Shown here in pieces: positions 1-64,000 of a stretch of DNA of 64,000 nt; positions within the stretch are counted from its first letter, which is position 1; each line of letters starts with the position of its first letter. A model generated the notes under the pieces. The model worked only from the letters and a program-made list of their open reading frames with translations. It had not been told where the DNA came from and did not search any database. Both the position numbers and the translations under genes were made by a program. The DNA is from Sulfitobacter sp. OXR-159. Its GTDB lineage: Bacteria; Pseudomonadota; Alphaproteobacteria; Rhodobacterales; Rhodobacteraceae. The stretch lies in the NCBI RefSeq assembly GCF_034377145.1, contig NZ_CP139709.1, positions 62,001 through 126,000 on the forward strand, in the 5' to 3' direction.

Positions 1-69
1 TGCTGCTTTGCCATTTTAAGTGAGATCGAACCAGCGCTTGACATGCGTTCGGTACGATCCCGCCAAAAT

Positions 70-1800
70 TTACAGCTTTGCAGTCGACAACGAAACAGCT
101 TGGGGAGGCTGTTGGGGCTTTTGTTGGGGTGATTGCTGTTGAGGCTGCAGAAGTTCCTTCGTTGCCACGAACCGCTGTACGGCGCCATCCCTCAAGATTA
201 GTGTATAGTCAGTCGCACTCAGGATATTGGCCTTGTGCGTCACGAGAACAATAGACTTACCTTCACTCTTGAGCTGGCTCAGACAACGCGCCAAGGCTTC
301 TTCACCTTCGCTATCAAGGTTCGCATTCGGCTCATCCAACACGATCAAGCAAGGGTTTCCAAACAATGCGCGGGCCAGCCCCACGCGTTGGCGTTGGCCA
401 CCAGAAAGCCGGCTTCCGCCGCTTCCGATTTGGGTGGCATACCCCTCGTTGAGCCCTGAAATCATTTCATGCGCGCCGGCAAGTCTCGCGGCAGCGATAA
501 TCTCTTCATCGGTGGCGCTGTCTGAGAAACGTGCAATGTTCTCTGCAACTGTACCGGAGAAGAGCTTCACATCTTGAGGAAGATAGCCAATGGCCTGACC
601 AAGCTGGTTGCGATCCCAGTGAGGGAGCTCCACTTTGTCCAAACGGATGGCCCCACTAATTGGATCTCCCACTCCCACCAGATGACGTGCCAGCGTCGAC
701 TTTCCTGATCCACTAGGGCCAATGAGTGCCAGCGTCTTGCCCGCCGGCAGTTCAAAGCTTACCCCGCGCAAAATCGTATCACGCGTACCTGGAACAACGG
801 TACTTACGCTTTCAGCTTGAAGGTGGCCTTTAGGTTGGGCCTGGTAAAGTCGTGTCGGCTCTTCTGGTACAGCGGAAAAAAGCTTCTTTAAGCGCGCATG
901 AGATTGACGGGCAGCGACGAACTCTTTCCACTGACCAACCGCTTGCTCTACTGGTGCCAAGGCGCGCCCCATCACGATAGATGCAGCGATCATAACGCCT
1001 GGGGAGATCAGCCCCCGCATTGCAAGGTATGCGCCGGTGCCCAGAATGGCGACTTGAAGCGCCATTCTTACGAATTTTGAGCTCGACATAACGGCGCCCG
1101 CCCAATCACTGGCTTGCGCTTGCGAGATAAGCATCCCATTACGTTTGGCCTTCCAGCGCTCCGCCAAAGCGTCTTGCATCCCCATGGCGCGAATGACTTC
1201 AGCATTTTGCATTGTCGCGCCGGCAAATTCCGAGGCTTGCTGGCCTTCAACGTTGGCCGATTGCAGCGCGTTTCGGGTCAAGTACTCATTGAGCAAAGCG
1301 AGGATGAAGATCACAACAGTTCCGCCTGCGGCCACCCCGCCGAGCCACGGATGGAATGCAAAACACAGAGCCAGAAAAATTGGTGTCCATGGCACGTCGA
1401 AGAAAGCCAATACACCTTGCCCTGTAATGAAGCTGCGCACTTTGTCTGCATCCCCCAGAGCCGTGCGTGCGCCACTGGTGGGATTGACCAGTTGCATGCG
1501 CGCTACGCGATCAAACAACGGCCGCGATAGAATGCTGTCAAACTGCAGTCCCGCCCGTACAAGCATTCGCGAGCGAATAAACTCCAAAACACCGTAGGTG
1601 ATCAGAAGCGCCACGGCGATGACCGTAATCATCACAAGTGTCATCTCATTTCGGCTGGCCAGGACCCGGTCATAGATTTGCAGCATATAAAGGGGGCCCA
1701 CGAACATGAGCAAGTTCACAAAAAAGCTAAACAGGATCGTCGCCCCGAAGATGGCACGAAACTTCTTGTAAGCCTGCTGAAGCGGGTTACTGGCACTCAT
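70..1800 (-). CDS. Type I secretion system permease/ATPase (PrtD-like ABC protein)
   Basis: A 576-aa ABC half-transporter: N-terminal transmembrane domain (hydrophobic helices at about residues 20-40, 53-75, 128-170, 245-275) followed by a nucleotide-binding domain. Walker A GPSGSGKST is at 361-369, the Q-loop near 409, the signature LSGGQ at 465-469 and Walker B LIVLDEP near 485-491. There is no C39-like domain, and the order fits PrtD/HasD-type type I secretion inner-membrane proteins. The tail is unusual, very rich in Gln and Pro (about 550-568). In the family this protein works with a membrane-fusion protein and TolC to export RTX-type proteins. No HlyD or TolC partner lies downstream inside the window, because the gene runs towards the left edge. 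Confident family call; substrate unknown. Confidence 0.9.
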   Translation of the reverse strand: MSASNPLQQAYKKFRAIFGATILFSFFVNLLMFVGPLYMLQIYDRVLASRNEMTLVMITVIAVALLITYGVLEFIRSRMLVRAGLQFDSILSRPLFDRVARMQLVNPTSGARTALGDADKVRSFITGQGVLAFFDVPWTPIFLALCFAFHPWLGGVAAGGTVVIFILALLNEYLTRNALQSANVEGQQASEFAGATMQNAEVIRAMGMQDALAERWKAKRNGMLISQAQASDWAGAVMSSSKFVRMALQVAILGTGAYLAMRGLISPGVMIAASIVMGRALAPVEQAVGQWKEFVAARQSHARLKKLFSAVPEEPTRLYQAQPKGHLQAESVSTVVPGTRDTILRGVSFELPAGKTLALIGPSGSGKSTLARHLVGVGDPISGAIRLDKVELPHWDRNQLGQAIGYLPQDVKLFSGTVAENIARFSDSATDEEIIAAARLAGAHEMISGLNEGYATQIGSGGSRLSGGQRQRVGLARALFGNPCLIVLDEPNANLDSEGEEALARCLSQLKSEGKSIVLVTHKANILSATDYTLILRDGAVQRFVATKELLQPQQQSPQQKPQQPPQAVSLSTAKL

Positions 1801-2609
1801 AGGGTAAAAACATCTTTCGCTACGAAATATAGTCGTCTTGCTATAAACACTTTTTCGTTAAAGGTCACGCGCCGTATCAACGCAAAATATGCCTTTGGGC
1901 CGTGCTCTGAAGGTGGTCTTCCGAACCACATCGCGTTCAATCGGCGCATACCGATCATGGTGCTTGGCGAACCTAGCCGAAGCCCGATTTGATCAACCCA
2001 ACAGATTAATTGCAACGGCTAACGTCTCGGAACGCGCTCTTCAAGCTTAACATCGCTGAACGGCCATCCGACCTCCCCGCTACCTGCTGTTGCGTTGTGC
2101 GATAAGTGAGGGCCCGTTGAAGGAGAGGCGGGCTAAAGAAAGACATACTGATCGGAGACTTTCCGCAGCTGGTGCGCCGCATAGTCCCCCCCCAGAACGA
2201 GAATGAGGGTCGACCATAGTGTTGACGCTTTTCGAGGGCAACTTGCGGCATGGGACGGAAGTGTTTTCAAAAAGAGGTCTATGGCTCTCATTGGTTTAAT
2301 GTTGTTTCTTGCATTTGGGCTGAGACCATTTTGGTTGCTCGTGAACTTCGGTTGGGCTTACCTGACTGGAAGACGTCGCCCTCCCTTTGTTAAAGCCCAA
2401 TTGGAAAGTGCCCGCTTAAGCTATCGTGTAAGAGCCCACGGCAGGCCACAGGCAAGGTGCGCCGACGCTTCCCTGCACAGTAGAAGCGAATGCTACCGGC
2501 AGCGTGTTGCGCGGGGGCAATAGCCCCCCCCCCCCCCCCCCACGATAGGGCGCCATAACGTCTTGGACTTTGCCCCAAGAGTGATATGCTGGTGCAAAGG
2601 AATTATTTG
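1801..2609. other. Divergent intergenic region with no convincing gene
   Basis: About 800 bp separate the secretion ATPase from the divergent 554-aa gene, so promoters for both are expected here. A plus-strand frame at 2281-2523 begins with a hydrophobic stretch (MALIGLMLFLAFGL) behind an AAAGAGG-like ribosome site, but it turns into low-complexity Arg/Ala sequence and ends just before the C-tract. I do not call it a gene. GC and codon patterns look non-coding or eroded. Confidence 0.5.
2524..2541. repeat. 18-bp poly-C tract
   Basis: An uninterrupted run of 18 C residues. It directly follows a GGGGGC-AATA-GCCCCC hairpin (2513-2528), whose right arm merges into the tract. It sits about 70 bp upstream of the start of the acidic 554-aa protein. 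Such tracts slip during replication, and those near promoters can change expression. The length could also be a sequencing or assembly uncertainty. Confidence 0.85.
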
Positions 2610-4274
2610 ATGTCTGATATTATTCGCTTCCCCCAGCCGGCTACGTCGAGCTCTTTAACGGCTTTCGGCCTGACCAAAGCAGATGATGCTTGCAGTAGCT
2701 TAGACATGGCGGAGCTTTATGACCGCATCCATGAAGAAAATACCGTCGATCTCGGGCAGGATGCACCAGAAGCGAATGTTTCTTTTTTCCCGCAGCGCCA
2801 GAACACCTGCACTCCTGCATCGGGCTGGACCAACCAAGAACTGGCAGATCTTTACCGTACTCAAAGAATACTCGCCCTTGCGGGTGTCACGACCCAAGTC
2901 GATCATGGCATCACTGATGAAGGGGACCCTTGGTTTGTTTTTATGGACGGCCAAAATGAGGTCCTAGTTCACTTCAGCCGCTTTGATGGCTTCTACCTCG
3001 TTACAAGCCAACTGCAGGAAGAACCTATTAAAGGTGACAGTCTGCACGATCTGGTCTCAGAGTTCTCACGACGCGTGCAACCGGTGGCTCAAGCAGGTCA
3101 AAACGTTGTTTCTCTCGCAAGAAACAACCAAGGTGTGGCCTTCATACACCCCGCGGCGGCATTAGCGGCATTGGTCTGGTCCGTATACCTAATGGCCGAT
3201 GAACTGATTGCAGCAACCCCAGCGGTTACGGAAGATGCACCAGGAGATATGGTCCCCCCGCTCAATGATGAGTTTGTGGCGCATACGGTTCCCCAAGAAG
3301 AGCTTTCCGCTCTTACGCCCAAAGTGTCTCCATCGCCATCTATTCGAGAGGCCGCGAAAACATCGTTACACTCCTCTTCAAACCGCGAAGTAGCAGTAGG
3401 CCTTTCAGGCCATGGCGCAAAGGTCGCCGGCGTTAGCCTCAGCCTAGTTGCGCTCGCGGTCGGATTGCCTCTCCCAGCAGGAAGTGTCCTAGAAACAGCA
3501 AGCGATGATGCCTCTATCCAAAAGGTAAGCTTGGACAGTCTTTCTGCCGCGCTTGTAGATGTTAAGTCGAAAGAAGCCGCTCTGTTGGTGGCCTCAGAAA
3601 CCGTGAAACTGCAACAACGTGAACTTGCGTCCTCCGACCTAGTTAGCGACGAGGTAAAGCCAGCAGCTCCTAACATTGATCCAGAAGCCGAGGCTCCTAC
3701 AAAAATCAAAGTATTGGCGGAAGCTCAAGTGGAACAAATAGCCAAGGTTTCATATGTCAAGCCAGAGCCGACTTCAGAACCAGACCTGCGAAACGCAGAA
3801 GTAGTTCAGTCTGAAGAAAGTAGCGATGTTTCTGAGGAAATCCCCGCTAAGACTTCCGGAATTTTACAGGCTGAAAGTTTGGAAGAAGTTAGCTTTTTCC
3901 AGAGCTTTGATGAGGATTTCGAAAGCTTTGAAATCTCCAGCCTTGATAAAATCGCCAAAAACGAACTGGACCAGCTGCTAGACACAGGTGAGGCTAAAGT
4001 CTCTTCAGCACCGGTAAGCTCGATTGATAATCGTCAGGGCTATGGTGCCTTCGATTTGAAAGCTACAGAGTTCCTCGATTTCTTGCTACATACCTATGAC
4101 GATATTAAGGTCGTCAACCTAGACACAGAAATCATTTTCATTCACATGGGTGCTTTCGAAGAAGGCAGCGATACGTATGAAGTCTATGCAAAAAGCTGGT
4201 CTTTTGATGATGGAGGGGTCATCTCTACCATTGGCTTCAAAAGCGATATGGCTCAATTTGACCTTATTGCCTAA
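2610..4274 (+). CDS. Unrecognised acidic protein next to the secretion ATPase
   Basis: I do not recognise this 554-aa protein. I chose the start at 2610 (MSDIIRFPQ) because AAAGGA lies 7-8 nt upstream; an ATG at 2586 would add 8 residues. It is strongly acidic and Ser/Glu-rich. Residues about 75-165 form a compact-looking domain (ELADLYRTQRIL then WFVFMDGQNEVLVHFSRFDG). Two hydrophobic stretches follow, one near 180-195 and one near 275-295 (VSLSLVALAVGLPLPAG), suggesting membrane attachment. A long low-complexity acidic linker comes next, then a folded C-terminal segment of about 80 residues (FLDFLLHTYDDIKVV, IIFIHMGAF). Its divergent position beside a type I secretion ATPase suggests a role in that system, as cargo regulator or membrane partner, but this is inference only. 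Confidence 0.75.
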   Translation: MSDIIRFPQPATSSSLTAFGLTKADDACSSLDMAELYDRIHEENTVDLGQDAPEANVSFFPQRQNTCTPASGWTNQELADLYRTQRILALAGVTTQVDHGITDEGDPWFVFMDGQNEVLVHFSRFDGFYLVTSQLQEEPIKGDSLHDLVSEFSRRVQPVAQAGQNVVSLARNNQGVAFIHPAAALAALVWSVYLMADELIAATPAVTEDAPGDMVPPLNDEFVAHTVPQEELSALTPKVSPSPSIREAAKTSLHSSSNREVAVGLSGHGAKVAGVSLSLVALAVGLPLPAGSVLETASDDASIQKVSLDSLSAALVDVKSKEAALLVASETVKLQQRELASSDLVSDEVKPAAPNIDPEAEAPTKIKVLAEAQVEQIAKVSYVKPEPTSEPDLRNAEVVQSEESSDVSEEIPAKTSGILQAESLEEVSFFQSFDEDFESFEISSLDKIAKNELDQLLDTGEAKVSSAPVSSIDNRQGYGAFDLKATEFLDFLLHTYDDIKVVNLDTEIIFIHMGAFEEGSDTYEVYAKSWSFDDGGVISTIGFKSDMAQFDLIA

Positions 4275-4664
4275 ACATAGGCAGGTAGCCCGTTGAAAAG
4301 CACTGGTCCCTTTAAAAAACAGAAAAATCCAGGGGCCACTTTGGAACCACTGAGAATTCGCTTGCCTAAATCTATAGAAAAACAAAAAATCAACTAAGTA
4401 TCTGAAAAAGAACATAAATAAAAAAATAAAATACAAAAAATACCGCTTTGACCGCAACCGAAAACACAACTACAGGTTACCAGTAATAACTTTTAATCGA
4501 ATTAAGTGCAGAGATCTGACTTAACGCAATACGCCTGGGCGACATTTACCTTCAAGGCATAGCGCGAAATAAGGTGATCTGTATGCGCCGTCCGCGCCCC
4601 ATTGTGAATCAGCTTACGGTCAGGTTTTCGCTGTCGTGAGTGCCCAGAATGAGCTCACTGGAGA
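4275..4664. other. Intergenic, AT-rich
   Basis: Nothing codes convincingly here. The stretch 4370-4445 is strikingly A-rich compared with the window average. It may hold the transcription end of the upstream gene, but I see no clear hairpin plus T-run. Confidence 0.4.
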
Positions 4665-4795
4665 CTACCGGATGAGCTCATTGTGAGGGGATGCTGTCAC
4701 AGCGTAGGCCCATGGCATTAAAGCATCGATGTCTTGGTCGAGATGACCGTGGGCGAGCTTGGTGAAGGGGTCGCGCAGGTAGGCATAATGAACCG
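4665..4795 (-). pseudogene. C-terminal stub of an IS66-like transposase
   Basis: Read on the minus strand, a short frame gives YAYLRDPFTKLAHGHLDQDI followed by DALMPWAYA and a stop at 4665. This resembles the end of IS66-family transposases (PYAYLxDVLTxL...IDxLLPWAY). Nothing of the remaining protein is recognisable upstream, so this is at most a 40-residue remnant cut off by the adjacent IS3 wreck. The family assignment is from memory of the motif and is tentative. Confidence 0.4.
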
Positions 4796-4840
4796 CACCG
4801 GGTTTGCCAGAGGCTCCAATTCCTGAGTGGGATGTAGCAT

Positions 4841-5655
4841 CATGAGCAAGACAACGAACAAGTATTCCCTAAAGTGCGCAAACGTGTGGCTCGCATGGTT
4901 TTGGACAATCAAGGCCGGCATGAGAGCCACTGGTTTGCGACCCCGTCGATTTCGTCGAAGATCGGGTGTGCGCCGCAGACGCTGAACGAATGGGCCAAGA
5001 AGGCCGAGGTGGATCGTGGCGACCGAGATGTCCGAAAAAATGAAGGCACTGGAACGCGAGAACCGTGAACTGAAGCATGCCAATGAGATCCTGCGAAAGA
5101 AAATCTGTATATTTTGCTCAGGCGGAGCTCGACCGTCGGTCCAAGACATGATCGCCTTTATCGAAGAGAACAGTAATATCGGGGTCAAGCCGATCTGCAA
5201 GCACCTGCCGATTGCCCCTTCCACGTTCTACGATCACATGGCCAAGTGGGCGAACCCCCGAGCTGCTGTCGGATCGGGCGAAGCGGGATATTGCCTTGAA
5301 GCCCGAGATCGAACGCGTTTGGGAGAAGAACTACAAGGTCTAGGGCGTTCGCAAGGTCTGGCATCAGATGCGCCGCGAAGGCTTTGATATTGCACGCTGT
5401 ACCGTTGCCCGGCTGATGAAGGATATTAGGATCGAAGGCATCATTCTTGGCAAAAAAACCAGGACGACGATCCCGGGCAAGTCTCAACTCTGTCCGCTGG
5501 ACAGGGTGAACCGCCAGTTCAAGACGCCTGTGCCGGACATGCTCTGGGTCAGCGACTTCACCTATGTGGCGACGTGACAGGGCTTCGTCTACGTTGCGTT
5601 TGCCATCGATGCCTTCGCCCGTCACATCGTGGGCTGGCGCGTGTGCCGCACAACC
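4841..5655 (+). pseudogene. Decayed IS3-family element (orfA and truncated orfB)
   Basis: An IS3-type orfA begins at 4841 (MSKTTNKYS), shifts frame near 4873, then continues as RKRVARMVLDNQG, SSKIGCAPQTLNEW and, after another shift, MKALERENRELKHANEILRK (leucine-zipper region). A third shift near 5105 precedes the expected end (YFAQAELDRRSKT, stop about 5149). orfB starts at 5148 (MIAFIEENSNIGVK), shifts frame near 5255, hits TAG at 5341-5343 and TGA at 5575-5577 (expected Trp), and still reads VYVAFAIDAFARHIVGWR before similarity stops near 5655. The last two thirds of the DDE domain and the right end are missing. The element cannot encode a working transposase. Confidence 0.85.
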
Positions 5656-6121
5656 CACCGGCATTCGCGCCGATGCCTGCACTGGCTCCACCGCCGCTGC
5701 CGCCACTTCCATTGCTACCGGCGCCTGCACTCGCTCCACCGCCGCTTCCACCATTGTTGCCCTCGTTACCATCCCCCCCATCGTTTCCGTCATTACCATC
5801 CACGCCATCGGTGCCGTCGTTCCCATCCTCGCCATCGCTGCCGTCATTACCATCCACACCATCGGTGCCGTCGTTGCCATCCTCGCTGTCTCCAGGGTCA
5901 ACGTCGTTTCCATTCCCGACCTGGGGGTATTGGTCATCCGGCGATACAAAGGTCACCGGTGTCGTGGAAGGTGCGCAATCATTCGCAACCGGCAAATCGT
6001 ACAGGACGCCTGTTTTTAAGCCGTTTACGTGTTTGGGAGGCGCACAGCGTTCATTTACTTCTTCCTCTGCGCAGCCTGAAATAATCCCCCCTGCCAAGCA
6101 TAAGATAAAAAAGTTCTTCAT
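5655..6121 (-). pseudogene. Truncated lipoprotein with collagen-like Gly-Asp-Asn repeats
   Basis: Starts at 6121 (MKNFFILCLAGGIISGC) with GGAG 7-8 nt upstream. The signal peptide ends in a lipobox, IISGC, so the mature protein would be lipid-anchored at its Cys. After about 50 ordinary residues with three Cys, it becomes a Gly-Asn/Asp-Gly repeat (GTDGVDGNDGSDGEDGN twice, about residues 75-110) and then a Gly/Ser/Ala-rich stretch. The frame runs into the IS3 remnant near 5655 and continues to 5558 only as junk, so the original C-terminus is lost. Collagen-like lipoproteins of this kind are surface proteins in other bacteria. The present form may still be translated as a chimeric protein of about 187 aa. 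Confidence 0.65.
5787..5894. repeat. Two 54-bp tandem units in the lipoprotein gene
   Basis: Units at 5787-5840 and 5841-5894 match at nearly every base. Each encodes an 18-residue collagen-like block on the minus strand. Because 54 is a multiple of three, unit gain or loss would keep the frame. Confidence 0.8.
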
Positions 6122-6166
6122 GTTACTCTCCAGAAGTATTGCTTTCGCAAAAGATTTTCGCGTCAT

Positions 6167-6626
6167 TCAGCTATTATTGGCATTATGTGGTAGTTATAAA
6201 ATTCACCCTAAAGACACAGCATGCCAATTTTCGGTGTTGAGCTGAACATTGCAGGTATATTGCGCCAATTCTCATTCTTTATGTTTTCCAAAAGGACATT
6301 TCTAGCGCATGGAAGGAGGTCCAAAGCACTATTCTTTTAGAAGTTCCTGACGGCCCTGCTTTCGGGCCGCCCAAGTTTTCAGAAGGATTTGAACATGACT
6401 GTAGGCATGCTGATACACCCTTGATGGCTAGGCGGTATTTTTTTTCGGCTAGGTTGCCCGGCGCTCCAAGCCAGGCAAACCTAGCCATTTGGGTAGTCTA
6501 ACTGAGTTGTGTAGGTAACTGTTCTTGTGATATTTCTGAAGAAATAGGTCGCGGAGTGCGTTCTATTCGGGAGATGAGCGCTCATGAAGTGCCCCCGAAA
6601 AACGATCTCTGCGAGCGATACCTGAA
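6167..6626. other. Intergenic between lipoprotein and IS30
   Basis: No gene recognised. It contains a short GC hairpin (CGGCCC/GGGCCG around 6352-6370) without a clear T-run, and the larger inverted repeat at 6447-6486 listed separately. Confidence 0.4.
6447..6486. repeat. Inverted repeat, 9-bp perfect arms
   Basis: Arms GGCTAGGTT (6447-6455) and AACCTAGCC (6478-6486) pair perfectly, and three more pairs form across one bulge. A run of nine T lies immediately before the left arm on the plus strand, so neither strand has the usual hairpin followed by U-run. It may be the end of an eroded element rather than a terminator. Confidence 0.55.
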
Positions 6627-6658
6627 CTGCGACTCAAGTTGGGATCAGGGTAGGGGCG

Positions 6659-7606
6659 TCATCGTATTTCCTCCAACATCTTTTCGCGAAAGACCTCGGC
6701 TGGCGTCTTCCATCCGAGGCACTTGCGCGGCGTATTGTTGAGACGATCACAGATCATCTTCGTATCGTGATCTGTGCATTGCCGGATGTCGCGTTTGCGG
6801 GGCAGCCACCTTCGAAGGCGTCGGTTAGTGTTCTCGACTGTGCCTTTCTGCCAGGGGCTGGAGGGGTCGCAGAACCACGTCTGGGTTCCAATCTCGGCTT
6901 GTAGGTGTGGCCAACTGACAAACTCGGTTCCGCGGTCAAAAGTGATGGACCGACGGGCGACGAGGGGGAGGTCTTCGAGAGACTTCATTATCTTTCCCAT
7001 GACCGGTTTGGTGCGCTTGTTCGGGTTCTTCAGGATCACGGTGAAGCGGCTGACGCGCTCAACCAGTGAGGTGACGTTGTTCTGGCCAAGCTTTTGTTTG
7101 AACAGCATCAAATCAGCTTCCCAATGACCGAACTGACGGCGATGAGCGACATCATCGGGTCGGAACAGAATGCTGACATCGCGGTGGAATTTGGGTTCTC
7201 TGCGCCTTCTGGTGCGACGCGGTCTGCGGGCGACACGGTGGGTCGGTAGATACCACCACAGGTCTTCGCGCTGACCTTCCTTGGAATAGATGTAGCGATA
7301 GATGGTTTCCTGGCAGACCCTGAGGGGAGCGCGCTCGTGGATCATACGGTTACTGATCTGCTCTGGTGTCCAACCGTTCTTGATACGCTTGATCACGCGC
7401 TTGCGAAGTTCAGGATGTTTGATCAGCTTGCGCTCTCGAGCACGACGTTCCGCTTGCATCAGGTGGGCAGCGGCACCGTAATAGCCATCGCATCCCGGCA
7501 TGCTCTCGTCCGAGAAATGGTTGCGCTTTAGCTCGCGGAATATCGTTGATCTGCTGCGCTTCAGAACGCGCGCCATCTCGTCAACTGGGACCTTCGCGTG
7601 TCTCCA
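6659..7606 (-). pseudogene. IS30-family transposase, 3' portion
   Basis: This part reads WRHAKVPVDEMARVLKRSRS from the insertion junction and then the rest of an IS30 transposase: HTH region, and the DDE motifs HWEADLM, FDRGTEF and KGTVENTNRRLRRWLP. It ends at 6659 (MLEEIR). The first 18 residues are not here; they lie at 9147-9200 beyond the inserted element. An internal ATG at 7576 could give a 305-aa product lacking the first helix, but the normal start is gone. The family cuts and pastes DNA between short inverted repeats. Confidence 0.85.
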
Positions 7607-7670
7607 GATGCCGTCATGGGGAGGCCAGGTTCTGATACTCTGGCGCTTTCACATCTCAGTGGAGGATGAC

Positions 7671-8720
7671 ATGAAGATTTTCGTTGGTATCGACGTTTCG
7701 CTCGCGAGTTCAGCAGTCTGCGTACTCGACGAACGTGGGTAGATCCTGAAGCAAGCGCAGATCGTAAGCGAACCTGAAGCTTACATCTCGTTCTTAAGTG
7801 ATCTGCCATGGCCCATAGAAGCGATCGGCCTCGAGGCCGGACCACTGTCACAATGGCTCCATCGTGGCTTGCAAGAGGCAGGCTTCAAGCCCATTCTGAT
7901 GGAAACGCGCCAGGTAAAGGCGGTCTTAAAGGCGATGCCTGTCAAGACCGACCGACGCGATGCCGAGGGTATCGCGCGGCTGCTGCGCATGGGCTGGTTC
8001 AGGCCGGTCCATTGCAAATCGGTTTCGGCGCAAGAGATGCGCGTTCTTCTCAGCGCTCGCAAGGCGGTTCAGAAAGCGTTGCTGGATATCGAGCAATCGC
8101 TCCGGGGAGTGTTGCGCAACTTCGGGCTGAAGCTCGGTCCTGTCAGCAAAATCCGCTACAAAGCGCGGATCCGAGAACTGGTAGCAGGAAACTCTGCTTT
8201 GGAGGCTGCATCTGCAGCGATCCTGAGGGCCCGAGCAGTACTGCGTAGTGAACTTTCTGCCCTCGAGCGTCGGGTCCTCGCACTCGCACGTCATGACGAT
8301 GCCTGTAGACTAATGATGACCATGCCTGGCGTCGGCGCCGTAGTCGCGCTGACGGTCCGGTCGGCGATTGATGATCCAAGGCGATTCCACTCGTCGCGCG
8401 ATATCGGCCCATGGGCTGGTCTGACACCGCGGAGAGAGCAGTCTGGCGAACGGGACGTTTCTGGTCGGATCACAAAAGCGGGTGATGCGTCATTGCGAAC
8501 AGCGTTGTTCAACGCGGCAACCGTACTGATGCACCGAGCAAAACCGTGCTGGCTCAAGGCGTGGGGATTACAGGTCGCCAAGCGCCGGGGGCAGAAACGC
8601 GCCACCGTGGCGGTCGCAAGACGCATCGGGGTTGTGCTGCACCGCATGTGGCTGGATGGCACGGAGTTCCGCATGAGGCGGTGTTCAAACGAAGCCTCAG
8701 GTACAGCGGCTACCGCCTGA
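7671..8720 (+). pseudogene. IS110-family transposase with an in-frame amber codon
   Basis: The start at 7671 (MKIFVGIDVSLASSAVCVLD) has GGAGG 5-6 nt upstream. The frame is continuous to 8720 except for TAG at 7740-7742 (codon 24), where relatives usually carry a sense codon. After the stop the same frame continues ILKQAQIVSEPEA, then KTDRRDAEGIARLLRMGW. The C-terminal transposase_20 domain follows (MPGVGAVVALTVRSA, GPWAGLTPRREQSG, ITKAGDASLRTALFNAA). The DEDD-type catalytic Asp/Glu residues (GIDVS; EAIGLEAG; KTDRRDA) appear present. Without amber suppression, no full protein is made. Confidence 0.85.
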
Positions 8721-9133
8721 CCTTGCGACACGATCGGAAAGAGGAGGAACAACAGCTCCTGGCAGGATTCAGCCTGCCAAGACGAGGTCCCCACCGGGAC
8801 GCGGTTCCTGGCAACGCCGGATATGACGCCGCCGCCGAGCAATCCGTTCGAGCGCGTTTTCCAGATAGGCATCCAGGAACCGATCTCACCGACATCATGT
8901 AGGTGGCCCTGCGTGCCAACCACGGACGGAAGCATGACACCGGTGTGAGGGCTGAGATTGCAAGCTTCGTTGCTGCCGAAGGAGTATAGAGCAATATGGA
9001 CGACCTTACGGGGCGTGCGACGCGGGCTGCGCTCCGAGATTTCCGGTCTCCGCGCCCCCGCGTCTTATATGCTGCAGCCATACTGGTGAATCGCAGCGGA
9101 ATTTTTGCGCCGATTCCGGCTTGACCACTAAAG
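8721..9133 (+). ncRNA. Candidate bridge-RNA segment of the IS110/IS1111-type element
   Basis: This is a 413-bp stretch without a credible ORF between the transposase stop and the right inverted repeat. It is rich in potential pairing (for example GGCAGGATTCAGCCTGCC near 8761-8778). In the IS1111 group the guide RNA is encoded at this position. I infer its presence from element layout alone and have not folded it or matched loops to the target. Confidence 0.4.
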
Positions 9134-9146
9134 CCCCATGACGGAA

Positions 9147-9200
9147 GCGTTCTATCTTGCGTCGTTCTGTGATACTCAGTTGGTCGTAAACGGCTCCCAT
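9147..9200 (-). pseudogene. IS30-family transposase, 5' fragment
   Basis: From ATG at 9200, with AGGA just upstream, the minus strand reads MGAVYDQLSITERRKIER, the standard N-terminus of this IS30 subgroup (compare MGTHYCHLKLDERRKLAKW in the intact copy at 12166). Similarity stops at 9147 and resumes at 7606 on the far side of the IS110-type element, which shows that the two pieces belong together. Confidence 0.8.
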
Positions 9201-9410
9201 ACCGATTCCTCTCATTAGATAAACTACTGTTTTCTAACAAGAGTCGCACTTGAGGGTAGCGCGCGCCCGGCTACATCTTTTGTAAACACCATTCAGAAAT
9301 GTCACTGGGTTTGCAAAGCAGGAATGTCACTACTGGGCGCGACGGTAGCAAGGCTTTGCAGCCCGGAGACCCCACATATCGAAGGGCTGAAAAGCCTTGC
9401 GGGGATTGGC

Positions 9411-9680
9411 TTAGAGACCCAGCTTCCGTTGTTCGGTCTGATTGTAGAATGCTCTGACGCCGTCTTCGCGCACGATCTTTTCAAAGGCACGCCACGCAAG
9501 GACATCACCAAAGAAGGGCGGATTGTCTGAAATCGTCAACGTGCCGAATTGGTTCTCAACTGACAGGATCCAGCCGGGATCGATGCTGGTCTTGTAAATC
9601 TCGACGTCAAAGTGATGCCCGTCGATGGTGACGGTCTGGGTGTATTCGGAAAAGATGATCTCTGGCTCGTCCTCAGTCAT
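9411..9680 (-). CDS. Small ISNCY passenger protein
   Basis: An 89-aa protein, MTEDEPEIIFSEYTQTV..., starting 15 bp after the transposase stop on the same strand, so probably co-transcribed. It is soluble and has no motif I recognise. Residues about 5-75 could form a small alpha/beta fold (VTIDGHHFDVEIYKT, WILSVENQFGTLTI). Its position inside the element ends suggests it travels with it. Function unknown. Confidence 0.65.
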   Translation of the reverse strand: MTEDEPEIIFSEYTQTVTIDGHHFDVEIYKTSIDPGWILSVENQFGTLTISDNPPFFGDVLAWRAFEKIVREDGVRAFYNQTEQRKLGL

Positions 9681-9695
9681 ACCGTCGATTTTGGC

Positions 9696-11048
9696 CTATT
9701 CCGCCGCCTGCGCAATCTTCTTCTTGGCTTTCGACCCTGAGGGCCTGCCAGGACGCCGCCCATTCGGTTTATAACCCATCTTCTCGGAATTTGTCCGCAC
9801 CTTCGGCTTTGGCGGCGCGGCGTCCTGCATCTCCTTGATGTGTTCCAGAACTGCGCTCAGGTTTTTGTTGCTGGTGATTGCCGCATGGGTGACGCGCTGA
9901 TCCATGTCGAAGACTGTGTAGGGCAGGGAGCGGCCTTTGGAGCGCACCTCGAACCGGCCATCAACAAAGGCGTAGGTGTCCACGTATTTGCCAACCAGCC
10001 CGCGCGTGATGTCACTCTCTTCGAGCATGATCCGCTTGCGGTCGTAGGAGAACGTCAACTGCCTGCCGACATAGCGGTTCTCGCGCCAGCACAGCACATC
10101 TGCCAGCCGATCCGGCTCGACATTGAGCGCGCGATGCAGGTTGTCCGACCTGGCCGGGGCCTTGGCGAACCTGGCGTTGTGGCGGCCTTTGAAGCCTTGC
10201 AAATAGGCGTTTCCAGCTTCCATGTCTGAAATGCCCGCGATGCGCAGTTCCTTGACCAGCCGATCCTGCAACGTGCGGTTGGCGCGTTCGACACGGCCTT
10301 TGGCCTGGCTCGAATTGGCGCAGAGAATCTCGATGTTCAGCTCACTCAGCGCCCGACCAAACTGGGTGATCCGCGCACCACCCTTGGCGTCCTCTTTGGA
10401 GACACGGAACACCGTGTGCTTGTCAGAATAGAACGCGACCGGGCGACCGTGTTTGTGCAGATAGCTTTCCAAAGCTTCAAAGTAGCTGAACGTGCTCTCT
10501 GACTTCACAAACCGCAGTTCCATGAGCGTGCTGGTCGCGTCATCAATGAACACAAGCAGGGTGCAAGGTGGTGCGCGGTCTTCAAACCAGCGATGGTCCG
10601 AGCCGTCGATCTGGATCAGCTCACCGAAGCATTCCCGGCGCAGGCGAGGTTGATGAAACTGGCGGCGCTGCTTGCCAGACAGCCAGATGCCATCTTCAAC
10701 CATCCACTTGCGCACCGTCTCACGCGAGACCTTTAACCCATGATGTTCGGCCAACATCTCAGCCGCAAGCGTCGGCCCGAAGTCCGGATAATGTTCCTTG
10801 ATGACGGTCAGCGCATAATCGCGTTTGGCTGAGTGGATTTGGTTGTTCGGCGCGCGCCCACGCGACTTATGCCGGATCGCTGAGGCGCCGTCCTGGCGGT
10901 ATCGCTTTAAAAGCCGAAACACTTGCCGCCGTGTCAGATCCAACATGTTCGCCGCATTAGCTACCGTCAGCCGACCATCGTCGACCTGCGCCAAAACCTC
11001 AACGCGGTTCAACTCGCGCTCACTCATCGTCACCCATCCCATGTCCAC
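9696..11048 (-). CDS. ISNCY-family transposase
   Basis: A 450-aa DDE transposase. The N-terminal winged-helix/HTH region (LTVANAANMLDLTRRQVFRL, about 28-50) is followed by an integrase core with D in IQIDGSDHRWF, D in FYSDKHTVF and E in KGRVERANRTL. The C-terminus is Lys/Arg-rich (KPNGRRPGRPSGSKAKKK). A later start at 11027 (MSERELNRVEV) is equally likely, because the region before it has only a weak ribosome site. The frame is intact and the element may be active. Members of this group bind repeated boxes at their ends, as seen here. Confidence 0.9.
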   Translation of the reverse strand: MDMGWVTMSERELNRVEVLAQVDDGRLTVANAANMLDLTRRQVFRLLKRYRQDGASAIRHKSRGRAPNNQIHSAKRDYALTVIKEHYPDFGPTLAAEMLAEHHGLKVSRETVRKWMVEDGIWLSGKQRRQFHQPRLRRECFGELIQIDGSDHRWFEDRAPPCTLLVFIDDATSTLMELRFVKSESTFSYFEALESYLHKHGRPVAFYSDKHTVFRVSKEDAKGGARITQFGRALSELNIEILCANSSQAKGRVERANRTLQDRLVKELRIAGISDMEAGNAYLQGFKGRHNARFAKAPARSDNLHRALNVEPDRLADVLCWRENRYVGRQLTFSYDRKRIMLEESDITRGLVGKYVDTYAFVDGRFEVRSKGRSLPYTVFDMDQRVTHAAITSNKNLSAVLEHIKEMQDAAPPKPKVRTNSEKMGYKPNGRRPGRPSGSKAKKKIAQAAE

Positions 11049-11130
11049 TAATCCTCGCTACCGTATGCAAGGAGAGTGACACTTCTGCTTTGCCGATGGG
11101 TGACATTACTGCTTTGTGTGAACTCACGGT

Positions 11131-12215
11131 GAAGTGCAGTTCTTGATATGTCGTTTTACTCCAACCGGTTCTGTATTTCCATCAGGTTGCTTTCAAAGAC
11201 CTCAGCGGGCGTCCGGTAGCCAAGGCACTTGCGCGGCGTTGCGTTGAGGCGGTGGCAAATCGACCTCAAATATCGATTTGTCAGCGCCGTCGGTGCGGTT
11301 GATCTTGGAAGGTATCGACGCAGCCTGTTGTTCGTATTCTCAACAGTGCCTTTCTGATAGGGCGCTTGCGGGTCACAGAACCAGGCATCCGCTCCGATCC
11401 CGGCCTTGAGATATTTCCAGGCCGAGAACTCGGTGCCGCGGTCGAAGGTAATCGACTGGCGCGCATCGGCGGGCAGGGGAGCCAACCCGTTGATCAGAGA
11501 CTCCATGATCGGTTTGGATTGGCGATCTTCATTACGCATCACGACGGCATAGCGGCTGACGCGCTCCACCAGTGACGTCACGTTTACCTTCCCATGCTCC
11601 TTGCGGAACATCATCAAGTCGCACTCCCAATGGCCGAATTCTAAGCGTTTTGAGACACGCTCAGGCCTGTGTGACAGGCTTTGACTGTCAAATATGTGGG
11701 TTCTGTTGTGCCTGCGGTAACCACGCGGCCGACGGTGGCGACGATGCTCAGGGAGATGGCGGTAGAACTGTTCCTCGCGACCGTCTTTGGAATAGGCAAA
11801 GCGATAGATCGTCTCGTGACTCACGCGGATCGGGTGCCGTTCGAGCCGCATCCTGCCGGCTATCTGTTCGGGCGACCAGCCAGCCTTCAGGCGGTTTTCG
11901 ATAGCGGCTTTCAAATCAGGGTGGATGATCATCTTGCGATGGATCGCACGGCGCTGCTCATATTTGTCCTGAGCGACGAGCGCGTGATACCCATTTAGCT
12001 CAAGCAGTTCGTTGTCCGTGTACCGATTACGCTTAATGTCTCGGTAGATCGTGGACGGGTCGCGACCCAGTCGATCCGCGATCTCTGAAATCGGCATTTT
12101 GGCTTCAAGCCACTTTGCAAGCTTGCGACGTTCGTCCAGCTTCAGGTGACAGTAGTGGGTTCCCATTCTTCATACTCCATGCAACTCTCTGTATTCGTAC
12201 ATATTTTGCACTTCG
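11131..12215 (-). mobile_element. Intact IS30-family element
   Basis: Ends share GAAGTGCA (11131-11138) and its complement (12208-12215) with an outer TCAC and inner ATATGT in similar positions. The element encloses a full-length transposase. Its left end lies directly against the ISNCY element, so the order of insertion is not clear. Confidence 0.75.
11156..12166 (-). CDS. IS30-family transposase
   Basis: A 336-aa protein of normal family length starting MGTHYCHLKLDERRKLAKW. The N-terminal HTH (ISEIADRLGRDPSTIYRDIK, about 26-45) is followed by a second binding domain. The catalytic triad is D in EFGHWECDLM, D in ITFDRGTEF and E in KGTVENTNNRLRRYLP. The frame is intact. It differs clearly from the split copy at 6659-9200, so these are two different IS30 types rather than copies of one. 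Confidence 0.93.
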   Translation of the reverse strand: MGTHYCHLKLDERRKLAKWLEAKMPISEIADRLGRDPSTIYRDIKRNRYTDNELLELNGYHALVAQDKYEQRRAIHRKMIIHPDLKAAIENRLKAGWSPEQIAGRMRLERHPIRVSHETIYRFAYSKDGREEQFYRHLPEHRRHRRPRGYRRHNRTHIFDSQSLSHRPERVSKRLEFGHWECDLMMFRKEHGKVNVTSLVERVSRYAVVMRNEDRQSKPIMESLINGLAPLPADARQSITFDRGTEFSAWKYLKAGIGADAWFCDPQAPYQKGTVENTNNRLRRYLPRSTAPTALTNRYLRSICHRLNATPRKCLGYRTPAEVFESNLMEIQNRLE

Positions 12216-12230
12216 TTTGTGAATCCACCT

Positions 12231-12611
12231 TGCTACATCTTTAACTCCAATAATATGAATTATGGTACTAAATCGCCAACCGGTGCTTTACGTGACACAA
12301 TGCACCCAACACACCAAACACCCCCGCTCGCCGCTCTTCTTTCAGCATGGTGCAGCAAGGTCTCATATAATTTCGAAGGCAAGGTGTTCTAACAGATTGG
12401 CGGGATCCGTGCAGTGATCGTGGAGCCGGGGTCGATTGAGCAAGCGTATAAGCCCAATGAGTTTGTTGAGGTCGAACAGCTTGAGAAATGAGTTCAGTTT
12501 CTAGGCGACATCATCGGCTTTCTCGCGACGGAATGACCGCTTCGCGCAGTTGACTTTTGCCTGCTTGCCGCGACGACCACACGGCCTGCATTTTCATTTC
12601 GGCGAATCTGC
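12231..12611. other. Intergenic with a possible gene scrap
   Basis: Mostly non-coding. Around 12400-12490 the plus strand reads GIRAVIVEPGSIEQAYKPNE and stops soon after, reminiscent of the end of a short-chain dehydrogenase, but it is too short to name. It marks the left edge of the catabolic island after the IS cluster. Confidence 0.3.
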
Positions 12612-13427
12612 TCACTCCGCCTGCGACAGCAAAAGCACCTCGAAGGTCACGCAGACCCGGTTAGCACGCGCTGTGAGTTCCCCCCTCACCGGCGACCCCT
12701 GAAGCCCTACGGAAATCGCGCAGCGTCCATTTTCCCCAAACAAAAGTACTTCGGTCGCAATATCCATCAATGCTGGCTGCCCCTGCAATTGCGTGCCGAC
12801 GAAACTCCCCAGGCCTTTCACCGCGCTGGCAGACGAGCCAAAAACCGCCGCGCATTTCTCTATGCCGTCTTCGATCACTTCGTTGGGCCGGATCACTCCA
12901 AGCACAGCGTTCGGGTTGTCCACCTGTCCTGTAGCGACGGGACGAAACAGGGTGAACTCTGTCTCGGCATTCGGCGCGGTTTCGAGCATGGCGCCTTCGA
13001 GCAGCCAAACATCCACGGTATGATCCTCAGATAGGACCGCCTTCTCCGCCAAGAGATGCCCCGCATGACAGGCTCCGTCTTCCGCCCGCCACATCCCGTG
13101 AATATGCGCGAATGCCGCGCCATTCCGCCGCCCTAGATGCGCACCGGCCCGTTCGATTACGGCATCTCGCAACTCCGTCTCCGCGCTGTACCACGCCACA
13201 TGGCGATCATCCGGCGAGGTTGCGGGGCGCACGAAGGTGAGCTTTTCGACAGGCAGATCAGTCAGGTCGAACCACGCGCCCGCGCCATCCGCCGCTTCCG
13301 TCATCGCCTCAAAAAGCGTCGCCCCCGCAGGCAATGTCACCCGGCGATGCACCGCCCGGCAGGGCAGCGCACTGACACGCGCCGCCTCTGTCGGACCGGG
13401 GTGTTGCACCATTGGTGTCTCAGACAT
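12612..13427 (-). CDS. PPC/DUF296-domain protein
   Basis: Start chosen at 13427 (MSETPMVQHPG), inside the end of the ligase gene; a GTG at 13442 is possible. The roughly 271-aa protein appears to contain two related halves. In the first, FAHIHGMWRAEDGACHAGHL then VDVWLLEGAML matches the PPC (DUF296) fold, a trimeric fold found alone in prokaryotes and in plant AT-hook proteins. The second half has KGLGSFVGTQL and CAISVGLQGSPVRGELTARAN. The three genes read thiolase, ligase, PPC with overlaps, so this is the last gene of that operon. PPC proteins in bacteria have no settled role; here it may be a small-ligand or CoA-ester binding partner. Fold moderately sure, function unknown. Confidence 0.7.
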   Translation of the reverse strand: MSETPMVQHPGPTEAARVSALPCRAVHRRVTLPAGATLFEAMTEAADGAGAWFDLTDLPVEKLTFVRPATSPDDRHVAWYSAETELRDAVIERAGAHLGRRNGAAFAHIHGMWRAEDGACHAGHLLAEKAVLSEDHTVDVWLLEGAMLETAPNAETEFTLFRPVATGQVDNPNAVLGVIRPNEVIEDGIEKCAAVFGSSASAVKGLGSFVGTQLQGQPALMDIATEVLLFGENGRCAISVGLQGSPVRGELTARANRVCVTFEVLLLSQAE

Positions 13428-14985
13428 CCGCAAGCGCGCCACGTTCGGCCAGTTCGGCGCGGATTAACTTCTTGGTGATCTTGCCATAGCCCGATTTCGG
13501 CATCTCATCCCAGAAGACCACAGTTTTCGGCATTTTGTAGCGCGGCACCTTATCCCCCAGCCACGCCAGCAACGCATCGGCCTCAGGCGCGGCACCCTCG
13601 GCGACGCAAACCGCGATCCCGACCTCGCCCCATGTCGGGTCCGGCATTCCCAGTACGGCGCATTCGCTGATGGCCGGGTGCTGCAGGATTTTCTCCTCGA
13701 TCTCGCGCGGGTAGATGTTGGACCCGCCTGAAATATACATGTCCGACGCGCGATCGGTGAGATAAAGAAAGCCTTCGGCGTCCATATGCCCGAGATCACC
13801 GGTCAGGAACCAGCCGTCGCGGAAGGCTTTGGCATTGGCTTCGGGGTTGTTGTGGTAACCCGCAAAAACCGCCGGGCCAATAACGGCAACCTCACCGGTC
13901 TCGCCCGTTGCGATCTCTTGCCCCATGGCATCCTGCACCTGAACCTGCATCCCCGTGCGGGCAAAGCCACAGGTTCCGATCCGCATCACGGCATCGTCGG
14001 CAGAGTGGTGCGCGGGCGGCAGCACGGTGATATTTCCCGTCACCTCGCCCAAACCGAAATACTGCACCAGAACAGGGCCCAGAACCTCGATCGCACGGAT
14101 TTGGTCGGCGCGGTACATCGGCGCACCGGCATAGATCATGTAGCGCAGGCTGGAGTGGTCGTGTTCGTGAACCGAAGGATGTTCGACCAGCATCTTCACA
14201 ATCGTCGGCACGGTAAAGGCATTCGTCACGCGCCATTTGGCCACCAAACGCCAAACTTCGGTGGGGTCGAACCTAGCCCCACCGGGGAGAATGGTTTTCA
14301 CCCCATGGGCCACCTGCGTCAATTGATGAATACCCGCCCCATGCGACAGCGGCGCGACCACGATGGACGCATCATCCGGCCCCGTCCCCGGCATCAGGTC
14401 GCACAGATGGTTCGTGATCACAAATGCCAGCTGGCCATGGGTCAACACCGCCGCCTTGGGCTTGCCGGTCGTGCCGGAGGTAAAGAAGAACCACGCGGGA
14501 TCGTCGCGATCCACCGCGGCCACGGCAACCGGCACCTCCGCGAACTCCGTCACGAGCGCGTCGTAATCGCCCTCCCCCTCACCGCCGATCGTGACGGTGA
14601 ATTCGACATCCTTGCAGGCCGCGATATGCCCGGCGAACTCGGCCCCCGCCAACAGCCCTTTGGCCCCCGAAGACATGGCGAGCCAGGCGACCTCTTCCGG
14701 CGTTTGGCGGAAGTTGGCGGGCACCCAAACGCAACCAAGTTTCCAGCAGGCAAAAGCCGCCTCGAACATCTGGTTGCAGTTGGCGGATTGCACCAACAAG
14801 CGGTCACCCTTGCGCATGCCGTAACGGCCATGCAGGGCGGCGGCGAAGGCGGTGGCGCGGGCCTCCAACTCGGACCAAGCCCAAGTATCTTCGCCCCAGA
14901 CCAGCCCGATCTCCTCAGGCTGACGCCGCGCGGAGTCTGTCAAAAACTGCGAGAGGTTCATGACGCGGGTAGAAACAGGCTGCAT
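13420..14985 (-). CDS. Acyl-CoA synthetase (AMP-forming, ANL superfamily)
   Basis: A 521-aa ligase that activates a carboxylic acid to its CoA ester through an acyl-adenylate. Motifs run in the usual order: FFFTSGTTGKPKAAVLTHGQ (phosphate loop, about 167-186), YFGLGEVTGN, WFLTGDLGHMD, and the C-terminal hinge and catalytic Lys region SGYGKITKKLIRAEL. The start ATG at 14985 overlaps the thiolase stop (TGATG), indicating translational coupling; an ATG at 14961 (MNLSQFL) also fits family length. With the TRAP importer divergent from the cluster, it likely activates an imported acid. The substrate cannot be read from sequence. Confidence 0.88.
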   Translation of the reverse strand: MQPVSTRVMNLSQFLTDSARRQPEEIGLVWGEDTWAWSELEARATAFAAALHGRYGMRKGDRLLVQSANCNQMFEAAFACWKLGCVWVPANFRQTPEEVAWLAMSSGAKGLLAGAEFAGHIAACKDVEFTVTIGGEGEGDYDALVTEFAEVPVAVAAVDRDDPAWFFFTSGTTGKPKAAVLTHGQLAFVITNHLCDLMPGTGPDDASIVVAPLSHGAGIHQLTQVAHGVKTILPGGARFDPTEVWRLVAKWRVTNAFTVPTIVKMLVEHPSVHEHDHSSLRYMIYAGAPMYRADQIRAIEVLGPVLVQYFGLGEVTGNITVLPPAHHSADDAVMRIGTCGFARTGMQVQVQDAMGQEIATGETGEVAVIGPAVFAGYHNNPEANAKAFRDGWFLTGDLGHMDAEGFLYLTDRASDMYISGGSNIYPREIEEKILQHPAISECAVLGMPDPTWGEVGIAVCVAEGAAPEADALLAWLGDKVPRYKMPKTVVFWDEMPKSGYGKITKKLIRAELAERGALADV

Positions 14986-16154
14986 CACGCCACCCGCTCG
15001 AGGATCGAGGCATAGGAGGCAACCGCCGCCCCGCCCATGTTAAAGACCCCGGCAAGCTCGGCATCGGGGATCTGCATGCCGCCCGCCTCGCCCATCAACT
15101 GCATCGCCGCCATGACGTGCATCGACACGCCCGTGGCCCCAATCGGATGGCCCTTCGACTTCAACCCGCCCGAGGGGTTCACCGGCAGGCGCCCCTCCCT
15201 GGCGGTCCAGCCCTCGCGAATGGCGCGGCTGCCTTGACCCGGCTCGGTCAAACCCATCGCCTCGTATTCCAGCAGCTCCGCCACGGTAAAACAGTCGTGG
15301 GTCTCCACGAGGCTCAGATCGTCCAGCGTCAGGCCACTTGCCGCGAAGGCCTGCGCCCACGCCCGGCGCGCGCCGTCAAAACGGGTGATGTCCCGCCGCG
15401 ACAGCGCCAGCGGTTCGTTGGTATGGCTGCGGGCGCGGAAACGGATGGCGCGCTGCAACTGGGCCGCCACCTCGGGTGCCGCCACGACCATCGCCGCCGC
15501 CCCGTCTGAGACCAGCGAGCAATCCATGCGCCGCAGGGGGCCGGCCACGAGGGGGTTCTTCTCGGACACCGTATTGCAAAAGGCCAGATCGAAATCCCGC
15601 TGCATATGGGCAAGCGGGTTTTGCATTCCGTTGTGATGGTTCTTCGCGGCGATCATCGCGAGCGCTTCGGACTGATCGCCGTAGCGCTGGAAATAGCTGC
15701 CCGCGATCTGCCCAAAAAGCCCGGCAAAACCACCGCCAACGCCCGCTTCCTCTGCCCGGTAAGAGGCGCCGAGCAGGATGTCCCCCACCTCTGCGCCCGG
15801 CGTGGCGGTCATCTTCTCGGCCCCGACAACCAAAGCGATCTTGCCCCGACCACTGGCGATGAAATCCATCGCCCCGTGCAAGGCGGCGGATCCGGTGGCG
15901 CAAGCGTTTTCATAGCGGGTGGCGGGGACGCGGGCCAAAGCCTCATTCCCCATGCCGACGAGCGCGCCCTGAAAATCCTGATCCGAGAAGCCGTTATTGA
16001 AGACACCGACAAAGATGCCATCCACGTCTTCGGCATCGACGCCCGCATGGGTCAAGGCCGGTCCGGTCACCTCGGCCATCAGCGCTTCGGTATCGGGCGC
16101 TTCGCTTTTGCCAAAGGCGCTATGGGCCCAGCCCACGATATAGGGGTCCGTCAT
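14985..16154 (-). CDS. Thiolase / SCP-x-like acetyl-CoA acetyltransferase
   Basis: About 389 aa. The nucleophile Cys is in YENACATGSAALHGA (Cys near residue 85), and the catalytic His regions are ETHDCFTVAEL and the hallmark NPSGGLKSKGHPIGATG. Where classical degradative thiolases have a second Cys-Gly motif near the end, this one has VFNMGG, as in the SCP-x/lipid-transfer branch. That branch cleaves or condenses branched or side-chain acyl-CoAs. The start at 16154 overlaps the IclR stop by 4 nt (ATGA). It probably acts after the downstream acyl-CoA ligase in degradation of an imported acid. Confidence 0.88.
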   Translation of the reverse strand: MTDPYIVGWAHSAFGKSEAPDTEALMAEVTGPALTHAGVDAEDVDGIFVGVFNNGFSDQDFQGALVGMGNEALARVPATRYENACATGSAALHGAMDFIASGRGKIALVVGAEKMTATPGAEVGDILLGASYRAEEAGVGGGFAGLFGQIAGSYFQRYGDQSEALAMIAAKNHHNGMQNPLAHMQRDFDLAFCNTVSEKNPLVAGPLRRMDCSLVSDGAAAMVVAAPEVAAQLQRAIRFRARSHTNEPLALSRRDITRFDGARRAWAQAFAASGLTLDDLSLVETHDCFTVAELLEYEAMGLTEPGQGSRAIREGWTAREGRLPVNPSGGLKSKGHPIGATGVSMHVMAAMQLMGEAGGMQIPDAELAGVFNMGGAAVASYASILERVA

Positions 16155-16972
16155 CATTCATCCTCCTCCAGTACCGGCTGCGGCATCCTGCGCGCCAACC
16201 GGATTTCAATTGCCCGCGCTTCGCGCTTTAACAATTCCGCCAGTTCGCCATCGCGCGGCGGCAGCATTCGGCTTTCAATCGCGGCGATCGACATGGCCCC
16301 CGCCACGGATCCGTCGGGGCGGCAAAGGGCCACACCAATGCCCCAACTGCCCGGCACGATCCGCCCGGGGTTCAGCGCAAAACCCCGCTCCCGTGTTCGC
16401 GCGACGTCACTGCGCAGAAGGTCGGCGTCATAATCCGGGTAATCGCTGGCCATCCGTTCGGCATTGTCTTTGAGCACCATCTCGACTTCCGCATCCGGCA
16501 GCGCGCTCAGCATCGCGAGGGAGCCCGCGCCGATGCCCAAAGGGTGCTGCGCGCCGGTCTCAAGCGCATGGGTTCGGATCGGAAAAGCGCCGTCTTCGCG
16601 GTGCAAACAAACCGCGGCCGAGCCGCGCCGCATGTTGACGAAGGCCGTATCACCGCTCACCTGCGCAAGCCGCACGGCCGCATCCGCCGCAATCTCCAAC
16701 AGCCCATGGCGCGGGGTCGCGAGCGTGCCAAGGACATAGCTTTCCTCCCCCAGAAAATAGAGCCGCGAGGCGCTATCCTGCTCCACCAGACCGCGCCGGA
16801 TCAGCGCAAGCATCAGTCGCCGCACTGTGGGCTTGCCCAGACCCGAGGCCTCGATCAACTCCGACAAAGACGCGCCCCGCCCCGCTGCGCGCCCGGTGAT
16901 CTGCAAAAGCGCAAGGGCACGATCCACCGCTTGACTGCCGCTGGCGGGGGTCGCCTGATCTCCGACGTTCAT
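16154..16972 (-). CDS. IclR-family transcriptional regulator
   Basis: Start at 16972 (MNVGDQATPASG), preceded by AAGAGG at 8 nt; upstream ATGs at 16990 and 17026 lack such a site. About 272 aa. The N-terminal winged helix (AVDRALALLQITGRA ... LSELIEASGLGKPTVRRLML) and the effector-binding domain (GDTAFVNMRRGSAAVCLHRE, HPLGIGAGSLAMLSALPD, RERGFALNPGRIVPGSWGIG) are complete. It heads the thiolase-ligase-PPC operon and is divergent from the TRAP operon. The 21-bp palindrome between them is its probable operator, so it likely controls both directions in response to the substrate or its CoA ester. Confidence 0.9.
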   Translation of the reverse strand: MNVGDQATPASGSQAVDRALALLQITGRAAGRGASLSELIEASGLGKPTVRRLMLALIRRGLVEQDSASRLYFLGEESYVLGTLATPRHGLLEIAADAAVRLAQVSGDTAFVNMRRGSAAVCLHREDGAFPIRTHALETGAQHPLGIGAGSLAMLSALPDAEVEMVLKDNAERMASDYPDYDADLLRSDVARTRERGFALNPGRIVPGSWGIGVALCRPDGSVAGAMSIAAIESRMLPPRDGELAELLKREARAIEIRLARRMPQPVLEEDE

Positions 16973-17025
16973 AATATGGACCTCTTGCATCGGAATTCCG
17001 GGGCTTCGACGGAAAGAACTGCGCA

Positions 17026-17046
17026 TTCCTGCATTGAATGCAAGAA
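17026..17046. promoter_or_regulatory. Probable IclR operator (21-bp palindrome)
   Basis: Inverted repeat with arms TTC-n-TGCATT and AATGCA-n-GAA around a central G; 18 of the 20 non-central positions are symmetric. It lies 54 bp before the IclR start and 62 bp before dctP, the usual place for an IclR-type site. A second smaller palindrome, GAAC-TCT-GTTC (17066-17076), lies closer to dctP. Confidence 0.6.
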
Positions 17047-17107
17047 ATATCTTGCCCGAACCGCCGAACTCTGTTCCACATTATGGCTCAATGAGGGAGG
17101 AACTATT

Positions 17108-18112
17108 ATGAAAATGATTTCAAAGGCGGGTTTCGCCGCAATATTTGCAACCGCCGTCTTCTCCGGCGCGGTCAGCGCCGACACCCTGCGCCTGTCGCAT
17201 AACACCGGCGACACCACAACTTGGCACAAGGGGGCCGAAAAATTCGGCGAACTTCTGTCCGAGAAAACCGATGGCGCCTATGACGTGCGCGTCTTCCCCA
17301 ATGCGCAGCTCTCTGGCGGCGACCAGATGAAACAGGCCGAGATGGTGGGCCGCGGGGCGCTTGACCTCGTCGTCACCTCGGCGATCAACGTGACCCCCTT
17401 GGTGCCCGAGATGGCCGTGTTCTCGCTCCCCTATCTCTATGCCAACTACGATCAGGTAGACGCGACCACCCAAGGCGAACCGGCGAAACTGCTCGAAGAC
17501 ATCCTGCGCGAAAAGGGCATCGAAGTGCTGGCTTGGGGTGAGAACGGTTTTCGCGAGGTCACCAACAACGTCCGCCCGATCAAGACCCCCGAAGATATGA
17601 AGGGGCTGAACATGCGCGTCGCCGGGCCGATGTATATCGACGTAATGAACGCGCTCGGCGCCAACCCGCAGCAGATGCAATGGGGCGAGACGATGACCGC
17701 GCTTCAACAGGGCGTGGTCGATGGTCAGGAAAACCCGATTGGGGCCGTGATCATTCCACAGCAGGTCTTTGAGGTGCAAAAACACCTGACCGCTTGGCAC
17801 TACTCCTATGACCCGATCTTCCTCGGCGTTTCGACCCAAGTCTGGGGCGATCTGGACGAGGCGACCCAAGAGCAGATGCGCGCAGCAGCGACCGAAGCCA
17901 TGGAATACCAGCGCGAGATCACCCGCGAAGGCACCGCCAAAGGCGTTGCCTTCCTGCGTGACAAGGGGATGGAGGTCTACGAGCCCTCCGAAGAGGAACT
18001 GGCCGCCTTCCGCGAAGCAACCAAACCCGCCTTCGACACTTGGGCCGCCAAGGTGGGCACCGACATTGTCGGTAGCTTCCAAGACGCCATCGCCGCGACA
18101 CCCGCGAACTAA
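17108..18112 (+). CDS. dctP: TRAP transporter solute-binding protein (DctP family)
   Basis: A 334-aa periplasmic binding protein with an N-terminal signal peptide (MKMISKAGFAAIFATAVF, cleavage after VSA). The start at 17108 has GGGAGGA upstream. DctP-family features: LRLSHNTGDTTTWHKGAEKF, VFPNAQLSGGDQM, GLNMRVAGPMYIDVMNALGA with the conserved Arg for carboxylate binding, and ALQQGVVDGQENPI. It captures an organic acid for the DctQM permease encoded next. A strong stem-loop after the stop probably lets this gene be expressed above the permease. Substrate unknown, but the adjacent CoA ligase and thiolase suggest a degradable carboxylic acid. Confidence 0.92.
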   Translation: MKMISKAGFAAIFATAVFSGAVSADTLRLSHNTGDTTTWHKGAEKFGELLSEKTDGAYDVRVFPNAQLSGGDQMKQAEMVGRGALDLVVTSAINVTPLVPEMAVFSLPYLYANYDQVDATTQGEPAKLLEDILREKGIEVLAWGENGFREVTNNVRPIKTPEDMKGLNMRVAGPMYIDVMNALGANPQQMQWGETMTALQQGVVDGQENPIGAVIIPQQVFEVQKHLTAWHYSYDPIFLGVSTQVWGDLDEATQEQMRAAATEAMEYQREITREGTAKGVAFLRDKGMEVYEPSEEELAAFREATKPAFDTWAAKVGTDIVGSFQDAIAATPAN

Positions 18113-18116
18113 AGCC

Positions 18117-18147
18117 TCGGCGCGGCCCTGCTCCGGAGCCGCGCCGA
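18117..18147 (+). other. Intercistronic stem-loop between dctP and dctQ
   Basis: Arms TCGGCGCGGC (18117-18126) and GCCGCGCCGA (18138-18147) form a perfect 10-bp GC stem 5 nt after the dctP stop, with an 11-nt loop and no T-run. This fits an mRNA-stabilising or attenuating hairpin that raises binding protein over permease. Confidence 0.7.
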
Positions 18148-18165
18148 TCCGGGAGGGTCAGAGCC

Positions 18166-18645
18166 ATGCGATTTCTGCTGAACGAATTTGAAAAGATCGT
18201 CTGCGCCGTGCTGTTTCTTGGCATGACGCTGATCGGTTTCATTAATGTGGTGGTCCGCTACGCCACGCATTATTCCTTCGCCGCCTCGGAAGAGCTGCTG
18301 ACCAACGGCTTTCTGCTGCTCACCGTCTTTGGCGCCGCGATTGCTGCGCGGCGGGGGCAGCATTTGGCGGTCACGATCGTTCAGGATTTCCTACCCCGCC
18401 CCGCGGCCCGGGCCGTGTTCCTGCTGTCGGTGATCCTTTCGGTTCTGCTGCTGGCGGCTTCGGCATGGTTCTCTTGGGCCACCTTAATGAACCAGATCGG
18501 CAGCGGCATCCGCAGCTATGCGCTCGGCGTGCCCGCGTGGTGGTATCAGATCGGCCTGCCCTTAGGCTTTGCCTTGATCATCATCCGTTACCTGCAACAT
18601 GCCGCAGAAATATGGCGCGCGACGCGACAAGAACCGCGAGCATAG
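18166..18645 (+). CDS. dctQ: TRAP transporter small permease (DctQ family)
   Basis: A 159-aa inner-membrane protein with four predicted helices (about 10-35, 45-62, 80-105, 122-145). It has the DctQ pattern FEKIVCAVLFLGMTLIGFIN near the start and a conserved RRGQH loop (about 62-66). GGGAGG lies 8-13 nt before the start. It links the large permease DctM and the binding protein in a sodium-driven importer. It ends just before dctM. Confidence 0.9.
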   Translation: MRFLLNEFEKIVCAVLFLGMTLIGFINVVVRYATHYSFAASEELLTNGFLLLTVFGAAIAARRGQHLAVTIVQDFLPRPAARAVFLLSVILSVLLLAASAWFSWATLMNQIGSGIRSYALGVPAWWYQIGLPLGFALIIIRYLQHAAEIWRATRQEPRA

Positions 18646-18649
18646 TCCA

Positions 18650-19966
18650 ATGTTAGATATCTTTGGCATGGGTGCCGGCACCCAGATGATCATCGCCTTC
18701 TTCCTGCTGATGGCCCTGCGCGTGCCCGTGGCCTTCGCGCTCGGCCTTTCGGCCATGTATGCCATGTGGCAGATCGGCTTTGGCTTTGACCTTGCGGGCG
18801 ATCTGATCGCCACCGGCATCGCGAAATACGCCCTGCTCGCCATTCCCTTCTTCATCCTCGCCGGGACTTTGATGGGCACCCTCGGCATCGCAGAGCGGAT
18901 GATCCGTTTCTTTCGCATCCTCATCGGCAACCTGCCCGGCGGCATGGGTGTCGTCGGCACCGTGGTCTGCCTCTTCTGGGGGGCAGTGTCGGGCTCGGGC
19001 CCGGCCTCCGTCGCGGCCATCGGCCCGATGATCATCAAGGGCATGCAAGAAGACGGCTATCCCCGCGCTGCCGCCGCCGCTTTGGTCTGCACGGGCGCAG
19101 CCTTCTCCATCGTCATCCCGCCCTCCATCGGCCTTGTGATCTATGGCGTTATCGCCGAGACCTCCATTTCCGCACTGTTTATCGCCGCGATCATTCCGGG
19201 CCTCTTCATGGGCGTGCTAATGCTGATCATTCTACCCTTCATCAAATCGACCAACCGAGCGGAGTTGGACAAACTCTCCCCCGCGCCGCCCAGTAAAGGC
19301 TATTGGCGCGATCTTGGGCAAAGCTTCCGCGAGTCATTCTGGGGCCTGATGACCCCGGTTGTCATCCTTGGCGGTATCTACTCCGGCATCTTCACCCCGA
19401 CCGAAGCCGCCCTCGTCGCCACCGTCTATGCCATCGCCGTGGGCGCTTTTGCCTATCGAACGCTCTCCATCCGCGCCCTTTACGACGCCCTGACCGAGGC
19501 TGCTTCCTCCTCCGCCGTCGTCATGTTGGTCGTCGCCTATGCCAGCCTGTTCGGATGGGTCGTGACGGTCGAAGACCTCGTTGGCCAATACTCAGGCCAA
19601 TTGCTCAGCCTGTCGGACAATGGCGGGGTGATCTTGATGGTCATCATGCTGATCCTCTTAATCGCGGGCATGTTCATGGACCCGGTCACCGTGATGTTCA
19701 TCTCCCTGCCGATCTTCCTGCCCGTGGTGCGCGAACTTGGCTGGGATCCGGTCTGGTTCGGCGTGCTGGTGATGGTGAACCTCGCCATCGGCCTTATCAC
19801 TCCGCCCGTCGGGATCAACCTCTACGTCGCCGCGAACATCACACGTCAACCCTTGGAGCATATCGCCCGCGCCGCTTTACCGTTCCTCGCGATCAGCGTC
19901 ATCGGCCTTGCCATCGTGGCAGCGATCCCTGCCCTCTCTCTCTTCCTGCCTGAGGTGCTGAAATGA
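18650..19966 (+). CDS. dctM: TRAP transporter large permease (DctM family)
   Basis: 438 aa with about 12 hydrophobic helices. The start at 18650 (MLDIFGMGAGTQM) lies 4 nt after the dctQ stop. Family signatures include the paired helical-hairpin motifs FWGAVSGSGPASVAAIGPMI and GIFTPTEAALVATVYAI, and the late TPPVGINLYVAANI. It is the transport channel of the DctPQM system, driven by the sodium gradient. Its end overlaps the following SDR start by 4 nt, so transcription continues into that broken gene. Confidence 0.92.
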   Translation: MLDIFGMGAGTQMIIAFFLLMALRVPVAFALGLSAMYAMWQIGFGFDLAGDLIATGIAKYALLAIPFFILAGTLMGTLGIAERMIRFFRILIGNLPGGMGVVGTVVCLFWGAVSGSGPASVAAIGPMIIKGMQEDGYPRAAAAALVCTGAAFSIVIPPSIGLVIYGVIAETSISALFIAAIIPGLFMGVLMLIILPFIKSTNRAELDKLSPAPPSKGYWRDLGQSFRESFWGLMTPVVILGGIYSGIFTPTEAALVATVYAIAVGAFAYRTLSIRALYDALTEAASSSAVVMLVVAYASLFGWVVTVEDLVGQYSGQLLSLSDNGGVILMVIMLILLIAGMFMDPVTVMFISLPIFLPVVRELGWDPVWFGVLVMVNLAIGLITPPVGINLYVAANITRQPLEHIARAALPFLAISVIGLAIVAAIPALSLFLPEVLK

Positions 19967-20587
19967 ACGATACCGTTGCCCTGATTACCGGTGCCGCCCG
20001 CGGCATCGGCCTTGCCACTGCCGCGTTTTTCCACGCCGAAGGCCGCCGCGTCGTCATGCTCGACCGCGATGCGGAAGAACTGGCAGAGGCCGCGGCCTCC
20101 CTCCCTATCACCTGCGATGTTTCAATCCCACAGCAAGTCGCGCAGGCCATCGCAGAGATTAAACAGACCTTCGGCCGCCTCGACATTCTGGTTAACAACG
20201 CGGGCGTCGCCGACTTCGGGCCTCTGGCCGAGACGGACTTTTCCCACTGGCGTCGTGTCATGGATACCAACCTTGGCGCGTATTTTTAATGTCCCAAACC
20301 TGCCTTCCACTACTTTCTACGCGCGGTGGTGCCATCATCAACATTGCCTCGATCTCTGGCCTGCGCGCCTCGACCCTACGGATCGCCTATGGCACGTCCA
20401 AGGCCGCGGTGATACATCTGACCAAACAGCAAGCGGCAGAACTTGGCGAAGTCGGGATCCGCGCGAAATCGCGGACGTCATATGTTTCCTTGCAAGCGAA
20501 CGCGCGAGCTATGTAACTGGGCAGGTCGTTGCATCCGACGGCGGGTTCGACGCCACGGGCGTGGGTTTGCCTGCGCTGCGGGGCTAA
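19963..20587 (+). pseudogene. Short-chain dehydrogenase/reductase, frameshifted and internally deleted
   Basis: Begins intact: VALITGAARGIGLATAAFF (NAD(P) site), DILVNNAGVADFG, TNLGAYF. A one-base loss in the T-run near 20283-20287 creates TAA. The next frame continues with INIASISGLRASTLRIAYGT and SKAAVIHLTKQQAAELGEVG (catalytic Tyr and Lys). After GIR at about 20462 roughly 100 bp are missing. A third frame carries the usual end, REIADVICFLASERASYVTG and QVVASDGGF, with a stop at 20585-20587. It was the fourth gene of the TRAP operon and probably oxidised a hydroxyl of the imported compound. Not functional now. Confidence 0.88.
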
Positions 20588-20701
20588 CTGGGAACTTTTG
20601 CGTTAACAGATGCTACTTGGCGACGATTATGGTTGTGTCATCTGACAAGAACTATGGTGCTTGCTAGGAGACAACGAGAAGTCGTCAAGGGGAACGCTAT
20701 T

Positions 20702-21274
20702 GTGGAAGTTATCCAAACCGGCGTGCCAGAAGCTCCCTTTTCAAAGCCCGCAAAATTCGGGGTTGCACGAGGGTTCTTTTCAGACAGCTGGAACCGCAAG
20801 ATACTGGCGGAACATGGAATCGCTTTAGATTTCGCGCAGGACAATCATTCGCTCTCTGCCGCCATGGGAGCAGTACGTGGGTGGCATTCTCAGGCCCCGC
20901 GTCTCGGGGCAGAGCGAGACGCCCTCAACATTGTCGCCGACCAGATTGGCCGCCTCACCGGCGCTGCCGAGATTGCGGCGGCCTGTGATACCATTGCGCG
21001 ACGGTCGATAGACTATCCGGCCAAAAAGCAGCACCGATCATTTCTCCGGCGCACCGGATGTCAGCTGGGCCGATTTCGCTCGAGAAATTTTCGGGGAGAC
21101 GGGGTTGGATTGCATGGAAACGGGCATCGTCTCTTCCGATCATTCGATCCCGCCCAAAGGTCGCTAAAGTCTCGTCTGGATTGTTGCGCCACACAGCCGG
21201 TTTTCGGCATCCCACGCTCCGACTGGCGTGAGCCGCTTACAGATATACTTACAGACCTTGGAGGCCGATCATGA
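20702..21274 (+). pseudogene. rfbC'-'rfbD deletion fusion
   Basis: From a GTG at 20702 the frame reads an RfbC N-terminus ([39 protein letters not shown]). At [20 protein letters not shown] it switches without a stop to the C-terminal third of RfbD. Two later frameshifts scramble the middle (about 21025-21165), but the end is again RfbD-like (SRLDCCATQPVFGIPRSDWR, then LTDILTDLGG). The stop overlaps the rfbA start (ATGA). Compared with the intact rfbCBDA order at 44.8-48.2 kb, a single deletion removed the end of rfbC, all of rfbB and most of rfbD. Confidence 0.9.
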
Positions 21275-22140
21275 GTAAACGCAAAGGCATCATTCTCGCT
21301 GGAGGGTCTGGTACAAGGCTCTACCCGATCACTATGGGAATTTCGAAGCAACTCCTGCCGATCTACGACAAGCCGATGATTTACTACCCGCTGTCGGTCC
21401 TCATGCTCGGGGGCATCCGTGACATCGCCATGATCACTACGCCGCAGGATCAAGAGCAGTTCATCCGAACGCTCGGCGATGGCAGCCAGTGGGGGATCAA
21501 ACTGACCTACATCGTGCAGGAGAGCCCCGACGGTTTAGCGCAAGCCTATCTGCTGGCTGAAGACTTTCTGGCCGGTGCGCCTTCTGCAATGGTGCTCGGC
21601 GACAACATCTTTTTCGGCCACGGGCTGCCTGACATGCTGACCGCCGCAGATGCGCGCATCGAAGGGAGCACGGTGTTTGGCTATCACGTCTCTGACCCAA
21701 AACGTTACGGGGTCGTCGGCTTTGACGCTAATGGCATAGCCCGAGAGATCATCGAAAAACCCGATGTGCCGCCCTCGAAGTACGCTGTGACGGGTCTCTA
21801 TTTCCTTGACGGCGATGCCCCGAAACATGCAGCAGAGGTTCAGCCATCAGCGCGCGGCGAATTGGAGATCACTTCGCTGCTTGAGATGTATCTACAGGCG
21901 GGCAAACTGCAGGTCGAACGCATGGGGCGCGGCTATGTTTGGCTGGATACCGGCACCCATGGCAGCCTGTTGGACGCGGGAAATTTCGTCCGTACGTTGA
22001 CCGAACGACAGGGTTTGCAAACCGGTTGTCTGGAAGAGATCGCCTTTAAAAATGGGTGGATCAGCCAAGAGGCCCTCGCAGAGCGCGCCGAGATGTTCAC
22101 TAAGAATGACTATGGCAGCTATCTTGCCACGTTGAAGTAA
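21271..22140 (+). CDS. rfbA: Glucose-1-phosphate thymidylyltransferase, first copy
   Basis: 289 aa, intact. It makes dTDP-glucose from glucose-1-phosphate and dTTP, the first step to dTDP-rhamnose and other dTDP-deoxysugars. Motifs: [20 protein letters not shown] (nucleotide binding, about 9-28), VLGDNIFFGHGL, GRGYVWLDTGTHGSLLDAG. The start at 21271 overlaps the broken rfbD' by 4 nt. It is a second, clearly different version of the gene at 44821-45693 and is the only whole gene left in this debris cluster. It could still supply dTDP-glucose. Confidence 0.93.
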   Translation: MSKRKGIILAGGSGTRLYPITMGISKQLLPIYDKPMIYYPLSVLMLGGIRDIAMITTPQDQEQFIRTLGDGSQWGIKLTYIVQESPDGLAQAYLLAEDFLAGAPSAMVLGDNIFFGHGLPDMLTAADARIEGSTVFGYHVSDPKRYGVVGFDANGIAREIIEKPDVPPSKYAVTGLYFLDGDAPKHAAEVQPSARGELEITSLLEMYLQAGKLQVERMGRGYVWLDTGTHGSLLDAGNFVRTLTERQGLQTGCLEEIAFKNGWISQEALAERAEMFTKNDYGSYLATLK

Positions 22141-22218
22141 GCCTGCGCTCCTCAATCGCGCGCCGCGGTTGGTTTGCAGGTGCGTTTCTTCGATGGTCCG
22201 CTTCGGTCAACATGACGG

Positions 22219-22293
22219 ATCGAAGTACAGGCCCGGTCCTACCTGGGTCAGGATGACATCATTCGCTACGAGGACGTTTACGCGCGCAAGTAG
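22219..22293 (+). pseudogene. Last codons of a manC gene
   Basis: Reads IEVQARSYLGQDDIIRYEDV YARK and stops at 22291-22293; the intact manC at 42909-44357 ends IEVQTGSYLGEDDIIRYEDV YARGQGAKG. Only about 24 codons survive. It is the third manC trace in the window and lies directly before a strong terminator. Confidence 0.85.
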
Positions 22294-22308
22294 TGAGATC
22301 TTGACGGC

Positions 22309-22360
22309 GGCCTGTCTAGCGCGATGGCGTACCGCTGCGCGCGCTAGACAGGCCCCTTTT
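22309..22360 (+). terminator. Rho-independent terminator
   Basis: Perfect 15-bp stem: GGCCTGTCTAGCGCG (22309-22323) pairs with 22340-22354, followed by CCTTTT. It stands 16 nt after the manC remnant stop, so it once closed that operon and now ends transcription from rfbA. Confidence 0.85.
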
Positions 22361-22452
22361 GATGCGAACAGGCCTCGGGTGGGCACCCTTTATATAGCAA
22401 CCAATGCGACCTAAGCACTTCTTGGCGCTTTGCTCTCGTTGCTCGATCCTGA

Positions 22453-23223
22453 TCAAACTCCTTTAATCGCGCCGCCGTCAATGCGGATGCGCGACCCGGT
22501 GACGTAGCCTGCCCGCCCCGAGGCGAGGAAGGTGACTACATCGGCAAATTCTTCTGGTTTGCCGTAGCGGCCCACCGGGATCGTGGCGCGGGACCTGGCG
22601 GCCACCTCGGCTACGTCGCTGTCGGTGCGCTTTGCCGCGGCGGCGTCGAGCTCGTCCACCCGCTGCGTGTGGATGCGCCCGGGCATGACCACGTTGACGG
22701 TGATCCCGTTGCCCGCGACCTCGTTGGCCAGCATCTTCGACCAGCCCACCACCGCCGAGCGGATGCCGTTGCTGAGCGCAAGGTTCGGGATCGGCTGCTC
22801 CACCCCCGAGAAGGTGATCGAGATGATCCGGCCCCAGCCGCGTGCCTTCATCTCGGGCAGGAGCCGTGTGTTGAGGTGAAACAGGTTGGCCGCCATCGCC
22901 TCGAAATGCGCAAGCCACTGGCCGCGCTCGGCCGCCTGAGCAGTGCCCGGGGGCGGGCCGCCGCCGTTGTTGACCGTAATGTCCGCGCCACCGTCCGACA
23001 GCAGCTGATCGGCCAGTGCGTCGACCTGGGCAAGGTCCGACAGGTCGCATTCAAAGGGGTGGACGTTCTCCATGCCTTGCGCCCAGTCGGCGATCTTGTC
23101 GCGGCTGCGCGCGGCGGCAAAGACGGTCGCGCCCTCGGCGGCCAGAGACTTGGCAATCGCCATGCTGAGGCCCCGGTTGGCCCCCAGCACAAGCGCGCGT
23201 TTGCCGTTGAGTTCGAGATCCAT
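22453..23223 (-). CDS. SDR-family oxidoreductase lacking the catalytic Tyr
   Basis: A 256-aa Rossmann-fold protein: ALVLGANRGLSMAIAKSLAA (cofactor site, about 9-28), CDLSDLAQVDALAD and ITVNNGGGPPPGTA in place of NNAG, and the C-terminal EEFADVVTFLASGRAGYVTG. In the active-site position the usual YxxxK is replaced by LSNGIRSAVVGWSK, so Asn stands where Tyr should be. This NNGGPPPG/SNxxR branch of SDRs exists in many proteobacteria and its chemistry is not certain. It lies downstream of the second TRAP system on the same strand, with only the hydantoinase stub between, suggesting a link to that substrate. Confidence 0.85.
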   Translation of the reverse strand: MDLELNGKRALVLGANRGLSMAIAKSLAAEGATVFAAARSRDKIADWAQGMENVHPFECDLSDLAQVDALADQLLSDGGADITVNNGGGPPPGTAQAAERGQWLAHFEAMAANLFHLNTRLLPEMKARGWGRIISITFSGVEQPIPNLALSNGIRSAVVGWSKMLANEVAGNGITVNVVMPGRIHTQRVDELDAAAAKRTDSDVAEVAARSRATIPVGRYGKPEEFADVVTFLASGRAGYVTGSRIRIDGGAIKGV

Positions 23224-23264
23224 CAGTTCAATTCCTTCAATCGTTTTTCCTGTCGCGCGATCAG

Positions 23265-23561
23265 CCGGTCGACCTCGGCGCCAAAGTGACCGCCACCGCG
23301 CCTGCGCGAGCCTTTGGTCTGGATGGCAAAGGCGCGATTGCCGAAGGCTTCGATGCTGATCTAGCGATTTGGGATCCTGAAGCTTCTTACACCTACGGCG
23401 CCGATGATCTGCATGACAACACCGGGTACAATCCCTTCGAAGGCACTACCGTCAAAGGCATGCCGCGCCATGTGCTCTCTCGGGGTGAGCTATTGGTCAG
23501 GGATCGTGCGCTGGTTGCCGAAGCGCCGCGCGGGCGTTGGTTGCCGATGCGGGCGGGATAA
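23265..23561 (+). pseudogene. C-terminal stub of a hydantoinase/dihydropyrimidinase-like amidohydrolase
   Basis: Open frame reading VDLGAKVTATAPARAFGLDG, KGAIAEGFDADLAIWDPE, YNPFEGTTVKGMPRHVLSRG and ending at 23561. This is the end of cyclic amidohydrolases (dihydropyrimidinase, hydantoinase, allantoinase): the last helix of the barrel and the C-terminal beta-sandwich. The metal-binding HxH, carboxylated Lys and other His/Asp residues lie in the missing 350 or so residues. It is on the opposite strand to both neighbours, so it is a rearrangement relic. Confidence 0.8.
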
Positions 23562-23604
23562 GGGGCACCATTGCAGCGCCCCCTACCCTTCTGCGCTCTA
23601 AAGC

Positions 23605-24717
23605 TTAGTTCATGCCGTAGTTTGCACGGTCCAGCTTGTCATAGATCTCGCTTTTTGCCAGAGCCGCGAGCGCGTCGGTATCGGTGTGATCCACATCGGC
23701 CAGCAGTTCGGCCCAGCGGTCCACAATGCGCTTATAGTCTTCCAGCAGAGCCTCCGGGTTCTCGATCCCGCGGCTTTTGGCGTTTTCGATCAGCACGGCT
23801 TCGTCCGCTTTGACGAATTCCGCCAGCGCGTCTTTAAGGGCTTGGTCGGGCTCGAAAATTTCCATACCGCCTTCTTTCGCAGCAGATACCGCTTTGTCGA
23901 CGTCCTTGTCGAACTCAACCCGGTGCTGCGCCAAATAATAGGCCATTTGGTCAAACAAAACGTCGCGCGATTCTTGCGACAGACCCTGCCAGAACGTCGG
24001 GTTATAGCCCCATTCAAAGCCCGCATAATAGTTCCCCACAGCCAGCATGTTCAGATGGGTCACCACATCGGAAAGCGAAAAGGAATCGAGCGCGTCAGCG
24101 GCCGCCACGGCGCAATCGAGCGAGCCTGTATCGAGGCCGGTGTACATCTCGCTTGAGGGGATCGACACGGGCACGGCGCCCACATGTTCGGCAAAACGCG
24201 ACCAGGCGCCCCCGGCCATGCGCAGGCGTTTACCTTGGATATCCTCATAGGTGGCGACGGGCGTGTTGCACATCATGTAATATTCAGAGGTCGAGTATCC
24301 TCCACCGAAGACCACGCCATTCTCTTTCCACTCGGCCAAGGCGGCTTCGTTGGTGAGGCCAAACTCGGTCGAGGCGAAAGCCATGACCATCGGGTCGGTG
24401 TTGTAGAAGGCGAAGTTGCCGATCAGGTTCGCGACAGGCAGTTCGGACGGCGTATAGGTGCCGGCGTGATATGTCACCTGTGCCACACCATCGCGCACGC
24501 CTTGCAGTGAAGCGGCCGGCGGCAGCAAGGAGCCGCCAGCGAAGACGGTGAGATTCACCTCCCCATTGGTTTCTGCGGCCACACGTTCGGCAAATTCCAC
24601 GTAAGGACCGCGCACCATCGAATGGCGTTCCGCAAAGAAGTGGTTCGCGTTCTGGGCTGCGGCCGCAGTGCCGAGGCCGCAGACCGCGAGGGCCAGTATG
24701 GATGTGTTGAGTTTCAT
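23605..24717 (-). CDS. TRAP transporter solute-binding protein, second system
   Basis: 370 aa. The start at 24717 (MKLNTSILALAVCGLGTAAAA, signal peptide) has GGAGGA 9 nt upstream. DctP-like fold: HFFAERHSMVRGPYVEFAER, FAGGSLLPPAASLQGVRDGV, GKRLRMAGGAWSRFAEHVGA (with the conserved Arg), YTGLDTGSLDCAVAAADA. It is longer at the C-terminus than the first system's DctP and clearly belongs to another subgroup. It follows the two permease genes, the reverse of the first system's order. Its nearest relatives often bind larger or cyclic acids, but I cannot name the substrate. Confidence 0.9.
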   Translation of the reverse strand: MKLNTSILALAVCGLGTAAAAQNANHFFAERHSMVRGPYVEFAERVAAETNGEVNLTVFAGGSLLPPAASLQGVRDGVAQVTYHAGTYTPSELPVANLIGNFAFYNTDPMVMAFASTEFGLTNEAALAEWKENGVVFGGGYSTSEYYMMCNTPVATYEDIQGKRLRMAGGAWSRFAEHVGAVPVSIPSSEMYTGLDTGSLDCAVAAADALDSFSLSDVVTHLNMLAVGNYYAGFEWGYNPTFWQGLSQESRDVLFDQMAYYLAQHRVEFDKDVDKAVSAAKEGGMEIFEPDQALKDALAEFVKADEAVLIENAKSRGIENPEALLEDYKRIVDRWAELLADVDHTDTDALAALAKSEIYDKLDRANYGMN

Positions 24718-24745
24718 GTTGTCGTCTCCTCCGGTTAAAAAAGCG

Positions 24746-26056
24746 TTACTGCGCCATGAGTGAGGGCAGGAACAGGCTGATCGCGGGAAAGGCAATCAGG
24801 ATAAAAAGCGTCACGATGTCCATGGCGATGAACCATGTCGTGCCCGAGATGATGTCGCGCAGCTTTACCTCGCCAGAGAGCGCGCTGTGCAGGACATAGA
24901 GGTTCAGGCCGACCGGCGGTGTCACCAGCCCGATCTCCAAAAGCTTGATGCAGATGATGCCGAACCAAATGAGGTTGATGTCTGCGGCCTCAAGCACCGG
25001 TAGCAGGATCGGTAGCGTCAGCAGAATGAGACCGATGGAGTCGATGACCATGCCCAAGATGACGAAGAGCGCGGCAATCATCAGGATGATCACGATCTGA
25101 TTGTCCGAAACCGACAGCATCATATCCGTCAGGGCGCGCGGTACGCCCGACAGCCCCATGAAACGGGTGAACATCACCGCGCCGATGGAGAGAAAGAAGA
25201 TCGAAGAGGTCGCCAGCGTCGTCTGGCGGATCGCCTCGGCCAGCGCTTTGCGGGTCAGCGAGCGGCGCAGCAAAGCAACCGTCGCGGCAAGGAACGCGCC
25301 CACGGCGCCGGCCTCAGTCGGGGTGAAGAAACCGCCGAAGATGCCACCCAAGACGCCGAGCACCAGCACAGGAAATGGCCAAACGGACCATAGCAGGCCC
25401 AGCACTTGCGCCCGGTCGATCCGTTCGACCACGGGCGGGGCCAGCTGGGGCGTGACCGTGGCGCGAACGGTGATCATCGCCATATATACGAAAGCTGAGA
25501 GTACACCGGGAATGACGCCCGCGATGAAGAGCTGGCCGATCGATTGCTCGGTGAAAATGCCGTAGAGCACCATGAGGATCGACGGCGGAATGAGAGAGCC
25601 AAGCGTGCCCGAAGCCGCGACCACGCCGGTGGCCAGCGAGGGGTGGTATTTCGCCCTTAGCATTTCAGGCACGGCAATTTTCGACATTGCAGCGGTCGTC
25701 GCGATGGAAGAGCCAGAAGCGGCCGCGAAGAGCCCGCAAGCGCCAACACTGGCCGAAGCCAGTCCACCCGGCACCCGCGCCAGCATCACGCGCAGCAAAT
25801 CGAACGCGCCCGCCGTCAGCCCGGTATTGGCGGCGATGAACCCCATGAAGAGAAACATCGGGATTGCCGTCAGTGACCAGTCTCCGATCAAGTTGAAGGG
25901 CATGGCGCTGACGATGCCGAACGCGGCTTGTAGGTTGAACATCACGGTAATGCCCACGAAAGATACCGCCATAAGGGCGGTCCCGATGGACATCCGAAAG
26001 GCCAGCAGGCCGAACAGCGCGCCCACACCGATCCAGCCGATAACAAGATTGCTCAT
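24746..26056 (-). CDS. TRAP transporter large permease, second system
   Basis: 436 aa. The start at 26056 (MSNLVIGWIGVGALFGLL) overlaps the small permease stop (ATGA). Multi-helix DctM protein with the paired motifs GLFAAASGSSIATTAAMSKI and GFFTPTEAGAVGAFLAATVA and the late VTPPVGLNLYVLHSALSG. It forms the sodium-coupled import channel. It is followed 28 nt later by the binding protein gene. Confidence 0.92.
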   Translation of the reverse strand: MSNLVIGWIGVGALFGLLAFRMSIGTALMAVSFVGITVMFNLQAAFGIVSAMPFNLIGDWSLTAIPMFLFMGFIAANTGLTAGAFDLLRVMLARVPGGLASASVGACGLFAAASGSSIATTAAMSKIAVPEMLRAKYHPSLATGVVAASGTLGSLIPPSILMVLYGIFTEQSIGQLFIAGVIPGVLSAFVYMAMITVRATVTPQLAPPVVERIDRAQVLGLLWSVWPFPVLVLGVLGGIFGGFFTPTEAGAVGAFLAATVALLRRSLTRKALAEAIRQTTLATSSIFFLSIGAVMFTRFMGLSGVPRALTDMMLSVSDNQIVIILMIAALFVILGMVIDSIGLILLTLPILLPVLEAADINLIWFGIICIKLLEIGLVTPPVGLNLYVLHSALSGEVKLRDIISGTTWFIAMDIVTLFILIAFPAISLFLPSLMAQ

Positions 26057-26565
26057 GACATGCCCCCATCGAGGTCGGACTGGGTGACAGGCTGCCCGCG
26101 CAGCACCAGCAGACCCCGCAGCAACGCGGCGAGACTGGCAAGGCCGAAGCCGAGCGGCAAAACCATACGCGAAGGCCAAACAATGACTTCACGTCCGCCC
26201 ATCACGACTTCGCCCACACGCAGGGCGCGCATGGCGTCCAGCCCGGTGCGCCATGTCATTACGGCCAAGATCGCGGCGGCGGCCAGGCAGCTAAAGAGCA
26301 ACGCGAGTTTCTGAAGCCATGCGGGGAAGTGATTGAACAACAGATCGACGGAGATTTGCTGGTCCTGCATCTCGACAAAGGCCATCGGAAGCATGACCAG
26401 CGCGACCATATAGTAGTAGGACGACATCTCGACAGTGCCTTGGATCGGCGCGTTCCACACCAGTTTAGCGACGACATCGGCCACGATGTTCAGCATCATC
26501 GCGATGACACCGAAGCCGCCGATAAACATCAGCCAAGAGCATAATCTGTTGAACAGCGTCAGCAT
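26053..26565 (-). CDS. TRAP transporter small permease, second system
   Basis: 170 aa starting at 26565 (MLTLFNRLCSWLMFIGGFG) with GGAGG 5-6 nt upstream. Four predicted helices; the DctQ-like loop MQDQQISVDLLFNHFP is between helices 2 and 3. First gene of the dctQ-dctM-dctP operon and divergent from a LysR-type regulator, which probably controls it. Confidence 0.88.
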   Translation of the reverse strand: MLTLFNRLCSWLMFIGGFGVIAMMLNIVADVVAKLVWNAPIQGTVEMSSYYYMVALVMLPMAFVEMQDQQISVDLLFNHFPAWLQKLALLFSCLAAAAILAVMTWRTGLDAMRALRVGEVVMGGREVIVWPSRMVLPLGFGLASLAALLRGLLVLRGQPVTQSDLDGGMS

Positions 26566-26696
26566 CGGGCCTCCTCCCCATACCAAGACGGGAACCGGGC
26601 CCGTAATTCCGATTCAACCTCACCGCTGAAGGGTCAGTTGACAAATAGCGATGGTTGATCGAGTGATAACGAAACGCGATCAACACGGAAGCATCA

Positions 26697-27593
26697 ATGA
26701 ATGACGGCAGGAAACCCACAAGGCTCGACCTCCGACATCTGCGATACGCTTTGGCCGTGGCCGATGCCCAAGGCTTCCGCGCCGCAGCCGAGATGCTCAA
26801 TATCGCGCAGCCGGCCATTTCGAAAGCCGTGAAAGACACTGAGGTGGATTTGGGGTTTCGGATATTCGATCGCAGCGGGCCGCGCGTGATCCCCACACCG
26901 GAAGGCGTCGTTTTCCTCGACGATGCGCGCCAGACGGTCGCGCAGTTCGAGCGGACAATCCGCGCTTCACGCCAGAATGCTGCCGGGGCCCGTGGGCATA
27001 TCATCGTGGGCTATTCCGCCCTCGCCACCTCACGGCAAATCTCGGAAGCGCTGGATGCCTTCCACCGCAGCGTCCCCGGCGTGCAGGTCGAGATGCATGT
27101 CATGTCCACGGATAACATGCTGAAAAACTTGAAGTCCGGTGCGATCGACCTTGGATTTTTGCTCTCTCATCCCACCGTTGGCGCACCGGGGATCGACCAA
27201 ATGCCCGTCTGGAGTTCGCGCATCGGTGTGGTCGCCCCCGCCGGCGAAGCCCCTTCGCACGTCACTGAGTTGTCAGAGATGCCCTTCGTCATGGGGCTGC
27301 GAGAAAACTGGCGCTCATGGCGCGCGCTGCTAGACAGCGCTTGCGATCGCGCGGGCCTTTCCCCCGTGGTGGTGGATGAGGCTTGGGACGTGCAGGTGAT
27401 TTTGCAACGCGTGGCCGAACGCCGCGGGGTGACGCTTTTCCCCATGACCATGGCCGAGAGCCTGCCCGCAGCGTTAGAACTGGTGCCGATAGCAGGGCTA
27501 GATGCAGAGGCGACGATCTCGATGGCATGGAGCATCAAGGCAGATACCGGGCTGTTGCGTCAGTTCCGCAACCACTTCCCACCGCTTGGTTGA
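26697..27593 (+). CDS. LysR-family transcriptional regulator
   Basis: 298 aa with GGAAG 6 nt before the start. N-terminal winged HTH: DLRHLRYALAVADAQGFRAA, AEMLNIAQPAISKAVKDTEV. The C-terminal effector domain follows the usual two-lobe pattern (IIVGYSALATSRQISEALDA, GVQVEMHVMSTDNML, MGLRENWRSWRALLDSAC). It is divergent from the second TRAP operon with 131 bp between the starts, the normal LysR arrangement, so it is expected to switch that operon on in response to the substrate. Confidence 0.92.
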   Translation: MNDGRKPTRLDLRHLRYALAVADAQGFRAAAEMLNIAQPAISKAVKDTEVDLGFRIFDRSGPRVIPTPEGVVFLDDARQTVAQFERTIRASRQNAAGARGHIIVGYSALATSRQISEALDAFHRSVPGVQVEMHVMSTDNMLKNLKSGAIDLGFLLSHPTVGAPGIDQMPVWSSRIGVVAPAGEAPSHVTELSEMPFVMGLRENWRSWRALLDSACDRAGLSPVVVDEAWDVQVILQRVAERRGVTLFPMTMAESLPAALELVPIAGLDAEATISMAWSIKADTGLLRQFRNHFPPLG

Positions 27594-27664
27594 TCGCGTT
27601 CGGTTATCGGACGATACCACAAGTGTATTTGCGTAACGCGGGGATAGCGCGATCTTATGCGCCT

Positions 27665-28423
27665 ATGAAACAGACCCCGATCGCCCCCTTCGACCTGCCC
27701 GAGGCGCAGCCTTTTCTTCTCGAAGGCAGCGATACCGGATTTCTCTTTTTCCACGGCTTCACCAGCACGCCGCAGAGCGTGCGAGAAGTCGCGGAAAAAG
27801 TACATGAGACCAGCGGCGCGACGGTATATTGCCCGCGTCTTGCGGGACATGGCGAAACCCCTGCCGCCTTGGCAAAAACCGGCCAAGCGGATTGGGTCGC
27901 CTCTGCAGAGGACGCTCTCGCCACCCTCTCCACACGCTGCTCGCGAGTGATCGTCGGCGGGCTATCCTTGGGCGCGACACTATCGCTCAACCTCGCCGCC
28001 AGAATGCCCGATAATACACAGGGCGTGGTCAGCATCAATGGCTCAACCGGTCTCTACCGCCCCGAGGTTGTGGCGCCGCTTTACGAAACAAACGGGCCAG
28101 CGTTCATCGCCGGCATCGGCTCCGACATCGCCGAACCCGGGATGACCGAAATCTGCTATGATCGGATCCCACGCGATACGCTAAAGGAGCGGTTCCTGCT
28201 GACGAATGCGACCGGCGCCTTGCTGCCGCTGATACGGCAGCCGATCCAGATTATGCAGTCGCGAAGCGACAATGTTGTCGACCCACAAAACGCGCTGCGT
28301 ATCGCGACTTCGGTGGGGTCAAGTGAGATACGGCTGTCTTGGCTAGAGCGGTCTTACCATGTAGCGACGCTGGATTATGAGCGGGGCGAGATCGCGCGGC
28401 GGATTGCTGGGTTCTTAGCCTAA
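27665..28423 (+). CDS. Alpha/beta hydrolase (Est30-like carboxylesterase)
   Basis: 252 aa. Oxyanion motif FLFFHGFTSTPQS (about 25-37), nucleophile Ser in VGGLSLGATLSL (GxSxG near residue 99), Asp in SRSDNVVDP and His in RSYHVATLDYE. This matches monoacylglycerol lipase/Est30-type esterases. ATG 27665 is the best-supported start, though no good ribosome site precedes it, and an in-frame TTG at 27629 is possible. It follows the LysR gene by 71 bp on the same strand; whether the two are linked is unclear. Confidence 0.85.
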   Translation: MKQTPIAPFDLPEAQPFLLEGSDTGFLFFHGFTSTPQSVREVAEKVHETSGATVYCPRLAGHGETPAALAKTGQADWVASAEDALATLSTRCSRVIVGGLSLGATLSLNLAARMPDNTQGVVSINGSTGLYRPEVVAPLYETNGPAFIAGIGSDIAEPGMTEICYDRIPRDTLKERFLLTNATGALLPLIRQPIQIMQSRSDNVVDPQNALRIATSVGSSEIRLSWLERSYHVATLDYERGEIARRIAGFLA

Positions 28424-28470
28424 CCGGATCAGATAGCGCGCGGAGGAGAAGGCTGGTCAAATTGGCCCGC

Positions 28471-28767
28471 TCAGAACCCCGAAAAGACCATGTCGAGGGC
28501 TCCGCGGATTTCATAGTCTGATGCGGAAAGGTCCGCGATGGGAGGACCTTTGAGCAACGCAGAGGGGATCGCCGCCATCTCTGCAGTGTGCAGGGCATAG
28601 GCATCGCCGTTAATTTCGAATACCGGCTCCAGGCGTCCTATAACCCCTGGCCCGCCTGCAATCGGGATCAAAGGTGCGACGACGCGGGAACCTGTGTCGA
28701 TGAAATCCGTCTGAAGGTCGAGCACAAGCCGACCGCCAGATACTTGGTAGACGTGGAACTGCGCCAT
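28471..28767 (-). CDS. ccdB: CcdB-family toxin, copy A
   Basis: 98 aa: FHVYQVSGGRLVLDLQTDFI, DTGSRVVAPLIPIAG, LEPVFEINGDAYALHTAEMA and the end DYEIRGALDMVFSGF, the classic CcdB pattern including the C-terminal 'DxxFSGF' tail. CcdB poisons DNA gyrase. The start overlaps the antitoxin stop (TGATG), so translation is coupled. First member of cassette A. Confidence 0.92.
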   Translation of the reverse strand: MAQFHVYQVSGGRLVLDLQTDFIDTGSRVVAPLIPIAGGPGVIGRLEPVFEINGDAYALHTAEMAAIPSALLKGPPIADLSASDYEIRGALDMVFSGF

Positions 28768-29009
28768 CAGCCGAGTCGCAACACCTGTACGTCCGCCAGC
28801 GGCATCCCATTGGTCTCAATCCAAGCACGCCGCTCTGAAATCGCCGCCGCGTTGTCTGATGCCCAAGCCGCAGCCCGCGCCGCACGCACCGCTTCTCCGA
28901 CAGCAGCATCGCTGATCGCCGAGACATTCAAGCCTAATTCCCGGGCGGCAGAGAGATTTTCTGCCGTAAGGGTAATGTTTGTGCGCTGCTTTTCGGCTGT
29001 GGTCTGCAT
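28767..29009 (-). CDS. ccdA: CcdA-family antitoxin, copy A
   Basis: 80 aa: TNITLTAENLSAARELGLNV (ribbon-helix-helix), then a helical, Ala-rich C-terminal part ending ERRAWIETNGMPLADVQVLR, typical of CcdA. It binds both its own promoter and CcdB. The candidate operator is the TACACA/TGTGTA palindrome just upstream. Confidence 0.92.
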   Translation of the reverse strand: MQTTAEKQRTNITLTAENLSAARELGLNVSAISDAAVGEAVRAARAAAWASDNAAAISERRAWIETNGMPLADVQVLRLG

Positions 29010-29035
29010 ATCGTTCTCCTACGTCGCACATAAAA

Positions 29036-29054
29036 TACACATGACTGGTGTGTA
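29036..29054. promoter_or_regulatory. Candidate ccdAB operator
   Basis: TACACA (29036-29041) and TGTGTA (29049-29054) form a perfect inverted repeat with a 7-bp spacer, 27 bp before the ccdA start, where CcdA-CcdB complexes usually bind. Confidence 0.5.
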
Positions 29055-29301
29055 ATGCAATGGGCCTGGGATCACCTCCCTAGTCGCGCGAATGCCCGGG
29101 CGGGTTGCAGGAGGCGCGTTTTTTACCCATCTCTGAGCCTCGTTGGGCGGATCGACCCGCACGCTCCTGATGTTGCACGTTATCGGGGGTTCGTCCTCAA
29201 TACAATTTGGAAATTTTAATTTTATAAAGTTATATCAGTGACTTAAAGTCGAATTCGGCCCTACAGCAATCTCTGGTTGAATTTGGCTTTGTTTCTGGAA
29301 A

Positions 29302-29883
29302 TCATGTTTGCGCCCTGATCCACGCCTTTAATGCCGTTCGTCGGGCGCTCTCGGCATCCCGCCGGTACCGCTGTAAGGTTTTCAGGGTCTTCCGCATTGC
29401 GGCAGGTCTCGTGGGGCTTGAGCGGGCTAGTACCCGGGCCGCACCTGAATGGAATGCATTCCCTTTAGGATTCTCCGCGAACATGAGCAGTACATCCTCA
29501 TCTTCGTAGTCGAGCTCCTTCCCTTCAAACCGCGTCACGAGTCGCTCCAGCCGAGACATCCCGCCGGCCCCCTGCTCCGCCCGATCATGCATCTCCAGAA
29601 AATAATCGCGTTCGGCTTTGGTGATGCGCTCAAGGCGGGATTCTGCTTCAGCCAACCGGATGGCTGCCTGTTCGAACGGCTCCCCGCCAGAAAAGTTCGG
29701 CTGGGCTGTAACATCGCCCACGATAATACGGTACCAGCGGGTCACCTGGTCCCACGGGGGAGGTGTGGTTAACCCATGACGCCGTGCATTCTGCGAGACC
29801 TTACGCTTCCCCACTGCCGACTTCGGGCCAGAGCTTCGCCGGGCGTTAGCCCGGTTCGCTCTGATCTGACGATCAGTCGCCAT
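29302..29883 (-). CDS. 'ARRHGL' protein of unknown function, copy A
   Basis: 193 aa. The N-terminus ANRANARRSSGPKSAVGKRK then VSQNARRHGLT (about 10-39) is a basic motif found in many uncharacterised proteins of alphaproteobacteria and planctomycetes. The rest is largely helical and charged, ending KTLQRYRRDAESARRTALKA. It has no enzyme signature I know. Its start lies inside the end of the upstream helical-protein gene (11 nt overlap), and the same overlapping pair recurs at 35963-36986. The Arg/Lys-rich helices suggest nucleic-acid binding, but that is a guess. Confidence 0.8.
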   Translation of the reverse strand: MATDRQIRANRANARRSSGPKSAVGKRKVSQNARRHGLTTPPPWDQVTRWYRIIVGDVTAQPNFSGGEPFEQAAIRLAEAESRLERITKAERDYFLEMHDRAEQGAGGMSRLERLVTRFEGKELDYEDEDVLLMFAENPKGNAFHSGAARVLARSSPTRPAAMRKTLKTLQRYRRDAESARRTALKAWIRAQT

Positions 29884-30463
29884 GGCCAGCCACGAATTGT
29901 GCGTCTTCGATCGGCCTGGTGTTGGCGACTTTCAGTCTATCGTAGTCTTCGCGCAGCCGGCGGCGGCGAATTTCGAGATCGGCCAGCTTTGTCTCATGTG
30001 GGACGAGCGCCCTGCCTGCGTTTTCATAAGCGGCTGCGGCAATCTCGCTGACACCGATATTCCGTTCCTCTAACCAAGCCAGAGACGTCGCCGATTGCTC
30101 AGAGAGCGGGTCCAAAAGCCCTTCAGCAAAATCCTTTGCTTCGCTCGAAGCCTCTCCGAACTGGGAAAACGCTCCTAGCAAATCTTTCTCCCATACTTCC
30201 TGCGCGGCCTCCCGAAAATGTTTGCGCAACAATCCTTCGCTTAGGGAACGGTGCCGGTGGATCTCCCATTCCAAGGCGATCAGATTTTCGGCAAGAGACA
30301 TTTGATAAGGAGAGGACGGATTGAGTTCAGACAGGAGCGCCTGCCGCAGATCCTCAAAAGCAGCTGCATTCTCGCCAGGAAGAATTGGAAGGCGCGGGAT
30401 CTGGTCGAGCAGTTCTTGCTGTGCGTCGAGGGGCGCAGGCAGCGCCGAAATATCATTAGACAT
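29873..30463 (-). CDS. Helical 'RRR' partner protein, copy A
   Basis: 196 aa from 30463 (MSNDISALPAPLDAQQ) with GGAG 7 nt upstream. It is mostly amphipathic helix, with strong coiled-coil character in the last 50 residues (HETKLADLEIRRRRLREDYD). A basic-acidic segment, LIALEWEIHRHRSL, lies near the middle. I do not recognise a named family. The protein at 36465-36986 has the same plan and shares ALE-E--HR, AY, HE--LE-RRR-L--D and L-V spacings, so they are paralogues. Confidence 0.75.
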   Translation of the reverse strand: MSNDISALPAPLDAQQELLDQIPRLPILPGENAAAFEDLRQALLSELNPSSPYQMSLAENLIALEWEIHRHRSLSEGLLRKHFREAAQEVWEKDLLGAFSQFGEASSEAKDFAEGLLDPLSEQSATSLAWLEERNIGVSEIAAAAYENAGRALVPHETKLADLEIRRRRLREDYDRLKVANTRPIEDAQFVAGHGD

Positions 30464-30594
30464 GTCGCATCTCCGACTGGTCACTGATACGCGACACTAC
30501 TACATGTTCAAGAAAATCTCAAACCCGCTACTCGATGTTGTAAAGTCTAGCGAACCATCGGCTTCCATACCCGAGGACAATCAGGGCGGAAATC

Positions 30595-30963
30595 CTAGGT
30601 GTTGGCGTCTCGGCGCATGAAGATCTTGCGCAAAACAAAGCCCATGGCCGCACCAACACCCACCCCAAGAACGTCTGAGAGAAAATCAGCGAACTCACCG
30701 TGCCGCCCGACATAGGGCTGTATAATCTCAATCAGCGCCCCATAGAGTATGGCCGCAAGAACCACTCGAAAAAGGGCTTTGGGGTAGCAAGCCGTACTCG
30801 GCAGAACCAATGCCGCGAAAGCCAAGATATGATGCGCCTTGTCGGTTCCAGGAACATCTGTGGGTACGTGTAGGGGGACCAGCGTCAGCGTGGCAATGCT
30901 CAGTGCCAAGCCGATTGTTAGCCAGATCGAAATCGTCCGCCGGCGCTTCCAATTGGAGGCCAT
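30595..30963 (-). CDS. VanZ-like membrane protein, copy A
   Basis: 122 aa from 30963 (MASNWKRRRTISIWLTIG). Four hydrophobic segments, with the VanZ family hallmarks DKAHHILAFAALVLP (about 42-56) and IEIIQPYVGRHGEFADFLSD (about 79-98). VanZ proteins are small membrane proteins; one confers low-level teicoplanin resistance, and the family often accompanies exopolysaccharide loci in roseobacters. It lies 27 bp after the HTH gene on the same strand. A diverged copy is at 40979-41377. Confidence 0.88.
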   Translation of the reverse strand: MASNWKRRRTISIWLTIGLALSIATLTLVPLHVPTDVPGTDKAHHILAFAALVLPSTACYPKALFRVVLAAILYGALIEIIQPYVGRHGEFADFLSDVLGVGVGAAMGFVLRKIFMRRDANT

Positions 30964-30990
30964 TGCGTGAGAAGGAAACATGGCGATCGC

Positions 30991-31233
30991 CTATCGTTTC
31001 GGGGTGCGTATGCGGATGCCCGGGCCATCCTCAGGCGTGCCGATAAATTCGATGCCAGCGGCTTCAAGGGAAGATTTGACCTTGGAAACCGTCTTTAGGG
31101 TGCTTTCAGGAACAGCATCGATCGCCTCAATTCGCCGAACTGTCTTTCCAGCAATACCTGCTGAGTTCGCGAGATCTTCCACCGACCACCGCAGTGCGCT
31201 TCTAGCCGCGCGAATTTGCAAACCAGTTATCAT
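30991..31233 (-). CDS. Small HTH (XRE-type) regulator, copy A
   Basis: 80 aa: GLQIRAARSALRWSVEDLAN, SAGIAGKTVRRIEAIDAVPE, then AAGIEFIGTPEDGPGIRIRT. A lambda-repressor-like HTH followed by the short 'AAGIEFIG' tail typical of this small family. It is divergent from the recombinase at 31269, and a TGTCCA palindrome sits between them, so it likely represses the recombinase and itself. Copy B is at 37309-37557. Confidence 0.9.
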   Translation of the reverse strand: MITGLQIRAARSALRWSVEDLANSAGIAGKTVRRIEAIDAVPESTLKTVSKVKSSLEAAGIEFIGTPEDGPGIRIRTPKR

Positions 31234-31248
31234 TGACTGCGCACAAAA

Positions 31249-31265
31249 TGTCCACTATATGGACA
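31249..31265. promoter_or_regulatory. Operator-like palindrome, cassette A
   Basis: TGTCCA (31249-31254) and TGGACA (31260-31265) around CTATA. A further TGTCC half-site covers the recombinase start codon (31270-31274). It is placed between the divergent HTH and recombinase genes. Confidence 0.6.
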
Positions 31266-31268
31266 ATC

Positions 31269-31565
31269 ATGTCCAAAATTATTCATACAGATATTATCCC
31301 CGATTGGTGCGCAGAGCTCAAGCGCCTCGAAGGGGCGTATGCGCCTTGTACCATGCGCGCCTACTATTCAGATATCGAGACATATATCCTATGGTGTTCG
31401 CAATACCATCGGGCTGCCTTTCCTGGCAGCGTTGATACGGTCTGCGCGTTTCTGATCGAACAAGGGTCGGACCTTGCCCCCTCAACTGTACGCCGTCGCA
31501 TCTACGCCATCCGGAAGGTCCACCAGCTGCTGCGTCTACCCGACCCAACCCATGACGTGGAGACG
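31269..31565 (+). pseudogene. Tyrosine recombinase, N-terminal domain only
   Basis: From 31269 (MSKIIHTDIIPDWCAELKRL) it reads about 98 residues collinear with the intact recombinase of cassette B: EGAYAPCTMRAYYSDIETYI, LAPSTVRRRIYAIRKVHQLL, PDPTHD. Homology then ends and the DNA becomes the 3' flank and 3' end of a manC copy in opposite orientation. The whole catalytic domain (R, K, HxxR, Y) is missing. The frame stays open to 32153, but only through antisense manC. Confidence 0.88.
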
Positions 31566-31577
31566 GCAATAGGATGT

Positions 31578-32501
31578 CTATCCCTTCGCCCCCTGCCTCC
31601 GTGCATAGACATCTTCGTAGCGAATAATATCATCCTCGCCCAGATGGCTGCCGGTCTGCACTTCAATCAGCACCATCGGCACCTTACCAGGGTTCTTCAT
31701 CCGGTGCGGGGCGCCGAGGGAGATATAGACCGATTGGTTCTCGGTCACGAGTTCTACTTCGTCACCAACGGTTACCCGAGCTGTTCCCTCCACTACGATC
31801 CAGCATTCGGATCGGTGGTGATGGCTTTGCAGGCTGAGCGCCGCACCCGGGTGGACCACGATTCGTTTAACCTGAAAGCGCGAGCCGACTACGAGGCTTT
31901 CGAACCAACCCCAGGGTCGGTAATCGCGCGGCAGGGTTTCGGCTTGCGCAGCACCCTTGGCTTTGAGCGCGGCAACGGCTTTTTTCACGTCTTGCGCACG
32001 GTCTTTATGGGCCACCAGAACCGCATCAGGCATGGCGACCGCAATGATGTCACTCAGACCGATACCGACCAGCTGTTGCTGCGGCTCTTCAGCACGCAGC
32101 AGGGTGTTCTCGCAGTCAATCGCCGTGGCGGAATCGGATCAGGGATCACGTGATCGGACGGTGCCACGAGAATCAGCGCTTCAGGCGCGCGGGCGGCAAG
32201 ACTCAAAGCTGCCGCAAGGATCGCCGGGGCGGTGTTGCGCCCTTCCGGCTCAATAAGAATGCTTGCAGGCGCGATCTCGACCGCCGCCAATTGCTCGGTC
32301 ACGAGAAAACGGAAAATTAGACCCCGTCAGGATCACCGGAGCAGCGAAACCCTTACCGGACAACCGCTGGGCCGAAGCTTGAAACAGGCTTTCTTCGCCA
32401 ATCCGTTTCGCAAATTGCTTGGGATCGCTCTTGCGCGATAGCGGCCAAAGCCGTTTGCCGGAACCACCAGCCAAGAGGATCGGGTGAACAATATGGGCCA
32501 T
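31578..32501 (-). pseudogene. Decayed manC (GDP-mannose pyrophosphorylase/isomerase)
   Basis: Compared with the intact manC at 42909-44357, this copy keeps the start (MAHIVHPILLAGGSGKRLWP), has a frameshift near 32313, continues to SDHVIPDP, and then lacks about 530 bp (junction about 32143-32148). It resumes in another frame at the residues before ENTLLR and finishes with the cupin domain, VHPGAALSLQSHHHRSECWI and DDIIRYEDVYARRQGAKG. Identity to the intact copy over shared parts is high (about nine bases in ten by eye). It cannot make the full enzyme; a cupin-only product from 32033 is conceivable. Confidence 0.9.
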
Positions 32502-32525
32502 TGAAAATATCCTGTCGGGAAAAGG

Positions 32526-32837
32526 TCAGTGGCGGATGGCATCCTGATCGTGGGTAAACCAGTCATAGGTTTCCTGCAGCCCCTTTTCGAGGTCAATTGA
32601 GGCACGCCATCCCATATTCGCCAGACGATTTATGTCCATCGGCTTGCGGAGGGTGCCGTCTGGCTTGCTGGGATCATTGGTAATGCGCCCCTTAAAGCCG
32701 GTGACCCAAGCGACCATCTGCGCCAGTTCCATGATTGACACATCGACCCCGGTGCCGACGTTGATATGGCTGAGCATAGGCTGGGTGTTCGTGTCATAGG
32801 TCTCGCGGTCGAGATCGCGCACGAACGGGCTGGCCAC
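32526..32837 (-). pseudogene. C-terminal stub of GDP-L-fucose synthase
   Basis: About 103 codons: LDRETYDTNTQPMLSHINVG, TGVDVSIMELAQMVAWVTGF, DPSKPDGTLRKPMDINRLAN, MGWRASIDLEKGL. This is the end of GDP-fucose synthase (WcaG/Fcl). The Rossmann domain with the cofactor site and catalytic Ser-Tyr-Lys is missing. It lies 24 bp before the broken manC on the same strand, so a GDP-mannose/GDP-fucose pair once stood here. Confidence 0.85.
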
Positions 32838-33302
32838 AGCCCTATCGTTAGGTAAACAGCTAAGCCGCTGCTTGGTCTCAGATCAGGGCCGCTTGAGAGG
32901 AGGCGTTATCAGGCGTTTGGCCCGCGCCACAGACATTTGCCGGGCTTAGCCTACGAGCACTATGAATTGGATGATTTCGTCATGGTCCTGATGCTGCACG
33001 GAAACGGAGCTTCGGCGCGCCGCCTTTCTCGCCCTTGCAGAAAGTGAGGGTTCTAGGGGAATTGGAGTAGCGCAACTTCAAGGTGAGCCGGGGGCCGTTT
33101 CGGGAACGGTGTTAAGGTCTGGCAATTAATGTGGAGAAGCGCCAGAGCGGCTAAAGTTGCTGTTACGCTCCTGATACGGCCAAACCGTCCCCTGGGGCAT
33201 TCACCGCCCCCGCGCGCAAACCGCAAGCTCTAATAGCAACCGAGCAACAGCCCCAAATCCGAAACCTTTCAAGATATCTACCATGCGGGGTTCGGCTGCT
33301 GC
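32838..33302. other. Intergenic, no gene recognised
   Basis: About 465 bp separate the fucose-synthase stub from the second toxin-antitoxin pair. I see no coding frame with recognisable content and no clear terminator. This is the boundary between cassette A debris and cassette B. Confidence 0.4.
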
Positions 33303-33602
33303 CTAGAGTCCCCAAAGAATAGCGTAAAGGCCATCCATAACGCGGTGCCCCTCCTCCGCAGAGAGCTGATGCACCGGGTCAAGGTGCCGTAATCGATTTG
33401 CCTGTACTGTGAGAGGCATGTGGGTACGGACACGAAAGGGACTGCCGGCAATTGTCACATCCACGGTAAATTTCGTCAGAGCCGGAAGCGCGTCACGGGG
33501 CAAGACCGGCACCAGAACGACCGTATTCAGCTCCAATAGATGGTCTGCTTGAACAACGAGGTAAAGATCGCCAGCGATCTCGAAAACGTCAAACTTCTGC
33601 AT
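33303..33602 (-). CDS. CcdB-like toxin, copy B
   Basis: 99 aa: KFDVFEIAGDLYLVVQADHL, LNTVVLVPVLP, VDVTIAGSPFRVRTHMPLTV, ending VMDGLYAILWGL. The layout matches CcdB (N-terminal beta-strands, central 'VVxPLxP', final hydrophobic helix), but the tail differs from the FSGF/I end of true CcdB, so gyrase poisoning is uncertain. It overlaps the antitoxin gene by 14 nt. Equivalent position to the pair in cassette A. Confidence 0.82.
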   Translation of the reverse strand: MQKFDVFEIAGDLYLVVQADHLLELNTVVLVPVLPRDALPALTKFTVDVTIAGSPFRVRTHMPLTVQANRLRHLDPVHQLSAEEGHRVMDGLYAILWGL

Positions 33603-33852
33603 TAGGCCATGGGTGGTTCAAAGCCAGATGAGAGCCCGGGACCCCGTTATTTGTGACCAGGTCTGCTTCCGCAGCGATCGCGGATTCATTTTCGCGAAAC
33701 CAAGCAGCAGCACGTTCTTGTGGACTTCCCGCTGCCATATCTGCGGCGACAAGGGCTTTGATGTAATCGGTCGTGCTTACACCTTTGACCTTTGCCCAAG
33801 CCTTCAGCTGGGACTTCTCATCGGGGTCCAGTCTTATGGTCAGGTTACTCAT
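33589..33852 (-). CDS. Ribbon-helix-helix antitoxin, copy B
   Basis: 87 aa from 33852 (MSNLTIRLDPDEKSQLKAWA) with GGAG 5-6 nt upstream. N-terminal RHH DNA-binding strand and helices (about 1-40), then AAWFRENESAIAAEADLV, which resembles the toxin-wrapping part of CcdA. Its partner is the overlapping downstream toxin. Confidence 0.85.
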   Translation of the reverse strand: MSNLTIRLDPDEKSQLKAWAKVKGVSTTDYIKALVAADMAAGSPQERAAAWFRENESAIAAEADLVTNNGVPGSHLALNHPWPNAEV

Positions 33853-33870
33853 GCAATCTCCAGTCTTACT

Positions 33871-33904
33871 GCGCACTAACAATATAGCGCCTCTGTAAGT
33901 GCGC
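33871..33904. promoter_or_regulatory. Candidate operator of toxin-antitoxin pair B
   Basis: GCGCACT (33871-33877) and AGTGCGC (33898-33904) form inverted 7-bp arms about 20 bp apart, 18-52 bp before the antitoxin start. Weak evidence. Confidence 0.35.
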
Positions 33905-34084
33905 CGCAAGTTACGAGTGTGGTAGCCACGACACGCCTCACCACAGTTTTCAGATGCAGCGCTCATGATGACGCGGCATGTTTCTACTTCAAGGCGAGCA
34001 TTTCCCCGTTTCGGGAAACTCGAGCAACTCAATCTGTCGGTAGACCCCTCTGAGAAGGGAGAGGTCTGTCTGTTGGCAGCATCT

Positions 34085-35377
34085 CTAATCCTTCGATTGC
34101 GAAGAAGGGCCATCCGCAAACGCCGCTGACTGGCCAGCATTAAGCTCTTCTTGATCTGCTCCAAGCGCCGCCGTCTCTGGTGTGGACGCGCGTACGAGGG
34201 GTTTTGCCTGAAAGGCCACCTTGTCCTTTGAGGCCACAGCTGGCGCAATCCTAAGCCGCAAAAGCGCGAACAGGATCAAGGACAAATGGACAGTTCCCGT
34301 TACCGCAAAGAGCGTAGAGGCACCAAATCTGGTCATCGCAACACCGGCCACGGTGGGTCCGACAATCGAACCAATCCCAAATACGAGCAACAGCCCCCCG
34401 CTGACCTGAATAAAGGACCCAGGTTCAGCGTGGTCGTTCGCATGTGCCACAATGATAGGATACATGGCATAGACCGTTGCTCCGAACAGGGCGGACATTA
34501 CCAGCGCCAGAGCGGGCTGCGGCACCCCGACGGACAAGAACAATCCGTCCGCCAGAATGGCAAAGACTGTCACGGCGATCAGAACTTTACGGCGATCATA
34601 GCGATCTGAGGCGATGCCGACGGGGATCTGAGATGCAGCGCCAGCCAGAATCGGGATACTCGCAAACAGGGCGATTTCGTTTAGAGACAATCCGATGCGC
34701 GCCCCATAAACCGCGGCCAAAGTGCCGAAAGAAGCATTGGAGACGCCGACCATCAATACAGCAAAGACGGCAATGGGGGAGTTCTTCCAAAGCCGGCCTA
34801 ACGCAAGCTTGGCTTGAGTCAAAGGCCGAGGCGTCGTGGTGGCGCTTATTGCGGTCGGCAACAGGGCCAAACAATAAACCATTGCCGCGAGCACGAAGAA
34901 AAAATAGCCGTTGGTATCCCCCAGTGTGAGCACCATCTGCCCGGCAGTCGTAGCCGAGAGGTTGACCATTGTATAGAGTCCGAAAACCCGCCCGCGCGAC
35001 TTCGCGTCAGCGCGCTCGTTCAACCAACTTTCCACGATCATGGCCGCACCGGCGAAACAAAAGCCGGACAAGGCACGCACCGGGATCCAGACCCATGGCG
35101 TGATAAGGACGAGCGAGAGCAGAACGGCGATAGCTGCGATTGCGCACATGGCGCCAAACGCTCGAATATGTCCTACACGGGCCACCAGTGCAGGCGTGCG
35201 CAAACATCCCATCACATAGCCGACGGCCCATCCGGTTCCCAGCAAACCCAGCGAGGCAGCCGTAAATCCTTCGGCCTCGCCTCGGATTGGTAAGATCAAA
35301 CTGTTTACCCCCCCAGCAAACAGAAGAAATGATGACCCCATTAAAAGGGCCGTCAACGGAAGCAAATGTCTCATCAT
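34085..35377 (-). CDS. MFS transporter (YcaD-like)
   Basis: 430 aa with 12 predicted membrane helices. Loop motifs GWAVGYVMGCLRTPALVARVG (helix 2 to loop 2-3) and GIASDRYDRRKVLIAV (loop 8-9), plus AAMIVESWLNERADAKSRGR, which is characteristic of the YcaD/UMF-type MFS branch with no known substrate. The C-terminal tail of about 45 residues is hydrophilic. It sits between the toxin-antitoxin pair and the two-gene unit of cassette B and has no counterpart in cassette A. Confidence 0.88.
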   Translation of the reverse strand: MMRHLLPLTALLMGSSFLLFAGGVNSLILPIRGEAEGFTAASLGLLGTGWAVGYVMGCLRTPALVARVGHIRAFGAMCAIAAIAVLLSLVLITPWVWIPVRALSGFCFAGAAMIVESWLNERADAKSRGRVFGLYTMVNLSATTAGQMVLTLGDTNGYFFFVLAAMVYCLALLPTAISATTTPRPLTQAKLALGRLWKNSPIAVFAVLMVGVSNASFGTLAAVYGARIGLSLNEIALFASIPILAGAASQIPVGIASDRYDRRKVLIAVTVFAILADGLFLSVGVPQPALALVMSALFGATVYAMYPIIVAHANDHAEPGSFIQVSGGLLLVFGIGSIVGPTVAGVAMTRFGASTLFAVTGTVHLSLILFALLRLRIAPAVASKDKVAFQAKPLVRASTPETAALGADQEELNAGQSAAFADGPSSQSKD

Positions 35378-35962
35378 GAGGGCATGGATATCGTTCAGCT
35401 GTCGCGTTTAACATCCCCAAAAAACAGGTTCTGACGCAGCAGCTACGCTGCGGGCCGCACCCGCCACGGCTTGAAGGCCGAAGACCTTTTCCGAGAGTCG
35501 TCGAACGTCAGGCTTGATCAGCGATTCCAGGCACGAAGCTGTCGCGTTAAAGAGATCAGGAGAAAACGCGATCATGCTTGCGCTGTCGCTCAGCCTTAAA
35601 AAAGCCCACCAAGCTGCAAGCTGCCTCTTGGTTTTCCAAACCCGTCACAGCCCAATTCAAACCCATGAGCTGTTTCTCAAAGAGCAGGCACGCGGGCGTG
35701 GGAGACCAGCGCGCGCGAACATCTCGTAGGGAGAGGCTTGTACATTATCGGCGACTTTACCGAAATCGCCCCTTCCCTCGCAGGAGGACCAAGCGCCAGA
35801 TACCAAGACTGATACCGCGCGGCCTCGGGGCGCAGGCTCTCCGCGCCCCGAGACTAAATCGTTCTCAATTGTCAAATAGCGCGCCATAACGAAAGCAGAT
35901 GCTGCTTTGTTACGGCAGGTCGGGGACCCGGTTGCGCCCCTCTAACCAGCAAACCTCCCGAC
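35378..35962. other. Intergenic, no gene recognised
   Basis: 585 bp with short frames on both strands, none with a ribosome site or recognisable content. A minus-strand frame at 35657-35887 (MARYLTIENDLVSGRGEPAP) is open but looks like chance. Confidence 0.4.
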
Positions 35963-36472
35963 TCAATCAGGCGGGTAAGGATCGTCTTTCACCAGCGCCT
36001 TGGTAAAAGCGGCCTGCGCTTTCTTTCTTCTAGTCTCAGCCTCGCGACGATAGCGCTTTAGCAGGTCTGCCTTTTTCCAATAGGCTTTCCAATATGCTGC
36101 CTCCTGTGCGGCTGCGACCGCAGCCGCGACATCCGTCGTTTGCGAGAAAACGATCTCCCGCAATGTCGGGACGTCCAGCACCACCTTTCGGAAATCGTCG
36201 TTTGTAACGGCGTCTGCTCTCGCGCTGCCGAAAAGATGCTCGCGCTCAGCGGCGCTGGTGCGCTTGACCTGGGCCTCGGCCTCCGCGAACTCCCATGCCA
36301 AACGGGTCACTTTAGGGTTCGCGTAGCTTGCCGCACATTGTTCGGGATTGTTGAGGATCTCGCGGTAGATTGTCAGCGTTTGCTGGGTTGGCACGGGCGC
36401 TGTTAACCCGTGCCGTCGGGCATTTTGGGATGGGTCAGCGCGCGCCGCTTCGGTTTGGTCGCGCTTATCCAT
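35963..36472 (-). CDS. 'ARRHGL' protein of unknown function, copy B
   Basis: 169 aa from 36472 (MDKRDQTEAARADPSQNARR). It has the same SQNARRHGLT motif (about 15-24) and the same ending (LLKRYRREAETRRKKAQAAF) as copy A, but the N-terminal basic segment is shorter and the middle differs. The start overlaps the end of the preceding gene by 8 nt, as in copy A (11 nt). Preservation of the overlap and both motifs in diverged copies argues for a functional two-protein unit. Confidence 0.8.
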   Translation of the reverse strand: MDKRDQTEAARADPSQNARRHGLTAPVPTQQTLTIYREILNNPEQCAASYANPKVTRLAWEFAEAEAQVKRTSAAEREHLFGSARADAVTNDDFRKVVLDVPTLREIVFSQTTDVAAAVAAAQEAAYWKAYWKKADLLKRYRREAETRRKKAQAAFTKALVKDDPYPPD

Positions 36473-36986
36473 TGGACCGCATCCGTGGGGCGATAACCCG
36501 GAGAGCTTCGAAATCGTCCAAAAGCTCGCGGCGGCGCTTTTCCAAGCCTGCGATGCACTTTTCATGATGGCTCAAGTCCTCCGCGAGAGTTTGATAGGCA
36601 CGCGCGTAGAGCTCATCCAGCGTCGTTCCTGCAGCTTCTAGCTTTTCCGCCGCTTTCATCTGGCGCGTTGGATCCTCACCCACGAGGTCTCGGGCGAGTT
36701 TCAAATACCGTTCTTCAGCATAGGGCCGGACCACGAACTGCCCTGTGGAAAAATAGCCCGCCGCCATATCGCGGACTAATGCCATAAGGCGCGTATCGCG
36801 CATGCGGCGGTGCTGCTTGAGCTCCATTTCCAGGATAGCAACCTCACTGGCACGACGGCGCTCCAACGCGCTGCGGGCCTGAAGAACGTCGTGGAATTCG
36901 CTTTCGATCTCTTCAAGGTACGCTCTGCTCCCCCCAAGCGCGACGGGTTGGCGTTTCTGGTGTACAGATGTGGGCTTTTTAGTCAT
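36465..36986 (-). CDS. Helical 'RRR' partner protein, copy B
   Basis: 173 aa from 36986 (MTKKPTSVHQKRQPVALGG) with GAAGGA 8-9 nt upstream. Almost wholly helical: ALERRRASEVAILEMELKQH in the first third, then LVGEDPTRQMKAAEKLEAAG, and a coiled C-terminal part HHEKCIAGLEKRRRELLDDF. Paralogue of 29873-30463. No named family recognised. Confidence 0.75.
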   Translation of the reverse strand: MTKKPTSVHQKRQPVALGGSRAYLEEIESEFHDVLQARSALERRRASEVAILEMELKQHRRMRDTRLMALVRDMAAGYFSTGQFVVRPYAEERYLKLARDLVGEDPTRQMKAAEKLEAAGTTLDELYARAYQTLAEDLSHHEKCIAGLEKRRRELLDDFEALRVIAPRMRSNG

Positions 36987-37308
36987 CTCTGGGTTCCTTC
37001 CGGCGGGTTGGGTTTTCTTGAAAGTGGCCTTTGCCGAGGGGCAAAAGACCAAACCAACACGCCAGGCGGCGCACGCGTAGGTGCTATGCAGACAAAAATT
37101 GTCGTTGGGGAACCGGAAATGCGCATTGGTGCGTCCCTGCAATGAGCGGAGGCACTGGCATCTTGCACATCACCTCCGCTGAGCGGAAATCGGACCTAGC
37201 ACATCATGCGCACGGTATGTGCTTCAAACACTAGATATAGACGCAGCCGTCCGCAACCCTTTTTGCGGACAACTCAGAAATCTGACCCTGAACTCATTCA
37301 GGGTAAGT
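36987..37308. other. Intergenic upstream of the two-gene unit B
   Basis: 322 bp, presumably with the promoter of the two-gene unit. No gene recognised. In cassette A the VanZ gene stands here; in cassette B it is found 4 kb further on. Confidence 0.4.
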
Positions 37309-37557
37309 TCAGGAATTTAAAGGATGGAACCGTAAGCCGGGCGCGTCATCGGGGGCGCCGATAAATTCGATCCCGGCAGCCTCGAAACAAGTACGTAGTA
37401 TCTCAAGATTGTTTTTGCGGGACTTCGGCACGCCGGCCTCCGCCAACTCATAGCGCACAATCGTCGCGGTACCGACACCCGTAGCATCGGCGAGATCTTT
37501 AACCGACCAATTCAGCGCCGCCCGCGCTGTCCGTATTTGCTGACCTGTAATTGACAT
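37309..37557 (-). CDS. Small HTH (XRE-type) regulator, copy B
   Basis: 82 aa: TGQQIRTARAALNWSVKDLA, DATGVGTATIVRYELAEAGV, then AAGIEFIGAPDDAPGLRF. Same family and layout as copy A, sharing the LxWSVxDLA and AAGIEFIG blocks. It faces away from the recombinase at 37616, with a strong palindrome in the 58-bp gap. Confidence 0.9.
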   Translation of the reverse strand: MSITGQQIRTARAALNWSVKDLADATGVGTATIVRYELAEAGVPKSRKNNLEILRTCFEAAGIEFIGAPDDAPGLRFHPLNS

Positions 37558-37564
37558 AGCGATA

Positions 37565-37589
37565 GTTATGATATATTTTTTATCATAAC
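37565..37589. promoter_or_regulatory. Operator-like palindrome, cassette B
   Basis: GTTATGATA (37565-37573) and TATCATAAC (37581-37589) are perfect 9-bp arms around a T-rich 7-bp spacer. It is located between the HTH regulator and the recombinase, in the same place as, but unrelated in sequence to, the TGTCCA site of cassette A. Confidence 0.7.
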
Positions 37590-37615
37590 CAAGCGAATCT
37601 TATGGGAGATCGGGT

Positions 37616-38521
37616 ATGGTGGGGTCGGGTATGGTGGAGTGGAGCAAAGCATTAGAAACTCTCGATGGGGCGTATTCTGATGCAACGATGCGCGCATATC
37701 ATTGTGATGTGCAAGCCTATGTCACCTGGTGTGCCGAAGAGCGGATTGATCCCTTTCCTGCAAGCGTTGGGCAGGTCTGCGCGTTCTTGGAAGCCGAAGG
37801 CCAGCACCGGGCACCGTCAACGGTAAGGCGTCGCCTATATGCGATCCGCAAGATTCATCGGCTGTTGGGGCTTGCAGATCCGACGCATGACGAAGCAATC
37901 AATCTCGCTTACCGGCGCGTTCGACGCGCAAAACCGGTGCGTCCGCAGCAGGCGCGCGGATTGACAGCATCGCACCTAAAACGTTTTCTCGCCGTTCAAC
38001 CCAAAACCCCTTGGGGACTGCGCAACACGGCCATGCTGTCTCTAGGTTATGAACTGATGACCCGCAGATCAGAACTGGTCGCATTGCGCGACGAGGATAT
38101 TACGCTGCGGGCCGATGGTACCCTGCGGGTGCTGATCCGCCGCAGCAAAGCAGACCAAGAAGGTCAAGGCCGTGTTGCATTTACGTCTATCGACACGGCG
38201 CAGCGCGTATTGGATTGGCAGGCCTGGCGCGGCCCGAGCATTGAGTGGCTTTTCTGCCCGATTTATCAAGAACGCCCGGTAGACCGCAGTCTCAGCGATA
38301 CCACCGTCAAGACGGTGGTTAAGACCGCCGCAAAGCAAGCCGGCTACCCCGCTGAAGACGTCCGCGCGTTCAGCGGCCACTCAATGCGGGTCGGTGCCGC
38401 GCAAGATCTCTTGCGCAAAGGCTTCGATACCGCAGCCATTATGCGGGCCGGTGGCTGGAAGTCCGTAAATGTTCTCGCCCGCTACTTGGAATATGCTGAG
38501 CAAAATGTTTGGGAGGCATGA
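37616..38521 (+). CDS. Tyrosine recombinase (phage-integrase family), intact
   Basis: 301 aa; GGAG 7 nt before ATG 37616, and a second in-frame ATG at 37631 follows a short tandem repeat. N-terminal core-binding domain about 1-105 (ATMRAYHCDVQAYVTWCAEE, PSTVRRRLYAIRKIHRLLGL). The catalytic domain has R150 (LMTRRSELVALR), K178 (RRSKADQEG), H255 and R258 (SGHSMRVGA), W281 and Y290 (GGWKSVNVLARYLEY). All residues needed for strand cleavage and joining are present. Likely role: integration, excision or inversion of the surrounding cassette. Regulated by the divergent HTH protein through the palindrome at 37565-37589. Confidence 0.92.
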   Translation: MVGSGMVEWSKALETLDGAYSDATMRAYHCDVQAYVTWCAEERIDPFPASVGQVCAFLEAEGQHRAPSTVRRRLYAIRKIHRLLGLADPTHDEAINLAYRRVRRAKPVRPQQARGLTASHLKRFLAVQPKTPWGLRNTAMLSLGYELMTRRSELVALRDEDITLRADGTLRVLIRRSKADQEGQGRVAFTSIDTAQRVLDWQAWRGPSIEWLFCPIYQERPVDRSLSDTTVKTVVKTAAKQAGYPAEDVRAFSGHSMRVGAAQDLLRKGFDTAAIMRAGGWKSVNVLARYLEYAEQNVWEA

Positions 38522-38562
38522 CCCTCTTTTGACCATGCCCTGGATATCGGGAGCGGCCACTC

Positions 38563-39147
38563 TTATGGTTTCCGAAGCGCCATCCGATCCGCGTTCTTTT
38601 GCGCCGCCTGCGCTGCTGCCAAAAGTTTCTTATCCTCGTTGCGCTTAATGCGAGGACCGAGCATCCCGAGATGGCGCATCAAGAGTTCAAGAAACCGAAG
38701 CCTATCACTTATCTTGATTTGAAACTCGAACGTCGCACTGTGGCCCGGTTTCGATTGAACCTTCACTGAATGGACGAGGCCCTTCCGCCATATGACCGGC
38801 CAGTCGGCAACAGGTCTAGGGCGTTCATTTGGATCGAAAATATCAGCAAGATTCGCCTCAAGCATGTCCCGAATCCATTCCAAAGCTGCCTCCCGCATTT
38901 CCTCAGCGCGGCAATGTAGCTCTTCGTTGCGGGCCTTGAGAGCCGCTTGGATATTCCGCTGGTTCAGCAGCTTCATGGCGAGCGCTTTTTTATTCCGCCC
39001 AGAAAAGCCCGCAATGCGAAGCGCTTTCACTGGGTCAAAGTCCTGGCGGTAGGCTTCAACGAAAATCGCTTGTTGGGGTGTCAACCGATGCCGCATCGCC
39101 CAAAGCGCTACGTCAGGTATGACAAGGTCACTTGCCTGCATGCTCAT
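38563..39147 (-). CDS. Phage terminase small subunit-like protein
   Basis: 194 aa; start 39147 with GGAGGG about 9 nt upstream. Residues about 20-75 (LTPQQAIFVEAYRQDFDPVK, ALRIAGFSGRNKKALAMKLL, NQRNIQAALKARNEE) match the HTH-containing Terminase_2 small-subunit pattern that recognises phage packaging sites. The C-terminal half holds a beta segment (FEFQIKISDRLRFLELLMRH). No large terminase, portal or capsid gene is nearby, so it is an orphan. It faces the recombinase gene end to end. Confidence 0.78.
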   Translation of the reverse strand: MSMQASDLVIPDVALWAMRHRLTPQQAIFVEAYRQDFDPVKALRIAGFSGRNKKALAMKLLNQRNIQAALKARNEELHCRAEEMREAALEWIRDMLEANLADIFDPNERPRPVADWPVIWRKGLVHSVKVQSKPGHSATFEFQIKISDRLRFLELLMRHLGMLGPRIKRNEDKKLLAAAQAAQKNADRMALRKP

Positions 39148-39326
39148 GTCGAAGACCCTCCGATCGCGAGACCATCGGGCATTTTATCAAATCGCTGTGC
39201 ATTCCGGCAAAGGGTCATCGCAGATTTACCGGTACAGTTCGAGATGACACCGCGGTCCACTGATGTATGGGAGAGGACGTCCGCTGCCGATATTGTATTG
39301 GGCGGCAAACCGTAAGTTTTGATCAT
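39144..39326 (-). CDS. Possible 60-aa protein coupled to the terminase-like gene
   Basis: MIKTYGLPPNTISAADVLSH ... FDKMPDGLAIGGSST, with a stop that overlaps the terminase-like start as ATGA. The coupling argues for a real gene, but the start lacks a good ribosome site and I recognise nothing in it. Confidence 0.4.
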   Translation of the reverse strand: MIKTYGLPPNTISAADVLSHTSVDRGVISNCTGKSAMTLCRNAQRFDKMPDGLAIGGSST

Positions 39327-39637
39327 TATGGCGCTCCACAGAATAGGGCACCCCGTTGATGTGTCGGCGCCCAGTTTACAGGCGACCGAAGCACATCATG
39401 CGCTCGCGATCTGCCCGCACACTACATTACGTGTTAGCAGCAGGCAAGAGACGGCTAATCCTAGATTGGGGCAAACCCTACAGATAGTCCGAACGATCGA
39501 ATGCCAAGAGCCCGGCGTGGTTCAGTGATTGTCGTTCCGGCGCAACCAACGACGCTGATCATACTGAGCTATATCGACAGCCAGCCAAATCCTCGATGTA
39601 TCGGGCCCATCGAACCTTCGTTATGCAGTCTCTACAG
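39327..39637. other. Intergenic left of the IS5 element
   Basis: About 310 bp with no coding frame I can support. It probably carried the promoter of the terminase-like operon. The IS5 target site is at its right end. Confidence 0.4.
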
Positions 39638-39641
39638 TAAA

Positions 39642-40931
39642 GGGCACCTCTAAAAATTGCCCCAACCCCGGTGCTGCGTTATCTTTGATGGGACGAACCG
39701 GCACAAGGGAGACGGCAATGACGCAGATGGGTTTCTTTGATCTTTCCGACCGCTATGCGAGCCTTGACGCGAAGAAGGACCCATTGGTTGAGATCGATGC
39801 GGTCGTGCCGTGGGAGGAGTTTCGTTCTATTTTGGATGAGGTTTGGCGCAAGCCTGATGCGGAGCGCAAGTCGCGCGCAGGCCGCAAGCCGATGGACACT
39901 GTGCTGATGTTCAAGACGCTGGTGCTGAGCGCACTCTACAACCTGTCGGACGATCAGATCGAATATCAGGTCCGTGACCGGCTGTCCTTTATGAGGTTTC
40001 TGGGACTTAGCCTTGCGGACCAGGTGCCGGATGCAAAGACGGTGTGGCTGTATCGCGATGCGCTGGCGCAGGCGGGCAAGGTGGAAGAGCTGTTTCGTCA
40101 ATTTGACGGGTATTTGGCGCGGCAGGGGTATATCGCTCGGGGTGGGCAAATTCTTGATGCCTCTATTGTGGCGGTGCCGCGCAATCACAACACGCGCGAC
40201 GAGAACGCGTCAATCAAGAAGGGCGAGAACCCCGAGCATTGGGAAAACAAGCCCGCCAAGCGCAGCCAGAAGGACGTGGACGCGCGCTGGACGAAAAAGC
40301 ACGGCAAGAGCCATTACGGCTACAAGAACCATGTGAACGTCGACCGAAAGCACAAGCTGGTCCGGCGCTATCACGTCAGCGATGCCGCGCTGCATGACAG
40401 TCAAGCGGTGGATCACCTGCTGATGCGAGGCAATACCGGCTCCGGTGTGTGGGCGGATGCGGCCTATCGGTCCGAGGAGACGGAGGCGAAATTGCGCGCG
40501 CGGAAGCTGAAAAGTCACATCCACCGTAAGGGGAAACGCGGCAAACCTCTCACAGATCAGGCCAAGGGCAGCAATCGGACCAAATCCACCGTTCGGGTCC
40601 GGGTGGAACATGTATTCGGCGCACAGACCAACGACATGGGTGGCACCCTTGTGCGTAGCATTGGTCTGGTGCGAGCCAAGGCTAGGATCGGGATGAAGAA
40701 CCTCGCATATAACATGCGACGCCTCGTTCAACTGCGCCGCATCAACCCGTGTCCGGCGTGAATACCGGGCGATCCAAGAACCGATCACGCGTCAAAGCAT
40801 GACAAACAAGGCTTGAAGGCCGCAATACAGCGGTTGCGAGGCTCTGCCAATTGCCAGACGAAAGCCACGATCCTGCTTCAGGCCGCCCGCGCCGCCAAAC
40901 TACCAAAAATTGTTCAATAATCGAGGTGCCC
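39642..40931 (+). mobile_element. IS5-family element with 4-bp target duplication
   Basis: Ends are GGGCACCTC (39642-39650) and its complement (40923-40931), with partial matches further in. Both are flanked by TAAA (39638-39641 and 40932-40935), a 4-bp direct repeat as expected for IS5. The total of 1290 bp with an intact transposase suggests recent insertion. Confidence 0.9.
39718..40761 (+). CDS. IS5-family transposase
   Basis: 347 aa from 39718 (MTQMGFFDLSDRYASLDAKK). DUF772-type N-terminal domain (RKPMDTVLMFKTLVLSALYN) and a DDE domain with D in GGQILDASIV, D in GVWADAAYRSEE and E in RVRVEHVFGAQ. Intact and of normal length. An ATG at 39685 would add 11 residues, but GGGAGACGGCA before 39718 is the better start. 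Confidence 0.92.
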   Translation: MTQMGFFDLSDRYASLDAKKDPLVEIDAVVPWEEFRSILDEVWRKPDAERKSRAGRKPMDTVLMFKTLVLSALYNLSDDQIEYQVRDRLSFMRFLGLSLADQVPDAKTVWLYRDALAQAGKVEELFRQFDGYLARQGYIARGGQILDASIVAVPRNHNTRDENASIKKGENPEHWENKPAKRSQKDVDARWTKKHGKSHYGYKNHVNVDRKHKLVRRYHVSDAALHDSQAVDHLLMRGNTGSGVWADAAYRSEETEAKLRARKLKSHIHRKGKRGKPLTDQAKGSNRTKSTVRVRVEHVFGAQTNDMGGTLVRSIGLVRAKARIGMKNLAYNMRRLVQLRRINPCPA

Positions 40932-40978
40932 TAAAGAAAATTAATTGAGGCCGAGAGGTTGCTCTTGGGGGCTCAAGA

Positions 40979-41377
40979 TCAATCCCGCTGGCGACGCAGC
41001 ATGAACGAACATCCGCTTCCCCAATGCAGCAAAAGACCAATAATTGCTCCGATCGCAATCCCAAGGAGGTCCGCCAGGAAGTCAGCTATCTCCCCTGACC
41101 GGCCAACGAAGGGCTGGATGACCTCGATGAGACCTGCATAGAACGCCGCAGCGAGCACGACACGAAGAAGTGCTTTCGGGTAGAAGGCTGCAGAAGGCAA
41201 TGTCAAAGCCATAAAGGCCAAGACGTGATGCACTTTGTCACCCCCTGGCACGTCTGGCGCGGCATTCGATGGGATCAGGGTCACTACGGCAATGCAGGCT
41301 GAAAGGCCAAACGTCAGCCAAATCGCGACCAACCGGCGGCGCTTAGGGTCGAGCGGAGCCGTTTGAAAATCAACCAT
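40979..41377 (-). CDS. VanZ-like membrane protein, copy B
   Basis: 132 aa: PKRRRLVAIWLTFGLSACIA (first helix), GGDKVHHVLAFMALTLPSAA, LIEVIQPFVGRSGEIADFLA, DLLGIAIGAIIGLLLHW. Same signatures and order as copy A at 30595-30963, with a shared RRR-xxIWLTxGL start, but clearly diverged. Here it is separated from the HTH and recombinase by the terminase-like gene and IS5, and stands next to ugd, suggesting it can also belong to the polysaccharide locus. Confidence 0.88.
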   Translation of the reverse strand: MVDFQTAPLDPKRRRLVAIWLTFGLSACIAVVTLIPSNAAPDVPGGDKVHHVLAFMALTLPSAAFYPKALLRVVLAAAFYAGLIEVIQPFVGRSGEIADFLADLLGIAIGAIIGLLLHWGSGCSFMLRRQRD

Positions 41378-41647
41378 CTTAAATACCTGAACTTTGTTGA
41401 CGTCACTTGCGACGAGCGCTTAGCGAGCTATTCCATAACGGCTACATGCGGTAAGCTTGCTAGTCAGGCCACTGCGATTTTCGCGTTTAGCGGAAATCTG
41501 CCCCATTGTGACGATCATGGTCAGACCAAGACAGATATGCCATCAAAGTTTAGCTTATGGCAGGGAGCGCCGCATCCGGGGGGGGGCCTTTATATTGCTG
41601 CCAACTCCGCTACGCCCTATCCCGGCCTACCGTAAAAAGTGCTTACA

Positions 41648-42823
41648 TCAGTCAGCCCCGAATAGATCGCGGGTAAAGACTTTTTCCGAAACGTCATCAA
41701 GATCGCGCGTTCGACGGTTCGCTAAGATGACATCGCACTCTTCTTTAAAACGGACGAGGTTGCGCGTCACTTTCGAGCCAAAGAATTCCTCTTCGGCCAT
41801 CTCAGGCTCATAGACTACAACTTCGATCCCCTTGGCCTTGATCCGCTTCATCACGCCCTGGATCGAGCTCTGTCGGAAATTATCCGATCCAGCCTTCATC
41901 ACCAGCCGATAGACGCCGACGCGGCTGGGGCGTCGGGCGAGGATCTGGTCGGCGATAAAATCCTTGCGGGTGCGGTTGGCGTCGACGATGGCGCGGATCA
42001 TGTTCTGCGGCACTTCGGAGTAATTCGCCAAGAGCTGCTTGCTGTCTTTCGGCAGGCAATACCCGCCGTAGCCGAAAGAGGGGTTGTTGTAATGCGCGCC
42101 GATCCGTGGATCGAGGCTGACCCCTTCGATAATCTGCCGGCTGTCCATGCCGTGGCTCATCGCATAGCTGTCGAGTTCGTTGAAATAGGCCACGCGCATG
42201 GCGAGGTACGTATTCGCAAAGAGTTTGATCGCCTCAGCCTCAGAGGCATTCGTGTAGAGAACCGGTATGTCTTTGCGCAGCGCGCCTTCGGCCAAGAGCT
42301 GGGCAAAGGTCTCAGCCCGGGCCGAGCGCTCCCCGACGATGATCCGCGACGGGTGTAGGTTGTCGTGCAGCGCCCTGCCCTCGCGCAGGAATTCAGGGCT
42401 AAAGATGATCCGATCGCCGCCGATCTGCGCCGAAATTTGAGCGGTATAGCCAACGGGGACCGTAGACTTAATTACAATCGTCGCGTGATCGTTGACGTCA
42501 ATAACAGCGCGGATCACCGCCTCGACGCTAGACGTGTCGAAATAATTTTCGACTGGGTCATAATTGGTCGGCGTGGCCACCACCACGAAATCCGCCCCCG
42601 CATAGGCTTTGGCCGCATCGGTGGTCGCAGTCAGCCGAAGCGCTTTATCGCGCAGGAAACCTTCGAGCTCGGCATCGACGATGGGACATTGCCCCGCATT
42701 TACCTGCGCGACCCGTTCTGGGTCTACATCTACCGCCGCAACCTGATTATTTTGCGCCAGAAGGACCGCGTTGGACAGCCCGACATATCCGATGCCTGCG
42801 ACAGCGATCTTAGTATCTGACAT
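41648..42823 (-). CDS. ugd: UDP-glucose 6-dehydrogenase, short type
   Basis: 391 aa. Oxidises UDP-glucose to UDP-glucuronate with NAD. N-terminal Rossmann motif [15 protein letters not shown] (about 10-24), [13 protein letters not shown], and the catalytic Cys in [16 protein letters not shown] (near residue 258). Length and [15 protein letters not shown] match the 388-aa gamma-proteobacterial type. A second, longer Ugd is encoded at 62558-63862, so uronic acid supply is doubled. It lies 85 bp downstream of manC on the same strand. Confidence 0.92.
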
Positions 42824-42908
42824 GGGTATTCCCTACTTGGAGCCGGAAACACTTCGGCTCACTTTAGTTTATCTTTGGACGTCATTCCGAAAGGCGGCAT
42901 TGGGATAT

Positions 42909-44357
42909 TTACCCCTTAGCGCCCTGCCCTCGCGCGTAGACGTCTTCGTAGCGAATGATGTCGTCTTCACCCAGATAGCTGCCAGTCTGCACTTCAATCA
43001 GCACCATTGGCACCTTTCCTGGGTTTTCCATCCGGTGTGTGGCGCCGAGGGGGATATAGACCGACTGGTTTTCTGTCACGAGCTTTACTTCGTCACCGAC
43101 GGTTACCCGGGCTGTTCCCTCCACTACGATCCAGTGTTCGGATCGGTGGTGATGGCTTTGCAGGCTGAGCGCTGCGCCGGGGTGGACCACGATCCGTTTA
43201 ACCTGAAAGCGCGATCCGACCACAAGGCTTTCGAACCAACCCCAAGGCCGATAATCGCGCGGCAGGGTTTCGGCTTGGGTAGCCCCCTTGGCCTTGAGCG
43301 CGGCAACGGCTTTTTTCACGTCTTGCGCGCGATCTTTATGGGCCACCAGAACCGCATCAGGCATGGCCACTGCGATGATGTCGCTCAGACCGATGCCCAC
43401 CAACTGTTGCTGGGGGTCTTCGGCCCGCAGTAGGGTGTTCTCGCAGTCAATCGCCGTGGCGGAATCCGACACGACCACGCCGGTCTCATCCGGGCCGGTT
43501 TCGCGCCAGACCGCATCCCATCCACCAAGGTCCGACCACGCCCCGCCATAGGGCACCACGGTGAGGTTATCGGCCTTTTCCATGACCGCATAGTCGATGG
43601 AGATGTCTTCGATCTGACCCCAAGGCTCTGGCGCGAGCCGAGTAAAACCGAGGTCCTGTTCCGCCTGCTCTACCGCCATCCGGACCTGCGCCAACATGTC
43701 GGGCGCATGTGCCTCAAAGGCCGCGATGATCGTCTTGACCGAGAACAGGAAGATCCCGGCGTTCCACAGGTGCTGCCCGCCGTTTAGCATTGTCTCAGCA
43801 GTCGCACGGTCAGGCTTTTCAACAAAGCACTTCAAGGGCTGCGGGATGGGCCCAAAATCAGCGGCGGGTGCCTGGCTCATCTCCAGCCAACCATAGCCGG
43901 TCTCGGCCCGGTCGGGGCGGATGCCGAATGTCACAAGCTGGCCGTCCTGCGCCGCTGGCGTCGCGGCCTGCACGGCGGCCCGGAAAGCATCCGGATCAGG
44001 GATCACATGATCGGACGGTGCCACAAGCATAAGCGCTTCAGGCGCGCGGGCAGCGAGGCTCAAAGCTGCAGCAAGGATCGCCGGAGCGGTGTTGCGCCCT
44101 TCCGGCTCAATAAGAATGCCCGCAGGCGCAATCTCAACCGCCGCCAACTGCTCGGTCACGATAAAACGGAAATCTGACCCCGTCAGGATTACTGGTGCGG
44201 CGAACCCGCCACCGGACAACCGCTGGGCCGAAGCCTGAAACAGGCTTTCTTCACCCATCAGTTTCGCAAATTGCTTGGGGTAGCTTTTGCGCGACAGAGG
44301 CCAAAGCCGCGTACCGGAACCGCCAGCCAGAAGGATCGGGTGAACGATATGGGTCAT
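42909..44357 (-). CDS. manC: Mannose-1-phosphate guanylyltransferase / mannose-6-phosphate isomerase
   Basis: 482 aa bifunctional enzyme making GDP-mannose. Pyrophosphorylase domain: LLAGGSGTRLWPLSRKSYPK (about 9-28), APSDHVIPD, FVEKPDRATAETML, NAGIFLF. C-terminal type II isomerase cupin: YRPWGWFESLVVGSRFQVKR, VHPGAALSLQSHHHRSEHWI. Intact, in contrast to the decayed copy at 31578-32501 and the stub at 22219-22293. GDP-mannose is a direct sugar donor and the precursor of GDP-fucose or GDP-rhamnose; no intact enzyme for those conversions lies in the window. Confidence 0.93.
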   Translation of the reverse strand: MTHIVHPILLAGGSGTRLWPLSRKSYPKQFAKLMGEESLFQASAQRLSGGGFAAPVILTGSDFRFIVTEQLAAVEIAPAGILIEPEGRNTAPAILAAALSLAARAPEALMLVAPSDHVIPDPDAFRAAVQAATPAAQDGQLVTFGIRPDRAETGYGWLEMSQAPAADFGPIPQPLKCFVEKPDRATAETMLNGGQHLWNAGIFLFSVKTIIAAFEAHAPDMLAQVRMAVEQAEQDLGFTRLAPEPWGQIEDISIDYAVMEKADNLTVVPYGGAWSDLGGWDAVWRETGPDETGVVVSDSATAIDCENTLLRAEDPQQQLVGIGLSDIIAVAMPDAVLVAHKDRAQDVKKAVAALKAKGATQAETLPRDYRPWGWFESLVVGSRFQVKRIVVHPGAALSLQSHHHRSEHWIVVEGTARVTVGDEVKLVTENQSVYIPLGATHRMENPGKVPMVLIEVQTGSYLGEDDIIRYEDVYARGQGAKG

Positions 44358-44477
44358 CTAAATCTCCTTTAGGAGACGGTCAGCGGTGAATGGAAGTAGC
44401 TGTCTGATCTTATACGACAATGGCAGCTCCTACACGGCAAAAAAACCGCGTCTTTGATCGCCAGCTCGGTCTGAAGT

Positions 44478-44665
44478 GATGCTTCACGCCACCCCGCAAT
44501 CCAACGGCATGTCCAAGGCCTTCGTAAACACGCTCAAGCGCGATTAGGTGCGCGTGAACCCACTACCCAATGCCGAAGCCTTTTTTGTTTGATAGGAGAT
44601 TGGATCGAGGACTATAACGGCGACAACCCACACAGCGGGGTAAAATGGCGTCGCCCTGCGAATTC
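44478..44665 (+). pseudogene. C-terminal fragment of an IS3-family orfB
   Basis: Reads NGMSKAFVNTLKRD, stop (TAG where relatives have Tyr), VRVNPLPNAEAF, a frameshift, then IGDWIEDYNGDNPHSGVKWR. This is the region around the last catalytic Glu of IS3-type transposases (SPQSNGMAEAFVKTFKRDYV). A different IS3 subgroup from the wreck at 4841-5655. No gene can be supported in the rest of 44358-44820. Confidence 0.8.
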
Positions 44666-44820
44666 AAAAAGGCTAAAGCTGATACCGTTTGGGTGTACGA
44701 TGAAACGGGGTCCGGTCTACTTCAGATGTCGCGGCAGAGCGTTTTCTTTCTTGAAACGCCCTACCCGGAGGAGAAGAGATTAGATTGAATTGGCCTGTGA
44801 TCGAACCCTACCCGGATCGC

Positions 44821-45693
44821 CTACTTGAGAAGTCGCCTGAGATAGGTCCCGTAGTCGTTCTTTTGGAACATTTCGGCGCGCGCTTCCAATTCAGCCTCGT
44901 TGATCCAACCCTGTTGGTAGGCGATCTCCTCTAAACAACCAGCCTGCTGGCCCTGTCGTTTTTCTAGAGTACGCACAAAAGTGCCCGCATCAAGTAGGCT
45001 CTCATGAGTACCCGTATCGAGCCAAGCAAAACCACGTCCCATCCGTTCAACCGAAAGCGCGCCTTCTTGCAGGTACATTTCCAGCAACGAGGTAATTTCC
45101 AACTCGCCTCGCGCGCTCGGTGTCACCCGTCGGGCGCGATCTGGAGCGCTACCGTCGAGAAAATAGAGCCCCGTCACGGCGAAGTTCGAAGGCGGCACTT
45201 CAGGCTTTTCAATAATTGACCTAGCTCGGCCCTCGGCATCGAAATCCACGACCCCGTAGCGCTCCGGATCGGAAACCTGGTAGCCAAATACCGTACCGCC
45301 GCTTAGCTTTGCGTCAGCCTTTGCGAGCATTCCTGGCAGGCCGTGGCCATAGAAGATGTTATCTCCAAGAACCAGCGCCGAGGGCGCACCGTCGAGGAAT
45401 TCTTCTGCCAAGATAAAGGCCTGGGCCAGTCCATCGGGGCTCGGCTGGGTGATGTAGGTAAGTGAGAGGCCCCATTGGCTGCCGTCGCCGAGTGTGCGTC
45501 GAAACTGCTCTTGATCCTGCGGGGTTGTGATCACTGCGATCTCACGAATATCCGCCAGCATCAGCACGCTGAGAGGGTAATAGACCATAGGCTTATCGTA
45601 AACTGGCAGGAGTTGTTTTGAAACACCCATGGTAACTGGATAAAGCCTCGTCCCAGACCCACCAGACAAGATGATCCCCTTGCGCGTACTCAT
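44821..45693 (-). CDS. rfbA: Glucose-1-phosphate thymidylyltransferase, second copy
   Basis: 290 aa; last gene of the intact rfbCBDA operon, its start overlapping the rfbD stop by 4 nt (ATGA). Motifs: [57 protein letters not shown]. Makes dTDP-glucose, the entry to the rhamnose branch and, through RfbB, to the Fdt-type amino sugar branch encoded at 58-60 kb. Similar in plan to copy 1 at 21271-22140 but with many substitutions. Confidence 0.95.
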
Positions 45694-46550
45694 GATGCTA
45701 ATGCTCCCAAATCTTTTAAAATGTCATTAAGGCCCTCGCGCCAGTCGGGGCGCGCCAAACCAAAAATCTCTTGCGTGCGGCTGTTGTCGAGCCGTGAATT
45801 CAGCGGCCGCTTGGCCGGGGTCGGATAGGTACTACTTGGGATGTCGTTGACCGTGCAGTCGATCCCCGAGACCTCGAAAATGGCGCGGGCAAAATCCGCC
45901 CAACTAAGTTCAGAACCACCCGAAAGGTGGTACGTGCCGGTTTTGCTCGGATCGTCACGTAATTGCCGTGCCGTTGCAAAGCATGACCTTGCAATGGCAG
46001 CCGCCGGGGTGGGCCCGCCGATCTGATCAGCGACAATGTTCAACGCATCGCGCTCAGCGCCGAGCCGCAGCATGGTTTTGACAAAATTATTCCCATGCGA
46101 AGAGACAACCCATGAAGTCCGAAAGATCGCGTAGGCGCCACCGGCAGCGCGGACCGCTTTTTCTCCCGCCAGTTTCGTTCGCCCGTAGGCCCCCAGTGGG
46201 CCGGTAGCATCAGCAACCCCAAAAGGCTGATCACCGCTGCCGTCAAAGACATAGTCAGTGGAAATATGCACGAACGGCAAACCGCGCGCGGCCGCGGCAA
46301 GTGCCATGGCACCGGGAGCTATTCCATTAATACGCAGGGCCAGCCCCTCTTCCTCCTCTGCTCGGTCCACAGCAGTGTAGGCAGCAGCATTGATCACAGC
46401 ATCAGCATCGGTGGTTGCGATCACTGCAGCGCAGGCCTCAGTGTTGCTTAAATCCGCATTTGCCCGGGACAAAGCTATCACCGTATCTCTACCCAGACGC
46501 TGCAACTCGCGCGCAACTTGGCCACTTTCGCCAAAAACCAGAAACTTCAC
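45690..46550 (-). CDS. rfbD: dTDP-4-dehydrorhamnose reductase
   Basis: 286 aa from a GTG at 46550 whose TGA-overlap with rfbB (GTGA) fixes the start; the frame is open further upstream. NADPH motif [16 protein letters not shown] (GxxGQxG), active site STDYVFDG and [12 protein letters not shown] (YxxxK), end [20 protein letters not shown]. Reduces the 4-keto group to give dTDP-L-rhamnose. The damaged counterpart is fused to rfbC at 20702-21274. Confidence 0.94.
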
Positions 46551-47593
46551 GCGGAGACCCCAAGCCGCTCGCCCACGCCGGCTCGGTCTTGCAGCGCGCG
46601 CCACCATTCTTCGTTATCGAGATACCACTGCACCGTGCGCCGCAAACCTTCTTCCACAGTTACTGAAGGCCGCCAGCCAAGCTCGTCGCGGATCCGGCTT
46701 GGATCAATCGCATAGCGCGCATCGTGGCCTGGCCGGTCAGCCACATAGGTAATAAGTTCTGCATAAGGGCGGTTGGCCGGGCGCAGCTCGTCGAGAATTG
46801 CGCAGAGAGTCTGCACTAGGTCAAGATTGCTGCGCTCATTCTCGCCGCCGATGTTATAGCTCCGACCGATCTCGCCATTGCTCAGCACTGTTAGCAGTGC
46901 ATCAGCGTGGTCCTCGACATAGAGCCAATCGCGAATGTTAGAACCGTTGCCATAGATCGGCAGCGGTTTTCCGGCCAACGCATTGAGGATGATCACTGGC
47001 ACCAGTTTTTCCGGGAAATGATAAGGGCCATAGTTGTTCGAGCAGTTGCTTAGGACTACTGGCAGACCGTAGGTTTCATGCCAGGCGCGCACTAGGTGGT
47101 CACTGGCAGCTTTTGACGCGGAATAGGGCGAACGCGGATCGTAGGGCGTAGTCTCGGTAAATTTCACCGCAGGATCGTCGGGTAGCGAACCGAAGACCTC
47201 ATCGGTCGAGATATGATGGAAACGGAAGCTCTCGGAATGGCCTTGACTGACCCAATAGGCGCGGGCTTCCTCGAGCATGTTATAGGTGCCGGTGATGTTG
47301 GTCTCAATAAAGGCACCGGGTCCGTCGATCGAGCGGTCAACATGGCTTTCGGCGGCCAGATGCATTACAGCGTCAGGCTGATGCTTTGCAAATATCCGCT
47401 CTAGGGCCGCTCGATCGCGAATATCGGCATGTTCAAAAATATAAAGCGGATTGTCGGCTACGGAGGCGACATTTTCGATGCAAGCAGCATAGGTCAGCGC
47501 ATCGAGATTAACTACTTCATGACCTGCCGCGATAGCCTGGCGTACCACCGCTGATCCGATGAACCCTGCACCGCCGGTGACAAGAACTTTCAT
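46547..47593 (-). CDS. rfbB: dTDP-glucose 4,6-dehydratase
   Basis: 348 aa from 47593 ([20 protein letters not shown]). NAD motif GGAGFIG at 7-13, [12 protein letters not shown], the catalytic [20 protein letters not shown] (YxxxK), and NVRD-like [16 protein letters not shown]. Converts dTDP-glucose to dTDP-4-keto-6-deoxyglucose, the branch point for rhamnose (RfbC, RfbD) and for 3-amino sugars (FdtA, FdtB). In the debris cluster at 20.7 kb this gene is entirely deleted. Confidence 0.95.
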
Positions 47594-47598
47594 ATTTT

Positions 47599-48162
47599 TT
47601 ACCCTTCCCAAAAAAACGGGCTTTCTAGATCGGCCAGAACGGGTGCTACAGAATCCTTATCACTAAGGATCGCAGCGCCCTGTACGGGCCACTTGATGCC
47701 AATGGCAGGATCATTCCAGCGTAGCGCGACCTCGGTTTCTGGCGCGTAATAATCCGAGCATTTGTAGATGATCTCGCTATCGGGCTGCAGCGTGGCAAAA
47801 CCATGGGCGAAACCCGCAGGGATAAACAGTTGCGCGCCATTCTCAGCGCTCAATTCATAGCCAACCCATTTGCCATAGGTCTCACTACCTTTCCGGATAT
47901 CAACGGCGACATCAAAGATCGCACCCCGCCCGCAACGGACCAACTTTGCCTGCGCGCGCGGCGGGCCTTGGAAATGTAGCCCCCGCACCGTACCAGTCTC
48001 AGCAGACAACGAGTGGTTGTCCTGTACAAAATTTTCATTGATTCCCAATTCAGCATAAACGCGCTGGCTGTAGGTTTCTGCAAAGAAACCTCGATGATCA
48101 CCGAATCGGTCAGGTTGAATAATCAATACTCCCGGCAAGTCCGTATGATGACTTTCTATCAT
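47599..48162 (-). CDS. rfbC: dTDP-4-dehydrorhamnose 3,5-epimerase
   Basis: 187 aa cupin. [40 protein letters not shown] (catalytic His), [20 protein letters not shown] (catalytic Asp/Lys region), [20 protein letters not shown]. First gene of the intact rfb operon, ending 6 nt before the rfbB start. Makes dTDP-4-keto-L-rhamnose. Confidence 0.95.
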
Positions 48163-48199
48163 TTAATAACCTGTTTTCTGCAACCGTGGCGCGTGGATA

Positions 48200-49270
48200 T
48201 CATGAATCAAGAAGATCGCCACCCGGGAAACCAAAAATCCAACTTTGATAGGGGATGTAACATTGATTGAAATGTCCGGAGATCTGTGTCCAGACGAAAA
48301 AGACCACAAGAAGGCCTAGATACGGCAAAGAAGTATGCAAGGAGGGATTAAATTTAAAGGGTAAATACGGTAGCCGCGCAAAGATCATCGTTTGGATGGG
48401 GATGAAATAATAACCAAACCTGTCGGCGATGATTGTCGAGACTGGGAGGAGAAGAAACGTCAGCATCATGCCGATCGCGCCAATGCTCACAAGACTATAG
48501 TCATACGAGAAATTGGGCATCCATTTTTTCCGAACGAACCAGAAAAAATAGAGCGCAGACAGTCCAAGGATGCCAACCCGGAACACAGCGCCGAAGGCTT
48601 CCGCGCCAGATCCGATGTACCGGGAAGTCGCGATCTCTGCACTTTCTCCACCAGCAAGTAGAGCCACACCCGGGATAGCGAGAACCACGGCCATGCTCAA
48701 TCGCGACTTGGTATAACGCCCGGTAGCTAGCGGAAATAGAAGCAGAAAGACCAAAGCACTTGAATGGAATCCTGCGGCGACGAACACCCAAATCGCAAAC
48801 CAGTTCCTACGCCGATCAATAAAGGCTGTAAAGGCGATACAAATTAGCCCTATGGCAGCCCCTTGCCGGATGCCAGACATCGGCATATTGATAATCAGTA
48901 TCGGAAACAACAACACCAGAAAACCCAGCGGGTCAAGTTGCCGGCGCGCCAATACGTGGATCCCAATAAAAAAAATGGCGCTGGAGGCAATATTAGCTAC
49001 TGGATATGGAAAACCTAGTGCTTTGATCGAACCAAGGAGAGCCCACCAAGCTGGCTCGCGAGCCGTAATTAGCTGCCAATCTATATCCGTTGCACCCAAG
49101 TATTGATAATAATAACCTGACCAGTCGCAGCCAACTTGGAACCGGAAGGCCGAGAACAGAAAAAGCGACAGAAGAACGACGTAGTAAACCTCCCGACGCC
49201 CCCTCCCCCCCACGTTGTTCAGTGCGTAGCGCAAGAGGAATAACATATTGGCGAGGCCGAAATAGACCAT
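48200..49270 (-). CDS. EpsG/Wzy-like polysaccharide polymerase
   Basis: 356 aa, about 10 membrane helices. EpsG-family features: AFRFQVGCDWSGYYYQY near the start (first periplasmic loop, about 43-60), MSGIRQGAAIGLICIAF (the 'xxxRQ' motif, about 128-145), and AAGFHSSALVFLLLFPL. These proteins polymerise lipid-linked repeat units at the outer face of the inner membrane. The start touches the end of the glycosyltransferase gene upstream, and its position with Wzx supports a Wzx/Wzy-dependent pathway. Confidence 0.85.
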   Translation of the reverse strand: MVYFGLANMLFLLRYALNNVGGRGRREVYYVVLLSLFLFSAFRFQVGCDWSGYYYQYLGATDIDWQLITAREPAWWALLGSIKALGFPYPVANIASSAIFFIGIHVLARRQLDPLGFLVLLFPILIINMPMSGIRQGAAIGLICIAFTAFIDRRRNWFAIWVFVAAGFHSSALVFLLLFPLATGRYTKSRLSMAVVLAIPGVALLAGGESAEIATSRYIGSGAEAFGAVFRVGILGLSALYFFWFVRKKWMPNFSYDYSLVSIGAIGMMLTFLLLPVSTIIADRFGYYFIPIQTMIFARLPYLPFKFNPSLHTSLPYLGLLVVFFVWTQISGHFNQCYIPYQSWIFGFPGGDLLDS

Positions 49271-50349
49271 TAGATGGTGGCTCTGTTTTCTATGACCCTG
49301 CGCAGCATCAGTGCCACACGCGGACCCCAGACCTGCAAGGAATACCGCGCTTCAACCTTTTGCCGGCCGGCTTCCCCCATCCGTCGACGCAAGTCTGGAT
49401 CATTCAGCAGAGCTTTGATCGCTGCACACCATTCGTCGTCACTTTCAGCAAGAAAGCCGTTCACCCCATGCTCGACAAGATCACGGTTCACACCAACCGG
49501 CGAGGCCACGACTGGTAACCCGCACGCCATGTATTGGATGAGCTTGTATCCACACTTGCCGCGCGTCCAGGGTGTATCGGGGAGCGGCATGACGCCGATA
49601 TCCATTTTCTGGATCGATTGTACCTCGGTGTCTTCTGTCCAAGGCTGAATTTGGAGAGTTCCACAGACTTCCGGCTTCATACCAGCCCCAACGGCAAGAA
49701 ACATCGCGTCTCGTTCTTTAAGCAATGGTGTCAGAATATCGTGAATTGGGTGGGCGAGTGCCTGCCAAGTCTGTGGGGTGCCGATCCAGCCTACGCTTAG
49801 TTTGTTCTTGCTAACAGTATGCAGGCCAATCTGGTAGGCATCGATATCGACAATAGTCGGAACGGTTTTAACCTGCCTGGCTCCACTTTGTCGTGCGTAA
49901 TCGCTTAAATACGAGTTGCCGGCCATCACAAGGGCCGAAGCTGACATTACATTTTCGATCTTCCTGCCTAAAATGGTTCGTACAGCTCTTATTCTGTGCT
50001 TATCGTAACGATGAAAAACCGCGTCGTCGTAATCACTAACAACCGGTACTCCTCGAGGTAAAACTACCCGTTCAAACAGCCATGGGATCCATGGCAATGC
50101 CTCTTTCTCAATCCATAACATATCGGGAGTCGGATGCATCCGAAGTTGCCTGATCCTTTTGAAGAGGTATGTCGCTGCAGAAGTGTGTTTCCTTTGTCCT
50201 GAGTACAGCGCGTGTAGATAAGTATCGTCAAAAAAAGGAGCGACTTGAACGTTGAATCCTTCACGCTCTAACGCAGGTAGATACTGCATCGTGCGCAAAC
50301 GACTGGATGCCCCCATACGAGTATAACGTGACAATAGTAGGATGTTCAT
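49270..50349 (-). CDS. Glycosyltransferase (GT4-like)
   Basis: 359 aa from 50349 (MNILLLSRYTRMGASSRLRT); the start overlaps the asnB stub stop (ATGA). GT-B fold: N-terminal acceptor domain with VVSDYDDAVFHRYDKHRIRA; C-terminal donor domain with KLSVGWIGTPQTW, MPLPDTPWTRGKCGYKLIQY and MACGLPVVASPVGVNRDLVE. Adds one sugar of the repeat unit at the cytoplasmic face. Donor not deducible. Confidence 0.88.
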   Translation of the reverse strand: MNILLLSRYTRMGASSRLRTMQYLPALEREGFNVQVAPFFDDTYLHALYSGQRKHTSAATYLFKRIRQLRMHPTPDMLWIEKEALPWIPWLFERVVLPRGVPVVSDYDDAVFHRYDKHRIRAVRTILGRKIENVMSASALVMAGNSYLSDYARQSGARQVKTVPTIVDIDAYQIGLHTVSKNKLSVGWIGTPQTWQALAHPIHDILTPLLKERDAMFLAVGAGMKPEVCGTLQIQPWTEDTEVQSIQKMDIGVMPLPDTPWTRGKCGYKLIQYMACGLPVVASPVGVNRDLVEHGVNGFLAESDDEWCAAIKALLNDPDLRRRMGEAGRQKVEARYSLQVWGPRVALMLRRVIENRATI

Positions 50350-50621
50350 ATCTCGACCTGCCCTGTGAACCAAGCGCGGAAAAGTGATTTAATTGTGAGC
50401 GGGACTGGCCAATCCCTGCTTCTCGGGTGATGCTTTGGCCAAGTCTTGCGGACGATATCGGCGCTGAACAGTCCGTCCTTAGCTAGGCGTTTGTCCGACG
50501 TAAGGTCTACGGCCCAGTCTCGTAAAGGGCCGCGCAACCAAAGACTGAGCGGTATTGGAAAGCCTACCTTCGGATGGCCGATGATGCTGGGGGCGCATGC
50601 TGGTGAAAGACCTGCCGCCAT
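50346..50621 (-). pseudogene. C-terminal stub of an asparagine synthase-like amidotransferase
   Basis: About 90 codons: IGHPKVGFPIPLSLWLRGPL, RDWAVDLTSDKRLAKDGLFS, TIKSLFRAWFTGQVEI. This is the last part of AsnB-type glutamine-dependent synthetases that are common in polysaccharide clusters (KxGFxxPLxxWLRxPLRDW). The glutaminase and ATP-binding domains are absent. The fragment begins near 50621; the roughly 100 bp before the next gene contain no more of it. Its overlapping stop may still allow translational coupling to the glycosyltransferase. Confidence 0.82.
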
Positions 50622-50725
50622 TTCAATTTACTCTCACCATTGCGAATTCTCATTCGCAGACCCTTCGCCATAGCAGTTGAATGTCAACGCCTTGTACGGA
50701 GCAAGGAAGTCCAGTCGGCTGCACG

Positions 50726-51931
50726 TCAGGCTTCTTTCACGTTTAAGATCGACGCATAGATTTCGCGATAGGCCTCGGTTCCCGACTCAAGAGAGAATAA
50801 AGTCTCGGCCGTGGCACGGCACCGCGCAGGGAGGCCAGGATCTTGCATCAGCGATTGGAGCGCGTCGAATGCCGCGTCCATGGCCGGGGCGCTTGCGTCT
50901 TCCGCGATCACGCCGACATTGAATTTCCGGACTATATCGGCGACGTCTCCGACACCTTCATTCACCACAACAGGGAGTCCGCAACCTAGCACCTCGGCCA
51001 TCCGCGTTGGCGAGCGCCCAAGTTCAGAAACTTCACCGCCTGCATAGAACATTATCGAAAGATTGTGACCGACCACGGCGTCCGGCATCTCCTTAGAAAG
51101 CCGCGGGCCAATACTCAACCGATCCACGAATTCGCTCTCCGGATCGAGCGTCCTGCGGACCCTTCCTGGATCATCGCGGGTCACAATTGTGAACCGCGCC
51201 TTTGGATCGCGAGTTGCGGCTACGCGTATCCAGTTGGCCAGCCAATCCGTTTGGAACCAGCCCGACAGGACGGTACCAATGCAGCCGTGCACAGTTGGGC
51301 CCGTGCGCTTGCTTACTGGAGGAGCGAAGCGGTCTAGATCAGCACAGGTAGGGATTACGACGAGGCGCTGGTTTACAAGTTCTCTAGGGTAAACAGTTCT
51401 GAGATATTTAGCTGCCGCATGTGTTAGTGATATTATTCCAGCCGACTTTGCCAGGCAAGCCCTTTCAGTTCGTGCGATGACACGGTGGATCAATGAACCT
51501 CTTCGCAACCTGCCCGAAGTGATCAGCTCTTCCGGCCAAAGGGCGCGCATGTCGAAGAGGAATGGCACCCCGGTTAGTCGGTTGACGACCAGCGCGACCG
51601 CGGCTGGGATATACGATCTGGCGTGTATCAAATTTATCTTTTCACGTTGCACTTCCCGGCGCACTAGCCAAATCATCCGAATCATACTGAGTGTAGGAGC
51701 AATGATTTTCGGAGCTGGTCGAAACTTTTGCGGCAGCCAGCGGATACCATGCGCAACACAGTCTGCACGCGCTTGTCTCATCGCCTCCGTATCGGCCCAG
51801 TCTTCGAGCTTTTCATAGGTGACGAGTGTGATGGCATGTGAGCGTGACAGGCCTCGTAGATATGCAAAGACTTGACTCTGCCCCAGTGGCTCCAACAAGC
51901 CGTTGCGGGTCAAGTAGAGAATAGAGCTCAT
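50726..51931 (-). CDS. Glycosyltransferase (GT4 family)
   Basis: 401 aa, GT-B fold. N-terminal ILYLTRNGLLEPLGQSQVFA and INLIHARSYIPAAVALVVNR, FLFDMRALWPEELI; C-terminal HGCIGTVLSGWFQTDW, MFYAGGEVSELGRSPTRMAE and VLGCGLPVVVNEGVGDVADI. The E-x7-E site is modified, with SELGRSPTRMAEV in its place. The start overlaps the stop of the CapK-like gene (ATGA). Function: one step in repeat-unit assembly; sugar unknown. Confidence 0.88.
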   Translation of the reverse strand: MSSILYLTRNGLLEPLGQSQVFAYLRGLSRSHAITLVTYEKLEDWADTEAMRQARADCVAHGIRWLPQKFRPAPKIIAPTLSMIRMIWLVRREVQREKINLIHARSYIPAAVALVVNRLTGVPFLFDMRALWPEELITSGRLRRGSLIHRVIARTERACLAKSAGIISLTHAAAKYLRTVYPRELVNQRLVVIPTCADLDRFAPPVSKRTGPTVHGCIGTVLSGWFQTDWLANWIRVAATRDPKARFTIVTRDDPGRVRRTLDPESEFVDRLSIGPRLSKEMPDAVVGHNLSIMFYAGGEVSELGRSPTRMAEVLGCGLPVVVNEGVGDVADIVRKFNVGVIAEDASAPAMDAAFDALQSLMQDPGLPARCRATAETLFSLESGTEAYREIYASILNVKEA

Positions 51932-53298
51932 TCTTTTACCACGCTGACAAAATATCTATGTTTACCACTAGCTTCTCTTGGAATTTCTTGGACGAGCTCG
52001 GTATTCACTTCTACTGGGCCTATTTTATCGCGTAGAAGATGAATGAAGTTGCCCAAGTCGACAGCTGACCCTTTTTTTCTAGCGACTACCATGAGCCGAA
52101 ATTTATCCGTGCCATCCTGAATGACCTTGAATTGTGCAATGCCGTCATCGCCGCGTCTCATCAGTTCAATATTAATATAATCAAGATAATGAGACGAAAC
52201 CCCCTTCACGAAACTAGTATTTATAGTGTCGATAGATTTACCGACTGCGAGCCTCATCCGGGGCATCGTGTTTCCGCAGGAGCAACTACCGTTAATAGGG
52301 CCGCCGAGATCTCCAATTCGATACCGGATGAGCGGCATTGCTCTATTATGGAGAGAGGTGACTACGATATCACCAATTTCCCCCTCAGGAACTTCGTTAC
52401 CTTCTTGATCAAGAAATTCTATCTTATAGCAGTCGACTGATATGTGCAGATGCCCCTCTGGACATTCAAAAGCAATCCCCGGCGCCTCGCTCGCACCGTA
52501 ATCAGAAACGACCATTGAACCAAGGGATTCTTCTAAAATTTTTGAATCGGCCGCTCCCAAGTGATCGGCAGTGTATTGAACAAGTAAGCGCTCCTTGGAT
52601 GGGGCCACAAGCGGACTCCTTTCGAACAAATACCGTCCAAGTGCAGCCAAGCTAGAACCATATCCATAGATAACTTTCGGCTGATGATAGCCTATTCCTG
52701 CCGCCACCTCCGACAGAAAGGGTTCATCCAGACTTGCAAAGGTATTAAAGTAAAGTTCGTTACGGAGATAAGCCTTAGTACGGTCAAGAACCTTCCGTCC
52801 GGCACTTGGAGTCCTAACAGACCTCCCCCAGAGAACTAATACCGGGTCCCCCCTATGAACGTTATACCAAGTTCGACCACGTAACTTACAAGCCTCGGCC
52901 CACGATGCATGGGCAGCGTCGTACGCGAATCTAAGCGATTTTCCTGTTGAACCAGAAGTACTTCCATAGAAAATAGTGCCGGGTTTTTTCGCAGTAAAGG
53001 CGTCCGGAGACTCAATCAGTAATGACTTCTCTAAAAAAGGCAGTTGACGGAAACACTTGTAGTCAAATCGCCCAAATTCCGATCGATATCCATCGATTTC
53101 GTCCCACGCATACTGAGCAATCGCAAAAGCTGCGCTTTCCTGATCCGCAAGTAGTCTATCTAGAGGTATGGTTTGATTATAAACAGCGCGGTCAAGCGCC
53201 CTATTTACAAACAAGCCCCTCTTGCGATCAAGGCAAGAGAAGTATCCCCTAGCTATCTCGCGCCGAAATTTCGCTGTCAATCTATTCATTTCATTCAT
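51928..53298 (-). CDS. CapK/PaaK-like adenylate-forming protein
   Basis: 456 aa from 53298 (MNEMNRLTAKFRREIA); starts at 53289 or a TTG at 53346 overlapping the previous gene are possible. It belongs to the phenylacetate-CoA ligase-like branch found in capsule loci: FYGSTSGSTGKSLRFAYDAA (ATP loop), SDYGASEAPGIAFECPEGHL, PLIRYRIGDLGG, CSCGNTMPRMRL (a CxCG pair). Members may activate an acyl or amino acid group for transfer to the polysaccharide, but none is firmly characterised. It is flanked on both sides by glycosyltransferases with overlapping ends, so it is part of the pathway. Confidence 0.82.
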   Translation of the reverse strand: MNEMNRLTAKFRREIARGYFSCLDRKRGLFVNRALDRAVYNQTIPLDRLLADQESAAFAIAQYAWDEIDGYRSEFGRFDYKCFRQLPFLEKSLLIESPDAFTAKKPGTIFYGSTSGSTGKSLRFAYDAAHASWAEACKLRGRTWYNVHRGDPVLVLWGRSVRTPSAGRKVLDRTKAYLRNELYFNTFASLDEPFLSEVAAGIGYHQPKVIYGYGSSLAALGRYLFERSPLVAPSKERLLVQYTADHLGAADSKILEESLGSMVVSDYGASEAPGIAFECPEGHLHISVDCYKIEFLDQEGNEVPEGEIGDIVVTSLHNRAMPLIRYRIGDLGGPINGSCSCGNTMPRMRLAVGKSIDTINTSFVKGVSSHYLDYINIELMRRGDDGIAQFKVIQDGTDKFRLMVVARKKGSAVDLGNFIHLLRDKIGPVEVNTELVQEIPREASGKHRYFVSVVKE

Positions 53299-53342
53299 AA
53301 CCAAGAAAAGTGAATTGCGCTTGTGCGTCGTAGATGGGTTTA

Positions 53343-54422
53343 TCAAAACAGGGAGCTGTACTTCTTAGCTATCTTACTGCTCTGGAAGTCGGCGGCTCGT
53401 TCAGTTAGGACGCTTGGCTCCATAGGGGAATCAAGCATTCCTATGATCGCTTCACAGAGCGCGTTTGAGTCATTCATTGGGACAAGCACCCCAAATTTAC
53501 CATCCTGTAAAATCTCCCTCGGCCCGGTAGGGCAATCTGTACTTACTACTGGGACGCCAAAACTTAGGGCTTCGACAAGCACATTTCCAAAACCTTCACT
53601 ATTGGATGTGTGGACGAAAAGGTCTGCAGAAGAGAACCATGGCCGAAGATCCCCCATGAAACCGGGTAGAAACACACTGCGTTCGAGACCTTTACGCTGA
53701 ATCAGTTGCTCAAGGTTAGGTCGGTCGGGTCCTTCCCCGAGAATGAAAAGGCGTATATTATGAGGTGTCGGCAGGCAAGAAAACGCTTCAATAAGCAACG
53801 CATAATTCTTGGTGCGGGTTAGACTCCCTATCCCAATGATAGTTCTCCCCGGCGATCTCAGCGAAGCTGGTTTTTCTAGTGAAGAGAGCCGCTCAATACT
53901 AAATTTCCGCAACGGGTTATTGATGATTTTGATCTCACTTTGAGGGATCCACGAGATACGACTTATATCTGCCGCAACTCCCCGTGAGACGGCCACGACG
54001 TGGTTGGCCAAACGATAGCCCACCAGTGCACTTATCGCACGAAAAACCCTGTGGGCGCGCTTATCTGACTTTGAGCTATTCGACAAAATCGCATGCTCGC
54101 TTGCAATAGCCACTATCTTCCTACTAACGAATTTCCCCACGAGAGGGCCAATAACCGTCAAAGGCCACATCGCTGAGATTAGAACCTCAATACGATTGCC
54201 GCGAAGATAATGAAACAGCTTCTTGGGCAAATTCCTCATTCTCGCGCATTTCAGGTCGACCACTGAGAAGTGCGTTTGGGCTTCTTCCAATAATTCGCCG
54301 CGAGCGTTTTGAAGCACAAATTCTACCGTATGCCCTCCGCGAACGAACTCATATGCGAGATCAAGATTTACTCTTTCCGCACCGCCACCGCGTAGATCAG
54401 GCAAGAGAATGGCGATCTTCAC
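53343..54422 (-). CDS. Glycosyltransferase (GT4 family)
   Basis: 359 aa. MKIAILLPDLRGGGAERVNL is the classic GT4 start (GGAER near 12-16). VVAVSRGVAADISR, RTIIGIGSLTRTKNYALLIE (donor domain), LFILGEGPDRPNLEQLIQRK, HTSNSEGFGNVLVEALSFGV (E-x7-E) and PVVSTDCPTGPREILQDGKF. Related proteins transfer N-acetyl-hexosamines or their derivatives. Complete active site. It shares one base with the neighbouring GT gene at 54422. Confidence 0.92.
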   Translation of the reverse strand: MKIAILLPDLRGGGAERVNLDLAYEFVRGGHTVEFVLQNARGELLEEAQTHFSVVDLKCARMRNLPKKLFHYLRGNRIEVLISAMWPLTVIGPLVGKFVSRKIVAIASEHAILSNSSKSDKRAHRVFRAISALVGYRLANHVVAVSRGVAADISRISWIPQSEIKIINNPLRKFSIERLSSLEKPASLRSPGRTIIGIGSLTRTKNYALLIEAFSCLPTPHNIRLFILGEGPDRPNLEQLIQRKGLERSVFLPGFMGDLRPWFSSADLFVHTSNSEGFGNVLVEALSFGVPVVSTDCPTGPREILQDGKFGVLVPMNDSNALCEAIIGMLDSPMEPSVLTERAADFQSSKIAKKYSSLF

Positions 54423-55663
54423 TATGTTCTCCTCCTATCAAACACCTTCTTAATGTGTCTCAACTTTCGGAATATCCTTCTGGCGCGGGTTTCCGTATTG
54501 ATTGTGATGTACATCCTACAATATGAAGCTCGCAACCAATTAGTCAGGCTTGGCTTCAAAACAGGAAAAGTGCAAATACCCTGCACAAAGCTAGAGATAT
54601 CATATCCCTCTACTGCCCGAGCACACCGCTTAGATACATAACATTTCTGTTCGAAAGGCATGCGCGCATAGTCCGAAAGGACGTGCGAGAGCAAATGTTT
54701 TGGTATTCCCTCTTGTCTTTCTCCAACATTTCCGAATGGGACGTTATATATAAAACCATAGCAGTGCTTGGGCTCTTGATCTATGGCACAAACCGTTGGA
54801 ACACCTAACTGAGCAGATTGGATCGCTGCTGTACCCATGCCGACAAATACATCATATTCCAATACGGTTCTGTCAAAACTTGACTGCGCAAGAGATCCAA
54901 GAAAGCGCAATTGCCCCCCCGATTCACGCTGTATAGTGGCCAGCAATTGGGCCTCATGCGTACCGTGTCCGTAAATATCCCAAGAAAATATAGGATCTGG
55001 ACCATTCAGATCGTTGAGGATACTTGCCGCACAGAAATTGTACGCTTTAAAAGGGACAATTCTTCCAACCGAACAAATCCTGATCCTTTCGTTACGTTTA
55101 ACGGAAAAACTTTCCCGACGCGCCTCCATGGGCACTGGTATCACTTTGTGCAAGCCGAGATTCTTTCGGAAGAATGCTGCATGGGATTCACGGCACGCCG
55201 AATTCATAAAAAACAAGCCGCTGGAGACGACAAATCGTCCGAGAAAAAAGTTCATCAACTTCAGATGTGAAGCTTCGTGTTCGCGAAAGTAATCACGCGG
55301 GTGAAAAACACCCGCACTAAACGCGATTGTCCTGCCTCTAGTGTGTGAAATACTTTGGGCTACGGCGAAACTTAATGCTGTTGAGAAAGGGTCAAATCCT
55401 GTAATCACCACGTCTTTTGACGAGATTTCGAGAATCTTACACGCTAATGCATTTAGACTCGTCCTACCATCAAACCGAATATGTGTGGCGTATTTCCTTA
55501 GCCCTTCTACAAGCTCACCCCCACTAGAAATCAAGATTACTTGATGGCCTGTTAAATGCAGATGCTGCGATAGGCGGATCACAATATTTTCGATCCCCCC
55601 CTGAACATCCATATTGCTACATACAAGTACGTAAGTCTTGAGCTGACTTCTCTTCTGTTGAAT
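54422..55663 (-). CDS. Glycosyltransferase (GT4-like) with a probable ATT start
   Basis: From the first ATG (55612) the protein is 396 aa but begins with MDVQGGIENIVIRLSQHL, that is, inside the usual N-terminus, without the first beta-strand. The frame upstream encodes KTYVLVCSN, exactly such a strand, and contains no ATG, GTG or TTG before the stop at 55714-55716. An ATT at 55661-55663 preceded by AGGGAG at 7 nt would give a normal start, MQQKRSQLKTYVLVCSN, and 413 aa. Other motifs: SVGRIVPFKAYNFCAASILN, YGHGTHEAQLLATI, EYDVFVGMGTAAIQSAQLGV, PTVCAIDQEP. The E-x7-E catalytic pair is not evident, so activity is uncertain. Confidence 0.8.
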   Translation of the reverse strand: MQQKRSQLKTYVLVCSNMDVQGGIENIVIRLSQHLHLTGHQVILISSGGELVEGLRKYATHIRFDGRTSLNALACKILEISSKDVVITGFDPFSTALSFAVAQSISHTRGRTIAFSAGVFHPRDYFREHEASHLKLMNFFLGRFVVSSGLFFMNSACRESHAAFFRKNLGLHKVIPVPMEARRESFSVKRNERIRICSVGRIVPFKAYNFCAASILNDLNGPDPIFSWDIYGHGTHEAQLLATIQRESGGQLRFLGSLAQSSFDRTVLEYDVFVGMGTAAIQSAQLGVPTVCAIDQEPKHCYGFIYNVPFGNVGERQEGIPKHLLSHVLSDYARMPFEQKCYVSKRCARAVEGYDISSFVQGICTFPVLKPSLTNWLRASYCRMYITINTETRARRIFRKLRHIKKVFDRRRT

Positions 55664-55789
55664 CGTCTTACTCCCTAGGCCGCAGAAAGACCTGACATTT
55701 CTATTTGCTAGAATTCAGCTTACAGGCCAACCATTATCTGAGCTATGCATGCGAAGTTCGTTTGTAGCACCAATACGCTTTTCGCTTTT

Positions 55790-57292
55790 TTAATCTAGCC
55801 TATACCGTATCGGCCAGTTGATCCGACGGAAGGCTCGAGCGAATTGCGTGGCGACCCGTCCCTCTGATCCTATTTTTGCCAGCACGACCCTTAGGCCGAA
55901 CACCGCGGATAGCAGCGCCAGACCGATAGAGGCAAGTGCCGCCACCTCCGGCGCTGTTCGTGCGAGGATCAAGAGACACAAGGTTAAGGTTGCGTGTAGC
56001 CCTACCAAAAGGAGAGAGAGTGATTGCCAGCGAAAACCCTGGCATAGATGGACGAGGATGTTAATTAAGGCGAAGTGTAAGAAGTATGCAATCAGGAATG
56101 CGGGGCCCGCAACGGTCAAGCCGTATGCCTCAAGGCCAAACCACAGCATTGCTAGGAAAAGAACATTGAAGTTGATCTGAACCAGTAGAAAAATTCCTCC
56201 GCGTGCCGCGGCGACAAATGAAAATCCAAGCGCCCAGCTGGCGAGCTTGAACACATTACCCACCGTCTGCCATTGCAGCAACTCCACGGCAGGCACGAAT
56301 TCTGCTGAGTAGAGCAATGTGACCGCCCAAGGTGCGAGCCCGATCAGCAACAACAGAATAGGCCCGCCGATCGCCAGCCCGAGCTGTGCCTGATCGTTCA
56401 TCAATCGGTTCGCGGCGGCGCGGTCAGTGATAACTTCGGTCAAGCGGGGATAGTAATCCGCAGCCATCGCCCCCAGCAGGAACCCGACATAAGTCATCGT
56501 GATACCCCAGGCCGCGGCGAAGTGACCCGCCGCCTCTAGTCCTAGTTCTTGAGTAATACGGCCGCGCACCAGCAACAGTGTCGCCGTCGTGGCAAGACCG
56601 CTTAGCATAAACGCCGCGCCCAATTTGACCATCGGCTTCCAGACATCCCAGATCTCGGCGACGCTGGGGCGGTCTGTGGTGGGCTTTGGAAGGAGACGAG
56701 TAAATCGCATAGCGATCACGAATGTCGCAAGCGGCTGAACCACAACGAACCAAACCAGCCCAGCCTCACCATAAAGCCACACTGCTGCAAGTCCGGCGAT
56801 GGTGCCGACCAAAGCGCTGATGACTGTAACGCGGCCAAGATCGCCGATTCGACGCATGCCTTGCAGCAGTGTCGTGTGTGCAGTACCGAGCAAGGTCAGC
56901 AGTATGGCAAGGCCAATCAAGCCCACCTCGGTTGCGTAAGACCGATCTCCGAAAAGCCATTCGGATATTGGCGCGCTGAACAGCCATACCCCAAGCATGG
57001 CGAACGCGCCCTGCACCAGATGGGCGGCCAACAGCACACGCCTGACACGGCTAAGCGCCTGCTCCTCCCCCTTGGCGCGGGCAATCTGTCGCACGCCGCT
57101 AGACCCAATGCCAAGACCGGCAGCCGTCGTCACCACGCCCTGAAGGCTCGTATATATGCTGAGCAGGCCAACCCCTGAGGGTCCAAGCAGTACCGCCAGT
57201 AATTTGATCCGAAATATGGAAATTACGATATTGACTGCTTGGGCGCTGCCAATAACCATCATCGATTTTATGAGGCCGCGTGATTCAGACAT
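55790..57292 (-). CDS. wzx: Wzx-type lipid-linked oligosaccharide flippase
   Basis: 500 aa from 57292 ([20 protein letters not shown]), overlapping the sulfotransferase-like gene by 8 nt. About 12-14 membrane helices. The N-terminal half resembles O-antigen translocases: LLGPSGVGLLSIYTSLQGVV, TTAAGLGIGSSGVRQIARAK. It flips undecaprenyl-linked repeat units to the periplasm, where the EpsG/Wzy-like protein joins them. Second half: VTLLYSAEFVPAVELLQWQT is typical of WzxE-like proteins. Confidence 0.88.
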   Translation of the reverse strand: MSESRGLIKSMMVIGSAQAVNIVISIFRIKLLAVLLGPSGVGLLSIYTSLQGVVTTAAGLGIGSSGVRQIARAKGEEQALSRVRRVLLAAHLVQGAFAMLGVWLFSAPISEWLFGDRSYATEVGLIGLAILLTLLGTAHTTLLQGMRRIGDLGRVTVISALVGTIAGLAAVWLYGEAGLVWFVVVQPLATFVIAMRFTRLLPKPTTDRPSVAEIWDVWKPMVKLGAAFMLSGLATTATLLLVRGRITQELGLEAAGHFAAAWGITMTYVGFLLGAMAADYYPRLTEVITDRAAANRLMNDQAQLGLAIGGPILLLLIGLAPWAVTLLYSAEFVPAVELLQWQTVGNVFKLASWALGFSFVAAARGGIFLLVQINFNVLFLAMLWFGLEAYGLTVAGPAFLIAYFLHFALINILVHLCQGFRWQSLSLLLVGLHATLTLCLLILARTAPEVAALASIGLALLSAVFGLRVVLAKIGSEGRVATQFARAFRRINWPIRYRLD

Positions 57293-58184
57293 TTCTGCCC
57301 AAAATCTGTCGCCGCATTCCCTGATACCCAGCATCAAGCCGTTCAGTTACGTCTAAAGGTACAGTCAAGTCGTGCAGTTGAGCTTTACGAAGTACTATTC
57401 TGTCAATCAGCGCAACGCAGCGCCGATAACCGGGCCAATGCCGTAATCCGAAGATGCTAATCGCCTTTTGTACAAGACGCAGCCTGCCCAGATTCTTCAG
57501 GGAGACGCTGGGCAATTTTCGGGCTGTTGGAGCGCGGCCAATTAGTCCGCTATTGTGTTTATCAATTTGCAAAGTGGTTCCTATATACTCGTCTTTATCT
57601 ATAAGTTCACCCAAGTCTAACTTGCCAGCAGAGAGAGTTTCAAAATCAATTAACTTCACATCTACGAAGCCTGCCTCATTAATAATCTTCAAGAGTTCCT
57701 CATAGTCATAGCATATCGCTCTTTGGTCACGACAAAACGCAGAAAAATCTAGCTGTAGGCCGATTGGCAATGATCGAAATATCTCTTGATAATAGGACGG
57801 TAGGGCAAGTTTTGGATCCCGCAGCGTTATCACTATACGACAAGGCAGGTTGCCAAGAACTTCCTTCAGCCTGCTGATCTTTTCCTGGACAGATGCGTGT
57901 TTTTGATGCACCAGAAGCATTTCTTCTGAGAGAAATATTGTCTTTCCAGAGTTTACTTGAACTGTAAGCTCATGGGTAAGATCAATTTGGTCATTCCGAG
58001 AAAAGTTAGTTTTTTTTGCACAGAACTCGTGTAACCTATAACTTAAACTTCCTGTATTAAGGTCGCGCGGCTGAAATGTTCCCGCAAACAGAAATTCTGA
58101 GCTTTTAATGGAACCAAGGGCGATTTGCATTGAAGTAGTTGCAGTCTTAGGCGGACCTATATGACATATAATTTTCCCTTTCAC
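57285..58184 (-). CDS. Sulfotransferase-like protein
   Basis: 299 aa from a GTG at 58184 that overlaps the aminotransferase stop (GTGA) and has AAGGGG 7 nt upstream; a much earlier frame opening is an artefact. The start [20 protein letters not shown] carries the 5'-phosphosulfate loop (PPKTATTS), and [20 protein letters not shown] is the 3'-phosphate motif (RDPxxxxxSxY). This predicts PAPS-dependent sulfation of a sugar or glycolipid intermediate. Low GC relative to neighbours suggests separate acquisition. Confidence 0.8.
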
Positions 58185-59284
58185 GAGATTTCCCCTTGCA
58201 TAAGCTGAGTAGTAACAAGGTTGATACTCTTCGCATCCATTTGTGGCCAAATCGGCAGGCTCAGCACTTCTTCAGCCATTTGCCGTGCGAGAGTGAAATC
58301 ATTAACGGCCATGCCGAGCCTTGCATAAGCTTCTTGCATATGTGGAGGGATCGGATAGTGGATCAATGTGCCGATGTCAGCCGCTGCAAGTCGCTGTTGC
58401 AGCGCATCCCGTTCGGTGCTGCGAATGACATACAGATGCCACACGGGGGCAGCCCAGTCGGGGACATGGGGAAGGATCAGCCCGCTGCTTTCCAGCCCCT
58501 TGGTATAGAGGTCCGCGATCTCCCGGCGACGGTCCGTCCACTCGTCAAGATGCTTTAGCTTCACCCGCAGCACTGCCGCCTGGATCGGGTCGAGGCGCGA
58601 GTTCACGCCCTGCACTTCGTTCACGTATTTCACTCGGCTGCCGTAATTACGCAGCACTTGAACCTTGTCCGCCAGCTCGGGGCGGTTCGTGGTAATGGCA
58701 CCACCATCGCCCAAGGCGCCAAGGTTTTTTCCAGGGTAAAAACTCCAACAGACAATATCGCCATGTGCCCCGATACGCTTGCCTTTGTAGCGTGCGCCAT
58801 GGGCCTGTGCCGCATCCTCGACCACCTTAATGCCGTGCTGCCGCGCGAGCGTCAGGATCGGATCTAAGTCGGCGGGCTGACCATACAGATGAACCGGCAG
58901 CAGAACTTTGGTCTGCGGTGTGATTGCAGCGGCGATCCGGGGAGGGTCAATGTTGTGTGTCGCGGGATCGGGTTCGACTGGCACCGGCGTAGCGCCAACT
59001 GCGGAAACTGCCATCCAGGTGGCGATATAGGTGTTGGACGGCACGATCACCTCGTCGCCCGGACCGACATCGAGTGCGCGCAGCGCGAGGATCAGCGCAT
59101 CAAGTCCGTTGGCCAGCCCCACGGCGTGATTGGCCTCGCAGTATTCGGCCCACTCCGCTTCAAACGCGTCAACTTCTGGCCCGAGGATGTACCAGCCGCT
59201 ATCCAGCACGCGCGAGACTGCCGTGTCGATTTCAGGCTTCAGTTCGCGGTAGGATGCACCAAGATCGAGGAAGGGGATTTTCAT
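58181..59284 (-). CDS. fdtB: PLP-dependent sugar aminotransferase (DegT/DnrJ family, FdtB-like)
   Basis: 367 aa. Start motif [20 protein letters not shown]; substrate loop [16 protein letters not shown] Asp in [15 protein letters not shown]; Schiff-base Lys186 in [37 protein letters not shown]. It matches the group that transfers an amino group from glutamate to C3 of dTDP-3-keto-6-deoxyhexoses. Adjacent FdtA-like isomerase and an acetyltransferase complete a pathway to a dTDP-3-acetamido-3,6-dideoxyhexose (Fucp3NAc or Quip3NAc); which epimer forms depends on the isomerase. Start overlaps the isomerase stop by 4 nt. Confidence 0.9.
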
Positions 59285-59715
59285 TTTACGCCCTCGTTTA
59301 CGGCCAAGGTGAAATCATCATAGTCGCGAAAGTAGTCGTTTTCGTCATAGGGGTGCGATGCCAAAACCATGCAAACCGCTCCTTGGCTAAAACTGTCCAT
59401 TTCCCGCCAAATTAAACGATTGATATAGAGGCCCTTGCGCGGATCTCGCAGCCAATATTCAGACTTGGTCTTACCATCGTCTATTTTCATTCTAAAGCTG
59501 CCGGACAAGGCAAAAACCACCTGTTCCAGATCACGGTGTGCGTGACCGCCACGCTCCGCGTCGACCGGCACGTTGTAAAGGTAATACACACGTCGGATCG
59601 GAAATGGGACGTGGCGCTCCCCTTCGATGAAGGTCAAATCGCCTCGCGGGTCTGTTACAGCGGGCAGATCGATGAGCCGCACATGACCGGCTGAAGATTT
59701 GTTTTGTTCAATCAT
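59281..59715 (-). CDS. fdtA: dTDP-4-keto-6-deoxyglucose 3,4-ketoisomerase (FdtA/QdtA-like)
   Basis: 144 aa from 59715 ([20 protein letters not shown]) with AGGAAG 6-7 nt upstream. WxcM-like cupin: [40 protein letters not shown] (catalytic His pair), [14 protein letters not shown], and the end [20 protein letters not shown]. Moves the keto group from C4 to C3 so that FdtB can aminate it. The start overlaps the acetyltransferase gene by 8 nt. FdtA and QdtA cannot be told apart by eye. Confidence 0.9.
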
Positions 59716-60265
59716 TGTTACTTCCTGATTGCAGAACATCCATGTGCGCCAGCTTATTTGCTGCAAACTGCGCCCGAGAATAGATGAAGAATATGTCCTC
59801 ATCTGTCCGGTAAGTTTCGGTCATGCCAAGACGCCGGTAGAAGGCTTCTGCATGAGTGTTTTGCTTCCGCACATCGATGTTCGCTATATCAAGACCGATA
59901 GTGTCAAAACCAAAGCCGAATGACAAAACAGCGCTCTCTAATGCTGCCTTCCGTGGCTTGTTATGATCAAGGATCCAGCTTCCCCATGTGAATTGATCAC
60001 CGGCTATGTCATAAAGGCGCACAACGCCGCAGCGCACTCCGTCTTTACGTTCGATCACGAAGTAATATTCTGAACCAGCGGCCTCACGCGTTTTATAAGC
60101 TTCGATCCAACTGCGCTGATCTTCCACTGTGCCAGTCACGGTGGACAGGTGGCCATTATAGGTCGGATCCGTCCGCAACCCATGAATATACTGGGCATCC
60201 TCCGGACGGACGAGCCGAAGAGAAAGCTGAACTCCGTCGATCTTAGACAAAGCCGGGTGTTTCAT
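59708..60265 (-). CDS. GNAT-family acetyltransferase
   Basis: 185 aa: [60 protein letters not shown], and [20 protein letters not shown] (acetyl-CoA-binding end of the GNAT fold). Placed between the TviB-like gene and FdtA with overlapping ends, it probably N-acetylates the amino sugar made by FdtA/FdtB, a role filled by hexapeptide-type enzymes in the best known Fdt and Qdt pathways. Confidence 0.85.
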
Positions 60266-61536
60266 AGCCTCAGATCGCTTTCTTGCGTATCAAGAACATT
60301 CTTCAGGTCATAAAGGACATGGTCAGCCTTGCCAAAACCGCGGATCACGTCCGCCCCCATCGCCTTGAACTGTTCATGCGCGACGGCCAGAACGATCCCG
60401 TCGTAACCGCCATCTTTATGAGGCTGCACGAGGTCCAGCCCGTATTCATGGCGCGCTTCATCCGCGTTCGTCCACGGATCGTGCACATCAACCTGAATGC
60501 CATAATCCTGCAATTCGCTCACAACGTCGACGACACGGGTATTGCGCAGATCAGGGCAGTTTTCCTTGAACGTCAGACCGAGAATTAACACGCGCGCACC
60601 GTCGACCTGGATTCGGCGTTTGAGCATAGCCTTGACCAACTGACCGGCAACATAGGCGCCCATTCCGTCATTGATGCGCCGCCCCGCCAAGATTACCTGC
60701 GGGTGATAGCCGATCGTCTCGGCCTTGTGGGTCAGATAGTAGGGGTCCACCCCGATGCAATGGCCGCCAACCAAGCCCGGTCGGAACGGCAGGAAGTTCC
60801 ACTTAGTGCCGGCTGCTTTGAGCACCGCCTCTGTGTCGATGCCCATCTTGTTGAAGATGATCGCCAGTTCGTTGATCAGCGCGATGTTCAGATCACGCTG
60901 TGTATTCTCAATTACCTTCGCGGCCTCGGCCACCCGGATGCTTTCAGCGCTATAGGTGCCTGCGGTGATGATGCTGGCATAGAGCTGATCCACCACTTCT
61001 GCAATCTCAGGCGTCGATCCAGACGTCACCTTGCGAATATCCGGCAGACGGTGTGTCTTGTCGCCCGGGTTGATACGTTCAGGAGAATACCCAGCAAAGA
61101 AGTCCTTATTGTAGGTCAAACCGGACACGCGCTCCAGCACGGGGACGCAATCTTCCTCTGTGGCCCCAGGATAAACAGTGGATTCATAGATCACGATATC
61201 GCCACATTTTAGGACCTTGCCCAAAGCTTCAGAGGCCTTTATCAGGGGCGTCAGGTCCGGACGCTTGTGGGCATCAATTGGCGTAGGAACGGTGACGATG
61301 TAGATGTTCGCCTCAGCCAAATCTGCGGGATCTGACGTGAAAGATAAATGCGCGGCTTCACGAAGTTCATCTCCGGAGACTTCCAGTGTGCTGTCGCGGC
61401 CGTCGTGCAGCGCATCAATGCGGGCTTGGTTGATATCAAAGCCGATCACGGGGCGGATCTTGCCGAACTCCACCGCAAGCGGAAGGCCGACATAGCCAAG
61501 CCCGATGACCGCTATCTTCTTCATTTCTTGCATCAT
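60262..61536 (-). CDS. Nucleotide-sugar dehydrogenase (TviB/WbpA-type)
   Basis: 424 aa; ATG 61536 overlaps the epimerase stop (ATGA), and 61533 and 61524 are alternatives. [20 protein letters not shown] (NAD site), [54 protein letters not shown], the catalytic Cys in [20 protein letters not shown]. This set marks the UDP-N-acetylhexosamine 6-dehydrogenases (Vi antigen TviB and related), giving UDP-GlcNAcA or UDP-GalNAcA. It is the third nucleotide-sugar dehydrogenase in the window, with a different predicted substrate from the two Ugd proteins. Confidence 0.92.
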
Positions 61537-62561
61537 TTCCCCGAATATTCCCTGTACCATTCAACAAACCGCGCAATGCCATCCCGAAAATCGGTCTGCG
61601 GACGATAGCTGGTCAGTGTTTTCAAAAGCTCTGCATTGGCCCAAGTCGCGGGCACATCACCGGTTTGCATGCCCATATAATTTCGCTCAGCTTTCTGCCC
61701 CAAGCAGTCTTCGATGGCGTCGACAAAATCAAGCAAGCGCACCTTGTCGGAATTACCGATGTTCACCACTCGGTAGGGCGCAGCAGACGATAGGCTATCC
61801 CCCTGAGGCACTACACCATGGCTCGGACGCGCGGGCACCGCATCGATCAGCAGCCGGATAGCGAGGACTAGATCATCAACATACGTGAAGTCACGGTACA
61901 TTTCGCCATGATTGTAGATGTCGATGGGACGGCCATCCAAGATCGCATCGACAAATTTATAGAGCGCAAGATCCGGACGCCCCCAGGGGCCATAGACCGT
62001 GAAGAACCGAAACATTGTGGTTGGCAGAGTATAGAGATGCGAATAGGCGTGCGCCATACTCTCATTGGCCTTTTTGGTCGCGGCGTATATCGTCAGCTGC
62101 GTGTCAGCCTTTTCGGTCTCAACGAATGGCATTTCTACGTTCGCTCCATAGACGGAGGAAGTCGACGCCATCATCAGGTGCTGGACTTCGAGACGACGCG
62201 CGGCTTCCATCACATTGAACGTACCGATGACATTGCTGTCGAGGTAAGCCCGCGGGTTCTCAAGGCTGTAGCGCACGCCTGCTTGGGCTGCGAGATGGAC
62301 AATCACGTCCGGCGCAAATTCATCTGCAGTCCGGTCGAACAGCGCCTGATCCTCCAGCATGCCTTCGGTTGCAGCGAAGTTCGGGTTCTGCAGCAGCATT
62401 TGATGGCGACGTTGCTTCAAGGCCACATCGTAATAGTCCGTCATCCCGTCAAAGCCGTGGATCATGAACCCTTCAGCAAGCAGCAGTTTGGCAAGATGGA
62501 AACCGATAAACCCGGCGGTGCCTGTGATCAGAACGCGTTGCATATTGTTACTTTCTTTCAT
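61533..62561 (-). CDS. NAD-dependent UDP-sugar 4-epimerase (CapI/UDP-glucuronate type)
   Basis: 342 aa if started at 62561, which overlaps the ugd stop (ATGA); an ATG at 62543 ([20 protein letters not shown]) also fits. GTAGFIG cofactor motif, [60 protein letters not shown] (YxxxK), [20 protein letters not shown]. These blocks, especially [14 protein letters not shown], are typical of UDP-glucuronate 4-epimerases and CapI/WbpP relatives. With Ugd upstream it would give UDP-galacturonate; with the TviB-like enzyme downstream, UDP-GalNAcA. I favour UDP-glucuronate. Confidence 0.88.
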
Positions 62562-63862
62562 CGCCCAACACTCACGTAGGCGCTAAACCCGGCCGCGACT
62601 GCGTCCGCTTCTTCGTAAATGTTACGCAAATCTGCTAGTTTTGGTGACGCCATTGCGTCTGCCAAGCGGCTGAGATCCAGCGCCCGGAATTCATTCCATT
62701 CGGTTAGAATGATTATCGCCTCAGCATCGATAGCGGCCTCATAGGGATCCTCGTGCCAGGATGCACCTGGGAGCGAATCTTCGCCTTCGCGTTTGCCTTG
62801 CGGATCGACGATGCGAACCTTTGCGCCAGCGCCGACAAGCGCAGGAACGATCGTGAGAGCTGGCGCATCTCGCATGTCGTCCGTGTTCGGTTTGAAGGTC
62901 ACGCCGAGAACAAGGATCTGCTTGCCGTTCACGGTGCCGTCACATAATTCCATTACCTTATCGAGCATACGCCGCTTGACTGCATCATTTACCAAGATGA
63001 CGGTTTCCGTGATCCGCATGGGCATCCCGTGCTCTTGTCCGATGCGCGCAAGAGCAGACGTGTCTTTTGGAAAGCACGATCCGCCGTATCCGGGGCCCGC
63101 ATGAAGAAATTTGTTTCCGATGCGTCCGTCCATTCCCATGCCTTTGGCAACAGACTTTACGTCAGCGCTCACGCGCTCACAGAGCGCTGCGATCTCGTTG
63201 ATGAAACTAATCTTTGTAGCAAGGAATGCGTTAGCCGCATATTTGATCAACTCGGCACTTTCCAAATCAGTGTAGATGATCGGAAAATCCCGCAAGAACA
63301 ACGGCCGGTAGATCTCTCCCATAACCTGTTTGGCGCGATCGGTTTCGACACCAACGACAACGCGGTCAGGTTTCATGAAGTCCTCAATTGCGGCGCCTTC
63401 ACGCAGGAATTCGGGGTTCGAGGCTACGTCAAAATCGGCGTCTGGACGCGTTTGCCGGATCACATCGGCCACACGCCGATTGGTACCGACCGGAACCGTT
63501 GATTTGGTCACAACCACAGCATATTCGGTAAGAGCGCGCGCGACATTTTCTGCAGCAGCCATTACATAGGTTAGATCAGCATGTCCGTCCCCGCGCCTCG
63601 TCGGTGTGCCAACTGCGATAAATACCGCATCAGCACCGTTCACGGCGGCGGCAGTATCAGTGGAAAATTGTAGGCGCCCCGAGGCAACGTTGCGGGCCAT
63701 GACAACATCAAGACCAGGTTCGTAGATCGGAACTTCGCCTGCGTTCAGCTTGGCTATTTTTTCCGCTGAGGTGTCGACGCATACGACGTCATGACCAAAA
63801 TCGGAAAAGCATACACCGGAAACAAGCCCAACGTAGCCTGCGCCAATCATTGCAATTTTCAT
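62558..63862 (-). CDS. ugd: UDP-glucose 6-dehydrogenase, long type
   Basis: 434 aa. MKIAMIGAGYVGLVSGVCFS (NAD site), ASNPEFLREGAAIEDFMKPD, AANAFLATKISFINEIAALC, catalytic Cys in HAGPGYGGSCFPKDTSALAR, GVTFKPNTDDMRDAPAL. The rhizobial RkpK/alphaproteobacterial form. It is the first visible gene of the minus-strand polysaccharide run. The upstream end continues beyond 63862 with about 138 bp of non-coding DNA, where a promoter probably lies. Confidence 0.95.
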   Translation of the reverse strand: MKIAMIGAGYVGLVSGVCFSDFGHDVVCVDTSAEKIAKLNAGEVPIYEPGLDVVMARNVASGRLQFSTDTAAAVNGADAVFIAVGTPTRRGDGHADLTYVMAAAENVARALTEYAVVVTKSTVPVGTNRRVADVIRQTRPDADFDVASNPEFLREGAAIEDFMKPDRVVVGVETDRAKQVMGEIYRPLFLRDFPIIYTDLESAELIKYAANAFLATKISFINEIAALCERVSADVKSVAKGMGMDGRIGNKFLHAGPGYGGSCFPKDTSALARIGQEHGMPMRITETVILVNDAVKRRMLDKVMELCDGTVNGKQILVLGVTFKPNTDDMRDAPALTIVPALVGAGAKVRIVDPQGKREGEDSLPGASWHEDPYEAAIDAEAIIILTEWNEFRALDLSRLADAMASPKLADLRNIYEEADAVAAGFSAYVSVGR

Positions 63863-64000
63863 TGTTAAACTGCCTTCAATTCAGATCAATTAGTTCAGTT
63901 AATTCATTTACGTGGACAGCGCGCTGGCTCGGGTCCCAGTTCCGTTTCGCTCTGCAGCGCATCAATTTACTCCTCAAACGCCCCGTATTGTTGTAGCATA

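Follow-up and report, generated by a model that had tools for sequence, protein, structure and literature searches.

What a small recombinase gene, divergently paired with an XRE-type regulator, is doing twice in the same 64,000-nucleotide stretch of Sulfitobacter DNA (hereafter the window), and whether the genes around it form with it an element of their own, is the question raised by this locus.

Two blocks of related content

Blocks A and B both carry on the minus strand genes for a CcdB-family toxin, an ARR protein (NARRHGL motif) overlapped by an RRR gene, and a small XRE regulator, from which a plus-strand recombinase gene diverges; an inverted repeat lies between the XRE and recombinase genes of each (Table 1). 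The sequence-only reading regarded the blocks as two diverged copies of one cassette with the same content, which held for CcdB, ARR/RRR, XRE and the palindrome but not throughout. The recombinase of copy A is a remnant that has lost its catalytic domain and whose reading frame continues into a manC fragment. VanZ, which in A lies between XRE and RRR, is found in B past the recombinase, the terminase-like gene and an IS5 element. The toxin-antitoxin pairs are poor counterparts: the CcdB alignment scores 47, the maximum among 200 shuffles being 49, and the B antitoxin is no clear CcdA, DUF6290 and NikA-like models scoring above CcdA and all remaining under curated cut-offs. The other protein pairs are related but diverged, with identities of 55% for the recombinase N-terminus (47/85), 52% for XRE (38/73), 62% for VanZ (66/106), 33% for ARR (47/144) and 28% for RRR (44/155). 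Among 104 recombinases compared, that of L018 is nearest to copy A (75%, against 55% for copy B), and therefore the earlier view that this is no recent tandem duplication was right. A and B each represent a small unit of XRE and Cre-related recombinase and were acquired separately; the unit is intact in B and decayed in A. The MFS and terminase-small-subunit-like genes reported for copy B were also recovered.

Table 1. Coordinates of features in and beside the two blocks (positions in the window).
Feature	Position	Strand	Evidence or remark
CcdB-family toxin, copy A (flank, not core)	28471..28767	-	PF01845 E 2e-19
CcdA antitoxin, copy A (flank, not core)	28767..29009	-	PF07362 E 6.5e-18
ARR gene, copy A, GPKS..GK..SQNARRHGL motif, overlaps RRR	29302..29883	-	37 homologues at E <= 1e-3; no usable match in Pfam, PADLOC or NCBIfam
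RRR gene, copy A	29873..30484	-	homologous to RRR of copy B
VanZ-like membrane protein, copy A	30595..30981	-	PF04892 E 4.8e-7
XRE regulator, copy A	30991..31233	-	weak HTH matches under cut-off; L018 XRE 90% identical
Operator-like palindrome TGTCC-N7-GGACA, XRE/recombinase gap, copy A	31249..31265	.	sequence; L018 has similar palindrome
Cre-type recombinase remnant, copy A, N-terminal ~93 residues	31281..31562	+	homology to copy B
manC remnant 3' of recombinase A	31578..32506	-	MannoseP_isomer and NTP_transferase pieces; 84-92% DNA identity to pieces of 42892-44362
fcl (GDP-fucose synthase) remnant	32526..32837	-	32163-32846 matches L006 11627-12301 at 84% identity; an annotated GDP-L-fucose synthase overlaps that L006 stretch
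CcdB-family toxin, B side (flank)	33303..33602	-	PF01845 E 4.6e-8
Antitoxin-like gene, B side, start approximate	33589..33855	-	N-part resembles DUF6290/NikA, tail weakly CcdA; all matches under cut-off
MFS transporter (passenger)	34085..35377	-	PF07690 E 4.7e-27; 78% DNA identity to L006
GC-rich hairpin, left edge of DNA block common to L003 and L004	35821..35855	.	sequence comparison
ARR gene, copy B	35963..36565	-	homologues on two Sulfitobacter plasmids 79% and 78% identical
RRR gene, copy B	36465..36986	-	start trimmed to homologue length
Shared upstream motif, GCGCATGATGTGCT on minus strand	37198..37223	-	~200 nt before RRR
XRE regulator, copy B	37309..37557	-	HTH_31 E 4e-6
Operator-like palindrome GTTATGATA-N7-TATCATAAC, copy B	37565..37589	.	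sequence
Intact Cre-type tyrosine recombinase, copy B	37616..38521	+	Cre E 5.4e-23, XerD E 9.2e-8
Terminase_2-like (TerS-like) gene, rare in relatives	38563..39147	-	PF03592 E 3e-13
Shared motif, second copy	39390..39414	-	~240 nt before terminase-like gene
IS5-type transposase (insertion)	39685..40761	+	PF01609, PF05598
VanZ-like gene, B side, displaced from XRE	40979..41377	-	PF04892 E 6.6e-10
Nucleotide-sugar dehydrogenase, convergent with recombinase	41648..42823	-	79.5% DNA identity to L007 11328-12488, annotated as such
Intact manC (mannose-1-phosphate guanylyltransferase)	42909..44357	-	69.7% DNA identity to annotated manC of L004

A Cre-type recombinase with its own regulator

The copy B enzyme is by sequence a Cre-type tyrosine recombinase with its catalytic residues retained. 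Cre is its top solved structure (over residues 19-293), and it is 27.7% identical to P1 Cre over 91%. The catalytic set of tyrosine recombinases is R-K-H-R-W-Y; R150, K178, H255, R258, W281 and Y290 of copy B align with those of Cre and are invariant in 20 aligned members. The 88 relatives form a single clade, from which P1 Cre, D6 Dre and the distant relatives sampled are separate (100/99). Besides plasmids, members of the clade occur on contigs between 1.0 and 4.3 Mb long, and one such contig is a whole genome. Some copies are broken (the copy A remnant, G062 with an inner TGA and L020 in two pieces), and three loci (L006, L067, L116) hold two units each.

A divergent XRE gene lies less than 300 bp from the recombinase in 63 of 79 loci, and blastp finds XRE in 83 of 92 units; the two genes form a conserved unit. 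This linkage is the part of the proposed cassette that stood, together with a frequent ARR/RRR pair (22/79). An HGGxSTG pair is present in 15/79 loci and never co-occurs with ARR/RRR, and VanZ lies upstream in 15/79, the VanZ-XRE-recombinase order of copy A recurring in L041 and L047. CcdAB is present in only 4/79 loci (and in 6 of 11 annotated plasmid loci), the CcdBA block of copy A being found at 84-89% DNA identity beside units of other types in L004, L006 and L007; the terminase-like gene is present in 3/79 (E <= 1e-8). ARR/RRR, HGGxSTG, VanZ and CcdAB are exchangeable neighbours of the unit, and CcdAB and the terminase-like gene are not core to it. The CcdAB count does not support an addiction pair as a regular part, and the check for conserved linkage of the gene set gave a divided answer: the XRE-recombinase order is conserved amid mosaic flanks, but the listed genes are not a fixed set and att repeats were not found at the edges.

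In 13 of 19 scored pairs XRE is 42-71% identical while the recombinase is 80-94% identical, and XRE often differs far more between related loci than the DNA flanking it, which is read as allele swapping. The palindrome between the two genes also varies among units, and its class tracks the XRE recognition-helix class (22/4/8/39).

The unit lies in polysaccharide loci

The earlier reading overlooked the main pattern, a tie between the unit and polysaccharide loci, and the Cre-like nature of its enzyme. At least two core polysaccharide genes accompany the recombinase in 41 of 53 long loci, against 1/20 control stretches of the same replicons and 0/20 stretches around other tyrosine recombinases of the same genomes; fewer than two were found in 12/53 long loci and 5/15 family-scan loci, by gene labels assigned in this analysis. 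A Pfam count independent of these labels, covering the first two ORFs downstream of each recombinase in the 53 long loci (106 ORFs), gave Epimerase 18, GDP_Man_Dehyd 17, RmlD 13 and Polysacc_synt_2 7, all of which fall outside the top 25 families of 80 control ORFs. In 54 loci a polysaccharide gene follows the recombinase, and in 45 of these the first such gene is convergent with it. Judged from gene neighbourhoods, the XRE-recombinase unit is strongly and specifically associated with polysaccharide loci, on plasmids and megabase contigs, and in many marine bacteria it tends to lie between polysaccharide gene blocks.

The unit also marks a boundary. In 17 of 21 related-locus pairs (15 clusters), DNA homology running through the recombinase stops no more than 40 nt from its stop codon, compared with 40/178 in the same test at other ORFs; where homology is lost within 600 nt, the loss falls sharply at the stop in 17/18 cases at the recombinase and in 40/71 at other genes. 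Identity over the first 60 nt past the stop in these 17 pairs is 2-48%, the level of unrelated DNA. Over the last 60 nt of the gene it is at least 73% in 13 of the 17, a stretch in which 65% is already common to unrelated clade members, and only 58-70% in the other 4, where the break may therefore be slightly inside the gene. In the window, L003 and L004, homology persists for 0.9-1.0 kb beyond the stop. L114 resembles L118 over 7.6 kb on the XRE side and L119 over 7.6 kb on the polysaccharide side. The DNA around the unit is mosaic, and unit positions seem to be points where adjoining gene blocks were exchanged.

Proposed function and alternatives

Our preferred reading, to which we give about an even chance, is that an XRE-controlled Cre-type recombinase sits, and would act, at the joint where polysaccharide modules are exchanged. 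XRE would bind the palindrome and repress both itself and the recombinase; on derepression the recombinase would, alone as Cre does, recombine sites at or near its own 3' end, where polysaccharide modules could then join, leave or be replaced. XRE alleles may diverge because units with a common repressor would silence each other. A wider form of this proposal, possible but doubtful, is that alphaproteobacterial polysaccharide modules are portable cassettes, each capped by its own Cre-type recombinase with a private XRE repressor/operator allele as immunity group, and that the recombinase 3' end is where they are gained, lost or replaced; this would be a dedicated surface-polysaccharide exchange system. 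The private alleles are here likened to the immunity groups of temperate phages, and differently marked caps could therefore coexist in tandem.

A rather unlikely alternative is that a conserved, decaying recombinase passively marks a joint that homologous recombination and insertion sequences reshuffle. A lox-like site consists of two arms of about 13 nt and a spacer of about 8 nt; no shared candidate emerged when the surroundings of 22 recombinases were searched for 13-nt arms with a 6-9-nt spacer, and comparison of two whole replicons gave no convincing one either, although imperfect or distant sites would escape both. A passive role would also fit the recombinase 3' end, where codon entropy (0.86 in the last window, mean 0.84) gives no sign of DNA constraint, as well as the broken copies, the insertion sequences close by in many loci and the sharp breaks at other gene ends (40/71). 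The missing site, the codon entropy, the broken copies and the breaks at other gene ends also weigh against the preferred reading, as do the four pairs whose break may be inside the gene, the homology kept past the stop in the window, L003 and L004, and the loci with fewer than two core genes. It fits poorly with the concentration of breaks at the recombinase (17/21 against 40/178), the identity kept up to the fall in 13/17 pairs, the invariant catalytic residues and the persistence of the unit in polysaccharide loci across two orders. P1 Cre, acting at loxP, keeps plasmids monomeric, and the same task on large plasmids, with the polysaccharide location incidental, would suit the 33-38% identical relatives on other alphaproteobacterial plasmids (a collection of plasmids only) and the replication-initiator and ParAB-like block on the window contig. 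Multimer resolution is nevertheless improbable, given members on megabase contigs including a single-contig genome, the three loci with two units, neighbours that are polysaccharide and not replication genes, and the position of the unit on an S. faviae plasmid, where ~45 kb of the circle separate it from the replication initiator.

The explanation given in the sequence-only reading, a small integrating element or phage satellite that brings its own maintenance system, is now very improbable. Recombinase, small regulator and terminase-like gene do stand together, a ~3.6 kb block (35824 to 39412 or 39563) is common to three plasmids with different flanks (interrupted by insertion sequences in L003), and in the window, L003 and L004 a 14-nt motif occurs as a direct repeat on either side of XRE-recombinase-terminase. 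However, in L005 the motif is inverted together with the terminase-like gene; it follows the genes downstream of it and not the edge of an element. No flanking att direct repeats were found at unit edges, and ARR had no match in 50,697 phage records and none in the viral-contig scan. A recombinase relative was present on four viral contigs, three at 28-29% identity and one, at 65%, with the same recombinase as bacterial contig L086. A PICI-like satellite with TerS as a regular part is not supported on these grounds and on the rarity of the terminase-like gene (3/79), to which that of CcdAB (4/79) adds. Least probable is a phase-variation switch, turning polysaccharide genes on and off by inversion or excision of a local segment. 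There is a precedent in Bacteroides, in which recombinases beside surface-polysaccharide genes do this, but no conserved inverted repeats were found near the units (22 recombinases; three loci), and convergent placement at operon ends is unlike a promoter switch.

Relation to known systems

P1 Cre/loxP and D6 Dre/rox belong to the same recombinase family (27-28% identity over 91%, catalytic residues aligned), from which the present units differ by their separate clade, divergent XRE, polysaccharide setting and lack of a detected lox-like site. The more distant Cre-like recombinases on plasmids of Methylobacterium, Methylorubrum, Roseomonas, Roseivivax and Acetobacter (33-38% identical) have toxin-antitoxin genes nearby in several cases and, unlike the units described here, no surrounding polysaccharide genes in 6 plasmid loci examined; such genes occur in 2 of 12 distant loci (L167, L170). 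The notion that a recombinase accompanies a surface-polysaccharide module as it moves is common to the SCC-type capsule cassettes of staphylococci. Their enzymes are large serine recombinases with a defined att site, whereas the enzyme here is a Cre-type tyrosine recombinase whose site was not found. Phage-inducible chromosomal islands (phage satellites) combine a recombinase, a small repressor, TerS and att edges. The first three have counterparts in the window and a few relatives, but the units here show neither att edges nor recognised replication or capsid-interference genes, and TerS-like genes are as rare as stated. Roseobacter polysaccharide ('biofilm') plasmids are large and carry rfb/rml and manC genes with a replication-initiator/ParAB-like module, features also present on the window contig. 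The available part of PMC10090131 does not mention a recombinase unit at the polysaccharide genes of such plasmids, and that of PMC13386836 tallies plasmid tyrosine recombinases in general without one. The window contig has, at C3:137329-142637, a stretch 84% identical in DNA to the genes annotated as replication initiator, AAA ATPase and ParB-domain protein on an S. faviae plasmid, and the rfb genes of the window lie on the same replicon as this module.

Concluding remarks

Cre relatives are sought as genome-engineering tools, and the 88-sequence clade would be a new source once its sites are found. Surface polysaccharides help to decide whether marine bacteria adhere, which phages infect them and how hosts perceive them, and to our knowledge the reshuffling of their gene clusters is poorly known outside a few pathogens. 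A Cre-type recombinase tied to polysaccharide loci and carrying swappable repressor alleles would, if true, provide a concrete and testable mechanism for their modular exchange.

Gene Content of the Two Copies

The contig to which the window belongs (C3, NZ_CP139709.1) comprises 191,538 bases of a 4.42 Mb genome assembled in 8 contigs. It is most likely a plasmid, because its replication initiator, AAA ATPase and ParB-domain genes share 84% DNA identity with those annotated on an S. faviae plasmid, and it carries the kind of genes known from polysaccharide plasmids. Two gene blocks, copy A and copy B, each contain an XRE gene and a Cre-type recombinase gene, a divergent pair referred to here as the unit. 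Their recombinases are only 55% identical, and among the recombinases compared each is closest to those of loci from other genomes or plasmids (denoted by L numbers): that of copy A to L018 (75%) and L007 (72%), that of copy B to L003 (92%) and L004 (91%). The sequence-only reading had argued against a recent tandem duplication, which these comparisons bear out, and A and B look like separate arrivals rather than products of a duplication. Similarly, L067 and L116 contain two units each that are non-sister in the recombinase tree, just as A and B are not each other's nearest kin.

Positions of the features in the window, on contig C3 and in related loci
Feature	Position	Description
Window	C3:62001-126000	
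Copy A	28471-31565	Minus strand: CcdB, CcdA, ARR, RRR, VanZ, XRE; recombinase match stops after ~93 residues, then decayed manC and fcl pieces
Copy B	33303-41377	In order: toxin, antitoxin-like, MFS transporter, ARR, RRR, XRE, intact recombinase (plus strand); beyond it terminase-small-subunit-like gene, IS5, VanZ, then (past this range) nucleotide-sugar dehydrogenase, intact manC
manC behind A	31561-32506	Decayed; pieces 84-92% identical to manC behind B, internal deletion
manC behind B	42892-44362	Intact
S. faviae rfb (dTDP-rhamnose) match	20899-22220	87% DNA identity
S. faviae rfb (dTDP-rhamnose) match	44839-48137	~70% DNA identity
XRE-RRR gap	37150-37310	Single-stranded DNA fold z -4.6 vs shuffles; two strong hairpins
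14-nt motif, first copy	37198-37223	~200-240 nt upstream of RRR
14-nt motif, second copy	39390-39414	~200-240 nt upstream of terminase-like gene
Replication initiator, AAA ATPase, ParB-domain genes	C3:137329-142637	
HGGxSTG small protein in place of ARR	L006 6135-6401	
HGGxSTG small protein in place of ARR	L007 6855-7088	
HGGxSTG small protein in place of ARR	L018 6901-7161	

A Cre-Type Recombinase Associated With Polysaccharide Loci

Among solved structures, the intact recombinase best matches Cre (E 5.4e-23, residues 19-293), with XerD much weaker (9.2e-8), and its phage matches are P1 Cre, to which it is 27.7% identical over 91%, and D6 Dre. Residues R150, K178, H255, R258, W281 and Y290, which align with the catalytic set of Cre, are invariant in 20 aligned members. 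In a tree of 104 sequences, several of whose distant rows are long-branched and flagged by the program's warning, a branch with support 100/99 separates 88 homologues of the window type from 16 others, namely Cre, Dre and other distant relatives. A scan of 84,980 species genomes found 254 relatives, and the best 80 of them correspond to 78 loci, chiefly from Rhodobacterales and Sphingomonadales; a few odd hosts (an Anaerolineae, a beta-proteobacterial MAG) could reflect mistakes in binning. A relative was present in 15 of 295 genomes in a scan of the family (E <= 1e-50) and in 8 of 385, own genome counted, in a scan of the class (E <= 1e-35).

At least two core polysaccharide genes occur in 41 of the 53 loci that span 15 kb or more, in 51 of 79 loci overall (short loci and one viral contig counted) and in 10 of the 15 family-scan loci. 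The same was seen in 1/20 control stretches from the same replicons and in 0/20 stretches around other tyrosine recombinases of the same genomes, the latter hand-picked (one of 10.7 kb, the others of 20 kb). Because the core labels derive from annotated plasmid loci that are partly of the same kind, the test was repeated with Pfam: Epimerase (18), GDP_Man_Dehyd (17) and RmlD (13) were the commonest families in 106 ORFs just downstream of the recombinase, and all three lay outside the top 25 families of 80 control ORFs. In 45 of the 54 loci with a polysaccharide gene downstream, the nearest such gene runs convergently to the recombinase, and the last upstream polysaccharide gene lies on the minus strand in 26/30. 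Among distant Cre-like relatives, a polysaccharide setting was found in 2/12 loci. L167 and L170, from other families in the class, encode such distant recombinases (40% and 31% identical, respectively) beside polysaccharide genes; since L167 is also the sister of the 88-member clade, the polysaccharide-locus habit may be older than the clade. Searches of an open-licence library listed no paper that, judged by title and abstract start, deals with Cre-type recombinases located among the polysaccharide genes of these bacteria.

The Joint at the Recombinase Stop Codon

The joint at the 3' end of the recombinase gene was compared in pairs of loci whose DNA is at least 75% alike through the recombinase end and for 500 nt or more upstream of it. 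Homology breaks off no more than 40 nt from the stop codon in 17 of 21 pairs, representing 15 separate locus clusters. The first 60 nt past the stop of these 17 pairs show 2-48% identity (36% in unrelated pairs), and the last 60 nt before it 73-98% in 13 pairs and 58-70% in 4; as unrelated clade members reach 65% there, the break could lie slightly inside the recombinase gene in these 4 pairs. The exceptions are L087/L091, in which homology ends 120 nt past the stop, and the three pairs that the window, L003 and L004 form with one another (889-1037 nt). L017/L095 was excluded for a contig end, and L114/L119 and L064/L067 because homology extends downstream instead. L114 has 7.6 kb of its XRE side in common with L118 and 7.6 kb of its polysaccharide side in common with L119. 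In L063/L065, homology returns 88 and 1585 nt past the stop, with ~1.5 kb including a NusG-like gene present in one locus only.

Searches for lox-like palindromes near 22 recombinases found no site, and neither the DNA downstream of the recombinases of 94 units nor the repeats of three two-unit loci pointed to a common one; codon use at the recombinase 3' end revealed no DNA-level constraint. Lox-like palindromes common to two whole replicons were rejected as candidates: they lay in genes that the replicons share or in a parS-like repeat by partition genes, or were of unclear origin.

The XRE Partner and the Exchangeable Neighbours

An XRE gene lies divergent from the recombinase and within 300 bp of it in 63 of 79 loci, and blastp recovered one in 83 of 92 units. 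The gap between the two genes holds a palindrome of variable sequence. XRE proteins of helix class 'AT..RYE' accompany a TGAT-N-ATCA palindrome in 22/26 cases, against 8/47 for other classes (73 with a good palindrome out of 91 XRE matches; the Fisher p of 2.7e-8 is too small, the sequences being related and the classes drawn post hoc). XRE presumably binds the palindrome and acts as a repressor. Its divergence was followed in 21 pairs, 19 of them stop-codon pairs (two with L077 omitted) plus L064/L067 and L114/L119. XRE is present on both sides in 19 of these 21; in 13 of the 19 the recombinases are 80-94% identical and XRE just 42-71%, and in the remaining 6, one without a recombinase value, XRE is 89-93% identical (the pairs formed inside each of the sets L016/L080/L083 and window/L003/L004 are non-independent). 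This divergence may reflect a swapping of XRE alleles. A repressor strongly diverged between conserved flanks is the pattern that would be expected of an immunity system. L016, L080 and L083 have homologous upstream genes, recombinases 92-94% identical, three diverged XRE alleles and differing downstream polysaccharide genes, and are a good natural set for experiments.

The remaining neighbours are less constant. The sequence-only reading saw one mobile cassette in two diverged copies, possibly an integrating element or phage satellite, to be refuted if its parts occurred elsewhere with no conserved linkage. The outcome of that check is divided: the linkage of recombinase and XRE stands, the toxin pair and the terminase-like gene prove local, and there are two alternative neighbours, of which ARR/RRR is one. 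Among 79 loci ARR/RRR occurs in 22 and the HGGxSTG pair in 15, never together, VanZ in 15, CcdAB in 4 and the terminase-like gene in 3; CcdAB is close by in 6/11 of the annotated loci on plasmids. Copy A CcdBA shares 84-89% DNA identity with CcdBA adjoining units of another type in L004, L006 and L007, a further instance of mosaic assembly. ARR and HGGxSTG proteins have a common invariant NA..HG core in one alignment; family searches for an ARR/RRR function gave no usable match, and a literature search on the word HGGxSTG found no paper.

A 25-nt repeat at 37198 and 39390 at first resembled the edges of an element, but across four plasmids only its 14-nt non-palindromic core, GCGCATGATGTGCT in gene sense, is conserved. 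This core precedes RRR and the terminase-like gene, also in L003, L004 and L005 (a single-base difference at 1 of 8 places), and inverts with the latter gene in L005; the repeat was therefore rejected as an att site or element edge and is a shared upstream motif, possibly a shared operator. The longer motif pattern has exact copies in the 4.4 Mb genome only at the two places in the window.

Possible Role of the Recombinase

The position of the recombinase allows several explanations. It could be a passive marker of the joint, which we regard as doubtful though a serious alternative. At the remaining ORFs of these loci, homology is lost this sharply in 40 of 178 cases, against 17 of 21 at the recombinase (Fisher p 2e-7; pairs non-independent). 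The effect is nevertheless partly general: given a loss within 600 nt, it falls within 40 nt in 40/71 of these other cases vs 17/18 at the recombinase (p 0.002). A function in plasmid multimer resolution seems improbable: the contigs that carry members include some of 1.0 to 4.3 Mb, one being a one-contig genome, so the association with polysaccharide genes is not solely a plasmid trait.

From these comparisons of sequence, we put at about an even chance that the Cre-type recombinase takes part in the exchange of polysaccharide modules. In such a mechanism, XRE would control the recombinase, which would act where polysaccharide modules join.
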